This document shows positions 1-64,000 of a stretch of 64,000 nucleotides of DNA, piece by piece (the stretch's first letter is position 1; the number at the start of each line of letters is the position of its first letter). Location of the stretch: positions 2,314,001 through 2,378,000 of the forward strand of contig NC_014212.1 in the NCBI RefSeq assembly GCF_000092125.1. The letters are read 5' to 3'. The notes beneath the pieces were generated by a model that was not told the origin of the DNA, made no database searches, and saw only the letters and a program-made list of their open reading frames with translations. Both the position numbers and the translations under genes were made by a program. The stretch comes from Allomeiothermus silvanus DSM 9946 (GTDB lineage: Bacteria; Deinococcota; Deinococci; Deinococcales; Thermaceae).

Positions 1-756
1 CGTGAGATCATGAACCCCGACGTCGTACGGGTGCGCACCGATACCGACCAGGAAGAAGTAGCCCGGCTCATGGCCGACTACAACTTCACAGTGCTCCCGG
101 TAGTAGACGAGGAAGGAGTGCTTTCCGGGATCATCACCATTGACGACGTGGTAGACGTAATCCAAGAGGAGGCTACCGAGGATATCTATCGCCTGGGTGC
201 GGTGGAGTCGCCCGAGTTGGTGTACAGCCGCAGCAGCGTGTGGGATCTGTGGAGCGCGCGGATACGCTGGCTGGTGATCCTGGTCATTGGAGCGATGTTC
301 TCCAGCAGCATCCTCGAGGGCTTCCAGAACACCCTTCAGGCGGTTACCGCTTTGACGTTTTATATCACTGTCTTGCTGGGGGCTGGGGGTAACACTGGAA
401 ACCAGTCCAGCACGATCATCGTACGGGCGCTGGCTACGGGGGATGTGCGCGGAAGAGACTGGTGGCGCATCCTACTCAAAGAACTCTCGGTAGGCGCTAT
501 GTTGGGAATCACGCTAGCCATTTTGCTCTCGATCAAGGTTTTGATAGACGGACACGGGGAAATTCTGCTGGTGGTGGCGGCCTCACTGGCGGTACTGATG
601 ACGGTAACGAACATCCTCGGCGCGCTGTTACCCATCGGGATCAAGAAGATCGGCCTCGACCCCGCCCTTATCTCCAATCCGCTCATCGCTACCCTGAGCG
701 ATATCACCGGGCTAATGATCTATTTGAGCATGGCCCGCTGGTTGCTACACATGTAA
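1..756 (+). CDS. mgtE: MgtE-type Mg2+ transporter, C-terminal part
   Basis: The reading frame is open from the first base of the window, so the 5' part of the gene lies outside it. The visible part starts within the second CBS domain (LPVVDEEGVLSGIITIDDVV) and is followed by a membrane domain with about five hydrophobic helices. That domain contains the GAGGNTGNQSS stretch, and a late segment reads GLDPALISNPLIATLSD; both are typical of the MgtE pore. MgtE is a Mg2+ channel of the inner membrane that is gated by its cytosolic CBS domains. The last ~190 residues are complete. No neighbouring gene suggests an operon. The family assignment is firm. Confidence 0.93.
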   Translation, partial: REIMNPDVVRVRTDTDQEEVARLMADYNFTVLPVVDEEGVLSGIITIDDVVDVIQEEATEDIYRLGAVESPELVYSRSSVWDLWSARIRWLVILVIGAMFSSSILEGFQNTLQAVTALTFYITVLLGAGGNTGNQSSTIIVRALATGDVRGRDWWRILLKELSVGAMLGITLAILLSIKVLIDGHGEILLVVAASLAVLMTVTNILGALLPIGIKKIGLDPALISNPLIATLSDITGLMIYLSMARWLLHM

Positions 757-997
757 ATCACCCCACCCCCGCCCCAGCGTAGTGCGAGGCCCAGGTTGCC
801 CGGCTCCACCACACCATCCCCTACGACCTCCCCGCGGGGTCAAGGTAGCCCACCCTCTCGGGGAGCGGGTATTCGGCGCGAGCGGCAAAAAATCCCTGCG
901 CGATGGCACTCCTCGCCCCGGAAAAGCGGGTGTTATCCCCGTCTGCAACGGCACATAAGCGGATTTTCCAAACACCGCGTTATGTTTTGCGCAAAAT

Positions 998-1005
998 GCT
1001 ATAAT
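998..1005 (+). promoter_or_regulatory. Extended -10 element (TGCTATAAT type)
   Basis: TATAAT at 1000-1005 is preceded by TGC, giving a consensus extended -10. It directly follows the short palindrome TTTTGCGCAAAA (985-996). No good -35 hexamer is visible 17 bp upstream, which an extended -10 does not require. Transcription would run toward the CRISPR array, 225 bp downstream. That it drives pre-crRNA is an inference. Confidence 0.45.
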
Positions 1006-1139
1006 CAGCCTAACAGGGCTACCCGGAGCGTACCTTGAAAGCTAGCCTTTCCCTTCCTCATCGCCAATTCCTGCGACATAAAGTCTAAATGTGCAGGAAA
1101 GTAAGCATTCATCGGTATAAACCCCACTTTTCACCCCAC

Positions 1140-1164
1140 TTATCCACAGGGGGGTTGTGGATAA
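1140..1164. promoter_or_regulatory. Inverted pair of DnaA-box sequences
   Basis: TTATCCACA (1140-1148) and TGTGGATAA (1156-1164) are exact inverted copies separated by 7 bp. Each equals the classical 9-bp DnaA box, which as far as I recall is also the Thermus consensus. The arms could also form a 9-bp hairpin. The pair lies 66 bp before the first CRISPR repeat. There is no dnaA, dnaN or cluster of further boxes nearby, so this is not the chromosomal origin. Confidence 0.6.
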
Positions 1165-2127
1165 CTCCACTTTCTCATAAATCCACCCCTTGGCACCTCT
1201 GTACAGGACGGGGTTTTGTGGGGTATGCTGTCGCAAACCAAAAGCCCCGTAAGGGGATTGCAACGGTCGTGTACGAAGAATAGCGTCGGGCCCCCCAGGA
1301 AAAAGTCGCAAACCAAAAGCCCCGTAAGGGGATTGCAACCCGCCGGGCCCACTCCAAGGTGATCCGGGGGTATCCGTCGCAAACCAAAAGCCCCGTAAGG
1401 GGATTGCAACTTTCGAGCCAGGCAATACTTATTCATATAAAGATGCTCTATAGTCGCAAACCAAAAGCCCCGTAAGGGGATTGCAACACCACCCAGGGCG
1501 AGGAGTCTTCCGCCAGTCGCTCCAGGTCGCAAACCAAAAGCCCCGTAAGGGGATTGCAACAGTTATTATTCTGTTTCTGGTGGGGTAAGTAGCTTATCGT
1601 CGCAAACCAAAAGCCCCGTAAGGGGATTGCAACTAATGAACTCAATATTGAAACTATTTATCTAAATATTTCTCAAGTCGCAAACCAAAAGCCCCGTAAG
1701 GGGATTGCAACTGCAGCTATTGGCACATTTTCAATCTGTGCCTGAATAAAAGGTCGCAAACCAAAAGCCCCGTAAGGGGATTGCAACTCTTTTATATCTA
1801 GTTTTTTTAATTGTTCAGGAATTACATGTCGCAAACCAAAAGCCCCGTAAGGGGATTGCAACAAATAAACTTAGTACAAAGACAATTTTATTGTCTTATT
1901 TTTGTCGCAAACCAAAAGCCCCGTAAGGGGATTGCAACTCCTATAGCAAGTTTCATTTCTAGCAGGACGCGATCTCTATAGTCGCAAACCAAAAGCCCCG
2001 TAAGGGGATTGCAACAATACTTCGTATCTACTGGTAACGTAATCAAAGAAAGACTTGTCGCAAACCAAAAGCCCCGTAAGGGGATTGCAACCCTCCCTGA
2101 TATGCACTGTTACTAAAGTATATTACG

Positions 2128-3002
2128 TGGTTTGCTACTTGAAATGGGGGAAGAAAAGGGAGATGGTTTTCATTGCTATGAGAAACCATCCCCGCTATCA
2201 GCATAGCCTGGAGGAACTGTTTTTGAGGGTCTTCATCCTGGTCGATGACTGGCTCAAAGCCAACCAGGAGCGCTTCAGGCTACCGGTGCAAGCCAACCAG
2301 GTGGCCAGCTACAGCGAGTTATTCACCATAGCCCTGGTAGGTGAACTGTTGGCCCAACCCTACGAGTCGGTGTGGTACTGGCTGGTGCGTCAGAATCATC
2401 GGGGCTTGTTCCCGCGACTACCCGAGTACAGCCGTTACCATCGGATCGTGCGCAATGCGGAGCCCCTATGGGCCGAGCTCGCTCAATCGCTAGCCGCCAA
2501 GGAGGATGAGGATTGGGGGATTGAGGTCATCGACACCAAGCCCCTCCCCATCGCCAAGGGTAAGCGTTGGGAATGGGCCAAGATGCCCGAGGCCAGCAAG
2601 GGCTTCAGCACCATGGGGATGGTCTGGGGCTTTAAGCTGCACGCGGTGGTGAGCCTGGGGGGGCTGTTCCGACGTTGGGCCTTTGTGCCTGCGCACGTGC
2701 ACGAGAGCCGTGTGGTCGAGGGACTGCTTGGGAGGGCCACGCTAGGGGACAGGGCTTACGTAGGCACGGGGGTGTACTGTCCCAGCCGCAAGAACATGAA
2801 GCGCCAGACCTTCTGGCCCAGGGCTTTATCCAGGCTGCGTAAACGCATCGAGACCAGTTTCAGTTCCCTGGTCCGCTCGCTTCACCTGCACGTGGGGCAG
2901 GTCAAGACCTTCTGGTCTTTACGAGCCAGGGTCAACCTCAAAATCGCTGCCCACAACCTCATGCACTCAGGTGTGTTGGTCTGACTTCAGGTAGCAAACG
3001 AG
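2128..3002 (+). mobile_element. IS982-like insertion sequence inside a CRISPR spacer
   Basis: The element is about 875 bp and carries one DDE transposase gene. Its ends show inverted repeats: GTTTGCTACTTGAA at 2130-2143 and TTCAGGTAGCAAAC at 2986-2999, with one mismatch. The right terminus can be extended to 3002 because the relic at 3228 shares AGCAAACGAG. The flanking spacer remains are 36 and 11 bp, slightly more than a normal spacer. No clear target-site duplication is visible, so the exact ends remain uncertain. The element interrupts the array after repeat 12. Confidence 0.8.
2163..2984 (+). CDS. IS982-like family transposase
   Basis: This is a 273-residue DDE transposase. Candidate catalytic acidic residues are the D in VIDTKPLPIAKGKR, the D in TLGDRAYVG and the E in LRKRIETSFSSLVR. 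The C-terminal stretch GQVKTFWSLRARVNLKIAAHN is typical of this group. I chose the ATG at 2163, just after AGGGAG; an ATG at 2178 (MRNHPRYQHS) is the alternative. The frame is open upstream into the CRISPR repeat, but that is not part of the gene. It appears intact, so the element could still be active. Family naming is from memory; IS4/IS5-superfamily naming is possible. Confidence 0.85.
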   Translation: MVFIAMRNHPRYQHSLEELFLRVFILVDDWLKANQERFRLPVQANQVASYSELFTIALVGELLAQPYESVWYWLVRQNHRGLFPRLPEYSRYHRIVRNAEPLWAELAQSLAAKEDEDWGIEVIDTKPLPIAKGKRWEWAKMPEASKGFSTMGMVWGFKLHAVVSLGGLFRRWAFVPAHVHESRVVEGLLGRATLGDRAYVGTGVYCPSRKNMKRQTFWPRALSRLRKRIETSFSSLVRSLHLHVGQVKTFWSLRARVNLKIAAHNLMHSGVLV

Positions 3003-3227
3003 GTTATTCTTTTGTCGCAAACCAAAAGCCCCGTAAGGGGATTGCAACAGATCCCGGCGAGATTGACCCCTCAACAGTAGTAAGTCGCAAACCAAAAGCC
3101 CCGTAAGGGGATTGCAACACAAATCCGGGTACGCTCACTACCCTCCCCCCCTCGTCCGTCGCAAACCAAAAGCCCCGTAAGGGGATTGCAACTGGGCCAC
3201 CACTGTTGCTGAGAACAGAATCGTCTC

Positions 3228-3600
3228 GTTTGCTGCCTGAACTCCGCCCCACACCCCCGATGTGGAGGAGGTTGCGGGCAGCGACTTGGAGGTTGACCCT
3301 AGCCTTATCTCCCAGGGATGGATCAGCTCAAGGGCGGCGGCGCTTTGGTGTGCATGGGCGGGAACCAACATCCAGCGCTTGAATCACCCAGGCTCACGAC
3401 CGCATGCAGTTTGCAGCCCCAGGCCATCCCCGGGGTGCTGAAGCCCTGGCTGGCCTCGGGCATCTTGGCCCCTTCCCAACGCTTACCCCTGGTGATGGGG
3501 AGGGGCTTGGCGGCGATGAATTCAACCCCCCGATCCTACCGCTCGGGCGAGCTCGGCAAACACCGTGAAGATCCTGGCCAGGTCGGGGGCAGATGGGCCC
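3228..3600 (-). mobile_element. Decayed IS982-like relic at the array's distal end
   Basis: Read on the minus strand, this stretch matches the transposase at 2163-2984 in broken pieces: AKPLPITRGKRWEGAKMPEA, then FSTPGMAWGCKLHAVVSLG, then RVNLQVAARNLLH. Frameshifts and a deletion of the central part separate them. Its terminal repeat GTTTGCTGCCTGAA (3228-3241) matches the intact element's end with one change. It abuts the last CRISPR spacer directly, so it probably removed older repeats. Nothing else is recognised between 3600 and the lipoprotein gene. Confidence 0.75.
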
Positions 3601-3673
3601 GGACGGGGCCTTGAAGAGCGGGGAGTCGTCACGTTGGGGGCATTTCCGGAATGTTCAAACCGGGCTAGGAGGG

Positions 3674-3703
3674 TTGACGGGAGTCGGACAGGAAACCTAG
3701 ACT
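3674..3703 (+). promoter_or_regulatory. Possible promoter of the lipoprotein gene
   Basis: TTGACG (3674-3679) and TAGACT (3698-3703) are separated by 18 bp and lie 25 bp before the GTG start of the lipoprotein gene. Both hexamers are reasonable sigma-A elements. The call rests only on motif and position. Confidence 0.35.
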
Positions 3704-3727
3704 TGGATCAAAGGCGGGTGGTGTACC

Positions 3728-4171
3728 GTGGCGAAAAAGAGCCTGCTCCTGTCTGCTTTGGGCCTGGTTCTGCTGCTTACGGGCTGCGCGCTCCAGCTTT
3801 ACCCGGTGCGGGAGCTGGTCCTTTCGGAGCGCTACCGCCTGGTGGCCCTAGACGCCATCCTTTTGGAACGCCGGATGGAGGGGGAGGTGGAGGTAACCAG
3901 CTTCCGCTACCTCTCCTCCCCCTATACACCCCGAAGCCTCGAGGCCCTGGGCAACCAACTGCAGGCCCAGCTGGAAAGCCGGGGCTATCAGATGCGGTGC
4001 AAGACCATGAACGCGCTTCCCATTTTGGGTGGCCCCCAATACACCCTCCGGATGTCCCGGGGCAACGAGGGGGTGGGGCTTTTCCTGCGGCCTTTGGGCG
4101 AGCCGGACGCCTATCGCCTCGAGGTGGGGCCGGCAGACCCCAATCCCCCCTTGACCTGCCCGGCCCGCTGA
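3728..4171 (+). CDS. Small predicted lipoprotein
   Basis: The product has 147 residues, starting at GTG. The N-terminus is a lipoprotein signal peptide: MAKKSLLLSALGLVLLL followed by the lipobox LTGC, with Cys near residue 20. The mature part is soluble, with no further membrane segment and no domain that I recognise. It should be exported and lipid-anchored. It stands alone between IS relics, so context gives no role. Coding reality is supported by the signal peptide and by codon use like that of the host. The gene could be a passenger of the surrounding mobile elements. Confidence 0.7.
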   Translation: MAKKSLLLSALGLVLLLTGCALQLYPVRELVLSERYRLVALDAILLERRMEGEVEVTSFRYLSSPYTPRSLEALGNQLQAQLESRGYQMRCKTMNALPILGGPQYTLRMSRGNEGVGLFLRPLGEPDAYRLEVGPADPNPPLTCPAR

Positions 4172-4380
4172 GGGCTGGGAAAAGGCCACTGTAAGCGGGC
4201 GCTAAGGGGTACCTGCTTGGTTTTGCTTTCACCTTGCCTAGACCGCTGTAAACCAGCCATACCCGCGGGAAAGGACGGGTGCCAGGCATGGTTTTTCCCT
4301 GGTTGACGAAGTCCCTGCGAAGTAGTAGCCCCTGGCTTCCCACCACGCCTTGGCAGGGCGTGGGGTGGTCTGCCTATCCG

Positions 4381-4620
4381 GGCCGATTGCTGAAGGTGTA
4401 TGTGCACCCGGCCAACGGGCACGACCGGTGGGGTGGGCAGGAGGGGATGGACCTCGACTATTGGCCGAGGGCACGGAAGGTCTTCGTGGACTGGGGCTAC
4501 CGGGGTTTGCGGGAGGTGGCTAGGGGGCTGGGACTGGAGCTGGAGGTGGTTGCCCATCCCCATGCGGGGGTGCGGGGGGTATGGGTGAGGGAGGGGGAGC
4601 CACTGCCTGGCTGGGGCGAA
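4381..4620 (+). pseudogene. IS5-family transposase fragment
   Basis: Only a central piece remains in one frame: GRLLKVYVHPANGHDRW, then ARKVFVDWGYRG, then LELEVVAHPHAGVRGVW. This is the DDE core region of IS5-family transposases seen in Thermaceae. Both ends of the gene are missing. The right side is cut near the IS982 element that begins at 4647. No start or catalytic set is complete, so it cannot be functional. Confidence 0.75.
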
Positions 4621-4646
4621 ACCGACGGCTGGGAAAAGATTACGAG

Positions 4647-5502
4647 TAACCCAAGTTGCTACCTATTCAGACGGTGCATGTGGAACAACAAAGGCCACTA
4701 TGAACTGGACCGTTCTAGTGGCCTATTGCATTATAGACGATCCGCTCAAAGCCCTCGGACACAAGGACGACCCCCAGAGCAAGACCCCCGCCAGCGTCGT
4801 CCTCACCATCTGGGTACTGGCCGCCCTCTTCTTCTCCGGCAAGCACAAACATGCCCTGGCCTACTGCAAAGAACACGCCCTGTTCAGTTTTCCAGAAGTC
4901 GGTTCTGCCGCCGCCTGCACAGCCTGTCCCACCTGCTCCCCCTGTGCCAATCCTTGTGGCAGCATCTCTCCTCCGTCCAGCACTACGTCCTCGACACCTT
5001 CCCCCTCCCGGTTTGTGAGAACATCCGCGCCCCGCGCTGCCGCCTGGCCCCAGGCCTGACCTACCGGGGAGCAAGCGGCTCTACTTTCACGGCCTGAAGC
5101 TGCACCTGGTCTGCACCAACCAGCAGTTCATCACCGAGGTGCTGTGCACCCCTGGGTCTGTTGCAGATGTGCAGGGACTGTACCTGATGCCGCTAAACCT
5201 GTCGGAGGGAAGCGAGCTGTACGTGGCCGACTACCTGGCGGAGGACGCGTTGCAGATGGGGGAGGGCATTCGGCTACGGGCTGTGCGAAAGAGGAACTCC
5301 AGACGATACCAGCAAGCCTCGCAGTGGATTGCCCTACAGGGCCGGGGGATCATCGAGTCAGTAGGCTCTGCCCTAACCGAGCTGTTTCCCAAACGCATTC
5401 ATGCCACGACCCTCAAAGGCTTCGTGCTCAAGGTCTGGGGGTTCATCTTTGCCCACAACTTCAAGCGTCTGGCTAGCGTTTTGTAGGTGGCAACTTGGGT
5501 TA
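4647..5502 (+). mobile_element. IS982-family element with frameshifted transposase
   Basis: Inverted repeats TAACCCAAGTTGCTACCT (4647-4664) and, at 5485-5502, its complement with one mismatch define an 856-bp element. It differs in sequence from the element at 2128. It inserted next to an IS5 fragment on the left and cut a PIN-toxin gene on the right (5503). No clear target duplication remains. The transposase is broken, so the copy is dead unless supplied in trans. Confidence 0.8.
4700..5486 (+). pseudogene. IS982-family transposase, multiply frameshifted
   Basis: The protein can be pieced together only by changing frame: MNWTVLVAYCIIDDPLKALG in one frame (4700-), then FCRRLHSLSHLLPLC and YVLDTFPLPVCENIRAP in a second, then LVCTNQQFITEVLCTPG and FPKRIHATTLKGFVLKVWGF in the third (to 5486). 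The order of pieces matches a full IS982 transposase. At least two frameshifts are present, so the gene is inactive. Confidence 0.8.
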
Positions 5503-5645
5503 ACGTAGGTTACCTCGGCCACCTGCAAGGGATTAACTGCAAGTGTAAACCTCCCGGCCTCGGCTTGCTCTACCGGCTCAAGGGTCCGCTGGAACAAGTC
5601 CTCAGGGGCTTTGGTCACCAAGCGCAAAAGTACGCTGGTGTCGCA
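5503..5645 (-). pseudogene. PIN-domain toxin, N-terminal remnant
   Basis: On the minus strand the frame reads CDTSVLLRLVTKAPEDLFQR and on to NPLQVAEVTYV, which is the start of a VapC-like PIN ribonuclease with its first acidic residue (DTS). A stop (TAG, shared with the end of the antitoxin frame) stands directly before it, so no start codon is in frame. The rest of the toxin is removed by the IS982 element ending at 5502. Family assignment rests on a short stretch. Confidence 0.6.
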
Positions 5646-5908
5646 CTACCCACCCCGTTCATGCTTGGCCAGGGCTTCCCTCTCCGCCTCGAGGCCAGCG
5701 AAGGGCACCGGGCTGCCCTTGAGCAACCCGGCGAGTTCAGCAGCCCGGTAACGGCGAATAGGCCGCATTCGGATTTCCTCTCCCATCACCTCGACCTCGA
5801 GCCGATCGCCCTCGCCAGGCCCAGGGCCTGGCGAACCTCCTTGGGTAGGGTAAGTTGGCCTTTGCTAGTAAGGGTCGCACGGGGAATAGTTTTTCCCTAC
5901 TCGATCAT
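5646..5908 (-). pseudogene. AbrB/MazE-type antitoxin, broken
   Basis: The minus strand encodes IPRATLTSKGQLTLPKEVRQ, a classic AbrB/SpoVT swapped-hairpin DNA-binding motif. The expected continuation GEGDRLEVEVMGEEIRMRPI is present only after a one-base frameshift near 5820. The likely ATG at 5908 is followed after three codons by an in-frame TAG. Both defects argue for a dead gene. It would have been the antitoxin partner of the adjacent PIN remnant. Confidence 0.7.
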
Positions 5909-6071
5909 ACAGTAAGGGAAAGCGGTTCACCTTACAAGTATAGCTAAAAGCCGCGATCAGTGCCCTTTAGGTGGTGGCACTCCAGGAGCATCAAGAAGGT
6001 CCAGAGAATCGCCCGCAACTTCTATAAGTGGGGTGTAGTGGAACATCTGCAAACCGGGTTGCTCTAGCTAA
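5909..6071. other. Short relic stretch, no intact gene
   Basis: This stretch carries an open piece on the plus strand reading HSRSIKKVQRIARNFYKWGV and ending at the TAG near 6067. It looks like the tail of a transposase or recombinase, but I do not recognise it. The stretch separates two toxin-antitoxin relics. Confidence 0.3.
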
Positions 6072-6287
6072 AGCAACCTAGAGGAGGGCGACCCGGCGCT
6101 TATCGCGGCCGCACTGGGTGATATCGTCCAGGCTCGAGGGATGTCGCAGGTGGCCCGCGAGGCCGGGCTTTCACGCGAAAGCTTGTACAAAGCTCTCTCG
6201 GGCGAGGGCAACCCCGAGTTCGCCACGGTGATGAAGGTGGTCAAGGCGCTTGGGCTTAGGCTACGGGCCGAACAGGTCAGCACCTGA
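6072..6287 (+). pseudogene. HigA-like antidote protein, C-terminal remnant
   Basis: The frame encodes EEGDPALIAAALGDIVQARG, then an XRE-type helix-turn-helix (MSQVAREAGLSRESLYKALS) and GNPEFATVMKVVKALGLRL. This is the signature of the small addiction-module antidote proteins found next to HigB/RelE toxins. There is no start codon after the TAA at 6069, so the first ~25 residues are missing. No toxin gene is adjacent. The 3' end overlaps the end of the convergent speB by 27 bp. Confidence 0.7.
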
Positions 6288-7199
6288 GCACCAGTCGCAC
6301 AACACCTCCGCCAAGAGCCGCGCTCCTACCAGCGAACTAAGCCCGCTCGAGTCCCAATTCGGCGCAAGCTCGACCAGATCAAAGCCCACCAGCTCATTGC
6401 GCGTGATAGTCCTCCGCACTACCGCTAGGGCCTCAGCGTAGGTCAACCCCTCCACCTCCGGGCTGCTGGTTCCGGGCATTATCGAGGGGTCGAGCACGTC
6501 CACATCGAAGCTGAGGTACACCTTTTGGCCCTGCGGTAGCTGGTCCAGCACCCAGGACAGATCTTCGCGCACCCTGGCGGCGGTGACGAGGGTGTGGCCC
6601 CTGGCCTTGGCCGCTCGGTAGGCCTCGGGGTTGGTGCGCAGGCCCCGCAGGCCAATGGCGGTGATGTGCTTCAGGCCCGGCACGTCCTCGGCAGCGCGGC
6701 GGAAGGGGCTACTGTTGGAGTACTGGGTCCCGTTACGGCTATCTGAGAAGTCCAGATGGGCGTCGAGCTGGACTACGTACAGCTCCTCGAGGTCGTCGTA
6801 GGCCTTGAGGATCGGATAGCTGACCGAGTGATCGCCCCCCACAAAGACCGGCAGCCGCACCCGCTTCCTGAGGGTGCGGGCGGCCTCGGTAATGCGGCGG
6901 AAGGTCTCGGTGTACTCGAGCTGGGCCGGATCCACGTCGCCCGCGTCCACCAGGCTCAGGCCCCCCAGGCGGTAGGTTTCGGTCTCGAGGTCGAAGTAGC
7001 CCTCGGAGCCGGGGGCGTAGCGGCCGCTGGCCTCTCGCAGAGCGTTCGGCGCGAAGCGGGCGCCGGGGCGGTAGCCCACCGCAAAGTCGTAGGGCAGGCC
7101 CAAAAAGCCCACGTCGGCAGTCCAAGGCTCCAAGAGGGGGCGGTAGGGGGCTTTGAGGAAGGTGGCGGGGCCGGTGAAGGGCAACTCGCTGCTGCGCAT
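6261..7199 (-). CDS. speB: Agmatinase/arginase-family ureohydrolase
   Basis: The product has 312 residues, about the usual size for agmatinase, which hydrolyses agmatine to putrescine and urea in polyamine synthesis. The binuclear Mn2+ site is complete: GGDHS (121-125), DAHLDF (146-151) and FDVDVLDPS (231-239). Agmatinase fits Thermaceae, which make many polyamines; arginase or guanidinobutyrase cannot be excluded from motifs alone. The gene is transcribed alone or as the last gene after the kinase-like gene at 7220, with a 20-bp gap. Its 3' end overlaps the antidote relic. Confidence 0.88.
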   Translation of the reverse strand: MRSSELPFTGPATFLKAPYRPLLEPWTADVGFLGLPYDFAVGYRPGARFAPNALREASGRYAPGSEGYFDLETETYRLGGLSLVDAGDVDPAQLEYTETFRRITEAARTLRKRVRLPVFVGGDHSVSYPILKAYDDLEELYVVQLDAHLDFSDSRNGTQYSNSSPFRRAAEDVPGLKHITAIGLRGLRTNPEAYRAAKARGHTLVTAARVREDLSWVLDQLPQGQKVYLSFDVDVLDPSIMPGTSSPEVEGLTYAEALAVVRRTITRNELVGFDLVELAPNWDSSGLSSLVGARLLAEVLCDWCSGADLFGP

Positions 7200-7219
7200 G
7201 AGGGTAGTCTATGCCGCCG

Positions 7220-8266
7220 TCACACTTTGCCCGTGTCTAGCGCTCGGTCAATCATCAGACCGATCTCACGGATCAGATGAATCAGTGCGCCGAAACGGGC
7301 ATCCTGGGTCAAGCCCTGCTTGTAGCGGGCATAGATCTGCTGCATGATAACCCCCACCTTAAACAGCCCAAAAACGTAGTAGAAGACCATGTTGGAAACA
7401 TCCGCGCCAGTGCGCTCGGCATAGGCCGCGACCAGTTCGGCCCGGGTCAGGTTACCGGGCACATGGGTCAGTCCATAGCTCACCAGCCCCGGCGGGTCGC
7501 CCGCTTCAGCCCAGTAACCCAGGGTGGTGCCCAAATCCATCAAAGGGTCGCCTAAAGTGGCCATCTCCCAGTCCAGCACGGCGATCACCCGGGTCAGATC
7601 GTCCGGGGCCAGCATCAGGTTGTCGTACTTAAAGTCGTTGTGGATGAGCGCCGCGCCGGATTCGGTAGGAAGGTTTTCCGCGAGCCAAGCCATGGCCCGT
7701 TCTAGGCCGGGGATATCGTCGGTGCGGGCGTTCTGATAGCGTTGCGACCAGCCCGAGACTTGGCGGGATACATACCCCTCGGGCCTCCCCAGATCGGCCA
7801 GCCCAGCTTTTTGGTAATCGAGCGTATGGAGTTCGACCAGGGCATCTACCAGCGCCTGCGAGACGCCCCGCATGACCTCGGGCGTGAGCCCTCGAGGGGG
7901 CTCATTGCGGAGGATGACCCCGTGCAGCCGCTCCATCAGGTAAAACGGGGCCCCGATCACCGAGGCGTCCGGGCAGTACAGCAAGGGCCTAGGAACCTTA
8001 GGGTAGACCGGCTTCAAGGCCGAGAGGATGCGGTACTCCCGGCCCATATCGTGGGCGCTCTTGATGTTGGCCCCGAAGGGCGGGCGGCGCAACACCAGCT
8101 CTTGCTCGCCCAGCCTGAGCAGGTAGGTAAGGTTGGAGAAGCCGCGGGGAAACTGCAGGACCTCCAGATCCCCCTTTGCCCCAGGTAAGTTCTTCAGCAA
8201 ATAGCTTTGCAGCCGGGCTATGTCCAGCTCTTCACCGGGCCGGATGGTGGCGGGTTGGTCGGTCAT
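7220..8266 (-). CDS. ACAD10/11-like aminoglycoside-phosphotransferase-fold kinase
   Basis: The product has ~348 residues with an APH-type kinase fold. Motifs are the catalytic loop HNDFKYDN (about 209-216) and the metal-binding [10 protein letters not shown] (about 232-241). It resembles the kinase domain of ACAD10/ACAD11, enzymes that phosphorylate 4-hydroxyacyl-CoA so that the acyl-CoA dehydrogenase partner can eliminate phosphate. The acyl-CoA dehydrogenase gene lies directly upstream (10 bp), which supports that role. I chose the ATG at 8266 ([11 protein letters not shown]); an upstream ATG at 8299 would overlap the previous gene. Substrate in this organism is not known. Confidence 0.82.
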
Positions 8267-8276
8267 GGTACTAAAA

Positions 8277-9473
8277 TTACAGGGAAACCTCGAGGCCATA
8301 CTCCTTCAGCACAGCCCGGGCCACCACGGTCTTATGCACCTCGTCGGCCCCATCGTAGATGCGAGCGGCCCGCTCGTGGCGGTAGAAGAACGATAACGGC
8401 AGGTCGTCGGACATCCCCAGGCCGCCGTGCACCTGAATGGCCCGATCCAGCACCCGCTGCAAAACGCCCGCCACAAAGAACTTGATGAGCGAAATTTCCA
8501 CCCGCGCCCCTTCAGCTCCCTGCCGCTCGACCTTCTCGGCAGCGTCCAGCACCATCAGCCGGGCCGCGTGGATCTCGGCCTTGGACTCGGCGATCATGTG
8601 CTGGATGGCCTGTCGCGAGCCCAAGGGCTTGCCGGGGGAAAGCTCACGCTTTGCGGCGTAGCCGCACATCAGCTCAAAGCTGCGCTCGCAGATGCCCACC
8701 CAGCGCATGCAGTGGTGGATACGCCCCGGCCCCAGCCGCTCTTGGGCGATGGCAAAGCCCCGGCCCCGCTCGCCCAGCAGGTTTTCTTTGGGCACCCGCA
8801 CGCCTTGGAGCCGGATCTCCGAGTGGCTCATCCAGTCCTCGCCCTGTTCGCCCATCACCGCAATCTTGCGGACGTGCTGGAAGCCGGGTGTATCGGTTGG
8901 CACGATAATCTGGCTGGCCCGGGCATAGGGGTTGGGGTGGTCGGGGTCAGTAATACACATCACGATGCAGAAGGCCGAACCCTCGAAGCCGGTGGTGTAC
9001 CATTTGTGGCCGTTGATCACCCAGTGGTCGCCCTCGAGCACCGCGGTGGTGTTCATCCAGACCGGATTCGACCCGGCGTGCTCGGGCTCGGTCATGGCGA
9101 AGGAACTGCGGATCTCGCCCGCCGCCAGGGGCTTCAGAAAACGTTCTTTTTGCATAGGCGTGCCATGCTTGAGCAAGACCTCCATGTTCCCGATGTCCGG
9201 AGCCTGGGTATTAAAGACGTAGTGACCCAGCGGGGTTCGGCCTAGCTCTTCGGAGAGCCGGGCGAACTCCAGCAGGCCAAGCCCCATCCCACCCCACTCC
9301 CGTGGAAAGGGGGGCAGCCACCATCCCCGGGCCTTTACCTCTTGGCGTTTTTCCCGCAGTGCGGGCAGAACCGCAGCAAAACCGTGGTGCAAGAAAGCAG
9401 GCTCGAGGGGGAGAATCTCTTCCCGCACGAACTCCCGGACCTCCCGAACTAAGTCAGCGGTCGAAGCGGCCAT
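8277..9473 (-). CDS. Acyl-CoA dehydrogenase
   Basis: The product has 398 residues and the complete ACAD layout: N-terminal helical domain, central beta domain ([34 protein letters not shown]) and C-terminal helical domain ([22 protein letters not shown]). It should be an FAD enzyme oxidising acyl-CoA to enoyl-CoA. The sequence is closest to the ACAD10/11-type dehydrogenases, consistent with the kinase-like gene that follows it. Together they could let 4-hydroxy fatty acids enter beta-oxidation. A promoter lies at 9483-9512. Confidence 0.9.
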
Positions 9474-9482
9474 GATCCACCT

Positions 9483-9512
9483 ATGCTAAGTTGCGCCCCG
9501 GTGAAATTACAA
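9483..9512 (-). promoter_or_regulatory. Promoter of the acyl-CoA dehydrogenase operon
   Basis: On the minus strand TTGTAA (9507-9512) and TAGCAT (9483-9488) are spaced by 18 bp, and AGGTGG follows just before the ATG at 9473. Both hexamers are good sigma-A matches. Confidence 0.5.
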
Positions 9513-9547
9513 CCTTGGGCCCCGCGCGTGCGGCGAGTTAAGCTTGA

Positions 9548-10198
9548 CTACTTAACCAGACGCTCAGCTCTCCGAACAACTTCGAGAAACTCTTTATACT
9601 CCCATACCTTGGGCAGGTTCCGAAAAAAAGGCACCAGTTCTCTGGGCCGCTTTACCATCAACCGACCCACACGGGAACCCTCGAGTTCGTCGCCCACGAA
9701 CACCAAAATTGGCACCACCTCAACGCCTAAAAGCTCTCGCAGTTTGTGGGATTGCCGCCAAGCTTGTTTGACGATCTTATCCTGGCGCTCCCCCTTGTTG
9801 TAAAGGCCGTTTGGAGTGGCGGTCACCTTTCCGCTATAGTTCTTGACCTCGAGGCTAAAAACCCCACCGGGGCCGATCACTAGGTGATCTACATTCTCCC
9901 CGCCAAGGTCCAAGTCGTGAAACACCCGCCAACCCGAGGGAAGGGTCTCGAGCACCTTCCCCACGTAGGCCTCACCCGCGTATCCCTTGGACAAAGCGGA
10001 GATGTTCCGGCTCACGTCTTTGTCTTCTAAGAGTCGGAAGATCACAAGCGCAGCCAAAAGCGGGGCGACAGGAGCTAGCCAGGGTACGGAAATCTTGATG
10101 ATTAGCCAGGTTGAGAACCCCATCATCCCCAAAACCACAGCTACCTTGCCGAGTTTGTTCCTGAGGGTCTTCCCTGCCCTTCCGTGCTTAAGCGCCAT
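9548..10198 (-). CDS. Membrane-anchored NERD-domain protein
   Basis: With the ATG at 10198 (MALKHGRAG) the product has 216 residues. Two hydrophobic segments near the N-terminus (LGKVAVVLGMMGFSTWLIIK; PWLAPVAPLLAALVIFRLL) anchor it. The rest is a NERD nuclease-related domain: GYAGEAYVGKVLETLP, then DLDLGGENVDHLVIGPGGVF and LEVKNYSGK, which carries the D...ExK nuclease-like residues. NERD proteins are thought to act in DNA processing; the substrate is not known. The frame extends upstream to 10294, but that would overlap the tsaB promoter region. No partner gene is evident. Confidence 0.75.
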   Translation of the reverse strand: MALKHGRAGKTLRNKLGKVAVVLGMMGFSTWLIIKISVPWLAPVAPLLAALVIFRLLEDKDVSRNISALSKGYAGEAYVGKVLETLPSGWRVFHDLDLGGENVDHLVIGPGGVFSLEVKNYSGKVTATPNGLYNKGERQDKIVKQAWRQSHKLRELLGVEVVPILVFVGDELEGSRVGRLMVKRPRELVPFFRNLPKVWEYKEFLEVVRRAERLVK

Positions 10199-10310
10199 AT
10201 CCCGCAAGATACAAAGCTTCGCAGCTAAACGCCGGGATTTTGTCACAACCACTCGCGGTTTATTTCGTAAGCGTGAAGCCTGCCACGGAAACAAGCCCGG
10301 GCCCTCGGGC

Positions 10311-10316
10311 TATACT
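10311..10316 (+). promoter_or_regulatory. -10 element of a leaderless tsaB transcript
   Basis: TATACT lies only 7 bp before the GTG start of tsaB, so transcription would start at or next to the start codon. Leaderless mRNAs are common in Thermus and Deinococcus. No clear -35 is visible. Confidence 0.45.
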
Positions 10317-10323
10317 CATTCAC

Positions 10324-10851
10324 GTGCGAGTGTTGGCCCTGGATACCGCCACCCCTTACCTGGTGCTGGGCTTGAACGAAGCCGAGCGGGCGGTGCGCTT
10401 AGGGCGTCGCCACGCCGAAGCGCTGTGGACGGAGCTCGAGGCCTTCCTGGCCGACTGCCGCACCTCCTTGAGGGAGATCGAGGGAATTGCCGTAGGCCAA
10501 GGGCCAGGCTCGTATACTGGCCTGCGTATTGGGGTCTCGGCGGGGTTAGGGCTAGCACGGGGGCTGGGTATCCCGGTGGTGGGGGTAGATACCCTAGTGG
10601 GGGTAGCGATGCGGTATAGAGGTCCCGTCACCGTGGCCCACACCACCCGTAACGGTCTGGTCTACGCCGCCACCTACGTAATCGAGGAAGGGATAAAAGA
10701 GCTTCATTCTCCCCGTCGCATCCCCCTTGAACAGCTCGAGCCGGAGGGCACTTTCTCCCTGGACGAGCCCCCCTCAGGACGGGCTTTGGCCCATCTTGGA
10801 AGCCAAGCCCTGCGGGCGGGAAAACGTGGGATCCAGGCGGTGTATTTATGA
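10324..10851 (+). CDS. tsaB: tRNA threonylcarbamoyladenosine synthesis protein TsaB
   Basis: The product has 175 residues, on the short side for TsaB. It has the ASKHA-type N-terminus VRVLALDTATPYL and the TsaB signature VGQGPGSYTGLRIG. TsaB is the dimerisation partner of TsaD in making t6A37 of ANN-decoding tRNAs. The GTG at 10324 is preferred over the longer frame from 10240 because homology begins there and a -10 box lies just before it. Its stop overlaps the ATG of the methyltransferase gene (ATGA), so the two are co-transcribed. Confidence 0.88.
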   Translation: MRVLALDTATPYLVLGLNEAERAVRLGRRHAEALWTELEAFLADCRTSLREIEGIAVGQGPGSYTGLRIGVSAGLGLARGLGIPVVGVDTLVGVAMRYRGPVTVAHTTRNGLVYAATYVIEEGIKELHSPRRIPLEQLEPEGTFSLDEPPSGRALAHLGSQALRAGKRGIQAVYL

Positions 10852-11732
10852 CTCTGGCCGATTATCACCGCCTGCTCCCGGTGCAGTACGGGAATACGCG
10901 GCTCTTCGTGAAAGCTGGAGCGCGCGGTTACCCCGACCCACGGTACGAGTTAATGGCTAGGGTCCTCGAGCCCTTCGGCGAGCGTGCGGTGGATCTGAAC
11001 CCCGGCGTAGGGTTGGCGAGCGTAGGGCTGCTTGAGCAGATCCCAGTAGACCTGGTAGAGACCTCGAGGGCTTGCTTGCGTTGCTTGGAGAAAAGTTTTG
11101 CCGCCCACCCCGGGGCCCGGGTATTGCGGGGCCTCCCTTGGGAAGTCGAAGCCGAGGCCTATGACCAAGCCGTGCTGGTCATCCCCGCCGAGCGCGGGAG
11201 CCGCTACGTGGAGTTAGCGCTTTGGGGAGCCGCGCACAGCCTCCGCCCAGGGGGTAGGCTGTGGATCGCAGGCGACACCAAGAAAGGCTTCGAGACCTAT
11301 TTCAAACAGGCCCAGGCACAGCTGGGCTACGGGCTGGTTAGCCACCGCGAGGGTAGTTTGCGGGTGGCGGTGCTAGAGAAGGAAAAACCCACCCCGCCCC
11401 GCGGGTCTATGTGGGAATCGTTCGAAGCCGAGATCTGGGGCCACCCGCTTAGCTTTCGCCATCTGCCGGGGGTTTTTTCCACCGGGCACTTAGACCCGGC
11501 CAGCACGCTTTTGCTGCACACTTTTTTCGAAGACAACTGGGCAGAGGATGTGAAGGGCCGCACAGTACTCGACCTAGGTGGAGGGTATGCTGGACTTTCG
11601 CTGCCTTTAGCAGCAGCGGGAGCATCGGTCACGGTGGCCGAGGACGATTGGGTGAGCATTCTGAGCGCCCAGGCCAGCTTCCAGGCAAACGGGCTCGAGG
11701 GCCGGGTGGTGCACTCAGATGTGGAGGAAGCG
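10848..11732 (+). pseudogene. rsmC: 16S rRNA m2G1207 methyltransferase RsmC-like, N-terminal part (IS-split)
   Basis: Residues 1-295 of a tandem-Rossmann methyltransferase. The first, degenerate domain includes AVDLNPGVGLASVGLL. The second, catalytic domain has TVLDLGGGYAGLSLPLAAAG, the SAM-binding motif I. The frame is cut at codon 295 by an IS481-family element with a 5-bp duplication (AAGCG). Joining the two halves gives an uninterrupted 375-residue protein, the length I recall for Thermus thermophilus RsmC. The gene lies between tsaB and rpoD. Without the downstream NPPF motif the N-terminal part cannot methylate. Loss of this 16S modification in the strain is an inference. Confidence 0.85.
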
Positions 11733-12872
11733 TGAACCCGGACAAACACATGTGAGACTCTAAGCTGGGATAAAAAGAGGGGAACCGACCAGGAAAGGAG
11801 GTTCCCCAGGTGCAGTTTACCACCGTTGGCCGAGAGATATGGAGAGGCGCTAGACAAGCACAGAGGCTGGCCGAGGCCAACGCAAGCGACCCAGAGGTCC
11901 AGGAACGTCTGCGCAAGCTCCGACTGGTCAAAGCCCTGCGTGAAAGTAAAAAGAGCTGGAAGGAGATCCAGGACCTGGTCGGGATCAGCCGGGCCACCTA
12001 CCACCGCTGGCAAAAAGCCCTAAAAGAAAAGGGCCTGGCTGGACTCAAACCCCGCTCCCGCCGCCCTAAGCACCTGCGCACAAAGGTCCACTGGACCCCA
12101 GGGCTGCTCATTAGAATAGAAACTCTCCGCAAGGAAAACCCCACCTGGGGACGCTGGTCCATCTGGCTTACCCTCCGCAAGGAGGGTTTCCAGATGAGCG
12201 AACGCACGGTGGGGCGCATCCTGGCCTACCTGGAGAAGCACCGACGTATCGAGAGCGTGGCCGGCTACCTGGCCCGGACTCAAAGAGGGAAGCTAAAGCG
12301 AAGGGTAAACCGGCCCTACGCCAAAAGGAAGCCCCGAGGATACGAGGCCAGGGCTCCTGGGGACCTGGTCCAGGTGGACACCCTCACCCTGACCTTAGGA
12401 CCGGGAAGCATGGTCAAGCACTTCTCGGCGATTGACCTCCATAGCCGGTTTGTCCTGGCGGAGGTGCACAGCCGGGCCACGGCTAAGCTTTCTGAGGGGT
12501 TCTTGTCCTTGCTTCTGGCCAGGGCCCCTTTTCCCATCCGGGCCATCCAGGTGGATGGGGGCAGCGAGTTCATGGCCGAGTTTGAGGAGGCCTGCTGTGC
12601 TCTGGGGATTGCCTTGTTTGTGCTACCGCCGAGGAGTCCTAAACTCAATGGTCACGTGGAGCGGATGCAGCGGACCTTCAAGGAGGAGTTCTACACCCGG
12701 CCTTTGCCCACCCCGCTCAGCGAGCTGCAGGCAGAGCTGGATACCTACCTGGACTACTACAACCGCCGAAGGCCTCACATGGCCCTGGGGGGTCTTGCTC
12801 CGCTGGAGTTTTTGGCTAAGATGCAAGAGGAGTCGGTTCCTCAAAGAGTCTCAAATGTGTTGACCGATTACA
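11733..12872 (+). mobile_element. IS481-family element, copy 1
   Basis: A 1140-bp element bounded by TGAACCCGG... and ...CCGATTACA. The terminal inverted repeats (AACACAT.TGAGACTCT core on both sides) are clear. A 5-bp target duplication AAGCG lies at 11728-11732 and 12873-12877. A second identical-looking copy is at 20788-21927 and a third starts at 63735, which allowed exact end mapping. It splits rsmC. Its transposase frame has no stop inside the element. Confidence 0.93.
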
Positions 12873-13120
12873 AAGCGTTGCCATCGACGGATCGTTTCGA
12901 TATAATCATATCGAATCCTCCCTTCCATCTGGGAGGTGAGGTTATCCTCGATGTGGCCCAAGCCTTCGTGCAAGCCGCAAGTTCCCTCCTGCGCTCTGGC
13001 GGGAGGTTCTACTTGGTAGCCAATTCTTTTCTCAAGTATGAACCCCTCCTGGAAGCCGCCTTCGGCAACCTGAGTACCCTGAGGCGAGGGGGGTATAAGG
13101 TGTTACGGAGTGAGGCCTGA
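11810..13120 (+). CDS. IS481-family transposase reading through into rsmC
   Basis: The transposase proper is 354 residues (GTG start at 11810 behind AGGAAAGGAGG). It has an N-terminal helix-turn-helix (SWKEIQDLVGISRATYHRW) and an rve integrase core with D in VQVDTLTL, D in IQVDGGSEF and E in [13 protein letters not shown], followed by [16 protein letters not shown]. The frame stays open through the right inverted repeat (SNVLTDY) and continues in the rsmC frame, adding the last 82 codons including SNPPF. The predicted product is a 436-residue fusion. The same lack of a stop is seen in copies 2 and 3. A stop supplied by the target is a known tactic of a few IS. Confidence 0.88.
   Translation: MQFTTVGREIWRGARQAQRLAEANASDPEVQERLRKLRLVKALRESKKSWKEIQDLVGISRATYHRWQKALKEKGLAGLKPRSRRPKHLRTKVHWTPGLLIRIETLRKENPTWGRWSIWLTLRKEGFQMSERTVGRILAYLEKHRRIESVAGYLARTQRGKLKRRVNRPYAKRKPRGYEARAPGDLVQVDTLTLTLGPGSMVKHFSAIDLHSRFVLAEVHSRATAKLSEGFLSLLLARAPFPIRAIQVDGGSEFMAEFEEACCALGIALFVLPPRSPKLNGHVERMQRTFKEEFYTRPLPTPLSELQAELDTYLDYYNRRRPHMALGGLAPLEFLAKMQEESVPQRVSNVLTDYKALPSTDRFDIIISNPPFHLGGEVILDVAQAFVQAASSLLRSGGRFYLVANSFLKYEPLLEAAFGNLSTLRRGGYKVLRSEA
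12873..13120 (+). pseudogene. rsmC: RsmC-like methyltransferase, C-terminal part
   Basis: After the duplicated AAGCG the frame resumes with LPSTDRFDIIISNPPFH, the NPPF catalytic motif of N2-guanine methyltransferases, and ends KVLRSEA. It lacks its own start and is reached only by read-through from the transposase. Together with the part ending at 11732 it rebuilds the complete gene without frameshift. Confidence 0.85.
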
Positions 13121-13194
13121 GGATAGAAAACGGGTGTACTCCGCTGGATTCGTCGATACGCCAGTTACAAGCCTGCTTGGAGGTGAGGTAAGGA

Positions 13195-15060
13195 GTGAGC
13201 AAAGCTAAGCCCGCAGTGAAGGGCCGCCAGGCCCCCGAGAGGATCGCCAAAGGCGACACCGGTCCGCTCCGCCCAGCGGGCGGGCGGGGTAACCGGGGCG
13301 ATGGCGCTACTCAAGCGAAGGCCTCAACCAAAAGTTCCACCTCGGCTAAAGCTTCTACCGCAGCCAGCACCACTAAAGCCGCGGCTAGGCCTAAGATCAA
13401 AGCCGCTCCGGCAACCAAGAAGCCCGCGCTGGAGAGGGCCTCCCGCAAGCCCCACTCCCCAAGCCAAGGGGCTACGAAACTGACCCCTCCGCGCAAAGAA
13501 CTACCGAGCAAAACCGCAGCGACCAAGAAACCTAGCGCCCCAGCCAAAACCCGTCCCGCTAAAACCCCAAGCCCTGCGCCTTCCGTACCCACCTCAAAGA
13601 GTGTGCCTGTGAAAACCAGCAAAACCCCCGCTAAACCTGCCGCAAAGTCTCAAAGCTCGAGTAAAGCTGCCCGCACTAAAGCCGCCAAGGAGAGCAAAGC
13701 CAAGACCTCAGCTCAGTCCAGCAAAACCAAAGCGGAGGAAACCCAAGCCGTTGCCGTGCTCGAGACCCCCGCTCCGGAAAAGCCCGCCCGCACCTCGGCG
13801 GCTAAACAGATCCCCGAACCGAGCCGCATCCTGACCGAACCGACCATCCCCCGACCCATCGGGGAGGAAGGTGAGGGCGAAGAGGGCTTCGAAGTGATCG
13901 AGGAGGGGCTGGAGTTCCTCGAGCCTGACCTGGATCTGCTCGAGCCTACCCTCGAGCTCGAGACCGAAGAAGAAGACAGCTTCGACGAGGACTTGCCCCT
14001 CACCACCCGGGTTTCCACCTCCGATCCGGTACGGCAGTACCTGCACGAGATCGGCCAGGTTCCCTTGCTGACGCTCGAGGAAGAGATTGACCTAGCCCGC
14101 CGGGTCGAAGACGGGGTGGCTTCAGCCCAGTTTTTAGCCCAGGAGACAGGCTTGGAGACCGACCTGATCCGCCAAGTACTGCGCGCTCAGGTGCAAGGAG
14201 GAGCCCGTATCCATCAAGTACCGGGGATGGAGGTTAAGCTCGACCCCGAGACTATCACCGCCGTAGACAGCCGCTTGCGGGCCCTACCACGCGAGGTCAA
14301 GCGGCATCTCCATATCGCCCGCGACGGCGAACTCGCCCGCCAGCACCTCATCGAAGCCAACTTGCGCCTGGTGGTCTCCATCGCTAAGAAGTACACCGGG
14401 CGCGGCCTCAGTTTCCTCGATCTGATCCAGGAAGGAAACCAGGGCCTCATCCGCGCGGTGGAGAAGTTTGAGTACAAGCGGCGCTATAAGTTCTCCACCT
14501 ACGCCACCTGGTGGATCCGCCAGGCCATCAACCGTGCCATCGCCGACCAGGCCCGCACCATTCGCATTCCGGTGCACATGGTCGAGACCATCAACAAACT
14601 CACCCGCACTGCCCGGCAGATGCAGCAGGAACTGGGCCGCGAACCCACCTACGAGGAGATCTCCGAGGCTATGGGACCCGGCTGGGATGCCAAAAAAGTC
14701 GAGGAGACTTTTAAAATCGCCCAGGAGCCGGTTTCGCTCGAAACCCCCATCGGTGACGAGAAGGACTCCTTCTATGGCGACTTCATCCCCGATGAACACA
14801 TGGCCTCGCCGGTAGACTCAGCAGCGCAGTCCATGCTCAGCGAGGAGCTCGAGAAGGCCCTGGGCAAGCTCTCTGACCGCGAGGCGATGGTGTTAAAGCT
14901 GCGCAAGGGCCTCATCGATGGGCGCGAACACACCCTGGAGGAGGTGGGCGCCTACTTCGGTGTGACCCGCGAGCGCATCCGCCAGATCGAAAATAAGGCG
15001 CTACGCAAGCTCAAATACCACGAGAGCCGCACCCGCAAGCTGCGAGACTTCCTCGACTAA
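13195..15060 (+). CDS. rpoD: Primary sigma factor SigA/RpoD with long N-terminal tail
   Basis: The product has 621 residues, ~200 more than the 423 I recall for Thermus SigA. Residues ~1-180 are rich in Lys, Ala, Ser, Thr and Pro, like a histone H1 tail. Residues ~222-268 are strongly acidic. Region 1.2 begins at [14 protein letters not shown] (274), followed by regions 2 ([20 protein letters not shown]), 3 and 4 ([19 protein letters not shown]), all near-identical to Thermus SigA. It directs RNA polymerase to housekeeping promoters. The GTG start has a strong GGAGGTGAGGTAAGGA upstream. A later start would drop the tail, but none has a good ribosome site that I see. Confidence 0.95.
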
Positions 15061-15076
15061 TCTTCCCGTCTTCGCT

Positions 15077-15100
15077 AGGGGCGCGCCGGGGTGCGCCCCT
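15077..15100 (+). terminator. Hairpin after rpoD
   Basis: AGGGGCGC (15077-15084) and GCGCCCCT (15093-15100) form a perfect 8-bp stem with an 8-base loop, 16 bp after the rpoD stop. There is no T-run, so it may be a weak terminator or an mRNA end-stabiliser. Confidence 0.5.
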
Positions 15101-15107
15101 ACGCCTT

Positions 15108-15299
15108 ATGATTCGGAGCATGGAAGCCCCCGTAGCACAGCGGTTTCAGGCCCGCATCGTCCGCTGGGCACAAAACCGCGAAGATGTTCTGGGTATTCTG
15201 CTGGTCGGTTCATGGGCCAGGGGAACCGCCCGAGCGGATTCGGATCTCGATTTGATGGTGTTGGTGGATGTTTCGGCAAGACCCGCGCTGAAAGGATAG
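15108..15299 (+). pseudogene. Truncated MNT-type nucleotidyltransferase
   Basis: The frame has only 63 residues and ends early. It contains the nucleotidyltransferase signature GSWARGTARADSDLDLMV, with the GS and DxD residues that bind metal and nucleotide. Family members are usually 100-200 residues or longer, so the C-terminal part is missing. A MOSC-domain gene starts 12 bp later. Minimal MNT proteins exist, so function is not fully excluded, but the abrupt end after DVSARPALKG suggests a deletion. Confidence 0.55.
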
Positions 15300-15310
15300 G
15301 CCTCGAGGGC

Positions 15311-15739
15311 ATGAAGGTGTTATCGCTGCATACCTCCAGCGACCGGGGTTTTCCCCGGCCTCGGGTGGAATCGTTCAAGCTCATCGCTGGGTACGGGATC
15401 GAGGGGGACCGCAAAGCCGGAAAGCGCGAACAGCGGGCGGTGCTGCTGCTGGGGAAGGCCACCTATGACCACCTGGAATCCCTCGGGTTCGACCTCCCTT
15501 ACGGTGCGCTGGGCGAAAACATGGTCTTGGACTTAGACCCGCACACCCTCGAGCCCGGCACGAAGCTGCGGGTGGGGGAGGCGCTTTTGGAGGTTGCCCT
15601 GTACTGCACCCCCTGCAAGACGCTCAAAGACCGCTATGGGCCAGACTTCCCACAGAAACTAGGGCGAAGGCGGGGAATGCTGGCGCGGGTGCTCGAGGGG
15701 GGAATCATCCGGGTGGGGGACGGGGTGACATGGGTGTAG
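15311..15739 (+). CDS. MOSC-domain protein
   Basis: The product has 142 residues covering one MOSC domain: YGIEGDRKAGKREQRAVLLL, then GALGENMVLD, and LYCTPCKTL, which carries a conserved Cys. MOSC domains bind sulfur or molybdenum-cofactor species; stand-alone members are often tied to molybdenum cofactor or thiosulfur transfer. The ATG at 15311 is chosen because homology starts there (MKVLSLHTSSDRG); the frame opens earlier at 15212 within the preceding gene. No molybdenum gene is adjacent, so the partner is unknown. Confidence 0.75.
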   Translation: MKVLSLHTSSDRGFPRPRVESFKLIAGYGIEGDRKAGKREQRAVLLLGKATYDHLESLGFDLPYGALGENMVLDLDPHTLEPGTKLRVGEALLEVALYCTPCKTLKDRYGPDFPQKLGRRRGMLARVLEGGIIRVGDGVTWV

Positions 15740-15774
15740 GGATACCAACCTGCCCACCAAGCAGCAACGGCAGT

Positions 15775-15948
15775 CTACCGCCCTTGGCCCTTGAACTCGG
15801 CGCGAATTCGTGCCTCCACCACGCTGGCTAGCTCGCTCTCCCCTGCCGCAAGCAGATAGCTGTAGGCCAGCGGGGCATAGCGCACATCCTGGGTCATAAA
15901 AAGCCTTAGCGCCCGCTCCTTGGGGGTTGTGCCTATATCGGACTCCAT
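15775..15948 (-). CDS. Small conserved-looking ORF, 57 residues
   Basis: The ATG at 15948 opens MESDIGTTPKERALRLFMTQ, then DVRYAPLAYSYLLAAGESEL, ending with EARIRAEFKGQGR and TAG. Its composition (balanced acidic and basic residues, Leu/Ala helices) looks like a real soluble helical protein, not a shadow. CCAAGGAGCGG is inside the frame, so no strong ribosome site precedes it. It runs convergent to the MOSC gene. Function unknown. Confidence 0.45.
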   Translation of the reverse strand: MESDIGTTPKERALRLFMTQDVRYAPLAYSYLLAAGESELASVVEARIRAEFKGQGR

Positions 15949-16219
15949 GCTGGAGCGGAGTAAACCACCCCACGCCCCGCCCCGGCGTGGCGGGAAGGCT
16001 GGGGCTTCCGGGGGTGTTTATGGTGACCCCTTGGGCGCGCTGGATCCATTATTCGCCGATCCCAAAACGGAGGTAGCCGAAGGGGTCCACCGCATCCTCT
16101 TCCTGAGCTACGGAAACGTCCGGGATTATGCTGCGCTAGGAAGCGATCTGTTTGGCCTCAAGACCCAGATTGAAAGCTGATCATCCTTGCGCCACCCCCC
16201 ACCTAGTACCCTAGAGAGG
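15949..16219. other. Mostly non-coding, with a possible gene relic
   Basis: The plus strand has an open end reading DPLFADPKTEVAEGVHRILF and then GNVRDYAALGSDLFGLKTQ, stopping at 16180. Its codon use is host-like, but no start fits. It might be the displaced tail of the nucleotidyltransferase truncated at 15299; this is a guess. A GC hairpin lies at about 15973-15992. Confidence 0.3.
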
Positions 16220-16660
16220 ATGAGTGCCGAGCTTTCCAACCTTCCGCCCAAGCTGCAAAACGTCGTGCAAACGCTCGCCAGTGCCCCTAAAGCTTTCAAG
16301 ACCGAGTTGCTGCTCGAGTACGCCAAGAAGATGCCGCCCCTGCCCGAAGGGATGCAGGGCAAGCTCGAGCAGGTACACGAGTGCACCACACCGTTTTACG
16401 TACATGTAGAGCTCGAGGACGGCAGGGTAGTCCCCTACTTCGATGCGCCTAAGGAGGCCCCTACCGTGCGGGCCTTCGCCGGGATGCTGGCCGAGGGCTT
16501 GAGCGGCTACAGCCCCGAGGAAGTGCTGAAGGTACCGGAGGACTTCTACACCTTGGCCAAGCTCGAGGAGGTCATCACCCCACTGCGCCTGCGGGGGCTG
16601 CAGGCGGTGCTGACCCGCCTCAAACGCCAGGTGCGAGAAGCCATGCCCACCCAGGGCTAA
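16220..16660 (+). CDS. sufE: SufE-family cysteine desulfurase partner
   Basis: With the ATG at 16220 (MSAELSNLPPKLQNVVQTL; GAGAGG just upstream) the product has 146 residues, normal for SufE. The sulfur-accepting Cys is in VHECTTPFYVHVELEDG, followed by SGYSPEEVLKVPEDF. SufE takes persulfide sulfur from SufS and passes it to the SufBCD scaffold for Fe-S cluster assembly. suf genes are not in the window. The preceding 33 bp in frame (MRHPPPSTLER) look like leader and not protein. Confidence 0.88.
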   Translation: MSAELSNLPPKLQNVVQTLASAPKAFKTELLLEYAKKMPPLPEGMQGKLEQVHECTTPFYVHVELEDGRVVPYFDAPKEAPTVRAFAGMLAEGLSGYSPEEVLKVPEDFYTLAKLEEVITPLRLRGLQAVLTRLKRQVREAMPTQG

Positions 16661-16665
16661 CGGCC

Positions 16666-18330
16666 TCAACCTGTTCGTACCGCCTTTGCCCAAGCGCCCC
16701 TGTGCCGCCGTCTGCGCTTAGTTTTGGGTAGCGTGCGCACGAAGCGCTTGTCGTAAGCGGAAAACGCAAACACCCGGCCTTCGTACACGACAAGCCCCAC
16801 GTCCTCGAGCTCGAAAAGGATCTGCAGCGCTCCGGCCAGGGTGGCCTCGGAGGCCTGCCCCCAAAGCCGCACCGCCCCGCCTACCCGCTCCCCGCTGAGC
16901 GACCCTTCGCGGCTCCAAAAACGGTAAAAATCCAGCTCCACGTCAGCGTATACCTCCACGCCTCGGCACACTACCCGGTGGGTATAGCGCGGCGGCAGGT
17001 AGAACTCCCGAGCGTACTTCTGGAAAAGCTCTTCCTCGAGCGCCACCAGCTCGGCGCGGACCCTGGCCCGTTCGCGCTCGGTGAGGCGAGGGTCCTCGAG
17101 GCGTTCGAAAAGCACCAGGCGCTCTTCCTCCAAATCGCGCTCTTGAGGTGGGGTCAGAAGCTCTTGGGGCAACTCCCCCAGCGGGTCAAGGCGCACCGCG
17201 CCCCTGCCGAGCATAGCCGCCTCGGCTTCTGGGTAGCCGGGGTACTCGACCAGCTTACCCCCTTCGATGCCCCAGAAGCGGGTGGCAACCTTTTGCACCA
17301 AAGCCCGGTCGTGCGAGACGAAAAGCAGCGTGCCTGGATAGTCGACCAAGGCCCGCTCGAGCGCCTCCAAAAGCTCCAGCTCGAGGTGGTTGGTGGGTTC
17401 ATCCAGCACCAGCAGCCCTGCTTGTATCCCGGCCAATAGCGCCAGGCCCGCCCGGGCCCGCTCACCTCCGGAGAAGGCGGAAGGCGGGTCGAACCAGCGC
17501 GGTGGACGAAAGCCCATCCGGCCCAGCAGCATGGCCGCCCGGGCCTCCCCGTAGTGCGCGGTGAACTGGGCGAAGAGGGGGATATGGGGCTCGAGGCCAT
17601 GATGGTGCTGATCCAGATACGCGGTGCGCACCCCCGGCATCAGCGCGCACTCGCCGCCGTCAGGCCGCTCGCGGGAGAGCAAAAGGCGGAGCAGGGTGGT
17701 CTTGCCTGCGCCGTTGGGCCCCAAGAGGGCGATGCGATCTCCCCGGAAGATACGGAAGCTGACGCCGCGGAGGACCGCTTTCACCTCTACCGGCCCTTCG
17801 GCGTTTGACGTAGGACGTAGGGAGTACGACTTCGATAGCTCCTTCCCCTCCGCGACCAGCCTGGGCGTTCCTTCCGCTCTAATCTCGAGGCTCCACCGGC
17901 GCTCAGGCGGCAGCGGATCGGGAGCCTGGATACGCTGGGCGCGTACAGCGAGCTGGGCTTTCTCCCGCACCCGCCGGTCGGTGCCGGGCCGACGGCGATC
18001 AGGGACCGCCTGCAGCAGGCGCAGCCGCTCCTTTATAGCCTCGTGGCGGGCCTTCTCCACGGTGCGCTGAATCCGCTCCTTCTCCTGCAGGTAGGTCTCA
18101 TACCCCCCAGCGACCCGCTGCAACAGCCCGGCCTCCAGGTAGTAAACCGTGGTGGCCACCCGCGCAATGAGCGCCCGGTCGTGCGAGATCATCCCCACCG
18201 CGCCGGGATAGCCCTCCAGGAGTTCCTCAAGCCTAAGGCGCATCTGCAAGTCAAGGTGGGTGGTGGGCTCGTCGAGGAGCAACACCTCCGCTCCGGATAA
18301 GAACGCCAAGGCCAAACCCAGGCGCACCCC
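16666..18330 (-). pseudogene. ABC-F ATPase, C-terminal part (IS-split)
   Basis: This is the larger part of an ABC-F protein cut by an IS256-family element. It begins just after the first signature motif with LGLALAFLSG and LLLDEPTTHLD (Walker B 1). The full second ATPase follows: GPNGAGKTT, FSGGERARAGLALL, LVLDEPTNHLE. The linker and an Arg-rich tail (TKRRRRHRG) come after. ABC-F proteins bind the ribosomal E site and relieve stalled translation or give antibiotic resistance. Translation of this part alone would lack the first Walker A. Joined to 19724-20206 across one copy of the 9-bp duplication, it gives about 713 residues. Confidence 0.85.
17801..17832 (-). repeat. TACGTC-type dispersed repeat inside ABC-F
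   Basis: On the minus strand the stretch reads CCTACGTCCTACGTCAAACG. It matches ~18 of 22 positions of one arm of the repeat at 37058-37122. It encodes part of the linker between the ATPase domains (SLRPTSNAEG) without breaking the frame. The same TACGTC motif recurs at 52546-52610. Confidence 0.5.
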
Positions 18331-19723
18331 GAGATACCATCAAGGGGTGTGGAAATACGCTGAGGGCGGTGTATCCTTCCTCCTGGCAAAAAAGTGAGGG
18401 CTTGAAGCCCGAGGGAGGAGGCACACCGCCATGGGGAAGCGTACCAAAGTGGCTGCTTCGCCGATAGGCGAACACCTTGAGGCCCGTTCGTCATCTCCCA
18501 CCTGGGAGACGTTGCGGGATTGGCTGAGGGGGAAGATCCGGGAGTTGATGCAGGGGCTGCTGGAGGAGGAAGTGACGGAATTTCTGGGCCGTGCCCGGTA
18601 TGAGAGGCGGGCGGCCGTCGATGCGTGCGGTTACCGCAACGGCTACGGCAAGCCGCGGAAGCTGACGACCTCCATGGGCACCATCGAGGTGCGGCGGCCC
18701 CGGGTCCGGGGGGTGGAGGAGCGGTTCGAGAGCCGGATTCTCCCCCTGTTCGCCCGGCGCACGAGGGAGGTCTCGGAGCTGTTGCCCGAGCTGTACCTGC
18801 ACGGGCTGGCCGAGGGCGACTTCGACCTGGCCCTGCGGGGGCTGCTCGGAGAGGAGGCGGCGCTTTCGGCCCGGACGGTAGCCCGCCTGAAGGAGCGGTG
18901 GCAGGCGGAGTGGGAGGCCTGGCGCACGCAGCGGCTGGACGACCGGGCGGTGGTCTACCTGTGGGTGGACGGGGTGTACGTGAAGGCGGGCTTGGAGCGC
19001 GAGCGGGCGGCGCTCTTGGTGGCCATCGCCGCCTTGTCGGATGGCCGCAAGGTGGTGGTGGCGGTCGTACCCGGGTACCGGGAGTCGGTGGAGAGCTGGT
19101 CGGAAGTGCTGCGGGACCTGCGGGAGCGGGGGATGAACGCGCCGCGGCTGGTGATCGGGGACGGGCACCTGGGGATCTGGGGGGCACTGCGCAACGTGTG
19201 GCCGGAGGCCGACGAGCAGCGGTGCTGGAACCACAAGGTGCTCAATGTGCTGGAGCAGTTGCCGCGCCACCAGCAGGCCGTGGCCAAGCCCATGCTGGGG
19301 GCCATCGCCTACGCGCCGACCCGGGCGGAGGCGGAACGGAAGGGCAAGGAGTTCGAGGCCTGGTGTCACCGGCACGGCTACGGCAAGGCGGCGCAGACGC
19401 TGGGGCGGGACTGGGAGCGGATGGTGACCTTCTACCGGTACCCCAAGGAGCACTGGCGCCACCTGCGGACCACGAACGTGATCGAATCGCCCTTCGCCGC
19501 ACTGCGGCTGCGGACGGATGCGGCCAAGCGGTTCAAGAAGGTGGAACGGGCCACGGCAGTGATCTGGAAGATGCTGATGGTGGCCCAAAAGAGGTTCCGG
19601 CGGTTGAATGCCCCGGAGTTGCTGGCCAAGGTCCACGCCGGGGTGCGCTACGAGGACGGCATCGAGGTCACCCAGGAGGAGGTCGCTGCCTGAGCAGGTT
19701 TACACACCTATTGACGGAACCTC
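18331..19723 (+). mobile_element. IS256-family element in the ABC-F gene
   Basis: A 1393-bp element with imperfect inverted ends GAGATACCATCAAGGGGTGT and GAGGTTCCGTCAATAGGTGT (right end read inward). A 9-bp target duplication GCGCACCCC lies at 18322-18330 and 19724-19732. It carries one intact transposase. The sharp duplication and intact ends suggest a fairly recent insertion. Confidence 0.92.
18431..19693 (+). CDS. IS256-family (mutator-type) transposase
   Basis: The 420-residue product has the family layout: N-terminal LRDWLRGKIRELMQGLLEEE and VTEFLGRARYERR, GYRNGYGKPRKLTT, then the DDE core with D in YLWVDGVYVKAG, D in LVIGDGHLGIWGALRNVWPE and the QRCWNHKVLNVLEQLP motif, and E in RTTNVIESPFAALRLRT. 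All catalytic residues are present. An overlapping 458-codon frame on the same strand is a GC-rich shadow. Confidence 0.95.
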   Translation: MGKRTKVAASPIGEHLEARSSSPTWETLRDWLRGKIRELMQGLLEEEVTEFLGRARYERRAAVDACGYRNGYGKPRKLTTSMGTIEVRRPRVRGVEERFESRILPLFARRTREVSELLPELYLHGLAEGDFDLALRGLLGEEAALSARTVARLKERWQAEWEAWRTQRLDDRAVVYLWVDGVYVKAGLERERAALLVAIAALSDGRKVVVAVVPGYRESVESWSEVLRDLRERGMNAPRLVIGDGHLGIWGALRNVWPEADEQRCWNHKVLNVLEQLPRHQQAVAKPMLGAIAYAPTRAEAERKGKEFEAWCHRHGYGKAAQTLGRDWERMVTFYRYPKEHWRHLRTTNVIESPFAALRLRTDAAKRFKKVERATAVIWKMLMVAQKRFRRLNAPELLAKVHAGVRYEDGIEVTQEEVAA

Positions 19724-20206
19724 GCGCACCCCCTCCCCACCGGACAGGTCGAGCGCGTCCTGATCCCATAGCTGCCGCCCGATACCGAAGTCGCCTAGAA
19801 CCCGCCCGATCCGACCTTTCCAGAAAGCGAGTTCCTGCACCCGTTCCCAGGCCTCGGCAGCCCGCTCGGGCGGGGCGGCCTCGAGCGCTTGCTCTGCTGC
19901 CCATAGCGGAGTGGCCTGATACGCCAGCTCGCGTACCCTCCCCCCTAACGGGCGAAAATCTTGGGGCAGGTAGAACACCCGAACCCCCTGGCGGTCGCTA
20001 AAGCGAGCCTTGCTGGCCCGCTCTATCTTTCCAGCGTCCAGGGGCTCGAGGCCAGCGAGGCCGCGGAACAATGTGCTCTTCCCCACCCCATTGGGACCGA
20101 GCAAAACCGCCCGCTCCCCACGGGAGAGGCGCAGGTGGGCTTGGCGAAAAAGCCTGCGTTCGCCATAGGTCTTTTCGCCCTCGAGGAGGCGGAGGAGAAC
20201 AGTCAT
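19724..20206 (-). pseudogene. ABC-F ATPase, N-terminal part
   Basis: Starting at the ATG at 20206 (MTVLLRLLEGEKTYG) the frame encodes the first ATPase domain with Walker A GPNGVGKST and the signature LDLSGGEGVR, then enters the IS256 element and stops. It belongs to the part at 16666-18330. Without Walker B and the second ATPase it should be inactive. Confidence 0.85.
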
Positions 20207-20268
20207 AACGATAGCTGGTTTCGGGGCAGCGTATCTGGTTGCGTAGACGGCCAAGAGGCTCCGATTGC

Positions 20269-20766
20269 CTATCCCGATAAGGGGAACCGCACTACCTCGA
20301 CCAGTTCGCCATCCGGGGTATCCTGCACCAGCGCAGCCTCGCGCACCAGAAACGAGCCCCGGGGGGGCGGGGGAAGCTGGCGGCTCAGGGCGAGGGCTTC
20401 TTCCGGGGCCAAGCCCAAAGCCAGGGTCAGGTGGGGCAGGTAGCTAGGTCCCTCGATCTCCTTGAGGGGAGCAGCGAGGGGCTCGAGGGCATGGTGCAGC
20501 TTGCGGAAAGGGGTTCCGCCATACGCCCGCAGGTAGACCACCCCTTGGGGGAAACTGCCCCAGCCGCCTAGGCGTAAGCGAAAGGGGGCGTGGCTGCGCA
20601 GGATGCCCTGCACCGCCTTTTTCAACGATTCCTCACCGTACTCCCACTCAAAGGGCTGGCGTAGGTTGAGGTGGGGCGGGCCAAAGCCTCTAACCCGGTG
20701 CTGGCGCTGCAGATCGAGCAAAAAGGCTCCGAGTTCCTTGGGAGGCCAGACCAGGATACCGTACAC
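20269..20766 (-). CDS. 2'-5' RNA ligase / phosphodiesterase-like protein
   Basis: The product has 165 residues, a common size for the 2H phosphoesterase fold. Two HxT/HxH-like motifs are expected; PPHLNLR (about residue 31) and LPHLTLALG are seen, though the first is HLN and not HxT/S. Members cleave or join 2',5' or cyclic phosphodiester bonds in RNA. The start is GTG at 20766, 7 bp behind a TATACT box, so the mRNA is probably leaderless. An IS481 copy ends 21 bp upstream and has replaced the -35 region. Confidence 0.65.
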   Translation of the reverse strand: MYGILVWPPKELGAFLLDLQRQHRVRGFGPPHLNLRQPFEWEYGEESLKKAVQGILRSHAPFRLRLGGWGSFPQGVVYLRAYGGTPFRKLHHALEPLAAPLKEIEGPSYLPHLTLALGLAPEEALALSRQLPPPPRGSFLVREAALVQDTPDGELVEVVRFPLSG

Positions 20767-21850
20767 AAGCGGCAGTATACAAGCTTGTGTAATCGGTCAA
20801 CACATTTGAGACTCTTTGAGGAACCGACTCCTCTTGCATCTTAGCCAAAAACTCCAGCGGAGCAAGACCCCCCAGGGCCATGTGAGGCCTTCGGCGGTTG
20901 TAGTAGTCCAGGTAGGTATCCAGCTCTGCCTGCAGCTCGCTGAGCGGGGTGGGCAAAGGCCGGGTGTAGAACTCCTCCTTGAAGGTCCGCTGCATCCGCT
21001 CCACGTGACCATTGAGTTTAGGACTCCTCGGCGGTAGCACAAACAAGGCAATCCCCAGAGCACAGCAGGCCTCCTCAAACTCGGCCATGAACTCGCTGCC
21101 CCCATCCACCTGGATGGCCCGGATGGGAAAAGGGGCCCTGGCCAGAAGCAAGGACAAGAACCCCTCAGAAAGCTTAGCCGTGGCCCGGCTGTGCACCTCC
21201 GCCAGGACAAACCGGCTATGGAGGTCAATCGCCGAGAAGTGCTTGACCATGCTTCCCGGTCCTAAGGTCAGGGTGAGGGTGTCCACCTGGACCAGGTCCC
21301 CAGGAGCCCTGGCCTCGTATCCTCGGGGCTTCCTTTTGGCGTAGGGCCGGTTTACCCTTCGCTTTAGCTTCCCTCTTTGAGTCCGGGCCAGGTAGCCGGC
21401 CACGCTCTCGATACGTCGGTGCTTCTCCAGGTAGGCCAGGATGCGCCCCACCGTGCGTTCGCTCATCTGGAAACCCTCCTTGCGGAGGGTAAGCCAGATG
21501 GACCAGCGTCCCCAGGTGGGGTTTTCCTTGCGGAGAGTTTCTATTCTAATGAGCAGCCCTGGGGTCCAGTGGACCTTTGTGCGCAGGTGCTTAGGGCGGC
21601 GGGAGCGGGGTTTGAGTCCAGCCAGGCCCTTTTCTTTTAGGGCTTTTTGCCAGCGGTGGTAGGTGGCCCGGCTGATCCCGACCAGGTCCTGGATCTCCTT
21701 CCAGCTCTTTTTACTTTCACGCAGGGCTTTGACCAGTCGGAGCTTGCGCAGACGTTCCTGGACCTCTGGGTCGCTTGCGTTGGCCTCGGCCAGCCTCTGT
21801 GCTTGTCTAGCGCCTCTCCATATCTCTCGGCCAACGGTGGTAAACTGCAC
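20690..21850 (-). CDS. IS481-family transposase, copy 2
   Basis: The protein up to LTDY is the same as in copy 1, including the HTH, the D, D and E residues and [13 protein letters not shown]. Here too there is no stop inside the element. The frame leaves the IS at 20788 and adds 32 host-coded residues (TSLYTAACVRYPG...) before stopping at 20690. It overlaps the start of the RNA-ligase-like gene in another frame. GTG start at 21850 with AGGAAAGGAGG upstream. Confidence 0.88.
   Translation of the reverse strand: MQFTTVGREIWRGARQAQRLAEANASDPEVQERLRKLRLVKALRESKKSWKEIQDLVGISRATYHRWQKALKEKGLAGLKPRSRRPKHLRTKVHWTPGLLIRIETLRKENPTWGRWSIWLTLRKEGFQMSERTVGRILAYLEKHRRIESVAGYLARTQRGKLKRRVNRPYAKRKPRGYEARAPGDLVQVDTLTLTLGPGSMVKHFSAIDLHSRFVLAEVHSRATAKLSEGFLSLLLARAPFPIRAIQVDGGSEFMAEFEEACCALGIALFVLPPRSPKLNGHVERMQRTFKEEFYTRPLPTPLSELQAELDTYLDYYNRRRPHMALGGLAPLEFLAKMQEESVPQRVSNVLTDYTSLYTAACVRYPGLASQGTRSLFARSAAPAPG
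20774..20800 (-). promoter_or_regulatory. Hybrid promoter: IS-borne -35 and host -10
   Basis: On the minus strand TTGACC (20795-20800), inside the right end of IS481 copy 2, faces TATACT (20774-20779) in host DNA with a 15-bp spacer. The spacing is short but the hexamers are good. It could drive the RNA-ligase-like gene. Confidence 0.4.
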
Positions 21851-21927
21851 CTGGGGAACCTCCTTTCCTGGTCGGTTCCCCTCTTTTTATCCCAGCTTAG
21901 AGTCTCACATGTGTTTGTCCGGGTTCA
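20788..21927 (-). mobile_element. IS481-family element, copy 2
   Basis: A 1140-bp element, the same length as copy 1, in inverted orientation. The 5-bp target duplication GCTTG is at 20783-20787 and 21928-21932. It landed between the divergent RNA-ligase-like and HD-GYP genes. Identical transposase protein in copies 1 and 2 points to recent transposition. Confidence 0.93.
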
Positions 21928-21984
21928 GCTTGGTTGAAATAACCGGGAACCCTACCATCCACAGGCTATCCTTGGGCTCAGGGG

Positions 21985-23580
21985 ATGACAAAAGAACGGG
22001 CTCTTTTCGCTACCTTCGCGCGTCGCTCGGTCTGGGCCTACTTCTGGGGCTCGCTCGCCGTGCTGCTCAACGCACTCATCGCACACGGGCTCTACTTTAC
22101 ATGGGAGCCGTGGGTTTGGCTGTACGCTGCGGGGCTGGGCATCCTAGCGAGCCTACCCATGGCCGCAGCCGACCTATGGATGGCCCGCCGCCAGCTCGCC
22201 CCTGTGCGCCAGGTATTCATAGAGGGGGTTGGTGGGCTCGAAGCCGCCCGCGCTGCCTACCACACCTTGAGTATGTGGCCTATGCTCTCGGCTGGGCGGG
22301 TAATGGGGCCACATCTGCTGGCCGTCCTGGCTGCCTTCTTCCCTTTGGCTTACCTTGCTCACCACTACGGCGGTTTCCCCACCGGTCCTGAAGAACTGCT
22401 TTTCTTGCTGCCTTGGTACCCCCTCAACGCGGCGCTGCACGCTACCGTTGAGTACCTGGTAGGTGCGGCTGAGTCCCAACACCTGCTGGCCCACCTACGT
22501 GCGCGCCACGGCGACGCGGTGGTGGTTCGGTTGCGGCTGAGGGTGCCTTTCCTGGTCAAGGTGCTTGGTGTCATGGTAGCGCTGGGCCTATTACCGCTGG
22601 GACAAGTAGCCCTGCTGATCTATTTCAAACTCCAGGGTTATGGCACTGTTCCCGACCCTACTGCCCTGCCCTCACTCATTGGTTGGGGGCTGACGTCAGG
22701 GCTAGCCCTGGTTGTTGCAGGCGGAGTGCTGCTGTCACGAGAAGTGGCCCGGCCGCTTCAAGCGGTACTCGAGGCCATGCAGCACATACGTGCTGGGCGC
22801 AGCGGGGTCCGGGTGAGCGCCATCGCCTGGGACGAGCTCGGTGACCTTACCGAGGGCTTCAACGCGCTCTCACAGGCCCTCGAGGAAGAACGTCAACGCA
22901 ACCAGGAACTCTACCGCGACACCGTGCAAACCCTCTCTGCCGCCATTGACGCCCGCGACCCCTACACCCGAGGCCACTCCCAACGGGTGGGAGCATACGC
23001 CAACCTCATCGCCCGGAAGCTAGGTTGGGCTCCCCAGCAGGCCTACCATCTCTACATCACCGGGCTACTGCACGACATCGGCAAGATCGGGGTGCCTGAG
23101 TGGGTGCTCAACAAAGTTGGCGAGCTTACCCCCAACGAGCGCGAGTTAGTCAAGAGTCACACCCTCATCGGGTACAACATCGCCCGCCAAGCTCGTAGCC
23201 TCGAGCCTCACCTACCAGGAATCCGCCACCACCACGAGCGCATGGACGGCAAGGGCTACCCCGACAGACTAAGCGGCGAGGCTATCGAAGTCGAAGCACG
23301 CATCCTGGCCGTTGCCGATGTATGGGACGCGCTCACCAGCCACCGTCCCTACCGTCAGGCCCTTAGCCCGCAAGAGGCCTATCGGCAGTTGCAGCTAGAG
23401 TCTCTTGATCCCCGCGCCGTACAGGCTTTATGGGAGCTGTGGCAGGAAGGGGCGCTCGAGGAGTTGCTCAAAGACGCCCGCACAAACAATCCTGCCCTCG
23501 GCTTCAGCGCCCCCCCTCCTCAGCCAGGCTTCGCGCCCGCAGAGCCAGGTGCAGGCGGGCCAGGGTCTCCGGGCTCTTGA
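21985..23580 (+). CDS. Membrane HD-GYP phosphodiesterase with HAMP domain
   Basis: The product has 531 residues. About six hydrophobic segments cover residues ~15-260. A HAMP domain follows (~245-300), then a short coiled linker and the HD-GYP domain with HDIGK (363-367), SHTLIGYNIA and HHERMDGKGYP (about 416-426). HD-GYP proteins hydrolyse cyclic-di-GMP or related dinucleotides. The core metal residues are intact. The ATG at 21985 follows CAGGGG. The last 77 bp overlap the convergent regulator gene, and the Pro/Gly-rich tail (PGAGGPGSPGS) comes from that overlap. No cyclase gene is nearby. Confidence 0.9.
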   Translation: MTKERALFATFARRSVWAYFWGSLAVLLNALIAHGLYFTWEPWVWLYAAGLGILASLPMAAADLWMARRQLAPVRQVFIEGVGGLEAARAAYHTLSMWPMLSAGRVMGPHLLAVLAAFFPLAYLAHHYGGFPTGPEELLFLLPWYPLNAALHATVEYLVGAAESQHLLAHLRARHGDAVVVRLRLRVPFLVKVLGVMVALGLLPLGQVALLIYFKLQGYGTVPDPTALPSLIGWGLTSGLALVVAGGVLLSREVARPLQAVLEAMQHIRAGRSGVRVSAIAWDELGDLTEGFNALSQALEEERQRNQELYRDTVQTLSAAIDARDPYTRGHSQRVGAYANLIARKLGWAPQQAYHLYITGLLHDIGKIGVPEWVLNKVGELTPNERELVKSHTLIGYNIARQARSLEPHLPGIRHHHERMDGKGYPDRLSGEAIEVEARILAVADVWDALTSHRPYRQALSPQEAYRQLQLESLDPRAVQALWELWQEGALEELLKDARTNNPALGFSAPPPQPGFAPAEPGAGGPGSPGS

Positions 23581-24556
23581 GCGAGGCCCCTAGGCGCTCT
23601 TCGATCTTCTGCAGGCGGTAGCGTAAGGTGTTGGGGTGAATATGCAGGGCAAGCGCGGTAGCCGCAAGATCGCCGGAGTGCTCCAGATATACTTCGAGGG
23701 TTCGCAGCGCTCGGCCAGAAAGGGGCAAAAAGCGCTCGACCAGGGCTTTCAGATCCTCCGGCGACTGCTGCAATAGCACCCAGGCCACCGGGTCAAGCCC
23801 TTCGAAGCCTATCGCCTCGCCAGGACGGGCGGCCTTCAACGCGATCAAGGCTTCGCGGTAAGCGGCCCCTACCATCTCGAGGCTCCGGTGAACCGCCGAG
23901 TATCCCATCCGCACCCCCTCCGGGGCTGCCCACAGCAGGGTGGGTACTTCCTTGGCGACGTCGTGAACCTGCCACAGCACCACCGCCCGGGTTCCCCGAC
24001 CTGAAATCAGGTAGGGAGTCCCCAAACGCTCGAGGTAAACCCCTACCGAACGCTTGAGCTGCTGCAGAATCTCCCGCCGTCGGGTTTCGGCTAAGCGGTG
24101 ACGGCCCAGCGGAGCCGGGGCTTCAATCAACGCCAGTAGCAGCGGAAAGCCTGCCTCGAAGCCAAAAGCGAACGCCCGGCGCAAATCGGCCTCGCCCAAG
24201 AGCAGCTCATCGAGGAATGCCGCCCCCAGGTTTTCCTCTTGAGCGCGCTCGAGCGCTTTCTCCATCGTCCGCAGCCGCAGCATCCGCTGGGCCAGGGCCA
24301 GCAAGGGGGCCGCCACCTCGAGCTGGGCGTCGTTCCCGTAAGCGATCAAGCGCCACTCCCCCGCCTCCAAAGCCCAAAAGCCCCTCCCCCGCCCATTCTG
24401 GGTGGGGTGCTTGGCGGGCACTTTTCCCGACCAAGCCAGTACCTCACCCCAAGGGGCCAGCAGGGCCAGGGGCAAGCCGAGAAGGCCATTCAGGGTCTCG
24501 AGGAATTCCCGCGGGTGGGAAAGCTTGGATAACAGCAGATCAAAGGCAGCGGTCAT
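23504..24556 (-). CDS. PucR/CdaR-type transcriptional regulator
   Basis: The product has ~350 residues. The C-terminus has the PucR-type helix-turn-helix LAATALALHIHPNTLRYRLQKIEERLG. The middle is the GGDEF-like regulatory part (GYSAVHRSLEMVGAAYREALIALKAA). The N-terminal half is a sensor region without a clear ligand motif. I took the ATG at 24556 (MTAAFDLLLS), which has GGAGGGG just before it; the frame extends to 24601. It is divergent from the DapA-like/hpa operon, so it may control that operon. The 3' end overlaps the HD-GYP gene. Confidence 0.8.
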   Translation of the reverse strand: MTAAFDLLLSKLSHPREFLETLNGLLGLPLALLAPWGEVLAWSGKVPAKHPTQNGRGRGFWALEAGEWRLIAYGNDAQLEVAAPLLALAQRMLRLRTMEKALERAQEENLGAAFLDELLLGEADLRRAFAFGFEAGFPLLLALIEAPAPLGRHRLAETRRREILQQLKRSVGVYLERLGTPYLISGRGTRAVVLWQVHDVAKEVPTLLWAAPEGVRMGYSAVHRSLEMVGAAYREALIALKAARPGEAIGFEGLDPVAWVLLQQSPEDLKALVERFLPLSGRALRTLEVYLEHSGDLAATALALHIHPNTLRYRLQKIEERLGASLKSPETLARLHLALRARSLAEEGGR

Positions 24557-24601
24557 CCCCTCCGGAGTTCTCCAATCGGCAGGTTGGGCAGCGGGAACCA
24601 T

Positions 24602-24704
24602 GGTCTTTGTACAAATCTACAACGATATGTCTAAATTTGTTGTTTCTTACACTACCCGGTTAGGCCACGGCTATGTACCCTCGGAGGTAAAGCAAAGGAG
24701 CGCT
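24602..24704. promoter_or_regulatory. Divergent control region of pucR-like and hpa genes
   Basis: This AT-rich gap contains the palindrome TTTGTACAAA (24606-24615), the CAAC...GTTG dyad around 24620-24642 and TATGTA (24672-24677) as a possible -10 for the plus strand. The ribosome site AAAGGAG precedes the ATG at 24705. Operator identity is an inference. Confidence 0.4.
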
Positions 24705-25646
24705 ATGAGCGAGTTCAAGGGCAGTATCGTACCGTTGGTTACCCCCTTCAAAAATGGACAGATCGACGAAGCTGCGATGGAGCGGCTCATAGAGCGGCAG
24801 ATCGCAGCCGGTTCGCACGGCCTCTCGGTGGGTGGAACTACCGGTGAGCCCGGCACCCTGAGCTTAGAAGAGCGCAAATACCTGATCGAGCTGGCGGTGA
24901 AGCTCATCAAGGGCCGGGTGCCGCTCTTGGCCGGAACCGGAACCCTGCGGCTGGACGAGACCTTGGAGATTACCCGCTTCGCGCAAAAGGTAGGGGCAGC
25001 GGGGGCATTGGTCATCACTCCCTACTACATCAAACCCAACCAAGAGGGGCTGTACCGCTTCTTCGGCCAGGTGGCCCAAGCTGTGCCGGACTTTCCCATT
25101 GTGCTTTACAACATACCGGGCCGGGCCGGGGTAGAGATCAAGGTGGAAACAGCGGCCCGGTTGCGGCGAGATTTCCCCAACATCATCGGGCTCAAACACT
25201 CCAGTAAGGACGTCGAGTACGTATCCGAGCTATTGCGCACGGCAGGGCGAGACTTCCGAGTGTTCTGCGGGTTGGAGGCCCTCACCTTCCCCATGATGTG
25301 CGTGGGGGCAGTAGGCACCATCGCCGCTACCGCCAACTGGCTGCCCCAGGAAACTGCCCAGATGTGCCAGCTCACCCTCGAGGGCAAGTACCAGGAGGCG
25401 CTCGAGCTGCACTACTACGGCCTCGAGGCCAACGACGCCATCTTCTGGGACACCAACCCCATCCCGCTCAAGACGGTACTCTCCTGGATGGGCCTCCTCG
25501 AGAAGGAGTGGCGCGCGCCCTTGGGCCCTACCACCCCCGAGATCGAAGCCCGGCTGCGCCGTATGGCCGAGTCCTATGGGCTTATCCCCAAGAAAGAGCC
25601 CCACCCGCCCGTCCTGACCGACCCCGCCAAGAAGGAGTACGTGTGA
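24705..25646 (+). CDS. DapA-family aldolase/lyase of the hpa cluster
   Basis: The product has 313 residues with the DHDPS/NAL fold: GGTTGEPGTLSLEER (pyruvate-binding TT), Tyr in TPYYIKPNQEG and the Schiff-base Lys in IIGLKHSSKD. These enzymes add or release pyruvate by aldol chemistry. True dapA is possible, but its place at the head of the 4-hydroxyphenylacetate genes suggests a catabolic pyruvate lyase, for example in place of HpaI. Its stop overlaps the GTG of hpaG. The ATG at 24705 follows AAAGGAG; the frame extends upstream into the pucR-like gene. Confidence 0.8.
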   Translation: MSEFKGSIVPLVTPFKNGQIDEAAMERLIERQIAAGSHGLSVGGTTGEPGTLSLEERKYLIELAVKLIKGRVPLLAGTGTLRLDETLEITRFAQKVGAAGALVITPYYIKPNQEGLYRFFGQVAQAVPDFPIVLYNIPGRAGVEIKVETAARLRRDFPNIIGLKHSSKDVEYVSELLRTAGRDFRVFCGLEALTFPMMCVGAVGTIAATANWLPQETAQMCQLTLEGKYQEALELHYYGLEANDAIFWDTNPIPLKTVLSWMGLLEKEWRAPLGPTTPEIEARLRRMAESYGLIPKKEPHPPVLTDPAKKEYV

Positions 25647-26437
25647 AGCGAGCCCGCTTCATCGTCAAAGGTCGCCAGCTCGAGGGCTACCTCCACGAGG
25701 GCCTGCTGGTGGACCACGCCGGCGAAGCCCACCACCCTGAGGCGGTGAGCTGGCTGCTGCCTGTCCAGCCCGGCAAAGTGATCGCCCTCGCCCTCAACTT
25801 CGCCGAGCATGCGGACGAGTTCGGCCTCAAGCGTCCCAGCGAGCCCGCTCTCTTCTGGAAGCCCAACACCACGCTCTTACCCCATAAAGGCACGGTGATC
25901 TACCCACGGGGCGCGAAGTTTATGCACTTCGAGTGCGAGTTGGCGGTGATCCTCGGGCGAAACGCGCGGCGGGTGAAGGCCAAAGACGCCATGGATTACA
26001 TCGGCGGTTACACCATCGCCAACGACCTGGTGGTGCGCGACTATGTTTCCAACACCTTCCGCCCACCCCTGCGGGGCAAAGGCTGGGACACTTTCGGGCC
26101 GCTAGGTCCTTACTACGTCACCGCCGATGAGGTCCCCGACCCCCACCACCTGAAGATGCGGGCCTACGTCAACGGCGAGCTACGCCAGGAAGCCACCACC
26201 CAGGGCATGATCTTCAGCATCCCCGAGGTGATCGAGTTCATCAGCCGCTTTATGACCCTGGAGGCGGGCGACGTGATCCTCACCGGAACCCCCAAAGGCA
26301 TCTCCCAGGTGCACCCCGGCGATACTATGCGCATGGAAATCGAAGGGTTGGGGGCGCTGGAGAACCCCATTGAGTGGGAAAGCGAAGACGCTGAGCCCGT
26401 AATCGGCGAGGAGGGGGACCGGAGCTTGGTCCTATAG
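25643..26437 (+). CDS. hpaG: Fumarylacetoacetase-family isomerase/decarboxylase HpaG
   Basis: The product has 264 residues starting at GTG (GTGTGA overlap). The FAA-hydrolase domain has FECELAVILGRNARRV (metal-binding ExE), GYTIANDLVVRDY and VILTGTPKGISQV. In the homoprotocatechuate pathway HpaG isomerises 5-carboxymethyl-2-hydroxymuconate and decarboxylates the resulting oxo-diacid. The position between the lyase and hpaE supports this role. Other FAH-family hydrolases look similar, so context carries the call. Confidence 0.82.
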   Translation: MKRARFIVKGRQLEGYLHEGLLVDHAGEAHHPEAVSWLLPVQPGKVIALALNFAEHADEFGLKRPSEPALFWKPNTTLLPHKGTVIYPRGAKFMHFECELAVILGRNARRVKAKDAMDYIGGYTIANDLVVRDYVSNTFRPPLRGKGWDTFGPLGPYYVTADEVPDPHHLKMRAYVNGELRQEATTQGMIFSIPEVIEFISRFMTLEAGDVILTGTPKGISQVHPGDTMRMEIEGLGALENPIEWESEDAEPVIGEEGDRSLVL

Positions 26438-26441
26438 GCCT

Positions 26442-26870
26442 ATGCGCGCTGAGACCCTCGCCCAAGCCTACCAAACCGCCATCTACCGGGTGGCCGGGGT
26501 GGCCTTCACCCTGAGCGAGCGACCTACACAGGAGGTGCTCTTCGCAGGGCAGCGCTTCGCCATCATCACCGCCTACAACCCTCAGAGCAAGCTCCTCTCC
26601 AAGGAGGAAAACCTGCGTCGGCACCGGCAGCTCGAGCGCGAAATCCAAACGCTGGGCCTGGCGTATACCCCCAGCCTGAGCACGTCCCCCGAGGGAACCT
26701 GGGCCGAGGAGGGGTTCGCGGTGTTCGCCATCGGGCTGGAAGAGGCGTTGGCATTAGGCCGAAAGTTCGAACAGCAGGCGGTGGTATGGGGTGAGGGCAG
26801 GAGGGTTTTTCTGGTTTGGTGCGAGGCGGGAAAGCTCGAGGGGTTTTATCCCCAGAAGGTTCCAGAATGA
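26442..26870 (+). CDS. DUF3293-type protein in the hpa operon
   Basis: The product has 142 residues and resembles the DUF3293 family (RFAIITAYNPQSKLLSKEEN, then RRHRQLEREIQ and GFAVFAIGLEEALALGRKF). It starts 4 bp after hpaG, so it is co-transcribed. It has no membrane segment and no known catalytic motif. It is not a 4-oxalocrotonate-type tautomerase, as there is no Pro-1 start. A role in this pathway is only suggested by location. Confidence 0.7.
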   Translation: MRAETLAQAYQTAIYRVAGVAFTLSERPTQEVLFAGQRFAIITAYNPQSKLLSKEENLRRHRQLEREIQTLGLAYTPSLSTSPEGTWAEEGFAVFAIGLEEALALGRKFEQQAVVWGEGRRVFLVWCEAGKLEGFYPQKVPE

Positions 26871-26936
26871 GCTTGCTTTGGGGGCCGAGCCGCAAGCGCC
26901 CCAGGGCACCGCTTCGCTCACTAAGGAGGAATAGCC

Positions 26937-28457
26937 TTGAAAATCGCTGAAAAAACCGCCCGTATTAGCCCTGAGTTTATCGCTCAGGTGCGGCAGAAAA
27001 TCTCCTCGAGCCCCGTTACCCACTTCATCGGGGGGGAGTTTGTGGCGGGGGCTCGAGGCCAGATCTTCGAGAGCTTAGATCCCTCGAACAACCAGGTACT
27101 TGCCCACGTTTACCGGGGCCACGCCGAGGACGTCGACCAGGCTGCTCGGGCTGCGCGGGCCGCCTTCGACAAGTGGAGGCTCTCCGCCAAAGCGCGCAAA
27201 AAGTACCTGCTCAAGATTGCGGAGTTGCTGGAAAAGCACGCCGACGAGTTAGCCGTGATCGAGTGCCTGGACGCAGGCCAGGTGCTGCGTATCGTGCGGT
27301 CTCAGGTAGCCAGGGCGGCAGAAAACTTCAGCTTTTACGCGGAGTGGGCCGAGCGGGCCATGGATGGGCGCACCTACCCGGTGGATGCCGAGTGGATCAA
27401 CTACACCGTGCGGGTGCCGGTAGGGGTCTGCGGGATCATCACCCCCTGGAACGCCCCGCTGATGCTTTCCACCTGGCGCATCGCCCCCGCGTTGGCTTTC
27501 GGCAACACGGTGGTTCTAAAGCCCGCCGAGTGGTCGCCCCTCACCGCCTGGAAACTGGCCGAGGTGATCCAGGAAGCCGATCTGCCGCCCGGCGTGTTCA
27601 ACGTGGTACAGGGCTTTGGCGAGGAGGCGGGCGACGCCTTAGTGCGCCACCCCGAGGTGCCGCTGATCTCATTCACCGGCGAGACCACCACCGGCTCGAT
27701 CATCACCCAGAACTCCGCTTTATATCTCAAGCGGCTCTCCCTCGAGCTAGGGGGCAAATCCCCCGCGATTATTTTCCAGGATGCCGACCTCGAGCGGGCC
27801 ACCGACGCCACTATCTTCCAAATCTATAGCTTCAACGGCGAGCGCTGCACAGCGAATTCCCGTGCCTTGGTGCACGAGAGCATCCTGGAGGAGTTCGTAA
27901 ACCGGGTAGCCGAGCGGGCCGCGCGGGTGAAAGTCGGCCACCCCCTCGACCCAGAGACCGAGGTGGGGCCCTTGATCCACCCGGAGCACCTGGAGCGCGT
28001 CCTAGGCTACGTGCAGATCGGGCAGGAGGAAGGGGCCAAGCGGGTGGTGGGTGGCGAGCGCGTGGGCGACAGAGGCAACTACATCTCCCCTGGCCTCTTC
28101 GTGGGCGAAAACCACATGCGCATCGCCCAGGAGGAGATTTTCGGCCCGATTCTGACGGTGATTCCCTTCAAAGACGAAGCCGAAGCCCTACGCAAAGCCA
28201 ACGACGTGAAGTACGGTCTGGCCGCCTACGTCTGGACTAAGGACGTGACCCGGGCGCACCGCGTGGCGCTGCACCTGGAAGCGGGCATGACCTGGATCAA
28301 CTCGCACAACGTCCGACACCTGCCTACCCCCTTCGGAGGGATGAAGTTCTCGGGGACCCACCGCGAGGGAGGAGAATATAGCCTGGAGTTTTACACCGAG
28401 CTCAAGAACATCGCCCTGCCCTTGGGCGAGCACCCCATCCCCAAGTTCGGGAAATAG
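26937..28457 (+). CDS. hpaE: 5-carboxymethyl-2-hydroxymuconate semialdehyde dehydrogenase
   Basis: The product has 506 residues and a TTG start behind AAGGAGGAATAGCC. It is an aldehyde dehydrogenase with TPWNAPLMLSTWRIAPALA, the Glu base in LELGGKSP, the catalytic Cys in FNGERCTANSRAL and EEIFGPILTVIPF. HpaE oxidises the semialdehyde from HpaD ring cleavage with NAD+. hpaB starts 8 bp downstream, confirming one operon. Substrate comes from context; the enzyme class is certain. Confidence 0.92.
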   Translation: MKIAEKTARISPEFIAQVRQKISSSPVTHFIGGEFVAGARGQIFESLDPSNNQVLAHVYRGHAEDVDQAARAARAAFDKWRLSAKARKKYLLKIAELLEKHADELAVIECLDAGQVLRIVRSQVARAAENFSFYAEWAERAMDGRTYPVDAEWINYTVRVPVGVCGIITPWNAPLMLSTWRIAPALAFGNTVVLKPAEWSPLTAWKLAEVIQEADLPPGVFNVVQGFGEEAGDALVRHPEVPLISFTGETTTGSIITQNSALYLKRLSLELGGKSPAIIFQDADLERATDATIFQIYSFNGERCTANSRALVHESILEEFVNRVAERAARVKVGHPLDPETEVGPLIHPEHLERVLGYVQIGQEEGAKRVVGGERVGDRGNYISPGLFVGENHMRIAQEEIFGPILTVIPFKDEAEALRKANDVKYGLAAYVWTKDVTRAHRVALHLEAGMTWINSHNVRHLPTPFGGMKFSGTHREGGEYSLEFYTELKNIALPLGEHPIPKFGK

Positions 28458-28465
28458 GAGGAACC

Positions 28466-29923
28466 ATGGCACGCACCGGCAAACAGTACCTCGAAGCTCT
28501 GCGGCAAAACCCGCCCAACCTCTGGCACAAGGGCGAAAAGGTCGAAGACCCTACCACCCATCCCGTCTTCAAGGGAATTACCCACACTCTGGCCCGCATG
28601 TACGACATGCAACACGACCCCCACCACCGGGACGTCCTGACCTATGAGGAGGGCGGAAAGCGCTACGCGATGAGCCTGCTCCCGGCCCGGAGTAAGGAGG
28701 ACTTGGCCCGCCGCAGCACGGCCTACAAGCGGTGGGCCGACACCCACTTGGGCATGATGGGGCGCAGCCCCGATTACCTCAACGCGGTGCTGATGGCCTA
28801 TGAGGCCAGCGCCGAGTTCTTCGGCGAGTTCGCCGACAACGTGCGGAACTATGTTCAGTACGTGCGCGAGAACGACCTCTCGACCACCCACTGCCTCACC
28901 AATCCCCAGGTGAACCGGGCCAAGGGCACTACCGAGCAACCCGACCCCTATATCCCGGTGGGCGTGGTGAAGCAGACCGATGGGGGCATCGTGGTGCGGG
29001 GAGCGCGGATGCTGTCAACGCTGCCCACGGCGGATGAGCTTTTAGTCTTCCCCAGCACTTTGCTCAAAGAAGGGCCGGGAGCCGACAAGTACGCCGTGGC
29101 CTTCGCCATCCCCACCAACACCCCAGGGCTACACTTCATCAGCCGCGAGGCTCTGGCGGAAGGGGGTTCAGGGTATGATTACCCGCTTTCCAGCCGCCTC
29201 GAGGAGATGGACTGCCTTACCGTCTTTGACGATGTGTTCGTGCCCTGGGAGCGGGTATTCATCCTGGGCGATCTGGCCAAGTGCAACAACGCCTACGCCG
29301 AGACCGGGGCGCTCATGCACATGGCCCACCAAGTAGTAGTGCTCAAAAACGCCAAGACTGAAGCCTTCTTGGGCCTGGTGAGCCTGATCGCCGAAGCCAT
29401 CGGGGCCGACGCCTTCCCCCACGTGCAGGAGAAGATCGCCGAGGTCATCGTCTACCTAGAGGCCATGAAGGGCTTCTGGGCGCGGGCCGAGCGCGATGCC
29501 AAGCCCAACCAGTATGACCTGCTGTGCCCGGATCGGGGGGCCATTGATGGGGCCAGGAACCTCTTCCCCCGGCTCTATCCGCGCATCCGGGAGATCGTGG
29601 AGCAAGTAAGCGCCTCGGGGCTCATCACCCTGCCCTCGGAGGCCGATTTTGACTCGCCGGTGGGGCAGTATCTGCAGAAGTATCTCCAGTCTGCCACCCT
29701 ACCTGCCCACGAGCGGGTGCAGCTCTTCCGGCTGGCCTGGGACATGACCCTCTCGGGCTTCGGCGCGCGGCAGGAGCTATACGAACGCTTCTTCTTCGGC
29801 GATCCGGTGCGCATGTACCAGACCCTTTTTGCCGCCTATGACAAGGAGCCCTACAAACAGCGCATCCGCGAGTTTTTGGGCTGGGCCCGCACGCCACAAC
29901 CCGAAGTGATAGCGGGGGACTGA
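28466..29923 (+). CDS. hpaB: 4-hydroxyphenylacetate 3-monooxygenase, oxygenase component
   Basis: The product has 485 residues, close to Thermus HpaB (481 as I recall). The acyl-CoA-dehydrogenase-like fold begins RTGKQYLEALRQNPPNLWH, with YVQYVRENDLSTTHCLTNPQ and DDVFVPWERVF typical of the family. It uses FADH2 from HpaC to hydroxylate 4-hydroxyphenylacetate to 3,4-dihydroxyphenylacetate. AGGAGG precedes the ATG. hpaC begins at its stop codon. Confidence 0.94.
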   Translation: MARTGKQYLEALRQNPPNLWHKGEKVEDPTTHPVFKGITHTLARMYDMQHDPHHRDVLTYEEGGKRYAMSLLPARSKEDLARRSTAYKRWADTHLGMMGRSPDYLNAVLMAYEASAEFFGEFADNVRNYVQYVRENDLSTTHCLTNPQVNRAKGTTEQPDPYIPVGVVKQTDGGIVVRGARMLSTLPTADELLVFPSTLLKEGPGADKYAVAFAIPTNTPGLHFISREALAEGGSGYDYPLSSRLEEMDCLTVFDDVFVPWERVFILGDLAKCNNAYAETGALMHMAHQVVVLKNAKTEAFLGLVSLIAEAIGADAFPHVQEKIAEVIVYLEAMKGFWARAERDAKPNQYDLLCPDRGAIDGARNLFPRLYPRIREIVEQVSASGLITLPSEADFDSPVGQYLQKYLQSATLPAHERVQLFRLAWDMTLSGFGARQELYERFFFGDPVRMYQTLFAAYDKEPYKQRIREFLGWARTPQPEVIAGD

Positions 29924-30402
29924 TGAACGAAACAGCCCCAATCGCCCAGCCCACCCTGAGCGATGCGTTCAAAGCCGCCTTGGCTCGCTGGCCCAGCGGG
30001 GTGACGGTGGTAGCCGCCGAATGGGACGGAAAGCGCCGGGGAATGACCGCTAGCAGCTTTAGCAGCGTCAGCCTCGAGCCTCCGCTGATCCTGGTATGCA
30101 TCGGCGAGGACGCCCACTTGTTGCCCGTGCTCGAGCGCTCTGAGCGCTTTGCGGTGAACATCCTGGCCGAGGGGCAGGAGAGGATCTCAGACCACTTCGC
30201 CGGGAAGCCGATCCCAAACCTCGAGCCGCTGGGACCCGACCTGGCTATCGCGGGAGCGCTGGCTACGCTGTACTGCACGGTGTGGCAGCTCTATCCGGGG
30301 GGGGACCACCGGATCGTGGTGGGACAGGTAGAGGATATCCGGCTGGGCGAGGCGGGAAAGCCCATCGTCTACTGGAACCGCGGATACCGCAGCATCCCCT
30401 AA
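29923..30402 (+). CDS. hpaC: Flavin reductase HpaC
   Basis: The product has 159 residues with a flavin-reductase (FMN-binding split barrel) domain: ALARWPSGVTVVAAEWDGKR, MTASSFSSVSLEPPLILVCI and FAVNILAEGQERISDHFAG. It supplies reduced flavin to HpaB. Start and previous stop overlap (TGATGA), so translation is coupled. Size and position match Thermus HpaC. Confidence 0.92.
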   Translation: MNETAPIAQPTLSDAFKAALARWPSGVTVVAAEWDGKRRGMTASSFSSVSLEPPLILVCIGEDAHLLPVLERSERFAVNILAEGQERISDHFAGKPIPNLEPLGPDLAIAGALATLYCTVWQLYPGGDHRIVVGQVEDIRLGEAGKPIVYWNRGYRSIP

Positions 30403-30413
30403 AGGAGGTCGCA

Positions 30414-31382
30414 ATGACAACCCCCAATATCATCCGCATCGGACACGGCATCTTTTATGTGACCGACCTCGAGCGCTCGAGGCAGTTTTACGTGGATTTG
30501 CTGGGGCTCAACGTCCTGCACGAAAGCCCTGGGGCCCTTTACCTGCGCGGCGTGGAAGACCGGGAGTGGACGCTCAAGCTGGAACTAGCCCCGCAGGCAG
30601 GGATCAAGCACCTAGCCTATCGCGTCGCCACCCCCGCTGACCTGGATGCCTTAGTGGCGCTAGCCGAAGCCGAGGGGCTCCCCTACCGCTGGGAAAGCGA
30701 GCAAGACCGCCCCCGGCTCCTCCGGATGCAAGACCCCTTCGGGGTGCCGGTGGCCTTTTACGCCGAGAGCCAGAAGTACCCTTGGCTGCTGCAAAGCTAC
30801 CATCTGCACCGGGGACCGGGCCTCCAGCGGATCGACCACATCAACGTGATGAGCCCGCAGGTGGAAGCCACCCTGCGCTGGTATATGGATCGGCTGGCTT
30901 TTCGCCTCTCGGAATACACCGAAGACGACGAGGGACGCATCTGGGCGGCCTGGATCCAGCGCCGCGGCGGGGTGCACGACCTGGCCCTGACCAACGGCGC
31001 CGGTCCGAGGCTACACCACTTTGCCTACTGGATGCCCGACGCCATGAGCATCCTCAGGGCCTGCGATATCCTGGCCGGGGCCAAAGAGACCGATGCTATC
31101 GAGCGCGGGCCGGGCCGTCATGGCATCTCCAACGCTTTCTTCCTCTACCTGCGCGACCCCGACGGGCACCGCATCGAACTCTACACCTCCGATTACATCA
31201 CCGTTGACCCCGACTTTGAGCCGATCCGGTGGCACCTCAACGACCCGCGCCGTCAAACGCTGTGGGGTGCGAAAACCCCCAAAAGCTGGTTTCAGGAGGG
31301 CAGCCGGATGGAAGCTTTTGAAGGCGGCTGGGTAGTCCCCCAGGAACCAGCGCTCCAAGGCCTCCCCCAGCACGTTATCTAA
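30414..31382 (+). CDS. hpaD: 3,4-dihydroxyphenylacetate 2,3-dioxygenase
   Basis: The product has 322 residues with two vicinal-oxygen-chelate domains. The metal ligands of extradiol dioxygenases are visible: His in QRIDHINVM, His in RLHHFAYWMPD and Glu in DGHRIELYTSDY. It opens the ring of homoprotocatechuate. The ATG at 30414 follows AAAGGAGGTCGCA; the frame extends upstream into hpaC and is not used. It is the last gene of the hpa set before a regulated gap. Confidence 0.93.
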   Translation: MTTPNIIRIGHGIFYVTDLERSRQFYVDLLGLNVLHESPGALYLRGVEDREWTLKLELAPQAGIKHLAYRVATPADLDALVALAEAEGLPYRWESEQDRPRLLRMQDPFGVPVAFYAESQKYPWLLQSYHLHRGPGLQRIDHINVMSPQVEATLRWYMDRLAFRLSEYTEDDEGRIWAAWIQRRGGVHDLALTNGAGPRLHHFAYWMPDAMSILRACDILAGAKETDAIERGPGRHGISNAFFLYLRDPDGHRIELYTSDYITVDPDFEPIRWHLNDPRRQTLWGAKTPKSWFQEGSRMEAFEGGWVVPQEPALQGLPQHVI

Positions 31383-31399
31383 AGCATAATCTTGCAAAA

Positions 31400-31438
31400 T
31401 AACAAACATTTGTTAGGTTGGAGGTTAGATGCATCTAA
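31400..31438. promoter_or_regulatory. Two palindromic operators before the paaH-like gene
   Basis: TAACAAACATTTGTTA (31400-31415, 7-bp arms) and TTAGATGCATCTAA (31425-31438) are perfect palindromes 9 bp apart. TAATAC (31436-31441) could be the -10. The form suits a TetR-type repressor such as the phenylacetate or fatty-acid regulators of Thermus, but the sequence does not match the consensus I recall. Confidence 0.5.
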
Positions 31439-31451
31439 TACGAGGGAGACC

Positions 31452-33032
31452 ATGCCACGGGAAATAGCCGTTCTAGGGGCAGGAACTATGGGCCGAGGCA
31501 TCGCCCAGGTCGCAGCGCAGGCGGGACACACCGTCTGGTTATACGACCCCAACGCCCAAGCCCTCGAGCGGGCCAAGGCCGGAATCGGCGCTGACCTGGC
31601 CAAGCAAGCCGAGAAAGGCCGCTTGGCCGAAGCGCCAGAGGCTGTCCTCGAGCGGGTCCTGATCGCCGCAGAACTGAACGATGGCATAGCCGCTGCCGCC
31701 TGGGTGATCGAAGCTGCCCCGGAGAACCTCGAGCTCAAGCAAAAGCTTCTGGCCCAAGCCGCCCGACTCGCTCCAGAGGCGATCCTGGCCACCAACACCT
31801 CTACCCTTTCGGTCTCGGCGATTGCCGCCGCCTGCCCCCGCCCAGAGCGGGTGATCGGGTTGCATTTTTTCAACCCGGCTCCGCGGATGCGGCTGGTGGA
31901 GGTGATTCCCGGCCTTCGCACTGCTCCTGAAGTAACCGAGGAGGCGCTCGAGTTGGCCCGAAGCTGGGGCAAGGAACCGGTGCGGGTAGCGGACATGCCG
32001 GGCTTCTTGGTGAACCGGGTGGCCCGGCCCTTCTATGGCGAGGCGCTGCGGCTACATGGGGAGGGCATCCCCAAAGAGCACATCGACTGGATCGCCAGGG
32101 GCCTGGGCTTTCCCATGGGGCCTTTCGAGCTGATGGACCTGATCGGGCTGGATGTAAACCTGGCAGCCAGCCGCTCGGTGTACGAGGGCTTCTTCGGCGA
32201 GCCGCGCTACCGGCCCCACCCCTTGCAGGCCCAGCGGGTCGCCGCGGGAATGCTGGGGCGCAAAACCGGCACGGGGTGGTATCCCTATCCGCCGGGCCCT
32301 CCCCCACCCCCCGAGGCCCCCTCGGCAAACCTCGAGCAAGCCCCCACTGCCTTCATCGTGGGGCCGCATCCGCTGGCTCAGGCCTTGCGACAGCGCTACC
32401 GGCACACCGAGGACATAGCCAAGGCCGACTTGGTGCTGGATTGCCGGGTGAAGCCCGAGCGCAAGGAAAGTTTTTCAGAGCCGCTACCGGTGGTTACGCT
32501 GGTCTGGGGGCACTCCACCAGTGCCGCCCTAGGAATCTACTCAGACCGTCCGGTAGCAGGGTTCAGCCTGGTGCCGCCGCTGAGCGAAAAGAGCATCGCG
32601 GAGGTCTACGCGCCGCTTTCAGGGGCGAACCCGGCGGTGCAACTGGCCAAGCGTTACTTCGAGGCCCACGGCCACCGGGTGCTCGAGCTTCCCGATCAGC
32701 CCGGCGGAGTGGGGTTTCGAATCCTGGCCTTGCTGATTAACGAGGCGGTTTCGGCGGTAGCGGAGGGGCTGGCGACCCCAGCCGACCTCGACCGGGCCAT
32801 GCGGCTCGGTACCGGGTACCCCCGGGGTCCTTTAGAATGGGCCGAGGCCATCTGGCTCAAGCCGGTTCTGCGTGCTCTGGAAAGCCTCCACGACGAGCTG
32901 GGCGAAGACCGTTATCGGCCACACCCCCTGCTATACCGAATGGTCGCATCCGGTAGCCAATCCTTCGGGAGTACGGGGAATTCTCAAACCGCTAGTGCTG
33001 CAATTCTTCTGACGCAAGGAGGTAATGCATGA
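31452..33032 (+). CDS. 3-hydroxyacyl-CoA dehydrogenase, PaaH-type
   Basis: The product has 526 residues: Rossmann domain AVLGAGTMGRGIAQVAAQAG, NTSTLSVSAIA, GLHFFNPAPRMRLVEVI, then two C-terminal dimerisation domains (GFLVNRVARPFYGEALRL; RILALLINEAVSAVAEG). The doubled C-domain and length are typical of PaaH/PaaC in phenylacetate degradation. It oxidises 3-hydroxyacyl-CoA with NAD+. The start at 31452 follows GAGGGAGACC. It is coupled to the binding-protein gene by ATGA overlap. Confidence 0.88.
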   Translation: MPREIAVLGAGTMGRGIAQVAAQAGHTVWLYDPNAQALERAKAGIGADLAKQAEKGRLAEAPEAVLERVLIAAELNDGIAAAAWVIEAAPENLELKQKLLAQAARLAPEAILATNTSTLSVSAIAAACPRPERVIGLHFFNPAPRMRLVEVIPGLRTAPEVTEEALELARSWGKEPVRVADMPGFLVNRVARPFYGEALRLHGEGIPKEHIDWIARGLGFPMGPFELMDLIGLDVNLAASRSVYEGFFGEPRYRPHPLQAQRVAAGMLGRKTGTGWYPYPPGPPPPPEAPSANLEQAPTAFIVGPHPLAQALRQRYRHTEDIAKADLVLDCRVKPERKESFSEPLPVVTLVWGHSTSAALGIYSDRPVAGFSLVPPLSEKSIAEVYAPLSGANPAVQLAKRYFEAHGHRVLELPDQPGGVGFRILALLINEAVSAVAEGLATPADLDRAMRLGTGYPRGPLEWAEAIWLKPVLRALESLHDELGEDRYRPHPLLYRMVASGSQSFGSTGNSQTASAAILLTQGGNA

Positions 33033-34222
33033 AGCGAGCTTTAATCGGACTTCTGGCACTGGGAATGGGGCTCTCGCTAGCCCAACAGGCCCCGCTCAAG
33101 ATCGGGGTGGTAGTTTCGGCCACCGGCCCCGCGGCCAGCTTGGGCATCCCCGAACGCAACACGCTGGTGATCTTGGAGGAGCAAGTCAACCGCCGCGGGG
33201 GCGTGGCGGGCCGCCCGGTGCAGTTCATCATCATCGACGACGCCTCGGACACTACCCAAGCGGTGCGGGCTACCCGCAAGCTCATCCAAGAAGACGGGGT
33301 GCTGGCCATCATCGGAACCACCACCACCCCGGCCTCCTTGGGCATGATCGACCCTGCTGCTGAGGCGGGCATTCCCGTGATCTCGCTGGCCGCCAACCTC
33401 GAGATCGTCGCCCCGGTAGACGAGAAGCGCCGCTGGATTTTCAAAACCCCCCAGACCGAGCAGCAGATGAGCACCCCCATCGTGCAGGACATGAAAGCCA
33501 ACGGTGTCAAGACCGCTGCCTATATCGGTTTCAACGACGCCTACGGGGAGGGTTGGGCCAAAGCCTTCGAAGCCGCGGCCAAGGAAGCCGGGATCACCGT
33601 GGTGGCTTCGGAACGCTTCGCCCGCACCGACACCTCGGTGACCGGTCAAATCCTCCGCATCCTCTCTCGCAACCCCGATGCAGTGCTCATCGGCGGCTCG
33701 GGCACCGCCCCGGTGCTGCCCCAGCGCACCCTTAAGGAGCGGGGGTACAAGGGCCTCATCTACCAGACCCACGGCGTCGCTAACCCCGACTTCTTGCGGG
33801 TAGGGGGGGACAACGTGATCGGCACCCGGCTGCCAGCAGGCCCCATTTTGGTCTTTGACCAACTTCCCAGCAGCTTCCCCAACAAAAACGTAGCCCAAAG
33901 CTACGTGCAGCAGTACGAAGCCAAATACGGCATCGGTAGCTACTCGACCTTTGGCGGGCACGCCTACGACGCCTGGGCAATTTTGCGCCCGGCCCTGGAG
34001 CGCGCGCTCAAGAAAGAGCAGACCAGCAACCTGGCTGCTTTCCGTAAGGTGCTGCGCGACGAGATCGAGGCCACCAAGGGCGTGGTTGGTACCCATGGCA
34101 TCTTCACCATGTCCCCCACCGACCACCTGGGCCTCAAGTTCCAGGAGGCCGCGGTGATGGTCGAGGTGGTGAAGGGCGAGAGCGGCAAGCTCGAATGGAA
34201 ACTGGTGCGGACGTTCAGGTAA
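33029..34222 (+). CDS. ABC transporter substrate-binding protein (Leu/Ile/Val type)
   Basis: The product has 397 residues. A signal peptide (MKRALIGLLALGMGLSLAQQ) precedes a type-I periplasmic binding fold: KIGVVVSATGPAASLGIPER, IGTTTTPASLGMIDPAAEAG and YIGFNDAYGEGWAKAFEAAA. It should capture a small carboxylate or amino acid outside the membrane. Location inside the aromatic-acid genes suggests phenylacetate-like ligands. AAGGAGG precedes the ATG. Confidence 0.88.
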   Translation: MKRALIGLLALGMGLSLAQQAPLKIGVVVSATGPAASLGIPERNTLVILEEQVNRRGGVAGRPVQFIIIDDASDTTQAVRATRKLIQEDGVLAIIGTTTTPASLGMIDPAAEAGIPVISLAANLEIVAPVDEKRRWIFKTPQTEQQMSTPIVQDMKANGVKTAAYIGFNDAYGEGWAKAFEAAAKEAGITVVASERFARTDTSVTGQILRILSRNPDAVLIGGSGTAPVLPQRTLKERGYKGLIYQTHGVANPDFLRVGGDNVIGTRLPAGPILVFDQLPSSFPNKNVAQSYVQQYEAKYGIGSYSTFGGHAYDAWAILRPALERALKKEQTSNLAAFRKVLRDEIEATKGVVGTHGIFTMSPTDHLGLKFQEAAVMVEVVKGESGKLEWKLVRTFR

Positions 34223-35254
34223 ATGGACTGGACTATCGCCGCCTTCCTCGCCGCCGACGCGGTGCAAAACGGCACCATCTACGCGCTGCTGGCGCTGGCA
34301 TTGGTGCTGGTGTTTGCGGTGACCCGGGTGATCCTGGTACCCATCGGTGAGCTGTTGGTTTTTGCCCCTCTGACCTACGTATTCTTCCTACCCAGCGGGA
34401 TAAGCGGCTTGCCGCTTCAGGGGGTAATCCCCGGCACGGCCTGGCTCTCGGCGGGAATGCTTGCGGTGTGGGCGGCTTTGGACCGGGCCGCCCCGCGCCG
34501 CGCGGGGGTGCTTTTGGGGGGAGCTTTGGCCGTGCTGGGCCTAGCCTGGTGGGGCGCACACGGGGTTCCGCTGTGGCTGGGCTGGATCCTTGCGGTGCTC
34601 ATCGTTTTTCCTATCGGCCCGGCAAGTTACCGGCTCTTTTTTGAACCCGCCAAGAACGCCAGCGTGCTGACCTACTTGATCATCGCGGTGGGGTTACACT
34701 TCGCCTACCAGGGCCTGGGGTTGGTTTTCTTCGGTCCCGAGCAATACCGCCTGCCCGCCATTCTGCCAGGCCAAACCCCCATCGGTAGCGTTCCTATCAA
34801 CAACCAAGCTTTTTTGGTCTATGGCTTCGCCCTTTTTTGCATGCTGGGGTTGTATGGGTTTTTCACCCGTAGCCTGTATGGGAAAGCCCTGCGGGCCTGT
34901 GCGGTAAACCGGCTGGGGGCACGGCTGCTGGGAATCAGCCCGGCACAAGCGGGTTACGTTTCTTTCGGGATCGCCACCCTCATCGCTTGCGTGGCCGGGA
35001 TGCTGCTGGCCCCGCTGATTCAACCCGCGTACTTCCAGGGTTTCCTGCTGGGGCTCAAGGGCTTCGTGGCGGGGATCCTGGGCGGCCTTATCAGTTATCC
35101 GCTGGCGGTGATCGGGGCTATCGTGGTGGGGGGGCTCGAGGCGTGGGCTTCCTTTCAGGCCAGCGCCTTCAAAGATGCTATCGTCTTCGCCTTGCTGCTG
35201 CCGATCTTATTCTGGCGCAGCCTCCGCAGCCCTGAAGTAGAGGAGGAGGAATGA
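34223..35254 (+). CDS. ABC transporter permease, LivH type
   Basis: The product has 343 residues with about eight hydrophobic helices and family stretches such as VQNGTIYALLALALVLVFAV, YGKALRACAVNRLGARLLGI and GFVAGILGGLISYPLAVIGA. It starts at the base after the binding-protein stop. It pairs with the fused LivM-LivG protein that follows. Confidence 0.88.
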   Translation: MDWTIAAFLAADAVQNGTIYALLALALVLVFAVTRVILVPIGELLVFAPLTYVFFLPSGISGLPLQGVIPGTAWLSAGMLAVWAALDRAAPRRAGVLLGGALAVLGLAWWGAHGVPLWLGWILAVLIVFPIGPASYRLFFEPAKNASVLTYLIIAVGLHFAYQGLGLVFFGPEQYRLPAILPGQTPIGSVPINNQAFLVYGFALFCMLGLYGFFTRSLYGKALRACAVNRLGARLLGISPAQAGYVSFGIATLIACVAGMLLAPLIQPAYFQGFLLGLKGFVAGILGGLISYPLAVIGAIVVGGLEAWASFQASAFKDAIVFALLLPILFWRSLRSPEVEEEE

Positions 35255-35282
35255 TGGTGGCGAGCGGGGCCTGGAGGTTGTC

Positions 35283-37052
35283 ATGAGGTTGTCTCCCCTC
35301 ACCCTGGGAGCGGTGGCCCTCGTGCTTATCGTGCCGCTGCTGCTGCCCGCTTCCTCGTTTTATCTGAGCCTGGGGAATTACGTAGCGTTCGGAGCGCTGG
35401 TGGCGCTAGGACTGTACCTGCTTACCGGTATGGCGGGCATGACCAGCTTCGGACAAGCCGCTTTCATGGGGCTTGCCGCCTACACTACGGCACTCCTCAC
35501 CAGCGAGCGGGGCTTTAGCCCCTGGCTGACCCTGCCCATAGGGGTGCTGGTGGCGATGGCGGGGGCGGTAGTGCTGGGGGGGATCACCGCCCGGCTCAAG
35601 GGGCACTACCTACCCCTTTCCACCATCGCTTGGTGCATGGCCTTGTACATCGTGTTGGGGAGCTGGACCGAGCTCACCGGGGGGCACACCGGCCTGCGGA
35701 ATATCCCGCCGGTCTCGGTATTCGGCCTCGAGCTTTCTGACTCGCGCAGTTTCTTCTACCTGTCCTGGTTCTTCGCACTGGCCGGGGCCTGGACAGCTTG
35801 GAATCTGACCAATAGCCGCATCGGGCGGGCCATGCGCGCTTCCAAAGGGGATGCCATCGCAGCGGCTAGCTTTGGGGTAAACCCTGGGGCACTCAAACTG
35901 CGGGTATTTGTCCTCTCGGCGGTGTATGCCGGAGTAGCAGGATGGCTGTATGCCCATTACCAGCAGTTCATCAACCCCTCGCCCTTCAGCCTCGAGGCTT
36001 CCATCAAGTACCTGATCGCCGCGGTAGCGGGCGGAGTGGGAAGCATCCCCGGCGTGTTTTTGGGTGCCGGGCTGGTAACGGGCCTGGAGGAAGCCCTCAA
36101 GGACATCCTCCCGGTAATCTTCGGGCGCACCGGCAACTACGAGATCATCGCCTACGGGCTGATCCTGGTGCTGATCCTGATGTTCGCCCCCAAGGGCCTA
36201 TGGCCCTTTATCGAGCGCTACTTGCCCCAACCCAGACCGATAACCCCTAAGGGGGAAGGGCTCCCCACGCGCATGGCGGCGGGCCAACCGGGTGAGGTGC
36301 TGCTCGAGGTCAGCGGCCTTACCAAGCGCTTTGGCGGGTTGGTGGCGGTAAGCGATATGAGCTTCCAGCTCCGGCGCGGCGAGATTCTAGGCCTGATCGG
36401 ACCCAACGGGGCGGGCAAGTCTACCTGTTTCAACCTCATCACCTCGGTATTGGTGCCCAGCGAGGGCGAGGTGCGCTTCAAGGGGCAGACCATCACCGGC
36501 AAGCCCCCCTACGCGGTGCACAAGCTCGGCCTGGCCCGCACCTTCCAGCATCCCCACCTCTTCCCCGAGATGACCGTGCTCGAGAACGCCGCCCTAGGCA
36601 CCTATACCCGCACCACTGCGGGTATTCTCACGGCGATGTTGGGGTTTGCGCGCGGCGAGGAGCAAGCCAGCCTGGTGGAGGCCTACCGCGCCCTCGAGCG
36701 GGTGGGCCTAGCCCATCTGGCCCACCAAAAAGCCGATGGGCTCACCGTAGGGCAGCTGAGGCTATTGGAGATCGCCCGGGCTCTCGCCTCAAACCCTGAG
36801 GTACTGCTTCTGGATGAGCCCGCTGCGGGGTTGCGCGCCGGGGAGAAGCGCCAGTTCGCCGCGCTCATCCGCAAGCTGGTAAACGAAGGGGTGACCGTGC
36901 TGCTGGTGGACCACGACATGGAACTGGTGATGGGCTTGGTGGACCGGCTGGTGGTGATGCACTACGGCGAGAAGCTGGCCGAGGGCACCCCCAAAGAGAT
37001 GCAGAATAATAAGAAGGTAATCGAGGCCTACTTGGGGGAGGCAGTGGCATGA
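35283..37052 (+). CDS. Fused LivM permease and LivG ATPase
   Basis: The product has 589 residues in a single frame. Residues ~1-320 are a LivM-type permease (GMAGMTSFGQAAFMGLAAYT; IGRAMRASKGDAIAAASFGV; AVAGGVGSIPGVFLGAGLV). Residues ~340-589 are a LivG-type ATPase (GPNGAGKSTC, LTVGQLRLLEIARALA, VLLLDEPAAGL). The ATPase signature is LTVGQ in place of LSGGQ. Separate genes are usual, as in the second transporter here (50861-52526). GGAGGTTGTC precedes the ATG. Confidence 0.92.
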   Translation: MRLSPLTLGAVALVLIVPLLLPASSFYLSLGNYVAFGALVALGLYLLTGMAGMTSFGQAAFMGLAAYTTALLTSERGFSPWLTLPIGVLVAMAGAVVLGGITARLKGHYLPLSTIAWCMALYIVLGSWTELTGGHTGLRNIPPVSVFGLELSDSRSFFYLSWFFALAGAWTAWNLTNSRIGRAMRASKGDAIAAASFGVNPGALKLRVFVLSAVYAGVAGWLYAHYQQFINPSPFSLEASIKYLIAAVAGGVGSIPGVFLGAGLVTGLEEALKDILPVIFGRTGNYEIIAYGLILVLILMFAPKGLWPFIERYLPQPRPITPKGEGLPTRMAAGQPGEVLLEVSGLTKRFGGLVAVSDMSFQLRRGEILGLIGPNGAGKSTCFNLITSVLVPSEGEVRFKGQTITGKPPYAVHKLGLARTFQHPHLFPEMTVLENAALGTYTRTTAGILTAMLGFARGEEQASLVEAYRALERVGLAHLAHQKADGLTVGQLRLLEIARALASNPEVLLLDEPAAGLRAGEKRQFAALIRKLVNEGVTVLLVDHDMELVMGLVDRLVVMHYGEKLAEGTPKEMQNNKKVIEAYLGEAVA

Positions 37053-37057
37053 GGAGG

Positions 37058-37122
37058 GTCGTACGTCCGACGCTATACGTCTTACACTGGGGTTTTTCCC
37101 TAGACGTTGGACGCAGGACGGA
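37058..37122. repeat. TACGTC-type repeat upstream of livF, copy 1
   Basis: Two arms (GTACGTCCGACGCTATACG and GACGTTGGACGCAGGACG) face each other around a GGGGTTTTTCCC loop. They are built from GACGTNN/TACGTC units. The element fills the 76-bp gap before livF. The second liv operon has a similar element in the same place (52546-52610). Confidence 0.55.
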
Positions 37123-37128
37123 GGGTTT

Positions 37129-37878
37129 ATGAGCATCCTCGAGGTCAACCACCTCACCGTCCGCTACGGGGCCGTGGAGGCCGTGCGGAACCTATCCCTG
37201 CACGTGGACAAAGGCGAGGCGGTGACCCTCATCGGCCCCAATGGCGCAGGGAAATCCAGCAGCCTTAAGGGGATCATTGGGCTGGTGCGCTCGAGCGGGA
37301 CAGTACGCTACCAGGGCCACACCCTCGCCCAGCAGAGCCCCGAGGCGTTAGCCGCTATGGGCATGGTGCTGGTGCCGGAGAAGCGCGAACTCTTCGCCTC
37401 GATGGAGGTGGAGGATAACCTCCTGCTGGGGGCCTTCAGCCGCTACCAGCGCGGCGAGAAAGGTATTCGGGAGGACCTCGAGCGGGTGTATTCCCTGTTT
37501 CCTCGGCTCAAGGAACGCCGCAAGCAACTCGCGGGAACCATGTCCGGGGGCGAGCAACAGATGCTGGCCATCGGGCGGGCTTTGATGGCGCGGCCTAAAT
37601 TGCTGCTTCTCGACGAGCCCAGCCTGGGCCTGGCCCCCCTCATCGTGCAGGAGATCTTCCGTATCCTGGGCGAACTCAAAAAGGAGGGGGTACCCATTTT
37701 GCTGGTGGAGCAAAACGCCCGCATGGCCCTCAAGCTGGCCGACCGGGGATACGTGCTCGAGGCCGGAGAGCTGGTGATGGAAGGGCGGGGCCAAGACCTC
37801 CTGCACGACCAGCGGGTGGTCGAATCCTACTTGGGAATCCGCGCCACGGAAGAGGCGACGTCCAACGCCGAGCGCTAG
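37129..37878 (+). CDS. ABC transporter ATPase, LivF type
   Basis: The product has 249 residues with Walker A GPNGAGKSSSLKGI, signature TMSGGEQQMLAIGRALMARP and Walker B LLLLDEPSLGLAPL. It is the second ATPase of the importer formed with the three preceding genes. The C-terminus has ATEEATSNAER, possibly from the same dispersed repeat family. paaI follows 11 bp later. Confidence 0.92.
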   Translation: MSILEVNHLTVRYGAVEAVRNLSLHVDKGEAVTLIGPNGAGKSSSLKGIIGLVRSSGTVRYQGHTLAQQSPEALAAMGMVLVPEKRELFASMEVEDNLLLGAFSRYQRGEKGIREDLERVYSLFPRLKERRKQLAGTMSGGEQQMLAIGRALMARPKLLLLDEPSLGLAPLIVQEIFRILGELKKEGVPILLVEQNARMALKLADRGYVLEAGELVMEGRGQDLLHDQRVVESYLGIRATEEATSNAER

Positions 37879-37889
37879 GGGGCAGAGAT

Positions 37890-38267
37890 ATGTCTGACCC
37901 GTTTATGCACCTGTTGGGCATCGAAGTCTGCTCGGTCGGGGCGGGACAGGCGCATCTCGTAGCAGAGGTCCGCCCTCAGCACCTCAACATCCACGGAACC
38001 TGCCACGGGGGGTTCCTCTACAGCCTGGCCGACGCCGCCTTTGCCCTGGCCTCGAACTCGCACGGGGTCATGGCGGTGGCGCTTGCGACCCATATGGAGT
38101 ACTTCAAGGCCGTGCGGGAGGGCGACCGTCTAGAAGCCCGCGCTAGCGAGGAAAACCTGGGCCGCCACACCGCCACCTACCGAATCGAGATCGCACGGGA
38201 GGGCCAGACCGTGGCGCTATTTACCGGGACGGTCTACCGCCTGAGCGAAACCAAGGAGAAGCAATGA
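37890..38267 (+). CDS. paaI: PaaI-type acyl-CoA thioesterase
   Basis: The product has 125 residues with a hotdog fold: LNIHGTCHGGFLYSLADAAFALASNS is the PaaI active-site helix region (HGG followed by D). PaaI releases CoA from dead-end phenylacetyl-CoA derivatives and rescues the CoA pool. It overlaps the thiolase start by 4 bp (ATGA). Confidence 0.88.
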   Translation: MSDPFMHLLGIEVCSVGAGQAHLVAEVRPQHLNIHGTCHGGFLYSLADAAFALASNSHGVMAVALATHMEYFKAVREGDRLEARASEENLGRHTATYRIEIAREGQTVALFTGTVYRLSETKEKQ

Positions 38268-39472
38268 GCGAAGCATGGATTGTAGATGCCGTTCGTACCC
38301 CGGTGGGCAAACACGGAGGGGCGCTCGCCAGCGTGCGCCCCGATGACCTAGCCGCGATCCCGCTCAAGGCGCTGCTCCTGCGCAGCGGCATACCGGGAAG
38401 CGACCTCGAGGACGTCTACTTAGGTTGCGCCAACCAGGCTGGGGAGGATAACCGGAACGTGGCCCGCATGGCTCTGCTGCTGGCGGGGATACCCCAAAGC
38501 GTGGGGGGTTCGACGGTGAACCGGCTGTGTGGAAGCGGGCTAGATGCGGTAGCCTCCGCAGCGCGGGCAGTGATGTTGGGCGAAGGGCAAGCCTATATCG
38601 GCGGGGGTGTGGAGAGCATGAGCCGCGCTCCCTGGGTGATGCCCAAAGCCGAGCGGGCCTTCCCCACCGGTAACGTCACGGTCTATGACACCACCCTGGG
38701 CTGGCGCTTCATCAACCCCAGGATGCAGGAGCTATACGGCAGCGAATCCATGGGTGAGACCGCCGAGAACCTGGCCGAGCTATACCGAATCTCCCGGGAG
38801 GCGCAGGACAAGTTCGCCCTGCGCTCGCACCAAAAAGCCATCGCCGCCCAGCAGGGCCATGGCTACGCTGAGGAGATCGTCTCGGTGGAGGTCAAAGACC
38901 GCAAGGGCAACATCCTTCAGGTCAAAACCGATGAGGGGCCCCGGGCCGACACCAGCCTGGAAGCCTTAGCCAAACTCAAGCCAGTGTTTCGCCCAGGCGG
39001 GAGCGTGACCGCCGGGAACAGCTCGAGCCTCAACGACGGGGCCGCTGCAGTGCTGGTGGTGTCAAGGGAGTATGCCCAAGCCCACGGGCTAAAGCCACTG
39101 GCGCGGGTAAGGAGCATGGCCGTAGCCGGGGTTGAGCCCCGGATTATGGGCATCGGGCCGGTTCCAGCTTCCAAGAAGGCCTTGGAACGGGCCGGGCTGA
39201 AGCTCTCCGACCTGGGGGTAATCGAACTCAACGAGGCCTTCGCTGCCCAAAGCTTGGCGGTGCTGCACGACTGGGACTTAGACCCCGAAGATCCCCGCCT
39301 CAACCCTAACGGCGGGGCCATCGCCATCGGTCACCCTCTCGGCGCTTCGGGCGCGCGGATCCTGACCACGCTCCTTTACGAGATGCGCCGCCGGGATGCC
39401 CAGTTTGGAATGGCGACGATGTGTATTGGGGTGGGGCAGGGGATCGCGATGGTGGTGGAGAATGTGCGCTGA
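38264..39472 (+). CDS. paaJ: Thiolase, PaaJ/PcaF type
   Basis: The product has 402 residues with the nucleophilic Cys in STVNRLCGSGLDAVASAARA, His in NPNGGAIAIGHPLGASGAR and the second Cys in MATMCIGVGQG. In phenylacetate catabolism PaaJ cleaves 3-oxoadipyl-CoA and the dehydrosuberyl precursor. Neighbours paaI and paaK support this. Other degradative thiolases look alike. Confidence 0.88.
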   Translation: MSEAWIVDAVRTPVGKHGGALASVRPDDLAAIPLKALLLRSGIPGSDLEDVYLGCANQAGEDNRNVARMALLLAGIPQSVGGSTVNRLCGSGLDAVASAARAVMLGEGQAYIGGGVESMSRAPWVMPKAERAFPTGNVTVYDTTLGWRFINPRMQELYGSESMGETAENLAELYRISREAQDKFALRSHQKAIAAQQGHGYAEEIVSVEVKDRKGNILQVKTDEGPRADTSLEALAKLKPVFRPGGSVTAGNSSSLNDGAAAVLVVSREYAQAHGLKPLARVRSMAVAGVEPRIMGIGPVPASKKALERAGLKLSDLGVIELNEAFAAQSLAVLHDWDLDPEDPRLNPNGGAIAIGHPLGASGARILTTLLYEMRRRDAQFGMATMCIGVGQGIAMVVENVR

Positions 39473-39507
39473 AAGAATTTTCTTTGCGTACGACCGGTGA
39501 GGTGAAT

Positions 39508-40857
<1,350 letters not shown>

Positions 40858-41002
40858 GTACTCCACGGGAAGCTTTCCCATATGGCCCCTGCGCTCCTCG
40901 TGGGAACCCCCCAATGAAGGAAAATCCGCCCGGAGAACCCTTGCCGTAGGTCTTCCTGTAGCGAGGCCAGAGGAAACACGTAATATGATCCCCGCCCGAG
41001 AG

Positions 41003-41052
41003 GTTTGTTTCGCCGACCGCAGGGAGATGTTTGTTTCGCCGACCGCAGGGAG
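41003..41052. repeat. Tandem 24-bp repeat in the gap after paaK
   Basis: Two exact 24-bp copies at 41003-41026 and 41029-41052 (26-bp period) contain TTTGTTTCGCCGACCGCAGG. The gap 40858-41173 holds no gene; it also has a TAATAT box at 40981 and a GGGAAGCTTTCCC palindrome near 40868. The CCGACCG core resembles the PfmR operator that I recall from Thermus. A regulatory role for the thioesterase gene at 41174 is an inference. Confidence 0.6.
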
Positions 41053-41173
41053 GGGTGGGGTGGGGTAGTGTTCCGCTAAAGGTGAGCCAAGGCCTATCTG
41101 CTGGGCGTGCTTCCCTGGACAGCGCTTAGGGCGGGAGCCCCATGAAGAAGAACCGGTAAAAGGGATTTCTTAT

Positions 41174-41617
41174 ATGCAAGCTATACCCATAGGATACCGC
41201 GCGGAGTTCGAAACGGTCGTCACCGCAGAGATGACGGTGGACTTCGAACACCCCCACGACCCCCGGCTGGGCAAGCTACACCCGGTCTACGCCACCTACT
41301 GGATGGCCAAACACATGGAACTCGCCGGGCGGAAAATCATCCTGCCATTTCTGGAGGAGGGCGAGGAAGGAATCGGCTCCAAGGTGAGCGTCCACCACCT
41401 GGCCTCGGCGTTGCCGGGGATGCGGGTGAAGATCGTAGCGGAGCACGTCCGTACCGAAGGAAACCGAATCTACACCGCTTGCCAAGCCTGGAACGAACTG
41501 GGCGATCTGATTGGAGAGGGCGAGACCGAACAGGTGATCTTGCCCAAAGAAAAGCTCGAGCGCATCTTCCATAAGCTCCAGGAGCGCTGGGCCAGCTTCC
41601 AGCAGGCGAAAAGCTAG
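41174..41617 (+). CDS. FlK-like hotdog thioesterase
   Basis: The product has 147 residues. HPVYATYWMAKHMELAGRK and ILPFLEEGEEGIGSKVSVHH match the fluoroacetyl-CoA-specific thioesterase family, followed by ASALPGMRVKIVAEH. Such proteins hydrolyse short acyl-CoA thioesters in the cytosol. AAAAGGGATTTCTTAT precedes the ATG. It is separated from paaK by a regulatory-looking gap, so it is probably its own unit. Substrate unknown. Confidence 0.78.
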   Translation: MQAIPIGYRAEFETVVTAEMTVDFEHPHDPRLGKLHPVYATYWMAKHMELAGRKIILPFLEEGEEGIGSKVSVHHLASALPGMRVKIVAEHVRTEGNRIYTACQAWNELGDLIGEGETEQVILPKEKLERIFHKLQERWASFQQAKS

Positions 41618-41661
41618 ATCAGGCTGCTTTTCTCCGGCGGAATTGAACCTACCCTGATCCT

Positions 41662-42273
41662 GTGACCCGGCTACCTTTATTCCCCCTACCGGAAACCGTG
41701 GTGTTCCCGGGACTGTTGATACCGCTACTCATCTTCGAAGAACGCTACAAGCAAATGACCAAAGATCTGCTGGCCCTGCCTGAGCGGGAGCGTAGATTCG
41801 TCATCACCCTGGCCGGTCCAGAGCCAGGTCAGATGCGCTCGATAGGTGGAATTGTCGAGGTAATGGCGGTATCGGAGAACCCTGACGGCACCTTCACTAT
41901 GCTCACCCGGGGCACTGAGCGCTGCCGGGTTGAGGATATCGACTCCAGCCAACACCCCTACCTCTCGGTCCCCGAGAAGCTTTACCCCCTCGAGCGCGGC
42001 GATCTGGCCGCGGAGCGCATCGCCGCTTGGGACACCATGGAAGCCTTCCGGGCTTTCTCCCAGGGGCGCATGGACCCCAAGGCGCTGGAGCAGGCCATCC
42101 ATAACCTGCCGGACGATCCGCTGTACCATGCCTCATTTTTGTGTGTCAATCTCGGCGCGGATGCCCCCTCACGGCAGTACCTGCTCGAGGCTCCCTCGCT
42201 GCTGGAGCGCTTTGCGCGGGTGCAACGGTTTATCCAGCAGTTCCAGCAGCCGGGGGGTTCGGTTTCAGCTTAG
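41662..42273 (+). CDS. Lon N-terminal-domain protein
   Basis: The product has 203 residues, GTG start. The Lon substrate-binding domain is clear: RLPLFPLPETVVFPGLLIPL, then IFEERYKQMTKD and GTFTMLTRGTERCRVEDI. It has no ATPase or protease part. Stand-alone LonN proteins are widespread with no settled function. A TACCCT box 6-7 bp before the GTG suggests a leaderless mRNA. The last 44 bp overlap the convergent regulator gene. Confidence 0.8.
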   Translation: MTRLPLFPLPETVVFPGLLIPLLIFEERYKQMTKDLLALPERERRFVITLAGPEPGQMRSIGGIVEVMAVSENPDGTFTMLTRGTERCRVEDIDSSQHPYLSVPEKLYPLERGDLAAERIAAWDTMEAFRAFSQGRMDPKALEQAIHNLPDDPLYHASFLCVNLGADAPSRQYLLEAPSLLERFARVQRFIQQFQQPGGSVSA

Positions 42274-44992
42274 TTCTGCGCGCCTCGGCCTGCGCTAAAA
42301 GCAACGCGTTGGGCTCGAGACCCAGTTCGCGCAAGGCCTGGGTATGGATAGCCCAGGCTACCTCGGCCCGCGCGGTACGTAGCAGACGCTCGACCAGCGG
42401 CTCGTCCAATGGATCCAGGCGGAGGGCTTCCAGCAGGGCTTCCTCGTCGCCGCGGCGGAGTATTCCTTCGCGGTAGCGCGCAGTGATCTCCGTCCCAGCG
42501 GCTTCCAATAGAGGATGCTCGAGCCCCGCAAAAGGGGGGGCAAAAGCGCAGTGAAGGGTCGCTAGACCCTCGGCGGTGCGGGATCCCAAGCCATCGAACT
42601 CCCATAGGTCTACCTTCAGTTCGGGCACGCGCACCAGGCCATACGGCTTGCAAAAATACCCCCGAGCGCGCGGGGGGCGACCCGGCTCTAAGAGGTGCAA
42701 TAGCTCCGACCACAGCACCCGAAATTCGCCGTCCGATACCTCCAGCGCCTCCATCAACTCCTCCTTGCTCCAATCCCGTAGCAACAACAAAGCCAGCAGA
42801 AGCTGGGTTTTCTCCCGCCTGAAGCGCACCGCCTGGCCGTTCACCGCGACCGATAGCCCTCCCAAGGCCCGTATCTCCACCCGCACTCCGGGATGGTAGG
42901 CTACCTCGAGCTGCCCCATCTCCCATAGCAGGCGACGCACCCGCTCAATGGGAGGAGCAAACAGCGTGGCCTCGCCCAGGAAAGGGTAGCGCTTCAGGGT
43001 CGCCGCACCCCCTTGGTCCCAAGGGTATACCGCGGCTAGCTCGAGCAAAAACGGATCCTGTACGGCTAGGGCCGGCAAGGCAAAGGTCTTCCCCTGGCGC
43101 AGCCGGGCATAGGCTACGGTGAGGGTGATGAAGGCTTCCACCCAGGCGTCACCGGATTCCCGCGCTAACTGCACCATTTCCGTGTACGCGGCGTCTTCGC
43201 CGGTAGCCGCCACCCCCCCGAGCGCCTCCACCTTGAGCCGCCCGGGACCGCCCTCAGCTAGCGAGAGCGCCCGCTCGTAGGCAGCTCGAGCCTCCTCCCA
43301 GCGGTTTTGCGCCAACAGGGCGTGGCCCAGCCGAGCCTCCGCCAGCGCCACCACGAAAGGGCTGCCCATGGCCTCGCCCTGCTTTCTCCCGCGCAAAGCA
43401 GCGGCCATAGCGGCTTGGGCATTCCCGGCGACGGCTTCGAGCAGCGAGAGCAGCAGCGTGTCTTCGCGGTGATTCTTGGGCGGGCGATCAGCCGGGAAGA
43501 CCGGGGTGATTCCTACCCCGCTGCGCGGTGAGCTAAGCGTCTCCCGCAGCAACTCGAGCGCCTGGACGGGCTGTCCGCTACGCAGCAGCACTCTGGGTCC
43601 GGTCAGTCCGAGTGCCACGGCCTCCTCCACCCGGCCCGCATTGAGCAGGTTCTCCGCCCGCAATGCCCGCGCTGCCTCGGGAAATTGGGCTTGGGCTGCG
43701 TCCAGATAGGGCCACGCCTTAGCGGGTTCTACCGTATCGAGGTAAAGGCGCGACAACCCCAACCAGGCCCGCTCCACCCCCGCTGCCCGCGCCTCCTGGT
43801 AGGCCGCCTCGGCTTGGGCGTAGCGCCCGGCATGGCGCAAGGCTTCGGCGCGCAAGTAGATGAGTTCAGGCCGGGCTCGCACCAGCGCATCAGGCATCCG
43901 GTCCAACAAACCCAAAACGGTGTGCATAAGCCCCGAGGCCAGCCAGCTTTCGCCTTGTTGCAACAGCAGATCCGCCGCGTGGCCTAACCGCCCGGCCTCC
44001 AGCAAATACCCCGCCGCCCTTACCCCTTCCCCGCGCGCCATCGCTGCATCCGCGGCCTTGCTGAGCAGACTCCGGGTCTCGGCGGGCTCGAGCGTGCCCA
44101 TCAAGGCCCGGCGTACCAGGGGGTGGAAGCGCAGCCGAGAGCCCACGCGCTCGAGCAGGAGGTCTTCGGCGTAGAACTCGAGATCGACGTCGGGGATACC
44201 CAAGAGTTCTGCCTCCTCCGGCCCAAACTCCCCCAGCACGCTCGCCCGAGCCGCCCGTTTCTGCACCTCCTCGGGCAGCCCCGGCAACAAATAAGCCAGC
44301 AGGCCAGCTGCGTCGGGATGGGCATAGAAAGCTTCCTCCGGCTGGATGCCCCGCCGCATAGCCCGCAATAACAGACGTAGCCCCAGCGGCCAGCCCCGCA
44401 CCAGGCTATGAGCCCGCTCCACCTCGAAAGCCGGGAGTTCGGGGGTCAGGGCTCGAGCCAGCAAGAGCGCCTCGTTGGGGTCAAAGGCCAGCTCCGCTTC
44501 ACCGATGACCCGCCCCAGCACCTCCCAGGGGGCTGCCCGGCGGGAAAGGATAGCCACGCTCAGGTTGGGGGATTGGGCCAGGGTACGTACGAACGCCACC
44601 GCCTCGCGGCTCGCGGCCCGCTGCGCCTCGTCCAAGACCAGGGTGTGGGGCTCGAGCGCGCTCACCTCCTCTAACAATGCCTCTCCCGCTAACGTCCAGG
44701 CGCCGCGCTCGAGGGCCTGTTCAATTTCGCCCGGGTTTTCCAACTGGGGGCGGTAAGCCTCAAGCAAATGCCAGCCCAGCACCACTGGGTCTTTGGCCTC
44801 TTCCCCGAGGGAAAGCCATAGCCCGCCGTAGGAAGCCATAAGGGTAGACTTCCCGTAACCCGCCCCCGCTGCCAGCACCAGCACCGGGCTTTTGGGGAAG
44901 CCCTGGCGGAGGGTATGCAAGAGCCGCTCCCGGCGTACTTCACGGGCGGTGCGCGGGGGAAGCAGACGGCTCTTGGGCACACGGTAGGGCAT
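42230..44992 (-). CDS. STAND-ATPase regulator with C-terminal SARP/BTAD domain
   Basis: The product has ~920 residues from the ATG at 44992 (MPYRVPKSRLLPPR). Walker A is AGAGYGKSTL (about 42-51) and Walker B TLVLDEAQRA. A MalT-like helical arm and TPR-like helices follow. A winged-helix domain (ALGGLSVAVNGQAVRFRREK) at ~705-770 is followed by a bacterial transcriptional-activation domain to ~900. SARP-type activators bind direct repeats spaced 11 bp near the -35. Such repeats lie in the 97-bp gap to the divergent acyl-CoA operon, the probable target. The inducer is unknown. Alternative start: 45049. Confidence 0.85.
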   Translation of the reverse strand: MPYRVPKSRLLPPRTAREVRRERLLHTLRQGFPKSPVLVLAAGAGYGKSTLMASYGGLWLSLGEEAKDPVVLGWHLLEAYRPQLENPGEIEQALERGAWTLAGEALLEEVSALEPHTLVLDEAQRAASREAVAFVRTLAQSPNLSVAILSRRAAPWEVLGRVIGEAELAFDPNEALLLARALTPELPAFEVERAHSLVRGWPLGLRLLLRAMRRGIQPEEAFYAHPDAAGLLAYLLPGLPEEVQKRAARASVLGEFGPEEAELLGIPDVDLEFYAEDLLLERVGSRLRFHPLVRRALMGTLEPAETRSLLSKAADAAMARGEGVRAAGYLLEAGRLGHAADLLLQQGESWLASGLMHTVLGLLDRMPDALVRARPELIYLRAEALRHAGRYAQAEAAYQEARAAGVERAWLGLSRLYLDTVEPAKAWPYLDAAQAQFPEAARALRAENLLNAGRVEEAVALGLTGPRVLLRSGQPVQALELLRETLSSPRSGVGITPVFPADRPPKNHREDTLLLSLLEAVAGNAQAAMAAALRGRKQGEAMGSPFVVALAEARLGHALLAQNRWEEARAAYERALSLAEGGPGRLKVEALGGVAATGEDAAYTEMVQLARESGDAWVEAFITLTVAYARLRQGKTFALPALAVQDPFLLELAAVYPWDQGGAATLKRYPFLGEATLFAPPIERVRRLLWEMGQLEVAYHPGVRVEIRALGGLSVAVNGQAVRFRREKTQLLLALLLLRDWSKEELMEALEVSDGEFRVLWSELLHLLEPGRPPRARGYFCKPYGLVRVPELKVDLWEFDGLGSRTAEGLATLHCAFAPPFAGLEHPLLEAAGTEITARYREGILRRGDEEALLEALRLDPLDEPLVERLLRTARAEVAWAIHTQALRELGLEPNALLLAQAEARRTKLKPNPPAAGTAG

Positions 44993-45029
44993 TGCATCCA
45001 GTTTAACCGCATCCCCAGTACGCCCACCT

Positions 45030-45063
45030 TTGTAACAAGCTTGTAACAACCACCCGATAGACT
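45030..45063 (+). promoter_or_regulatory. SARP-type direct repeats and -10 of the acyl-CoA operon
   Basis: TTGTAACAA occurs at 45030-45038 and 45041-45049, an 11-bp period. TAGACT at 45058-45063 is a good -10. No separate -35 fits, and the second repeat (TTGTAA) sits 11 bp from the -10. This is the arrangement described for SARP activators. The two repeats also form a near-palindrome centred on AAGCTT. Confidence 0.65.
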
Positions 45064-45089
45064 TTTGGCGATCAAGTCAGGGGTTCATC

Positions 45090-46100
45090 ATGGCTTACCT
45101 CAGCGGCCTAGGGGTCTATCTACCCGTTCCACGCATGACCAGCGGCGAAATCGCCCTGCGGTCAGGGCTGCCGGAATGGGTGGTGCGGGAGAAGCTGGGC
45201 ATCCACCAAAAACCCGTACCCGGCCCCGGCGACGACCCCGCCAAGATGGCCGCCAAGGCGGCTGCAGAAGCCCTGAAAGATGCCGGGGTAAGCGGTGCGG
45301 AGGTAGACGTGGTGCTCTCCATCGTCGAGGAGTACAAAGATTACCCGGTGTGGACGAGCGCGCCCTACATCGCGCTAGAGGTCTTTGCAGACCGGGCCTG
45401 GGGCTTCGATATCAACCAAAAGTGCGCTAGCTTTATCACCGCCCTCACCGTAGCCCAGGGGCTTTTCGCCGCGCGGCCCGAGGTGGAGGTGATCCTGGTA
45501 GCCGGGGGCTACCGCAACGGCGATCTGATCGACTATACCGACGAAAACGTGCGCTTCATGTACGATCTGGCGGCGGGCGGGGGGGCAGCCGTCCTAACCC
45601 GCGAAGGACCGGGGATCAAGCTCCTGTCTACCCGGCTCAAAACCGACGCGGTGCTGGCCCAGAGCGTGCTGGTCCCGGTGGGCGGAACCGCCGCGCCCGT
45701 CACCCCGGAAAATGCCGGGCAGTTCAAGCTGCGCGTGACCAACCCCGAGTGGATGAAGACCCGGCTCGAGGCCGTCTCCCTGCCGGGTTTCTTCGAGGTC
45801 ATCCAGGGGTCTTTGCACGACGCCGGATATACTGCCGCCGACCTCGACTACCTGGCCTTGCTGCACATGAAACCCTCGGCGCATCGGGCGGTGCTCGAGG
45901 GGTTGGGGATAGCGGAGGATCAGTGCATCTACCTGGCCGAGTACGGCCACTTAGGCCAGCTCGACCCCATACTTTCGCTCAAGCTGGCCCGGGACGCCGG
46001 AAAGATCGGCCCCGGCAGCCTCATCGGCCTCGCGGCGGCAGGGGTCGGGTACCACTGGGGGGCCGCGGTGCTGCGTTGGGAGAGGGAGCATGGAGCTTAA
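45090..46100 (+). CDS. KAS III / HMG-CoA-synthase-like condensing enzyme
   Basis: The product has 336 residues with a thiolase-superfamily fold. The nucleophile is the Cys in GFDINQKCASFITALTVA, the His is in LALLHMKPSAHRAVL, and the third motif EYGHLGQLDPILSLKLA has His-Leu-Gly where FabH has Asn. The N-terminus GLGVYLPVPRMTS and REKLGIHQKPV is KAS III-like. It is larger in spirit to HMG-CoA synthase than to FabH. Position next to an acyl-CoA ligase and MaoC points to a catabolic or acyl-CoA-condensing role, not lipid synthesis. Real substrate unknown. Confidence 0.75.
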   Translation: MAYLSGLGVYLPVPRMTSGEIALRSGLPEWVVREKLGIHQKPVPGPGDDPAKMAAKAAAEALKDAGVSGAEVDVVLSIVEEYKDYPVWTSAPYIALEVFADRAWGFDINQKCASFITALTVAQGLFAARPEVEVILVAGGYRNGDLIDYTDENVRFMYDLAAGGGAAVLTREGPGIKLLSTRLKTDAVLAQSVLVPVGGTAAPVTPENAGQFKLRVTNPEWMKTRLEAVSLPGFFEVIQGSLHDAGYTAADLDYLALLHMKPSAHRAVLEGLGIAEDQCIYLAEYGHLGQLDPILSLKLARDAGKIGPGSLIGLAAAGVGYHWGAAVLRWEREHGA

Positions 46101-47580
46101 CGCCAACTGGCTCGCCCGCCTAGCCCAGTACCACCCCAAGCGCCCGGCGGTCTTCTGGCGCGGGGGCTGGATCAGCTACCAGGAGCTGTATGCCCGGGCG
46201 GTGCGGGCTGCCGAATCCCTGGCTGGGCTGGGGATCGGCCAGGGGGAGCGGGTCGGGGTGCTGGGGTGGAACCATATCGGTTACCTCGAGCTATACTTCG
46301 CCGCGCCCCTCTTGGGCTGCATTCCTACCCTCTTCAACCACCGCCTATCCAAGACCGAGTTGCGCGGGCTGCTGGAGTACACCCGGCCTCGAGCCCTCTT
46401 CTATGGCGACGGGTTGGGAGAGCTAGCCCACACCCTGCATCCCGCCGCATATCCCCTCGACGACCTGGCAAAGCTGCCAGGAGCTGAGCTAGCCGCATAC
46501 CCAGCAGATCCGGAAGACCCAGGGCTGATCCTCTTCACCGGGGGCACCACCGGGCTACCCAAAGGCGCGCTGATTCCCTACCGGCAACTGCTCGCGAACG
46601 CCTTCCAGACCTGCATGAGCTGGGGGCTCTCCCCCCAGGACCGTTACATCGTCGCCACACCGATGTTCCACGCGGCCTTGAACGCCCTCTGCACCCCCCT
46701 ACTGTACCTAGGGGCGAGCGTGCTGATCCAGGAGAAGTTCGACCCTGCCGAGTACTTAGCTTGGGTGGGCGCACACCGGGTGAGCCTCTTGTTCTTGGTA
46801 CCCACCATGTACCAGATGCTCGCCAACCACCCGGATTTCGACCGAACGGATTTCTCCAGTGTGCGCTGGGCCATCTCCGGCGGCGCCCCCTGCCCGGCTC
46901 CGGTACGCGAGGCGTTCCGGGCTAAGGGCATTCGCTTCAAACAAGGCTACGGCCTGACCGAGTGCGGGGTGAACTGCTTCACCTTCGAACCTGACGAGGC
47001 CGAGCGCTACCCGGAATCCGTGGGGCGACCCATGCCCCACCTGTGGGCCAAGCTGATGGATGCGGAGGGAAAGGAAACCCACAGCGAAGGTGAACTCTGG
47101 CTCAGCGGGCCGACGCTGATGTCGGGATACTTCGAGCGCCCCGAGGACACCGCACGGTGTTTGGTCAGGCACGAAGGGCGTACCTGGCTCAGAACCGGCG
47201 ACCTGGCCCAGCAAGATGCAGAAGGGCGCTTCTACATCGTAGGGCGGGCCAAGGAGATGTTTATCTCGGGCGGTGAGAACGTCTATCCCATCGAGGTCGA
47301 GCGCGCCCTCTACGACCACCCTGCGGTAGCCGAGTGCGCCGTGCTGGGCGTGCCCGATGCCCAGTGGGGCGAGGTGGGTTTGGCGGCCATCGTGCTCAAG
47401 GCCGAGGCAGCCGCTCAGGGCGATAGCTGGGAAGAGGATATCCGGCGCTTCCTCCGTGGAAGGCTGGCTGGGTATAAGGTTCCCAAGCGTTTCGTGTTCC
47501 TGGAGGAACTACCCAAAAGCGGGCCCGGCAAAATCCTCAAGGCCGAGCTAGCCAAGCGCTTCGGAGGTCGAAATGCCTAG
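46090..47580 (+). CDS. AMP-forming acyl-CoA ligase
   Basis: The product has 496 residues with the P-loop LILFTGGTTGLPKGALIP, KQGYGLTECGVNCFTFEPDE and the C-terminal ISGGENVYPIEVERALYDHP with the catalytic Lys in SGPGKILKAELA. It activates a carboxylic acid to its CoA thioester. It overlaps the condensing-enzyme gene by 11 bp and the hydrolase gene by 8 bp, so the three are translationally coupled. Chain length or ring preference cannot be read from sequence. Confidence 0.88.
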   Translation: MELNANWLARLAQYHPKRPAVFWRGGWISYQELYARAVRAAESLAGLGIGQGERVGVLGWNHIGYLELYFAAPLLGCIPTLFNHRLSKTELRGLLEYTRPRALFYGDGLGELAHTLHPAAYPLDDLAKLPGAELAAYPADPEDPGLILFTGGTTGLPKGALIPYRQLLANAFQTCMSWGLSPQDRYIVATPMFHAALNALCTPLLYLGASVLIQEKFDPAEYLAWVGAHRVSLLFLVPTMYQMLANHPDFDRTDFSSVRWAISGGAPCPAPVREAFRAKGIRFKQGYGLTECGVNCFTFEPDEAERYPESVGRPMPHLWAKLMDAEGKETHSEGELWLSGPTLMSGYFERPEDTARCLVRHEGRTWLRTGDLAQQDAEGRFYIVGRAKEMFISGGENVYPIEVERALYDHPAVAECAVLGVPDAQWGEVGLAAIVLKAEAAAQGDSWEEDIRRFLRGRLAGYKVPKRFVFLEELPKSGPGKILKAELAKRFGGRNA

Positions 47581-48385
47581 AATCGCCATCAACGCTGCCG
47601 AACTCTATTACCAGATCGACGGCCAACCGCAGGATCCAGATCAACCGGTGTTGGTGCTGGCCAATGGCATCTTTCAGCGGGTCGAGGCCTGGGAGCCCTT
47701 AATGCCGCACTTGCCAGGGTTTAGGGTCTTGCGCTACGACATGCGCGGACAAGGGCGCTCGAGCATCCCCCCAGGGGCCTACACCCCCGAACTCCACGCC
47801 GACGATCTAGAGGCGCTGCTGGAGGCTTTGAACATCGAGCGCTACCACCTATTAGGCCTTTCCAACGGCGGGATCGTGGCCCAGGTTCACGCAGCGCGCC
47901 AACCCGCTGGCCTGCACAAGCTGATCCTGCTCTGTACTACCTCCCGCATAGATCCCTTAATCCGGGCTAAGGTCGAGAGCTGGCGGCTCGGGCTGGAATG
48001 GGGCAGTACGGAGGGACGACTTCGCGTCGCCTTGCCCTGGATTTGGGGACGGGCCTATCTCGAGGCCCATCCCGAGGTGGCCGGCGCAGCTTCGCTGGAG
48101 CAGATGAAACTCGCAGCCCCCACCGTGGAGGCCCAGCAAAACCTGATGGCCGGGTTCTTCACCCTCGGCGATCTGCGACCCCAGCTTCGCAGCGTCACCG
48201 CGCCGACCCTGGTGCTCTCGGGCCAGGAGGACCTGCTGTTTCCCCCCTTGTATGCCCAGGAGATTGCCCAAGCCATCCCGGGGGCAAAGCACCGGGTCTT
48301 ACCCCAAACCGGGCACGCCGCCCCGATCGAGGTGCCTGCCCTTTTGGCCCGGGAAATCCGGGAGTTTTTGGAGGTGAATGCGTGA
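47573..48385 (+). CDS. Alpha/beta hydrolase
   Basis: The product has 270 residues. The nucleophile elbow is GLSNGGIVAQVHAARQ, the acid lies in LVLSGQEDLLFPP and the His in LPQTGHAAPIEVPA. It resembles 3-oxoadipate enol-lactonase and related C-C or ester hydrolases. It overlaps its neighbours on both sides. It might open a lactone or cleave a 1,3-diketone in the pathway of this operon; this is an inference. Confidence 0.82.
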   Translation: MPRIAINAAELYYQIDGQPQDPDQPVLVLANGIFQRVEAWEPLMPHLPGFRVLRYDMRGQGRSSIPPGAYTPELHADDLEALLEALNIERYHLLGLSNGGIVAQVHAARQPAGLHKLILLCTTSRIDPLIRAKVESWRLGLEWGSTEGRLRVALPWIWGRAYLEAHPEVAGAASLEQMKLAAPTVEAQQNLMAGFFTLGDLRPQLRSVTAPTLVLSGQEDLLFPPLYAQEIAQAIPGAKHRVLPQTGHAAPIEVPALLAREIREFLEVNA

Positions 48386-48786
48386 GGTTTAGAGTCGGCG
48401 ATTCGGCCAGCTACACCCAGACCATCAGCGAGGCGAACGTGGCGATGTTCATCGGCGCAGTAGGGGACACCAACCCGCTCCATGTGGACGCGGAGTATGC
48501 CAAGAGGAGCCGCTTTGGCGAGCGGATCGCCCAGGGCATCTTGGTGGCCGGGTTGATCTCGACCTGTATCGGTACCAAGCTGCCAGGGGTGGGGGCGATC
48601 TACCTGGGGCAAAATCTCAAGTTCCTCAAGCCCACCAAACTAGGCGATACCATCACCGCGACCGTCACGGTTCAGGCCATTCGTGAGGACAAACCGATCC
48701 TCACGCTAAAGACCATCTGTACCAACCAGCACGGGGAACAAGTCATCGCAGGAGAAGCAACGGTTTTGTACGAGGAGGAAGCATGA
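48382..48786 (+). CDS. MaoC-type enoyl-CoA hydratase
   Basis: The product has 134 residues with a hotdog fold. The hydratase-2 motif is GDTNPLHVDAEYAKRSRFGE (Asp and His catalytic) and AQGILVAGLIS follows. It should hydrate enoyl-CoA to (R)-3-hydroxyacyl-CoA. GTG start overlaps the hydrolase stop (GTGA), and its own stop overlaps the next ATG. The downstream SDR could oxidise the (R)-hydroxy product. Confidence 0.88.
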   Translation: MRFRVGDSASYTQTISEANVAMFIGAVGDTNPLHVDAEYAKRSRFGERIAQGILVAGLISTCIGTKLPGVGAIYLGQNLKFLKPTKLGDTITATVTVQAIREDKPILTLKTICTNQHGEQVIAGEATVLYEEEA

Positions 48787-49943
48787 AAAGAGTCATCCTA
48801 GCGGTTTTCTTTGTCCTGATGGGCCTGGCTTTGGCCCAAACCAGTGTCCGGGTGGGTGTGCTCCTGCCCATTTCCACCGTGGCCGGTAAAGCTGCCTTGA
48901 ACGGCATCCAATTGGCCGCCGACCAGGTCAACGCTTCCGGAAAGGTAAAGCTCGAGCTGGTCGTAACCGACGACGGCAACGCCGCCGCTGCTGCCGTCCC
49001 GGCCCTTACCAAACTGATGACCGTAGACAAGGTGGATATCGTAATCGGCGGGCTCTCCTCCGGCGTGACCTTCGCGCTCTCCGGTCCGGTCAAGCAGTAT
49101 GGGCCCCTCTTCCTCTGTATCGGCGCAGCCAGCAGCGTGGTCGAGCAAGCTTTCAGCGGCTATGACCGCTTCTTCCACTACCACCCTTGGGACTACCATA
49201 ACGTCGCCGCCGCGATGGAGTTCTTCAAATACCTCTACCAACAGGAGGGCGCACGAAAGGTTGCCATTCTTTACGAAGACGGCCCTTTCGGCTCGGCAGG
49301 CATCCAAACCTACCAAGACCAGCTAAAGAAGGCGGGATTTGCCGTGCAGGCCGAACCTTTCAAATCAGGCTCGGGGAACTTCACCGCCACCCTCACACGC
49401 TTCAAGTCCTTCAAGCCAGACATCCTCTATTGGATTGGCTATGACGTGGATGCCCTGCCCATCGCCGCCCAAACCCGCCAGGTGGGCCTCGAGCCCAAGC
49501 TCATCTACGGCGCGCCACCAGCTTGGCCCGCCGGTTTTGAGAAGAATAACCTCTCCAACGACATAGCCGGCATGACCGCCTGGCTGCCATCGGTCGCCAA
49601 CAACGAGTCGCGCAAGTTTGTAAGCGCCTACCGCAAGAAGTACGGCGAGGTCACCGACGAGTACATGGCCCCGATGGGCTACACCATCGTGCTCTCCTTG
49701 GGTCGTGCCCTCGAGGCCGCCGGATCAGCGGACAAGGACAAGATCGCCGAAGCACTGGCCAAGGTACAGATGGATACCCCCTTTGGGCCGCTTTCCTTCA
49801 AACCCTCCGACACCGGTAAGACCAAGTACCAAGGCTTCAACCAGAGCATCTGGCTCCAGTTCCAGTACCTCGAGGGCTCCCGCCGCCCGGTCTTCCCCAA
49901 GGAGAAGGCTAGCCGTCCGCTGCGCTACCCCGGGAACTACTAG
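48783..49943 (+). CDS. ABC transporter substrate-binding protein (second set)
   Basis: The product has 386 residues with signal peptide MKRVILAVFFVLMGLALAQ and a type-I periplasmic fold (LLPISTVAGKAALNGIQLAA; VAILYEDGPFGSAGIQTYQD). A row of Tyr, Phe and Trp (FFHYHPWDYH) suggests an aromatic or hydrophobic ligand pocket; this is a guess. It probably delivers the acid activated by the ligase of this operon. Confidence 0.87.
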   Translation: MKRVILAVFFVLMGLALAQTSVRVGVLLPISTVAGKAALNGIQLAADQVNASGKVKLELVVTDDGNAAAAAVPALTKLMTVDKVDIVIGGLSSGVTFALSGPVKQYGPLFLCIGAASSVVEQAFSGYDRFFHYHPWDYHNVAAAMEFFKYLYQQEGARKVAILYEDGPFGSAGIQTYQDQLKKAGFAVQAEPFKSGSGNFTATLTRFKSFKPDILYWIGYDVDALPIAAQTRQVGLEPKLIYGAPPAWPAGFEKNNLSNDIAGMTAWLPSVANNESRKFVSAYRKKYGEVTDEYMAPMGYTIVLSLGRALEAAGSADKDKIAEALAKVQMDTPFGPLSFKPSDTGKTKYQGFNQSIWLQFQYLEGSRRPVFPKEKASRPLRYPGNY

Positions 49944-49961
49944 GCCACCCGGCGGCCTGCT

Positions 49962-50864
49962 ATGGAGCTGCTCCTACAAACCCTCATCAACGGCGTGCTG
50001 GCCGCCGGGATCTACGCCTTGGTGGCCAGCGGGCTGGCCCTGGCGGTAGGCGTGGTGGGCATCGTCAACTTCGCCCATGGCGAGTTTTTGATGATCGGGG
50101 CCTTTGTTTCCTACTGGATGTTCACCCGCTTCGGCCTCGATCCACTCCTCTCGCTGGGCATCGCTGCGCTGGTGGTCTTTTTGGTAGGGGCCGCTAGCTA
50201 CTATGGCCTAATCCGCCCAGTCCTCGCCGCGCCCGAACTCAACCAGATGCTCCTGACCTTCGGGCTCTCGGTGGCCTTGCAGAATGTGGCGTTGGTAGTC
50301 TTCGGGGCGCAAACCCGGGTAGTAAGCCCTCCCTACCAGGGCAGTACGATCAGCCTGGCGGGGCTCTCCTTCGGGGTTCCGCAGTTCGCGGCGTTTTTGC
50401 TCTCATTGGGCATATTAGGCGGGCTTTACGGGTTTTTGGGGCGCACCCGTATGGGCTTCGCGGTGCGGGCGGTGGCGCAGAACCGGATCGCGCCGGGGCT
50501 TTTGGGCATCGAGAAAGAGCAGGTGTACCTGCTCGCTTTCGGCCTCAGCGCAGCCATCGCTGGAGTGGCGGGGGTGATGCTCTCGGTACTGCTCTATGCT
50601 TCCCCCACGGTGGGCTTTGCCTATACCTTAAAGGCCTTCGCCATCGTAGTTATGGCTGGGCTGGGGAACCTGCGCGGGGTGATCCCAGCGGCGATGGTCC
50701 TGGCCTTGGCCGAAGCCTTTGTGAGTACCTACCTGCCGGGCGGAGGGGGCTGGGTGGAGGCGGTGTTTTTCCTGGTGATCTTCGTAGCGCTCACCTGGCG
50801 CAGCTGGCAGGATGTCTTGGTAATGCGCTGGAAGCGCGGATTAGCGGGGAGGAAGGCACCATGA
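49962..50864 (+). CDS. ABC transporter permease, LivH type (second set)
   Basis: The product has 300 residues and about eight helices, with NGVLAAGIYALVASGLALAV, GIVNFAHGEFLMIGAFVSYW and VMAGLGNLRGVIPAAMVLAL typical of LivH. It starts 18 bp after the binding-protein gene and overlaps livM by 4 bp. Confidence 0.9.
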   Translation: MELLLQTLINGVLAAGIYALVASGLALAVGVVGIVNFAHGEFLMIGAFVSYWMFTRFGLDPLLSLGIAALVVFLVGAASYYGLIRPVLAAPELNQMLLTFGLSVALQNVALVVFGAQTRVVSPPYQGSTISLAGLSFGVPQFAAFLLSLGILGGLYGFLGRTRMGFAVRAVAQNRIAPGLLGIEKEQVYLLAFGLSAAIAGVAGVMLSVLLYASPTVGFAYTLKAFAIVVMAGLGNLRGVIPAAMVLALAEAFVSTYLPGGGGWVEAVFFLVIFVALTWRSWQDVLVMRWKRGLAGRKAP

Positions 50865-51802
50865 TCCTGGTCGGGGTAGTGCTCCTCCTGGCGCTGTTTC
50901 TGCCGGGGCTGCCGCTAGGGGCGTGGCGGGCCTTTCTGCTCGACACGGCGCAGTTCGCCTTCATCGTTACCGGGCTGGCCATTGCCTGGGATCTGCTAGC
51001 GCGCACTGGTCAGCTCTCCCTGGCGCACGGGGCGTTCTTCGGGCTGGGAGCTTACGCGGCGGCTTTGGCGACACCAGGGCTGGGGACGATCCCCGCACTC
51101 TTGGTAGGGATGGCTATAGCAGCCACCTCGAGCCTGCTGCTCGGCCTCGCTACCTTGCGCCTACACGGGATGTACTTCGCCATCGCCACCTTGGCCTTCT
51201 CCGAGGTGATGCGCACCCTGGTACTCAAAGCGCAGTTCACCGGGGGCTCTATCGGCCTGCCGGTGCAGCCCGCTTTCGGAGGCCAGTTCCCACTGGGAGC
51301 CTATTATCTGGCGCTGGCGGTGCTAGCGGTGTGCGCGCTGGTAAGCCTGGGAGTGAGCCGGAGCCGCCTCCACTATGCGATGGCCGCCACCCGCCAGGGC
51401 GAAGCGGTGGCGCGGGTGCTGGGGGTACCGGTAGTGCGGATCAAGCTGCTGGTTTTCGCCATTTCGGCGGCTTTGTCCGGGCTCGCGGGCGGGGTGTACG
51501 GGATGAAAACCCTCTTCCTCACCCCTTATGATGCCTTCGGGCTGGCGCGGGCCGTGGAGGCCTTGGTCATCCCCATCTTCGGCGGGCTCTACACCACGGC
51601 GGGGCCGCTGCTGGGTGGGATCTTGCTGGTGGGGCTCGAGACCTGGCTGCGCCTACGCATCGGCGAGGGGTATCTGGTGGTGTACGGGGTGATCCTCGTA
51701 CTGACCATCCTCTTCCTGCCCAAAGGGCTCGTCGGGTTCGCTAGGTCGCGCCCCAAACCCACCCAACCTGCCTCGGGCACGCAGGGGGAACAGCATGTCT
51801 AG
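50861..51802 (+). CDS. ABC transporter permease, LivM type (second set)
   Basis: The product has 313 residues with LARTGQLSLAHGAFFGLGAY, MAATRQGEAVARVLGVPVVR and VIPIFGGLYTTAGPLLGGIL. It forms the membrane channel with LivH. The 3' end overlaps the ATPase gene by 8 bp. In the other operon this domain is fused to the ATPase. Confidence 0.9.
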   Translation: MILVGVVLLLALFLPGLPLGAWRAFLLDTAQFAFIVTGLAIAWDLLARTGQLSLAHGAFFGLGAYAAALATPGLGTIPALLVGMAIAATSSLLLGLATLRLHGMYFAIATLAFSEVMRTLVLKAQFTGGSIGLPVQPAFGGQFPLGAYYLALAVLAVCALVSLGVSRSRLHYAMAATRQGEAVARVLGVPVVRIKLLVFAISAALSGLAGGVYGMKTLFLTPYDAFGLARAVEALVIPIFGGLYTTAGPLLGGILLVGLETWLRLRIGEGYLVVYGVILVLTILFLPKGLVGFARSRPKPTQPASGTQGEQHV

Positions 51803-52526
51803 TGCGGTCATGCTGCAGCTTTCCGGGGTGACCAAGCGCTTTGGCGGTCTGGTGGCGGTCAACAACGTCAGCCTCGAGGTACGCCAGGGCGAGATCCTGG
51901 CGGTGATCGGGCCGAACGGGGCGGGAAAGAGCACCTTGCTGAACCTGATCAGCGGGCTCTACCCCACCGACTCCGGCTCAATGCGCTTTCTCGAGGCCGA
52001 CATCACCCTCCTCCCGCCCGAGCAACGCGCCTGGCGGGGCCTGGGCCGGGCTTTTCAGATCGTGCAGCCCTTCCCCGAGATGACCGTGCGGGAAAACCTA
52101 TTGGTAGGCGGCATCTACGGCAAGCCACGAACCTCCATGAAAACCGCGCACAAGGTGGTGGAGGATGTGCTCAGGCTGACCGGCCTGGAGCCCAAAGCCG
52201 AGACCCCGGCGGGCGAACTGACCCTGCTCGAGGACAAGCGGCTGGAGATGGCCCGAGCCCTCTGCACCCAACCCAAGCTTCTCCTGCTCGACGAGGTGAT
52301 GGCCGGGTTGCGGCCCGCCGAGGCCATGGAGGCGGTCGAGCTGGTCAAAAAGGTGCGCTCGAGCGGGGTCACGGTCTTGTTCATCGAACACCTGATGCCG
52401 GTGGTGCGGGCGCTGGCGGAGCGGGTGGTAGTGATGGACTATGGCCAAGTCATCGCTGAAGGTCGTTACGACGAGGTGGCGCAAAACGCCAAAGTGCGCG
52501 AGGCGTATCTGGGGAGGAGCGCGTGA
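51795..52526 (+). CDS. ABC transporter ATPase, LivG type (second set)
   Basis: The product has 243 residues: Walker A GPNGAGKSTLLNLISGLYP, switch and D-loop in KLLLLDEVMAGLRPAEAM, and FIEHLMPVVRALAERVVVMD. The signature region reads LTLLEDKRLEMARALC in place of LSGGQ, a known LivG-like variation. The Walker B DEV replaces DEP. A repeat-filled gap follows before livF. Confidence 0.9.
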   Translation: MSSAVMLQLSGVTKRFGGLVAVNNVSLEVRQGEILAVIGPNGAGKSTLLNLISGLYPTDSGSMRFLEADITLLPPEQRAWRGLGRAFQIVQPFPEMTVRENLLVGGIYGKPRTSMKTAHKVVEDVLRLTGLEPKAETPAGELTLLEDKRLEMARALCTQPKLLLLDEVMAGLRPAEAMEAVELVKKVRSSGVTVLFIEHLMPVVRALAERVVVMDYGQVIAEGRYDEVAQNAKVREAYLGRSA

Positions 52527-52545
52527 AAACGCTAGATGCCGAGAA

Positions 52546-52610
52546 GTCATACGCCGTACGCCGTATGCCGTACGCTAAATTGCGTAGGACGTATGACGTA
52601 CGACGTACGC
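52546..52610. repeat. TACGTC-type hairpin repeat upstream of livF, copy 2
   Basis: Two long arms (52546-52575 and 52582-52610) pair at about 17 of 23 positions around the loop TAAATT. Both are built of TACGCCG/TACGTC units. Together with a short flank the element fills the 109-bp gap between livG and livF. It is related to the element at 37058-37122. Confidence 0.6.
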
Positions 52611-52635
52611 CCGAGCTGCAAGGCTGGAGACCGAC

Positions 52636-53340
52636 ATGAAGCTTACCGTCACCGACCTCACCGCCGGATACGCCAAGGCCCAGGTGCTTTTCGGGGTGAG
52701 CCTCGAGGTTTCCCAGGGCGAACTGGTAGCGCTGCTAGGCGCTAATGGGGCTGGCAAAACCACCCTGCTGCGCACCGTCTCCGGGCTTATACGGCCCTGG
52801 GGCGGGAGCGTACAGCTAGACGGGCGCGACCTCAGTGGGCTTTCCGCCGCGAAACGCGCCCGGTTGGGCCTAGGGCACGTCCCCGAGGGGCGGCAGCTCT
52901 TCCCTCTTATGAGCGTCGAGGAAAACCTCCTGTTGGGAGCGGCTTTCCTGGCTTGGGAGGGCCGGCTGGAGAGCCTCGAGCGCATCTATGCCCTCTTCCC
53001 CCGTCTGGCCGAGCGGCGTAGGCAGCTAGCCGGAACCATGTCCGGGGGCGAGCAGCAGATGCTGGCCATCGGGCGGGCTCTGATGGGACGGCCTAAGCTT
53101 CTGATGGTGGACGAACCTAGCCTAGGCCTCTCCCCAAAGCTAGCCGAGGAGGTACTCCTGACGCTCTCGAGGGTCAAGGCCGAGGGCATCGGTGTGCTGC
53201 TGGTGGAGCAAAATGTGGCGCTTTCGCTCGAGGTAGCCGACCGGGGCTACGTGATCGAACATGGGAAGTGTATGCTCTCGGGCTCCGCAGCCGAACTCGC
53301 GCACGACGAGGGTGTGCAAAAGGCCTATCTAGCTTTGTAG
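52636..53340 (+). CDS. ABC transporter ATPase, LivF type (second set)
   Basis: The product has 234 residues with ANGAGKTTLLRTVSGLI, TMSGGEQQMLAIGRALMGRP and LLMVDEPSLGLSPKLAEEV. It completes the second importer. GGCTGGAGACCGAC precedes the ATG. The SDR gene follows after 17 bp. Confidence 0.92.
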   Translation: MKLTVTDLTAGYAKAQVLFGVSLEVSQGELVALLGANGAGKTTLLRTVSGLIRPWGGSVQLDGRDLSGLSAAKRARLGLGHVPEGRQLFPLMSVEENLLLGAAFLAWEGRLESLERIYALFPRLAERRRQLAGTMSGGEQQMLAIGRALMGRPKLLMVDEPSLGLSPKLAEEVLLTLSRVKAEGIGVLLVEQNVALSLEVADRGYVIEHGKCMLSGSAAELAHDEGVQKAYLAL

Positions 53341-53357
53341 CCCAGTAGGATAAAACC

Positions 53358-54116
53358 ATGCAACTGCAAGGGAAAACCGCACTTATCACCGGGGCCGGGA
53401 GCGGCATCGGCAAGGCCATCGCCGAGGTCTTTGCCCGCGAGGGCGCCAAAGTTATCCTCAATGACCTCTCGCAAAGCGGCAGCGAGGTCGCCCAGGCGCT
53501 CGGGGGAACCTTCATCCAGGCTGACCTCTCAAACCAGGAAGCCGTCAAGGATTTGGCCCGGAAGGCGCTCGAGCAAGGCCCAGTGGATATCCTGGTCAAT
53601 AACGCCGGGCTTCAGCGCATCCACCCGGTAGAGGAGTTTCCCGAGCAAACCTGGAACCTGATGCTCCAGGTGCTTCTCGGCGCGCCGTTTCAACTCATCA
53701 AGTACACCCTGCCGGGGATGAAGGCTAAGCGCTGGGGCCGTATCCTCAACATCGCAAGCCTGCACGGCCTGGTAGCCAGCCCCTTCAAGTCGGCGTACGT
53801 CTCGGCCAAGCACGGGCTGCTGGGCCTCACCAAAACCGTCGCGCTGGAGGTGGCCGAATACGGGATCACCTGCAATGCGATCTGCCCCGCCTACGTCAAG
53901 ACCTCCCTCGTCCAGGCACAGATTGCCGACCAAGCCCGCACCCTGCACATCCCCGAGAGCGAGGTGTTGGAGAGGGTGATGCTAGCCCCGGCAGCCATCA
54001 AGCGCTTGATCGAACCATGGGAGGTAGCCGAATACGCCCTGTTCCTGGCCTCCGACAAAGCCGGGGCCATCACCGGGTCGGCCCAGGTCATCGATCTGGG
54101 CTGGACGGCTCGATAA
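53358..54116 (+). CDS. SDR dehydrogenase, 3-hydroxybutyrate dehydrogenase-like
   Basis: The product has 252 residues. The cofactor motif is TGAGSGIGKAIAEVFAREGA, followed by NNAGLQRIHPVEEFPEQTWN, the catalytic Ser in LNIASLHGLVAS and YVSAKHG with Tyr and Lys. LQRIHPVEEF and NAICPAYVKTSLVQAQIADQ are close to (R)-3-hydroxybutyrate dehydrogenase. Together with MaoC it could oxidise (R)-3-hydroxyacyl groups. It is the last gene of the operon; a strong terminator follows 20 bp later. Confidence 0.88.
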   Translation: MQLQGKTALITGAGSGIGKAIAEVFAREGAKVILNDLSQSGSEVAQALGGTFIQADLSNQEAVKDLARKALEQGPVDILVNNAGLQRIHPVEEFPEQTWNLMLQVLLGAPFQLIKYTLPGMKAKRWGRILNIASLHGLVASPFKSAYVSAKHGLLGLTKTVALEVAEYGITCNAICPAYVKTSLVQAQIADQARTLHIPESEVLERVMLAPAAIKRLIEPWEVAEYALFLASDKAGAITGSAQVIDLGWTAR

Positions 54117-54135
54117 ACACTTATTACCAGCGTAT

Positions 54136-54162
54136 AACCGTGGGCTTGCCCCACGGTTTTTT
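54136..54162 (+). terminator. Intrinsic terminator of the acyl-CoA/ABC operon
   Basis: AACCGTGGG (54136-54144) pairs perfectly with CCCACGGTT (54150-54158), loop of 5, followed by a T-run. This is the clearest terminator in the window and marks the end of the unit that starts at 45090. Confidence 0.9.
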
Positions 54163-54283
54163 CTTGCTGGCTACCTCGGCAAAAGTCCCCTTGGCTCGAG
54201 CTCATTCGCCCCTGATCGCCCCTCTGGCCCCATGCGATAGCCGAATAAATACTTAGCCTAAGGCCAAGGTTTTGATGAGGGTC

Positions 54284-54312
54284 TTGTGAAAACGCATATC
54301 GGTATGTATACT
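54284..54312 (+). promoter_or_regulatory. Strong sigma-A promoter of a small-ORF operon
   Basis: TTGTGA (54284-54289), 17-bp spacer, TATACT (54307-54312). TAAGGAGGTGAGG follows at once and leads to a GTG at 54337. A CATATCGGTATG dyad lies between the two hexamers and might be an operator. The gap 54163-54283 holds nothing else recognised. Confidence 0.7.
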
Positions 54313-54336
54313 TGCAAGGTATAAGGAGGTGAGGCA

Positions 54337-54438
54337 GTGGTTCGAGACAGCATGCAAACCGTTTTTACCCCCTGCGGTGAATGGCGAACTACCCTAGGCC
54401 ACCCAGCCATCACCCCCTTAGGCAAACTCCCCCGCTAA
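54337..54438 (+). CDS. Small ORF, 33 residues
   Basis: GTG start with a near-perfect TAAGGAGGTGAGG upstream. The product begins VVRDSMQTVFTPCGEWRTTL and ends GKLPR. It has one Cys and no clear membrane segment. It could be a small protein or a leader peptide for the two ORFs behind it. The 156-bp stretch that follows has an inverted repeat TTTGACGG...CCGTCAAA (54532-54563). Confidence 0.45.
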   Translation: MVRDSMQTVFTPCGEWRTTLGHPAITPLGKLPR

Positions 54439-54594
54439 CAATTCAGTTGCCTAAGGAACCGGCCCGAGATTGCAGGCGCGGACGCGTATTTGTGTCCCTA
54501 GGCATTCAGGCAAGGCAACCCGACCGGCTTTGACGGACTTCTGCTCCAACAACCCGCCGTCAAACAGCCCTTCCCTGACCCCAGGAGGAGCGAG

Positions 54595-54756
54595 ATGTCT
54601 CTTTTCGAGTTTTACGTGCAGTCAATGACCGCTCGGCAGAGGATTGCTGCTCTCCAACGCGAGGCCGAGGCGGTGCGAGCCGTCCGCAAGCCCAAATTTT
54701 CCTTCGCGTTACCCAAGTTCCACGTGGCGGGGCGTCGAAAAGCCCCGAGTGCCTAA
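54595..54756 (+). CDS. Small basic ORF, 53 residues
   Basis: ATG with AGGAGGAGCGAG just upstream. The product begins MSLFEFYVQSMTARQRIAAL, continues QREAEAVRAVRKPKFSFALP and ends with a basic tail. It looks helical and strongly basic, like a small nucleic-acid-binding or membrane-surface protein; no family is recognised. Good ribosome site and position in an apparent operon support it. Confidence 0.5.
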   Translation: MSLFEFYVQSMTARQRIAALQREAEAVRAVRKPKFSFALPKFHVAGRRKAPSA

Positions 54757-54780
54757 GGCTACCTGTATTTGGAGGATGTT

Positions 54781-54987
54781 ATGTATCCCAATCCCGAGAT
54801 GGCTAAAAAGCTCGCCCGCGAGCGGGCCGAAGCTATACAGCAAGAAGCCAACCAGCGTCGGTTGCTCCAGGAAGCAGGGCTCGAGTTGGCCAGGCCTTTC
54901 CGGCACCGGCTGGCCTTCTGGCTCGCCCAGCTGGCCCAGCGTCTGGACGCTGAGGTCATGCTAAAGCTCAAAATTCCTTCCAGATAA
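54781..54987 (+). CDS. Small charged helical ORF, 68 residues
   Basis: The ATG at 54781 has TTTGGAGGATGTT upstream. The product begins MYPNPEMAKKLARERAEAIQ, has an EANQRRLLQEAG coiled-coil-like middle and an amphipathic end (HRLAFWLAQLAQRLDAEV). It lies 24 bp after the 53-residue ORF and 15 bp before a hairpin terminator. The three ORFs likely form one transcript. Function unknown. Confidence 0.6.
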   Translation: MYPNPEMAKKLARERAEAIQQEANQRRLLQEAGLELARPFRHRLAFWLAQLAQRLDAEVMLKLKIPSR

Positions 54988-55002
54988 TTCTTTAGCTAAA
55001 AC

Positions 55003-55036
55003 CCCCACGGGAAGCAACTAGAGACTTCCCGTGGGG
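55003..55036. terminator. Bidirectional hairpin between small ORFs and trmFO
   Basis: CCCCACGGGAAG (55003-55014) pairs perfectly with CTTCCCGTGGGG (55025-55036). In the minus direction GTTTTAGC follows, so it best serves trmFO, whose stop codon lies in the loop. It may also end the small-ORF transcript. Confidence 0.75.
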
Positions 55037-56358
55037 TGCTTGTCCTGCTTGCTGCGAGGCGAAACAAACGCCTCGAGCCATCCTACAAACGCTTGCAACC
55101 CCCGGTGGTACATCTGCACGCGCTTTTCGGTCTTGCTGCCCTTGCCCTTGATCGGGGGAACCAAACCCCAGTTAGCGTTCATCGGTTGAAAACCCTGGGG
55201 GTTGGCGGTAGCCAGGTAGCGCACCAGTCCGCCCAGCATGGAGGTCTCGGGGGGCAGGGTGGGCTCCATACCCAAAGCCAGCCGCGCTGCATTTACCCCG
55301 GCGAGCCAGCCGGTCGCAGCAGAATCCAAATAGCCCTCCACGCCAGCCAGTACCCCGCACACAAATAAATGAGGATATTCACGGAACTGCATCGTCGGAA
55401 GGAGGAGCCGGGGCGCGTTGAGGTAGGTGTTACGGTGCATGACCCCATAGCGCACGATCTCGGCATGCTCGAGGCCAGGGATACTCTGCACCAAGAGCTT
55501 TTGGTCGCCCCACTTAAGTCCGGTCTGGAAGCCTACCAGGCTCCACATCCGCCCCTCGCGATCCTCCGCGCGCAGCTGCACCACCGCGAAGGGCTCCTGA
55601 CCGGTGCGCGGGTCGGGTAAGCCCACCGGCTTCATGGGCCCAAAAAGCGGGGTCTGATAGCCGCGCCGGGCCATCTCCTCGATGGGCATACAGCCTTCGA
55701 AAAACTCCAGGTGCTCCCAATCGTGGGGGGTGTGCTTTCTGGCCTGCGTCAGCACCTCGTAAAATCGGGCGTACTCCTCCTCGGTCAAGGGGCAGTTGAG
55801 GTAATCGGCGCTCTGCCCGTATCGTCCGGCACGGTACACAATATCGAGGTTGATGCTCTCCCCCAACACCACCGGTGCCGCCGCGTCGTAAAACCCTAAG
55901 AACTCCTCCCCAATCAGCGATTGCAGACGGGCCGCCAGGGCGTCGGAGGTGAGCGGGCCAGTAGCGATCACTACGATCCCCTGGGGGATCTCAGTGATTT
56001 CCTCGCGGACCACTTCGATGTAGGGGTGGCTCGAGACCGCCTGGGTAATGAAGGCCGAAAACCCCTCGCGTTCAACCGCCAAAGCCCCCCCAGCCGGAAT
56101 GCGGTGCAAGTCCGCGGCCCTCATCACTACCGAGCCCGCCGCCCGCATCTCGGCCTGTAGGAGTCCCTTAGCGTTGCTTGGCCCTTCCCCACCTAAGCTA
56201 TTCGAGCAGACCAACTCGGCGAAGCCCTCGGTACGGTGGGCCGGGGTCATCTTGTGCGGGCGCATCTCGTAAAGACGGACTTTCACGCCCGATTGGGCAG
56301 CAGCCAAAGCGGCCTCCGACCCAGCCAACCCAGCTCCGATGACATGAACACGATCCAT
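55018..56358 (-). CDS. trmFO: tRNA (uracil-54-C5)-methyltransferase, folate/FAD dependent
   Basis: The product has 446 residues, normal for TrmFO. The FAD-binding N-terminus is VHVIGAGLAGSEAALAAAQ. FAELVCSNSLGGEGPSNAKG and FFEGCMPIEEMARRGYQTPLFGP carry the two catalytic Cys regions. The protein makes m5U54 in tRNA using methylene-tetrahydrofolate, which stabilises tRNA in thermophiles. The gene stands alone on the minus strand. Confidence 0.95.
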   Translation of the reverse strand: MDRVHVIGAGLAGSEAALAAAQSGVKVRLYEMRPHKMTPAHRTEGFAELVCSNSLGGEGPSNAKGLLQAEMRAAGSVVMRAADLHRIPAGGALAVEREGFSAFITQAVSSHPYIEVVREEITEIPQGIVVIATGPLTSDALAARLQSLIGEEFLGFYDAAAPVVLGESINLDIVYRAGRYGQSADYLNCPLTEEEYARFYEVLTQARKHTPHDWEHLEFFEGCMPIEEMARRGYQTPLFGPMKPVGLPDPRTGQEPFAVVQLRAEDREGRMWSLVGFQTGLKWGDQKLLVQSIPGLEHAEIVRYGVMHRNTYLNAPRLLLPTMQFREYPHLFVCGVLAGVEGYLDSAATGWLAGVNAARLALGMEPTLPPETSMLGGLVRYLATANPQGFQPMNANWGLVPPIKGKGSKTEKRVQMYHRGLQAFVGWLEAFVSPRSKQDKHPTGSL

Positions 56359-56500
56359 CTCTTTACTCTAGCGCGTATCGGGACGCTCCGTGCCTGAGTT
56401 CATAACCTCCTCCGACACTCGCTCGCTAAACCTTAATCCCCATCATTTCGAGGTTCAGCCCATTCCGCCGACACATCGCTGTAGATCAAAATAGCTTCCC

Positions 56501-56878
56501 TCAGGTAGTCTCGTGGAGAAGCGGATTTTCAATCCTCCCCATTGTCCCTAAACTGCTTCCTATAAAGCCTCCAATACTTCCGCCCACAAGCCCGATCACA
56601 GCTCCTGCTGCTCCCCCTACCTCATGTGAGAGGGCCGAACCGAGAGCCAAGCCCACCAAGGCCCCCATCAAGGCCCCAGAGAAGACCCCACTCAAGATAC
56701 CGATAAACCGGTTGCCGGACCGGATCCAGACCAAGACCCCCACCACCGACCCCACGATGGCTCCACCCAAGCCGCTCATCACGCCCACCACGAAACCTAC
56801 GATCTGCAGGGTCTTGGCATCGGCGGTATGAGCCCCTGCTGCAGCAGCCAGGATCAAAGCATCAACTATCCCATTCAT
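56501..56878 (-). CDS. Glycine-zipper membrane protein at the cox locus
   Basis: The product has 125 residues and several Gly-rich hydrophobic helices (GGAIVGSVVGVLVW; GALMGALVGLALGSAL; AAGAVIGLVGGSIGGFIGSS). It overlaps the preceding small membrane gene by 17 bp, so it belongs to the cytochrome oxidase transcript. No family function is known to me. It may be a membrane oligomer or an oxidase-associated subunit. Confidence 0.65.
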   Translation of the reverse strand: MNGIVDALILAAAAGAHTADAKTLQIVGFVVGVMSGLGGAIVGSVVGVLVWIRSGNRFIGILSGVFSGALMGALVGLALGSALSHEVGGAAGAVIGLVGGSIGGFIGSSLGTMGRIENPLLHETT

Positions 56879-57170
56879 CTAAACCATCCTTAGCCGGGCG
56901 ATTTTTCAACCCGGAGCGGTACAGCAGATACCCCACCAAACCCACCAGGAGGAAGGGGATGGGCACCATCAATCCAAGTCCCCAGGCGTGGCCGATGTTT
57001 GCGTCGGCGTTCACCGGCCCCGAGTCCTGCGCGACCGTGCAGAGGAGGGTGGGGATGCCCAAGTCGGCCAGGAAGTAGGTCTCGCCGGAACTGGCCGAAA
57101 CCCCCGCCCGCACACTCCACCACAAGGCTCCGGCGGCCAATCCCACCGCTAACAAAAGGGCCAGAGCCAT
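56862..57170 (-). CDS. Small oxidase-operon membrane protein
   Basis: From the ATG at 57170 the product has 102 residues: an N-terminal helix (MALALLLAVGLAAGALWW), a loop with one Cys (TLLCTVAQDSGPVNAD) and a second helix (PIPFLLVGLVGYLLYRS). The frame is open far upstream but that part overlaps subunit IV in another frame. Probable accessory subunit or assembly factor of the oxidase; unknown family. Confidence 0.6.
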   Translation of the reverse strand: MALALLLAVGLAAGALWWSVRAGVSASSGETYFLADLGIPTLLCTVAQDSGPVNADANIGHAWGLGLMVPIPFLLVGLVGYLLYRSGLKNRPAKDGLDEWDS

Positions 57171-57190
57171 TCGGCGCACCGGCTCCTCCC

Positions 57191-57535
57191 CTATCGCCCG
57201 AAAAAGAGCTCCCGCACCCCGGCCACGTAGTTGCCCTCGGGGAGCAGGATCGCCACCAAGGCCATCAGCAGCAAAGGCGGCAATAAGATCGCCAGGATCA
57301 AGCCCAGCCGCTCGAAGCGCATGTGCATGAAAAATCCCACGATCAGTGCAGCCTTGATCAGCGCGAAGGCGGTGATCAGGAAGTGCCGCAGCCAGTCCGG
57401 GTGCACGTCGAAGTAATCCAGGAAATAAGACATCGCCGACAACACGAAGAGCAGACCCCACACGATCAGGTAGACCCTTATCGGCTGGTGCTGTTCGCCT
57501 TTGGTTGCGCTAGCGGTGGTCTCGGCGTATTCCAT
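57191..57535 (-). CDS. coxD: Cytochrome c oxidase subunit IV
   Basis: The product has 114 residues from MEYAETTAS (57535). Three helices (VYLIVWGLLFVLSAMSYFLD; FLITAFALIKAALIVGFFMHM; LILAILLPPLLLMALVAIL) and the FFMHMRFE motif identify the prokaryotic subunit IV (CyoD/CoxF type). It stabilises the oxidase core. ATG at 57565 is the alternative start. Confidence 0.85.
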   Translation of the reverse strand: MEYAETTASATKGEQHQPIRVYLIVWGLLFVLSAMSYFLDYFDVHPDWLRHFLITAFALIKAALIVGFFMHMRFERLGLILAILLPPLLLMALVAILLPEGNYVAGVRELFFGR

Positions 57536-57586
57536 GTTTCCCCCTTGGCCCATTGCCGATTGCAAAAGCTTTTAGCGATGAGCTGT

Positions 57587-58303
57587 TTAGAACAGGTAAA
57601 AGAATGCGAAGATGAAAACCCACACCAAATCCACGAAGTGCCAGTAGAGCCCGCAAATTTCCACACCTACGTAACTGCCCCGGTCGTAGACCCCTTTCAG
57701 TACCCGCACCGCTACCGCGGTGAGGTAGATCACCCCGATGGTTACGTGCAGGCCGTGGAAGCCAGTGAGCATGAAGAAGGAGGAGCCGAACTGGGGTGCG
57801 CCCATGGGGTTGGCCCAGGGGCGGAAGCCCAGGTCCACGATGAGGTGGGTCCACTCGAAAGCCTGCATCGAGACGAAGGTCAGGCCCAGCAGGGCGGTGA
57901 GCACCATGAATATGGCAGTCTGCACCTTACGTTTGGCATAGGCGTGATAGACCGCGATGGCCATGGTTCCGCTCGAGCTGATGAGCACCACGGTCATGAT
58001 GGCGATGAGCAGGAGCGGAACCTCGGTCTCGCCGATTCGCAGGGCGAAAACTTCTTTAGGTGAAGGCCAGGAGTTGGTTGCGCTGGCCGCCAGCCGGGCC
58101 GAGGCGTAACTGGTGATAAAAGAGCCAAAGATAAAGGTGTCGGAGAGCAAGAAGATCCACATCATGGCCTTGCCCCAGACCACCTTAAAGGCCGAGAGGT
58201 CGCTAGCCCAATCGCTCACCAGTTGGCTAGGGCTTTTTAGGGTTCGCTTGGGGTGTCGCTCCACGCTGCCTCCTAATTGCCTTGCGGACCGCGGGTTGCT
58301 CAA
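57587..58303 (-). CDS. coxC: Cytochrome c oxidase subunit III
   Basis: The product has 238 residues with five or more helices and the subunit III signature (QAFEWTHLIVDLGFRP; FFMLTGFHGLHVTIGVIYLT; CGLYWHFVDLVWVFIFAFFY). Subunit III supports proton uptake and stability of subunit I. It follows a second, shorter subunit III-like gene in the operon. Confidence 0.9.
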   Translation of the reverse strand: MSNPRSARQLGGSVERHPKRTLKSPSQLVSDWASDLSAFKVVWGKAMMWIFLLSDTFIFGSFITSYASARLAASATNSWPSPKEVFALRIGETEVPLLLIAIMTVVLISSSGTMAIAVYHAYAKRKVQTAIFMVLTALLGLTFVSMQAFEWTHLIVDLGFRPWANPMGAPQFGSSFFMLTGFHGLHVTIGVIYLTAVAVRVLKGVYDRGSYVGVEICGLYWHFVDLVWVFIFAFFYLF

Positions 58304-58327
58304 GATTTGCCCGCAACTGCCAGCGTT

Positions 58328-58936
58328 TCAGGTCAACAACAGCAGCCCGTACAGCACCGCCCAGACCGCCAGCAGAAAGTGCCAATAGAGGGCACAAAGT
58401 TCGATCCTGAGGGGGGTGGGGCGGGCGCTCACCACCGCCCAGGCCACCAATCCCCCGGCCAGGTGCAAGCCGTGCAGGGCGGTGATCAGGTAGAAGAAGC
58501 TCGAGGAGGGGTTGCTGCTCACCCCGAAGCCCAGGCTCTGCAACTGCCTCCAGGCCAGCAGTTGACCCAGGATAAAGAGCACCCCCAAGACCCCGCCCAG
58601 CCGCACTCCGGTGCGGACCCCCTGCGCTTCTCCTTTGCGGGCAGCCCAAGCGGCCCGCTGGAAAAACAGGCTCGAGCAAGCCAGCACCGCGGTGTTGAGC
58701 CACAAAAGCCCCGGCTTAGGGCTGCTTTTCCAGTCCGGTAAGCCCATCCGCACCACGTAGGCGCTCACCAGGGCCGAGAAAATCACCGTGACTACTGCTA
58801 GCAGGATCCATACCCCGATCTTAGCGGTAGGTAGGGGGAAGGCTCCGGGTGGGGGATCTCCCCCCCCACCGCCCGACCCCCGGCCTCCGCGGTCATGGAC
58901 TCCGCCGAAGCCATCCCGCTCCTTCACTTGAGGCAT
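58328..58936 (-). CDS. Second subunit III-like protein
   Basis: The product has 202 residues. A Gly-rich hydrophilic N-terminus (GGRGSGGGGGDPPPGAFPLP) precedes helices with FFYLITALHGLHLAGGLVAW and LCALYWHFLLAVWAVLYGLL, matching subunit III motifs but without the EWTHLI stretch. It lies directly after coxA. It may form the two-helix plus five-helix arrangement found in some oxidases or be a paralogue. Confidence 0.82.
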   Translation of the reverse strand: MPQVKERDGFGGVHDRGGRGSGGGGGDPPPGAFPLPTAKIGVWILLAVVTVIFSALVSAYVVRMGLPDWKSSPKPGLLWLNTAVLACSSLFFQRAAWAARKGEAQGVRTGVRLGGVLGVLFILGQLLAWRQLQSLGFGVSSNPSSSFFYLITALHGLHLAGGLVAWAVVSARPTPLRIELCALYWHFLLAVWAVLYGLLLLT

Positions 58937-58939
58937 AGC

Positions 58940-60694
58940 CTACTCACCTCCACCGCCCGCAGCCTGGGCCTGGAGAGTGGGCCGATTCTGCGGAATAAAG
59001 TCTTCTGCCTCGCCAGGCACGCTGTAGTCGTAAGGCCAACGGTACACCACTGGAGGGGGTACCGGGCCCCAGTTGCCATGGGGGGCCGGGGTGGGCGCCA
59101 CCCACTCTAGTGTGGCTGCGCGCCACGGGTTTTGCCCTGAACGTTTTCCCCAGAAGATGCTATGCACCAGGTTGTAGGCAAAAAGCAGCTGCGCCGCCCC
59201 CACGATAAGGGCCACCACGGTGACGAAGCGCTCGAGGCTATGCACCGATTCGGGGACGAACTGGAGGTTATTGAAATCGTAGTAGCGACGGGGAACCCCA
59301 GTAAGGCCGATATAGTGCATTGGTAGGAAAATCGCGTAGGTACCGACAAAGGTAACCCAAAAGTGAATTTTACCCAGGGTTTCGTTCATCAGCCGACCCG
59401 TCACCTTGGGGAACCAGTGGTAGATCCCGGCGAAGATCGCCACGATGGCCGCCACCCCCATCACCATATGAAAGTGCGCTACCACAAAGTAAGTGTCCTG
59501 GAGTGGGAAGTCCAGCACCACATTTCCCAAAAAGAGCCCGGTCAACCCACCGATCAAGAAAGTATTAAGAAAACCAATGGCAAAGAGCATAGGTGTGGTG
59601 AGGTGAATGTTACCCCGCCATAAAGTCAGCACCCAGTTGAACACCTTAACCGCTGAGGGAATGGCTACGATCAGCGTGGTCACGGCAAAGAGGAAACCAA
59701 AGTAAGGATTCATCCCGCTGGTGTACATGTGATGAGCCCACACCACAAAGCTCAAAGCCCCGATCACCAAAATCGAGAGCACCATCATGGGGTAACCGAA
59801 GATTGGTTTGCGCGCGTGCACCGCTATGATCTCGGAGATCACCCCCATCGCCGGAAGAATCACAATGTAGACCTCGGGGTGGCCGAAGTACCAGAAGAGG
59901 TGCTGGAACAAAAGCGGGCTGCCCCCCTCGTGCGGCTGGAGCTGGCCGAACTGCACAATGGTCGGGATGAAGAACGAAGAGCCCGCCAACCGGTCGAGGA
60001 GCAGCATTACGCAGCCCACAAAGAGCGCCGGGAAAGCCAGCAAGGCCAGGATAGTCGCCACGAAGATGCCCCACACCGCTAAGGGCATGCGCATCAGGGT
60101 CATGCCTTTGGTACGCAACTGCAGCACGGTGGTGACGTAATTGAGCCCACCCATGGTAAAGCCGATGATGAACAAAATCAGCGAGACCAGCATCAGCACA
60201 ATGCCTAAGTCCGAACCCGGGGTCCCTTTGAGGATGGTCTGAGGCGGGTAGAGGGTCCAGCCACCCCCGGTAGGGCCACCAGGAACAAAGAAGCTCGCCA
60301 GTAGCACTAACACGGAGAGCAGATAAACCCAGTAGCTGAGCATGTTGACGAAGGGGAAAGCCATGTCCCTGGCCCCCAGCATGAGGGGGATGAGGAGGTT
60401 GCCAAAAGTCCCTAGCAAAAAAGCCGTCAGCAAGTAGATCACCATGATCATTCCGTGCTGGGTTACCGCCTGGTAGTAGCGGCTGGGGTCAATGAAGGAG
60501 AACTGACCAGGAAACCCTAGCTGCAAGCGCATTCCCCAGGAAAGCACCATTCCCACCGCTCCTACAAAGAGTGCGGTGAGGGCATATTGGATCCCAATGA
60601 CCTTGTGGTCCTGGCAGAACACATACCGGGTCCACCAGCTTCTAGGTTCCGGGCCGACGTAGTGATCGTGATAGCCAGGGCTGTGGTGCGCCAT
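58940..60694 (-). CDS. coxA: Cytochrome c oxidase subunit I
   Basis: The product has 584 residues. Heme and copper ligands are visible: His in AVTQHGMIMVIYLL, WYFGHPEVYIVILPAMG (Cu-B His-Tyr and the Glu of A1-type proton channels), WAHHMYTSG and FVVAHFHMVMG. It is the catalytic oxygen-reducing subunit. GHPEVY marks an A1-type aa3 oxidase and not ba3. It is not fused to subunit III, unlike the Thermus caa3 enzyme as I recall it. Confidence 0.95.
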   Translation of the reverse strand: MAHHSPGYHDHYVGPEPRSWWTRYVFCQDHKVIGIQYALTALFVGAVGMVLSWGMRLQLGFPGQFSFIDPSRYYQAVTQHGMIMVIYLLTAFLLGTFGNLLIPLMLGARDMAFPFVNMLSYWVYLLSVLVLLASFFVPGGPTGGGWTLYPPQTILKGTPGSDLGIVLMLVSLILFIIGFTMGGLNYVTTVLQLRTKGMTLMRMPLAVWGIFVATILALLAFPALFVGCVMLLLDRLAGSSFFIPTIVQFGQLQPHEGGSPLLFQHLFWYFGHPEVYIVILPAMGVISEIIAVHARKPIFGYPMMVLSILVIGALSFVVWAHHMYTSGMNPYFGFLFAVTTLIVAIPSAVKVFNWVLTLWRGNIHLTTPMLFAIGFLNTFLIGGLTGLFLGNVVLDFPLQDTYFVVAHFHMVMGVAAIVAIFAGIYHWFPKVTGRLMNETLGKIHFWVTFVGTYAIFLPMHYIGLTGVPRRYYDFNNLQFVPESVHSLERFVTVVALIVGAAQLLFAYNLVHSIFWGKRSGQNPWRAATLEWVAPTPAPHGNWGPVPPPVVYRWPYDYSVPGEAEDFIPQNRPTLQAQAAGGGGE

Positions 60695-60742
60695 TCCTTT
60701 ACTCCCCTCCTCTTTCTGGATTTGACCTAAGCGAAGGCCAAG

Positions 60743-61558
60743 CTAATGTCGTACCTGGAGGCTGAAAATCTGGGCCACGGTAGGACGTTCGGAGAGCCAC
60801 TTTTGGAAAGCGTCTGGCTCCATCACTACTACTTTCCCCACCATGCTGTAGTGCCCCACCCCGCATAGCTCAGCGCAGATCACCTGGAACTCGCCGGTCT
60901 TGGTGGGGGTAAACCACAGCTCGGTGACCATCCCCGGCACGACATCCCACTTAACCCGGAACTCTGGGACATAGAAACTGTGGAGCACGTCGTTAGAGCG
61001 CATTCGCAGCAACACCGGCTGGCCTACAGGCAAAGCCAACGGGCCGCCCAGCACGGGTATGTCGTCCTGGCTGGCGGGGGCCTGGGGGTCTAGGCCAAAC
61101 TGATTAGCGGGAGTAAAACGCTTGATGCTAGCCGGTCCTAAGATGCCGTCCTTGCCAGGGTAACGATAGCTCCACAACCACTGTTGGGTCAGCACCTCCA
61201 CCACCATGTGGTTTTGCGGGGGGCGGATGAGCTGCGCATAGTAGTAAAGCCCAGGCCCCAACAAAACCACAATCCCTACGGTAGTGGCCGCAATCAGACC
61301 CCACTCCAGCCGGGGGTTATCTACAAAGAAAACGGCTTTGCGGCCTTTTTGGGCGCGGTGATAGTAAACCGAGTAGGCAATGAAAAGGTTAACCCCCACC
61401 AACGCTAAGCCGGTGACAGCAAAAGTAATGACGATAAGGGTATCGAGCGACCCCCAATTGGAGGCCAAGGGGGCGAACCACCACACCTTCGCGACGGTCA
61501 AAAAGATCGTCGCCACAATCATAGCAACCAGGGTGAGCGCCACCGCCAGAGCTTGCAT
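60743..61558 (-). CDS. coxB: Cytochrome c oxidase subunit II
   Basis: The product has 271 residues with two N-terminal helices and a cupredoxin domain. The Cu-A site is complete: His in DVLHSFYVPEF and CAELCGVGHYSM. There is no fused cytochrome c domain at the C-terminus. It accepts electrons from cytochrome c. It is the first gene of the operon, with AAGGATAAAGGAG before the ATG. Confidence 0.93.
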   Translation of the reverse strand: MQALAVALTLVAMIVATIFLTVAKVWWFAPLASNWGSLDTLIVITFAVTGLALVGVNLFIAYSVYYHRAQKGRKAVFFVDNPRLEWGLIAATTVGIVVLLGPGLYYYAQLIRPPQNHMVVEVLTQQWLWSYRYPGKDGILGPASIKRFTPANQFGLDPQAPASQDDIPVLGGPLALPVGQPVLLRMRSNDVLHSFYVPEFRVKWDVVPGMVTELWFTPTKTGEFQVICAELCGVGHYSMVGKVVVMEPDAFQKWLSERPTVAQIFSLQVRH

Positions 61559-61580
61559 TGTTCGGCTCCTTTATCCTTAA

Positions 61581-61609
61581 AGTGTAGCGCCGACCCCAAA
61601 GATTGTGAA
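61581..61609 (-). promoter_or_regulatory. Promoter of the cox operon
   Basis: On the minus strand TTCACA (61604-61609), 17-bp spacer, TACACT (61581-61586), 22 bp before the coxB ATG. Both hexamers are acceptable sigma-A elements. Confidence 0.5.
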
Positions 61610-61752
61610 TGGCCCAGCGAACTTTTGGTGGGGGGTTTTCGTGATTTCCCACACAAGAGCTGCCCTAAGAACAAAATCTCCGTCCGGCTCAATTGGGTCA
61701 GCCAGCGGTAACCCAGATAGTCCGGAAGTTTTTTCACCTCATCATCACAATT

Positions 61753-61768
61753 CGGGACAAATGTCCCG
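61753..61768. promoter_or_regulatory. Perfect 16-bp palindrome (operator candidate)
   Basis: CGGGACA and TGTCCCG flank AA. It lies 8 bp before TATATA (61776-61781), a possible -10 for the SRPBCC gene, so it would overlap the -35. It lies in the 276-bp gap between divergent cox and SRPBCC genes. The regulator is unknown. Confidence 0.55.
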
Positions 61769-61834
61769 GTTAGTCTATATAGCAATACCCAAGATAGTCC
61801 TGTGCTGCCCTGCTTGGGTACTAGGAGGTGTGGA

Positions 61835-62311
61835 ATGCGTTTCGAGGAAGATCTCGAGATCGTGATTGCTGCTCCGGTCGAGGCAGTATGGACGGCATTC
61901 CAAGACTTCTCCAACTGGCCCCGCTGGTCCACTTACCTTAAGGAGGTCAAGCGCCACGGCGACGGGTGGATGTTCCGGGCCCGGGGGATGCCCCCAGTGG
62001 ATTTAGTCTGGACGGCACGAGCAATAGAGCGTGAAGCACCGCACTTCGTTCGTTTTGCCAGCATCGAGGGCGCCGAACACGACCTAGTTGTAGAAGGATC
62101 CGTGCAGCTGGAGCCTACCGATAACGGCACCCGCGTCAAACTGCACTTCGAAGGCCAACCCCACTTCAAATCCCCCCTGATGAACCGTGCCGCCGATATC
62201 TATGCCGGGATGTTTGGTGAACCCCACAAGCTTTTGAAAGTGACTTTGGAGGAGTTTAAACGCGAAGTTGAGGCCCGTTCACAAAGCAAAGAGGCCCCTT
62301 CGCCCGCGTGA
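61835..62311 (+). CDS. SRPBCC-family (START-like) protein
   Basis: The product has 158 residues from the ATG at 61835, with CTAGGAGGTGTGGA upstream. FEEDLEIVIAAPVEAVWTAF and DFSNWPRWSTYLKEVK are the N-terminal helix-grip hallmarks; LKVTLEEFKREVEARSQ forms the long C-terminal helix. Such proteins bind hydrophobic ligands or act as cyclases or aromatases. It is divergent from the cox operon. The ligand is unknown. Confidence 0.82.
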   Translation: MRFEEDLEIVIAAPVEAVWTAFQDFSNWPRWSTYLKEVKRHGDGWMFRARGMPPVDLVWTARAIEREAPHFVRFASIEGAEHDLVVEGSVQLEPTDNGTRVKLHFEGQPHFKSPLMNRAADIYAGMFGEPHKLLKVTLEEFKREVEARSQSKEAPSPA

Positions 62312-62326
62312 TGGCTTCTTAGGCAT

Positions 62327-62364
62327 GGACTAAGCTCCCCCACTTCTCATGGGGAGCCTAGTCC
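62327..62364. terminator. Long hairpin after the SRPBCC gene
   Basis: GGACTAAGCTCCCC (62327-62340) and GGGGAGCCTAGTCC (62351-62364) pair with one mismatch, 10-base loop. There is no T-run on the plus side. It lies between convergent genes and may work in both directions. Confidence 0.5.
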
Positions 62365-62415
62365 TGTCGCGCCAGGGTTATGCATCTGCGCCACAAGCTT
62401 TAGCCGATTACCCGG

Positions 62416-62958
62416 TTAGGTAGTTTGCAGGATTGGCAAATCGCCCAAGGTGGTAACCGGGACTTTGGTGGGGCCACTACCTTGGCGGAAAGCCGCCAAA
62501 CGGGCCACTACCTTGGCCCCTGCCCGCTCGGCTACGCGCTCGAGCGCCAGCATAGTTCCCCCTGAGGAGACCACGTCCGAAACCAGCACCGTATTTTGGC
62601 CCAGAAGTTTCTCGGCCATACGGCGGTCCAGCCACAGCACCTCGCCCACCCCCAGAGTCAGTGACTCTACCTCCTGGATGATGGGATCTTCCATGTAGGG
62701 GCGGCGCTTTTTGCGCACCACGATGTAGGGCTTGCCTAACCGCTCAGCTAGGGCATGGGCTAGCACGATAGGTGAGGTCTCACTGGTGAGGAGGATCTCG
62801 GTCTCCGCAGGCACATGCGCCAAAAGCGCATCAGCAGCGGCGTTGACGAACTCCACGTCACCCAGCAGTTCCACCAGCGGGATGCGGGTGCCCGGCAGGG
62901 GTTCGATCAGGGGAACATGGCGGGTGAACTTACCGATAGTGATGGGATAGGTTTCCAT
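62416..62958 (-). CDS. Purine-type phosphoribosyltransferase A
   Basis: With the ATG at 62958 (METYPITIGKFTRHVPLI; TTTGGAGGTC upstream) the product has 180 residues. The PRPP-binding loop is NTVLVSDVVSSGGTMLALER, and LLTSETSPIVLAHALAERLG and PYIVVRKKRRPYMEDP resemble adenine phosphoribosyltransferases. It may salvage adenine or xanthine, or serve as a PurR-like sensor. It is a paralogue of the gene at 63157. The longer frame to 63126 covers a promoter-like stretch (TAGACT 63095-63100). Confidence 0.8.
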   Translation of the reverse strand: METYPITIGKFTRHVPLIEPLPGTRIPLVELLGDVEFVNAAADALLAHVPAETEILLTSETSPIVLAHALAERLGKPYIVVRKKRRPYMEDPIIQEVESLTLGVGEVLWLDRRMAEKLLGQNTVLVSDVVSSGGTMLALERVAERAGAKVVARLAAFRQGSGPTKVPVTTLGDLPILQTT

Positions 62959-63156
62959 TTGACCTCCAAAAACGTCTGTAGCTTCTGCGATTTCTATGCT
63001 GCTGGGGGCTAGGACCTCGGGCCTCGCCACACACCACAACTGAGCCCAGACCCCCACGGCTTGGGCAGATTGCTTCAGGCTCCCCAAACGCCTCGAGTCT
63101 ACCCCTTCGCTTTGATGAGAAAGCAAGGCCTATGCCTGGCACGAGATTGCTCCCGT

Positions 63157-63693
63157 TTATTCCGGTTCGAAGAGGGGCAAGTGCCCTAGCGCGATCACGT
63201 CCTCGCGGGGGCTACCTTCGGTGAAGACCGCCATCACCGCGACCATCTGCCCACCCACGTCCTCTATTAGCTCGCGCAGCCCCTTGAGGGTACTGCCGGT
63301 AGAGACCACGTCGTCCACCACAGCCACCTTCTTGCCCTTGATAAGGGCCACATCCGCCCCATCGAGCACCAGGAGTTGCGGCTTACCAGTGGTGATGGAG
63401 ATAACCGTGCGCGAGACCGGATTGATCATATAAGGCTTTTCGGTCTTACGAGCCACCACATAAGGTTTTTTAGTGATGCGAGATAGGGCATGGGCCAGCG
63501 GAACCGCTTTGACCTCGGGAGTGACCAGGGTCTCTACCTCACTGGGCAACCGCTTAGCCAGTTCTGCAGCTACGGCCTCCACCAGCTCAGTATCTCCCAG
63601 CAGATTCAGCAAGGCCACCGCCACCCCTGGCCCTACCTGAACCACAGGCAGATCACGCCGCACACCCCCAATTTCAATCGGATACGTTTTCAC
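63157..63693 (-). CDS. Purine-type phosphoribosyltransferase B
   Basis: The product has 178 residues from the GTG at 63693 ([20 protein letters not shown]), which follows AGGGGGC. PRPP loop: [40 protein letters not shown] and [13 protein letters not shown] match gene A, so the pair arose by duplication. An IS481 copy lies 42 bp upstream, and its transposase frame runs in phase into this gene, giving a possible fusion. Substrate probably adenine or another purine. Confidence 0.82.
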
Positions 63694-63734
63694 GCCCCCT
63701 AGTCTAACGCCTTTTCTTCCCATGGGGGAGTGCA

Positions 63735-64000
63735 TGTAATCGGTCAACACATTTGAGACTCTTTGAGGAACCGACTCCTCTTGCATCTTAGCCAAAAACT
63801 CCAGCGGAGCAAGACCCCCCAGGGCCATGTGAGGCCTTCGGCGGTTGTAGTAGTCCAGGTAGGTATCCAGCTCTGCCTGCAGCTCGCTGAGCGGGGTGGG
63901 CAAAGGCCGGGTGTAGAACTCCTCCTTGAAGGTCCGCTGCATCCGCTCCACGTGACCATTGAGTTTAGGACTCCTCGGCGGTAGCACAAACAAGGCAATC
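63735..64000 (-). mobile_element. IS481-family element, copy 3 (cut by window end)
   Basis: The right end TGTAATCGGTCAACACA begins at 63735 and the sequence matches copies 1 and 2 up to the window edge. The 5-bp flank GTGCA (63730-63734) should be the target duplication. It is upstream of phosphoribosyltransferase B and points toward it. Confidence 0.92.
63735..64000 (-). CDS. IS481-family transposase, copy 3, C-terminal part
   Basis: The visible 88 residues ([20 protein letters not shown] to SNVLTDY) equal copies 1 and 2. There is again no stop in the element. The frame crosses 63735, adds [14 protein letters not shown] and enters phosphoribosyltransferase B in phase, ending at 63157. The rest lies outside the window. 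Confidence 0.88.

Follow-up and report, generated by a model that had tools for sequence, protein, structure and literature searches.

Genes and Features of the Locus

The window, i.e., the whole stretch of 64,000 nucleotides from Allomeiothermus silvanus DSM 9946 analyzed here, contains a large STAND regulator gene and, transcribed in the opposite direction, an operon whose first gene is preceded by two 11-bp direct repeats and a -10 element (Table 1). Although the longest open reading frame of the STAND gene opens with a TTG, the conserved start is the ATG at 44992, and a TAAACT element or a near TAnnnT variant is found 7-8 nt ahead of this ATG in most orthologues from Meiothermus, Calidithermus and the genus of the window. 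The order of the importer genes of the operon is maintained in other genera, and the gene coding for the 3-hydroxybutyrate dehydrogenase-type enzyme occupies the same place at loci L175 and L179 but not at L176-L178 and L181. The operon brings together a ligase, a MaoC hydratase, hydrolases and an importer, to which some genera add a 3-hydroxybutyrate dehydrogenase-type enzyme; this set suggests that an organic acid is taken up and degraded. Positions 35283-40857 of the window, immediately ahead of the STAND gene, hold a second importer and acid-degradation cluster with LivGHM-type ABC parts, a PaaI-type thioesterase, a 3-oxoadipyl-CoA thiolase-like protein and a PaaK-type ligase.

Table 1. 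Features of the regulator gene, the intergenic region and the operon (window coordinates).
Feature	Position	Strand	Remarks
STAND regulator gene, 920 aa	42230..44992	-	divergent from the operon
STAND regulator domains			MalT-like NOD ~aa 1-300; TPR array ~303-691; SARP-like ~696-920
SARP-like C-terminal domain	42233..42907	-	modelled as OmpR-type winged helix + shortened BTA domain
Predicted recognition helix	42689..42733	-	aa 59-73 of the modelled domain
-10 of the STAND gene, TAAACT	45000..45005	-	7 nt ahead of the ATG; leaderless
Upstream direct repeat TTGTAACAAGC	45030..45040	+	invariant core GTAAC 45032-45036; predicted -40 to -30
Downstream direct repeat TTGTAACAACC	45041..45051	+	invariant core GTAAC 45043-45047; predicted -29 to -19
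-10 element TAGACT (TAnnnT)	45058..45063	+	constant 10 bp from the second TGTAAC
Predicted transcription start	45070	+	inferred from the -10, its last T set as -7
3-oxoacyl-ACP synthase III-like (NF005308), first operon gene	45090..46100	+	
Acyl-CoA ligase	46090..47580	+	
Alpha/beta hydrolase	47573..48385	+	PcaD-like, under the family cut-off
MaoC-type hydratase	48370..48786	+	start codon approximate
ABC importer, branched-chain-amino-acid type	48783..53340	+	binding protein, 2 permeases, 2 ATPases
3-hydroxybutyrate dehydrogenase-type SDR	53358..54116	+	TIGR01963 above cut-off

Direct Repeats in the Place of a -35 Element

Two copies of TTGTAACAA lie at 45030-45038 and 45041-45049, with an exact period of 11 bp and with 8 bp between the 3' copy and TAGACT. 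An earlier sequence-only reading of this DNA had described two such copies in front of a TAGACT -10; its positions and period are exact, and the observation is confirmed. The motif TTGTAACAA-N2-TTGTAACAA was seen in none of 100 dinucleotide shuffles of the window, and TGTAAC-N5-TGTAAC occurs a single time in the genome (3.72 Mb). The same reading had noted that no normal -35 is present, and indeed AACAAG, which stands at the 17-bp spacing upstream of the -10, does not qualify as such an element. This absence says little by itself, since most genes with the TAnnnT promoters reported for the phylum are devoid of a -35 (PMC12340547).

With the numbering placed on TAGACT, the two 11-bp units together extend from -40 to -19, exactly the stretch covered by the afs box, where two SARP domains of AfsR lie side by side and contact region 4 of the sigma factor (PMC10936776). 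The arrangement agrees with the definition of a SARP promoter given in that work, i.e., repeats with an 11-bp period situated in the place of the -35, the 3' repeat being 8 bp from the -10 (PMC10936776).

Each copy could also be read as a palindrome, TTGT-A-ACAA, reminiscent of a TetR- or FNR-like site. This reading was ruled out, as conservation does not extend beyond GTAAC and the flank to its left, and in Thermus the right arm turns into AACG. Since conservation is confined to the left part of each copy, the two copies are direct repeats despite their palindromic look.

Conservation of the Box and Co-occurrence with the Regulator

Among 61 related genomes, orthologues of the first operon gene were counted at E<=1e-60 and those of the STAND protein at E<=0.001; the former are present in 33 of the 61 genomes and the latter in 31, two of which are weak. 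A lack of the repeats in related genomes had been named by the sequence-only reading as evidence against an operator. The search of orthologous operons, which covered Thermus, Meiothermus, Calidithermus and others, revealed [T/G]GTAAC-N5-[T/G]GTAAC-N10-TAnnnT at the operon promoter of every genome that has both the operon and the STAND gene (29/29). Over these 29 orthologous promoters, full information content is reached by the two GTAAC cores and by the three fixed letters of the TAnnnT -10, and no column upstream of -42 exceeds 0.35 bit, the flank being unconserved. In the Thermus orthologues the ATG lies ~8 nt past the -10, which makes these genes leaderless, in agreement with the TAnnnT promoters described for the phylum (PMC12340547).

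Regulator, operon and box are all present in 28 and all absent in 9 of 37 Thermaceae genomes, a co-occurrence of STAND gene and operon for which the probability is 1/C(37,9) = 8e-9 if phylogeny is ignored. The pattern GTAACN6GTAACN10TAnnnT is found in 29/29 genomes with the STAND gene and in 0/9 Thermaceae without it, with ~50 sites in the 61 genomes vs. 2 for the reversed control. Beyond the 37 Thermaceae, genome G039 has both the STAND gene and the operon, and four genomes of another family, in which the STAND gene is absent, carry a more distantly related operon gene; GTAAC is wholly absent from the operon-gene promoters of these four genomes. Both this co-occurrence and the covariation between recognition helix and operator described below are confounded by phylogeny and G+C content. 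In G050, a genome of a related family, a TetR-type gene precedes the operon gene (L060:890-1495), and the box and the STAND gene are both missing; this is a swap of regulator.

In ~12 genomes the STAND gene and the operon are immediate, divergently transcribed neighbours. In many Meiothermus genomes it is remote from the operon (255 kb in G013), and the box remains at the operon. The distance between the box and the -10 of the operon is constant, whereas the distance to the start of the STAND gene varies.

A Second Target Promoter

Within the genome that contains the window, the GTAAC pair with its -10 is found only at the operon and at a solitary alpha/beta-hydrolase gene (C1:2141444-2142502), the box of which lies at 2141384-2141415 and is likewise separated from TAnnnT by 10 bp. 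This second box is exact in 11 genomes, i.e., the window genome and 10 others, and has diverged in 2 more. At locus L181 (genome G015) the same hydrolase is encoded inside the operon, after the last ATPase gene (L181:9349-10395), and has no box of its own. A hydrolase gene that bears the box when solitary and that lies within the operon in L181 is as expected of one regulon.

Architecture of the STAND Regulator

The divergent gene, described from the letters alone as coding for a large STAND protein, encodes a STAND protein of 920 residues. In the full-length model (pLDDT 83.9), the N-terminus matches MalT (8bob; TM 0.72 of target) and the STAND-TPR protein 6mfv, and the C-terminus matches AfsR. 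G45, G47 and K48 of the P-loop are invariant. Pfam searches with single sequences and with 26 orthologues returned TPR and AAA-type matches only, and a Pfam scan found no receiver domain.

The further claim, that a winged helix and a BTAD domain form the C-terminus, fails by all sequence profiles and stands by a confident structure model. Among the families listed, the BTAD (PF03704) and Trans_reg_C profiles gave no match at E<=1 in the 26 orthologues, and a profile search of PDB sequences with the C-terminal domain gave no SARP match. An AlphaFold2 model of the aligned C-terminal 225 residues reached a mean pLDDT of 91.5, and a Foldseek comparison of this model with the PDB yielded six significant matches, all of them to AfsR (8hvr, 8k60) or EmbR (2ff4, 2fez). 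These matches cover the winged helix and the BTA part over ~250 columns, with moderate TM-scores of 0.48-0.54. The SARP-like domain was therefore revealed by the fold search alone, sequence searches having given nothing; as modelled, the domain has the AfsR/EmbR fold. Judging from the models, the regulator is a chimera in which a MalT-like sensor comes first and a SARP-like domain last. We use the name SARP-like because the protein resembles the family by its fold and operator and departs from it in three features, namely N-terminal position of the domain, recognition by profiles and a role in actinomycete antibiotic production.

In the predicted recognition helix, GEFRVL is invariant (26/26 orthologues) and is followed by SELL or SEAL in one group and by WEVV or WEVL in Thermus. 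The base 3' of GTAAC is A in 38/38 half-sites where the helix reads SELL/SEAL and G in 15/20 half-sites where it reads WEVV/WEVL. This covariation of helix and operator is only suggestive, as it follows a single split in the tree as well as G+C content.

Which Protein Acts at the Box?

The Pho box of Escherichia coli phoA has the geometry of the box described here, with direct repeats of 11 bp standing where the -35 would be, and the DNA-binding domains of OmpR-type proteins are related to the ODB domain of SARPs, so that a PhoB/OmpR-type response regulator might be thought to bind the box. It is nevertheless very unlikely to do so: the pstS promoters of the same genomes contain TGACA-N6-TGACA in 4/6 cases and the GTAAC pair in 0/6, the GTAAC pair with its -10 is limited to two promoters in the window genome, and the presence of the box tracks the STAND gene. 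The TGACA-N6-TGACA repeats, which have an 11-bp period and lie upstream of pstS-type genes (L205-L208), are likely the Pho box of these genomes. Another BTAD protein could be the binder, given the 17 BTAD-profile matches in the window genome, and G031 has TGTAAC repeats although this STAND gene is missing there; similar boxes are thus usable by another protein. The exact N10 geometry, however, is missing from all nine Thermaceae without the STAND gene, of which G017, G024 and G031 were tested and found to have other BTAD proteins, and the divergent position of the STAND gene in ~12 genomes also speaks against another binder, which we regard as improbable.

A repeat due to chance, or a structural feature of the DNA without any regulator, could be envisioned from the window copy, which is quasi-palindromic and AT-rich. 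The 29/29 conservation between unconserved flanks, where none is expected by chance, refutes chance and leaves this explanation a negligible probability. There is also a low probability that the STAND protein, sitting on the box, represses the operon or its own gene. The box does lie between two divergent starts, nearly touching the STAND start codon at L018, and the operon promoter has a good -10. Yet a SARP-fold domain at -40 to -19 of a promoter without a -35 is an activating arrangement (PMC10936776), and where the STAND gene has relocated the box is still found at the operon; repression is less likely because the spacing of the box is constant to the -10 of the operon and not to the start of the STAND gene.

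A related promoter is conserved in Meiothermus (L065-L071, around base 1500), where TTAAGGTTTCTTAA and TGTAACG repeats with an 11-bp period lie 11 bp from TAnnnT. It drives a conserved short transcript that starts with ATGAGCAG and ends, in several genomes, with a hairpin and a T run; Rfam gave no match on the loci with this related TGTAACG box. This promoter is also found in G031, where the STAND gene is lacking. A search pattern whose gap to the -10 is set to 11 bp misses the site of the window and finds other promoters.

Proposed Mechanism and Its Implications

The operator is of defined form and position, is conserved, is linked to the STAND gene and stands at two target promoters. It is probable that the divergent STAND protein has these repeats as its operator; it would be an effector-gated activator of the operon and of the hydrolase gene, acting through sigma adaptation. 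The SARP interpretation of the sequence-only reading is supported, with binding and activation as what we infer. The STAND part would be switched on by ATP together with a small molecule, probably an acid or acyl-CoA on which the products of the operon act. Each repeat would then be bound by one C-terminal domain, the two lying side by side in the place of the -35, where they may contact region 4 of sigma in the fashion of AfsR. RNA polymerase would thereupon fire both the ligase/hydratase/importer operon and the separate alpha/beta-hydrolase gene. On a broader scale, we consider about evenly balanced the proposal that a MalT-type sensor exchanged its LuxR-type HTH for a SARP domain and became a family-wide, effector-gated catabolic activator that works by sigma adaptation on the leaderless promoters of Thermaceae, with a joint change of its operator and its recognition helix between Meiothermus and Thermus. 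A literature search returned nothing on point for SARP/BTAD proteins in Meiothermus or for STAND-BTAD catabolic activators.

If this mechanism is correct, activation by a SARP-fold dimer in the place of the -35 is not bound to antibiotic clusters or to actinomycetes, and a domain at the C-terminus of a MalT-like sensor can carry it out. The regulon, with two targets in the window genome, would be predictable from sequence alone, and the operon promoter would offer a compact, well-defined inducible promoter for these thermophiles. The RNA polymerase of Thermus thermophilus is a standard structural model; since proteins of Thermus and Meiothermus also suit structural work, the whole complex should be directly testable.

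Comparison with Known Systems

A catabolic SARP in a thermophile had been expected to be unusual, which holds for the C-terminal position and the catabolic target but not for the mere occurrence of BTAD proteins. At E<=0.1, the window genome gives 17 BTAD-profile matches, many of them in open frames of ~1000 aa, and thus possesses an expanded set of large STAND-type regulators. In the two paralogues scanned in this genome the BTAD part is N-terminal, as in AfsR, and a search for 11-bp repeats near nine BTAD-match regions gave one weak pair and no pattern. DnrS of T. thermophilus is likewise a BTAD-type activator of a non-antibiotic operon in Thermaceae; it has GAF and BTAD domains, without a STAND part, and a role in nitrate respiration (PMC5748679).

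PhoB/PhoP Pho boxes are also 11-bp direct repeats in the place of the -35, but their binder is a two-component response regulator and their letters differ in these genomes (TGACA). EmbR of Mycobacterium tuberculosis (2ff4, 2fez) has the winged helix and BTA fold seen in the model, together with an FHA domain and without a STAND part. PimR-type SARP-LAL proteins join a SARP part to a large ATP-binding part and bind direct repeats with an 11-bp period, but their SARP part is N-terminal and they belong to antibiotic clusters (PMC5930380).

AfsR of Streptomyces coelicolor (8hvr, 8k60), a large SARP with NOD and TPR domains, has the DNA-binding and BTA fold predicted here and acts on a promoter without a useful -35, where a pair of 11-bp direct repeats likewise covers -40 to -19. 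It differs in that its SARP part is N-terminal, whereas that of the Thermaceae protein is C-terminal, with a shortened BTA undetected by Pfam, and in the letters of its repeats and its target, an antibiotic regulator gene as opposed to a catabolic-type operon. MalT of E. coli (8bob), a catabolic activator, has the same order of N-terminal STAND ATPase, TPR-type sensor and C-terminal DNA-binding domain, although the Thermaceae protein scores only 56.9 with the NCBIfam MalT model (cut-off 537) and, in place of the LuxR-type HTH at the end of MalT, appears to carry the SARP-like winged helix and BTA domain.
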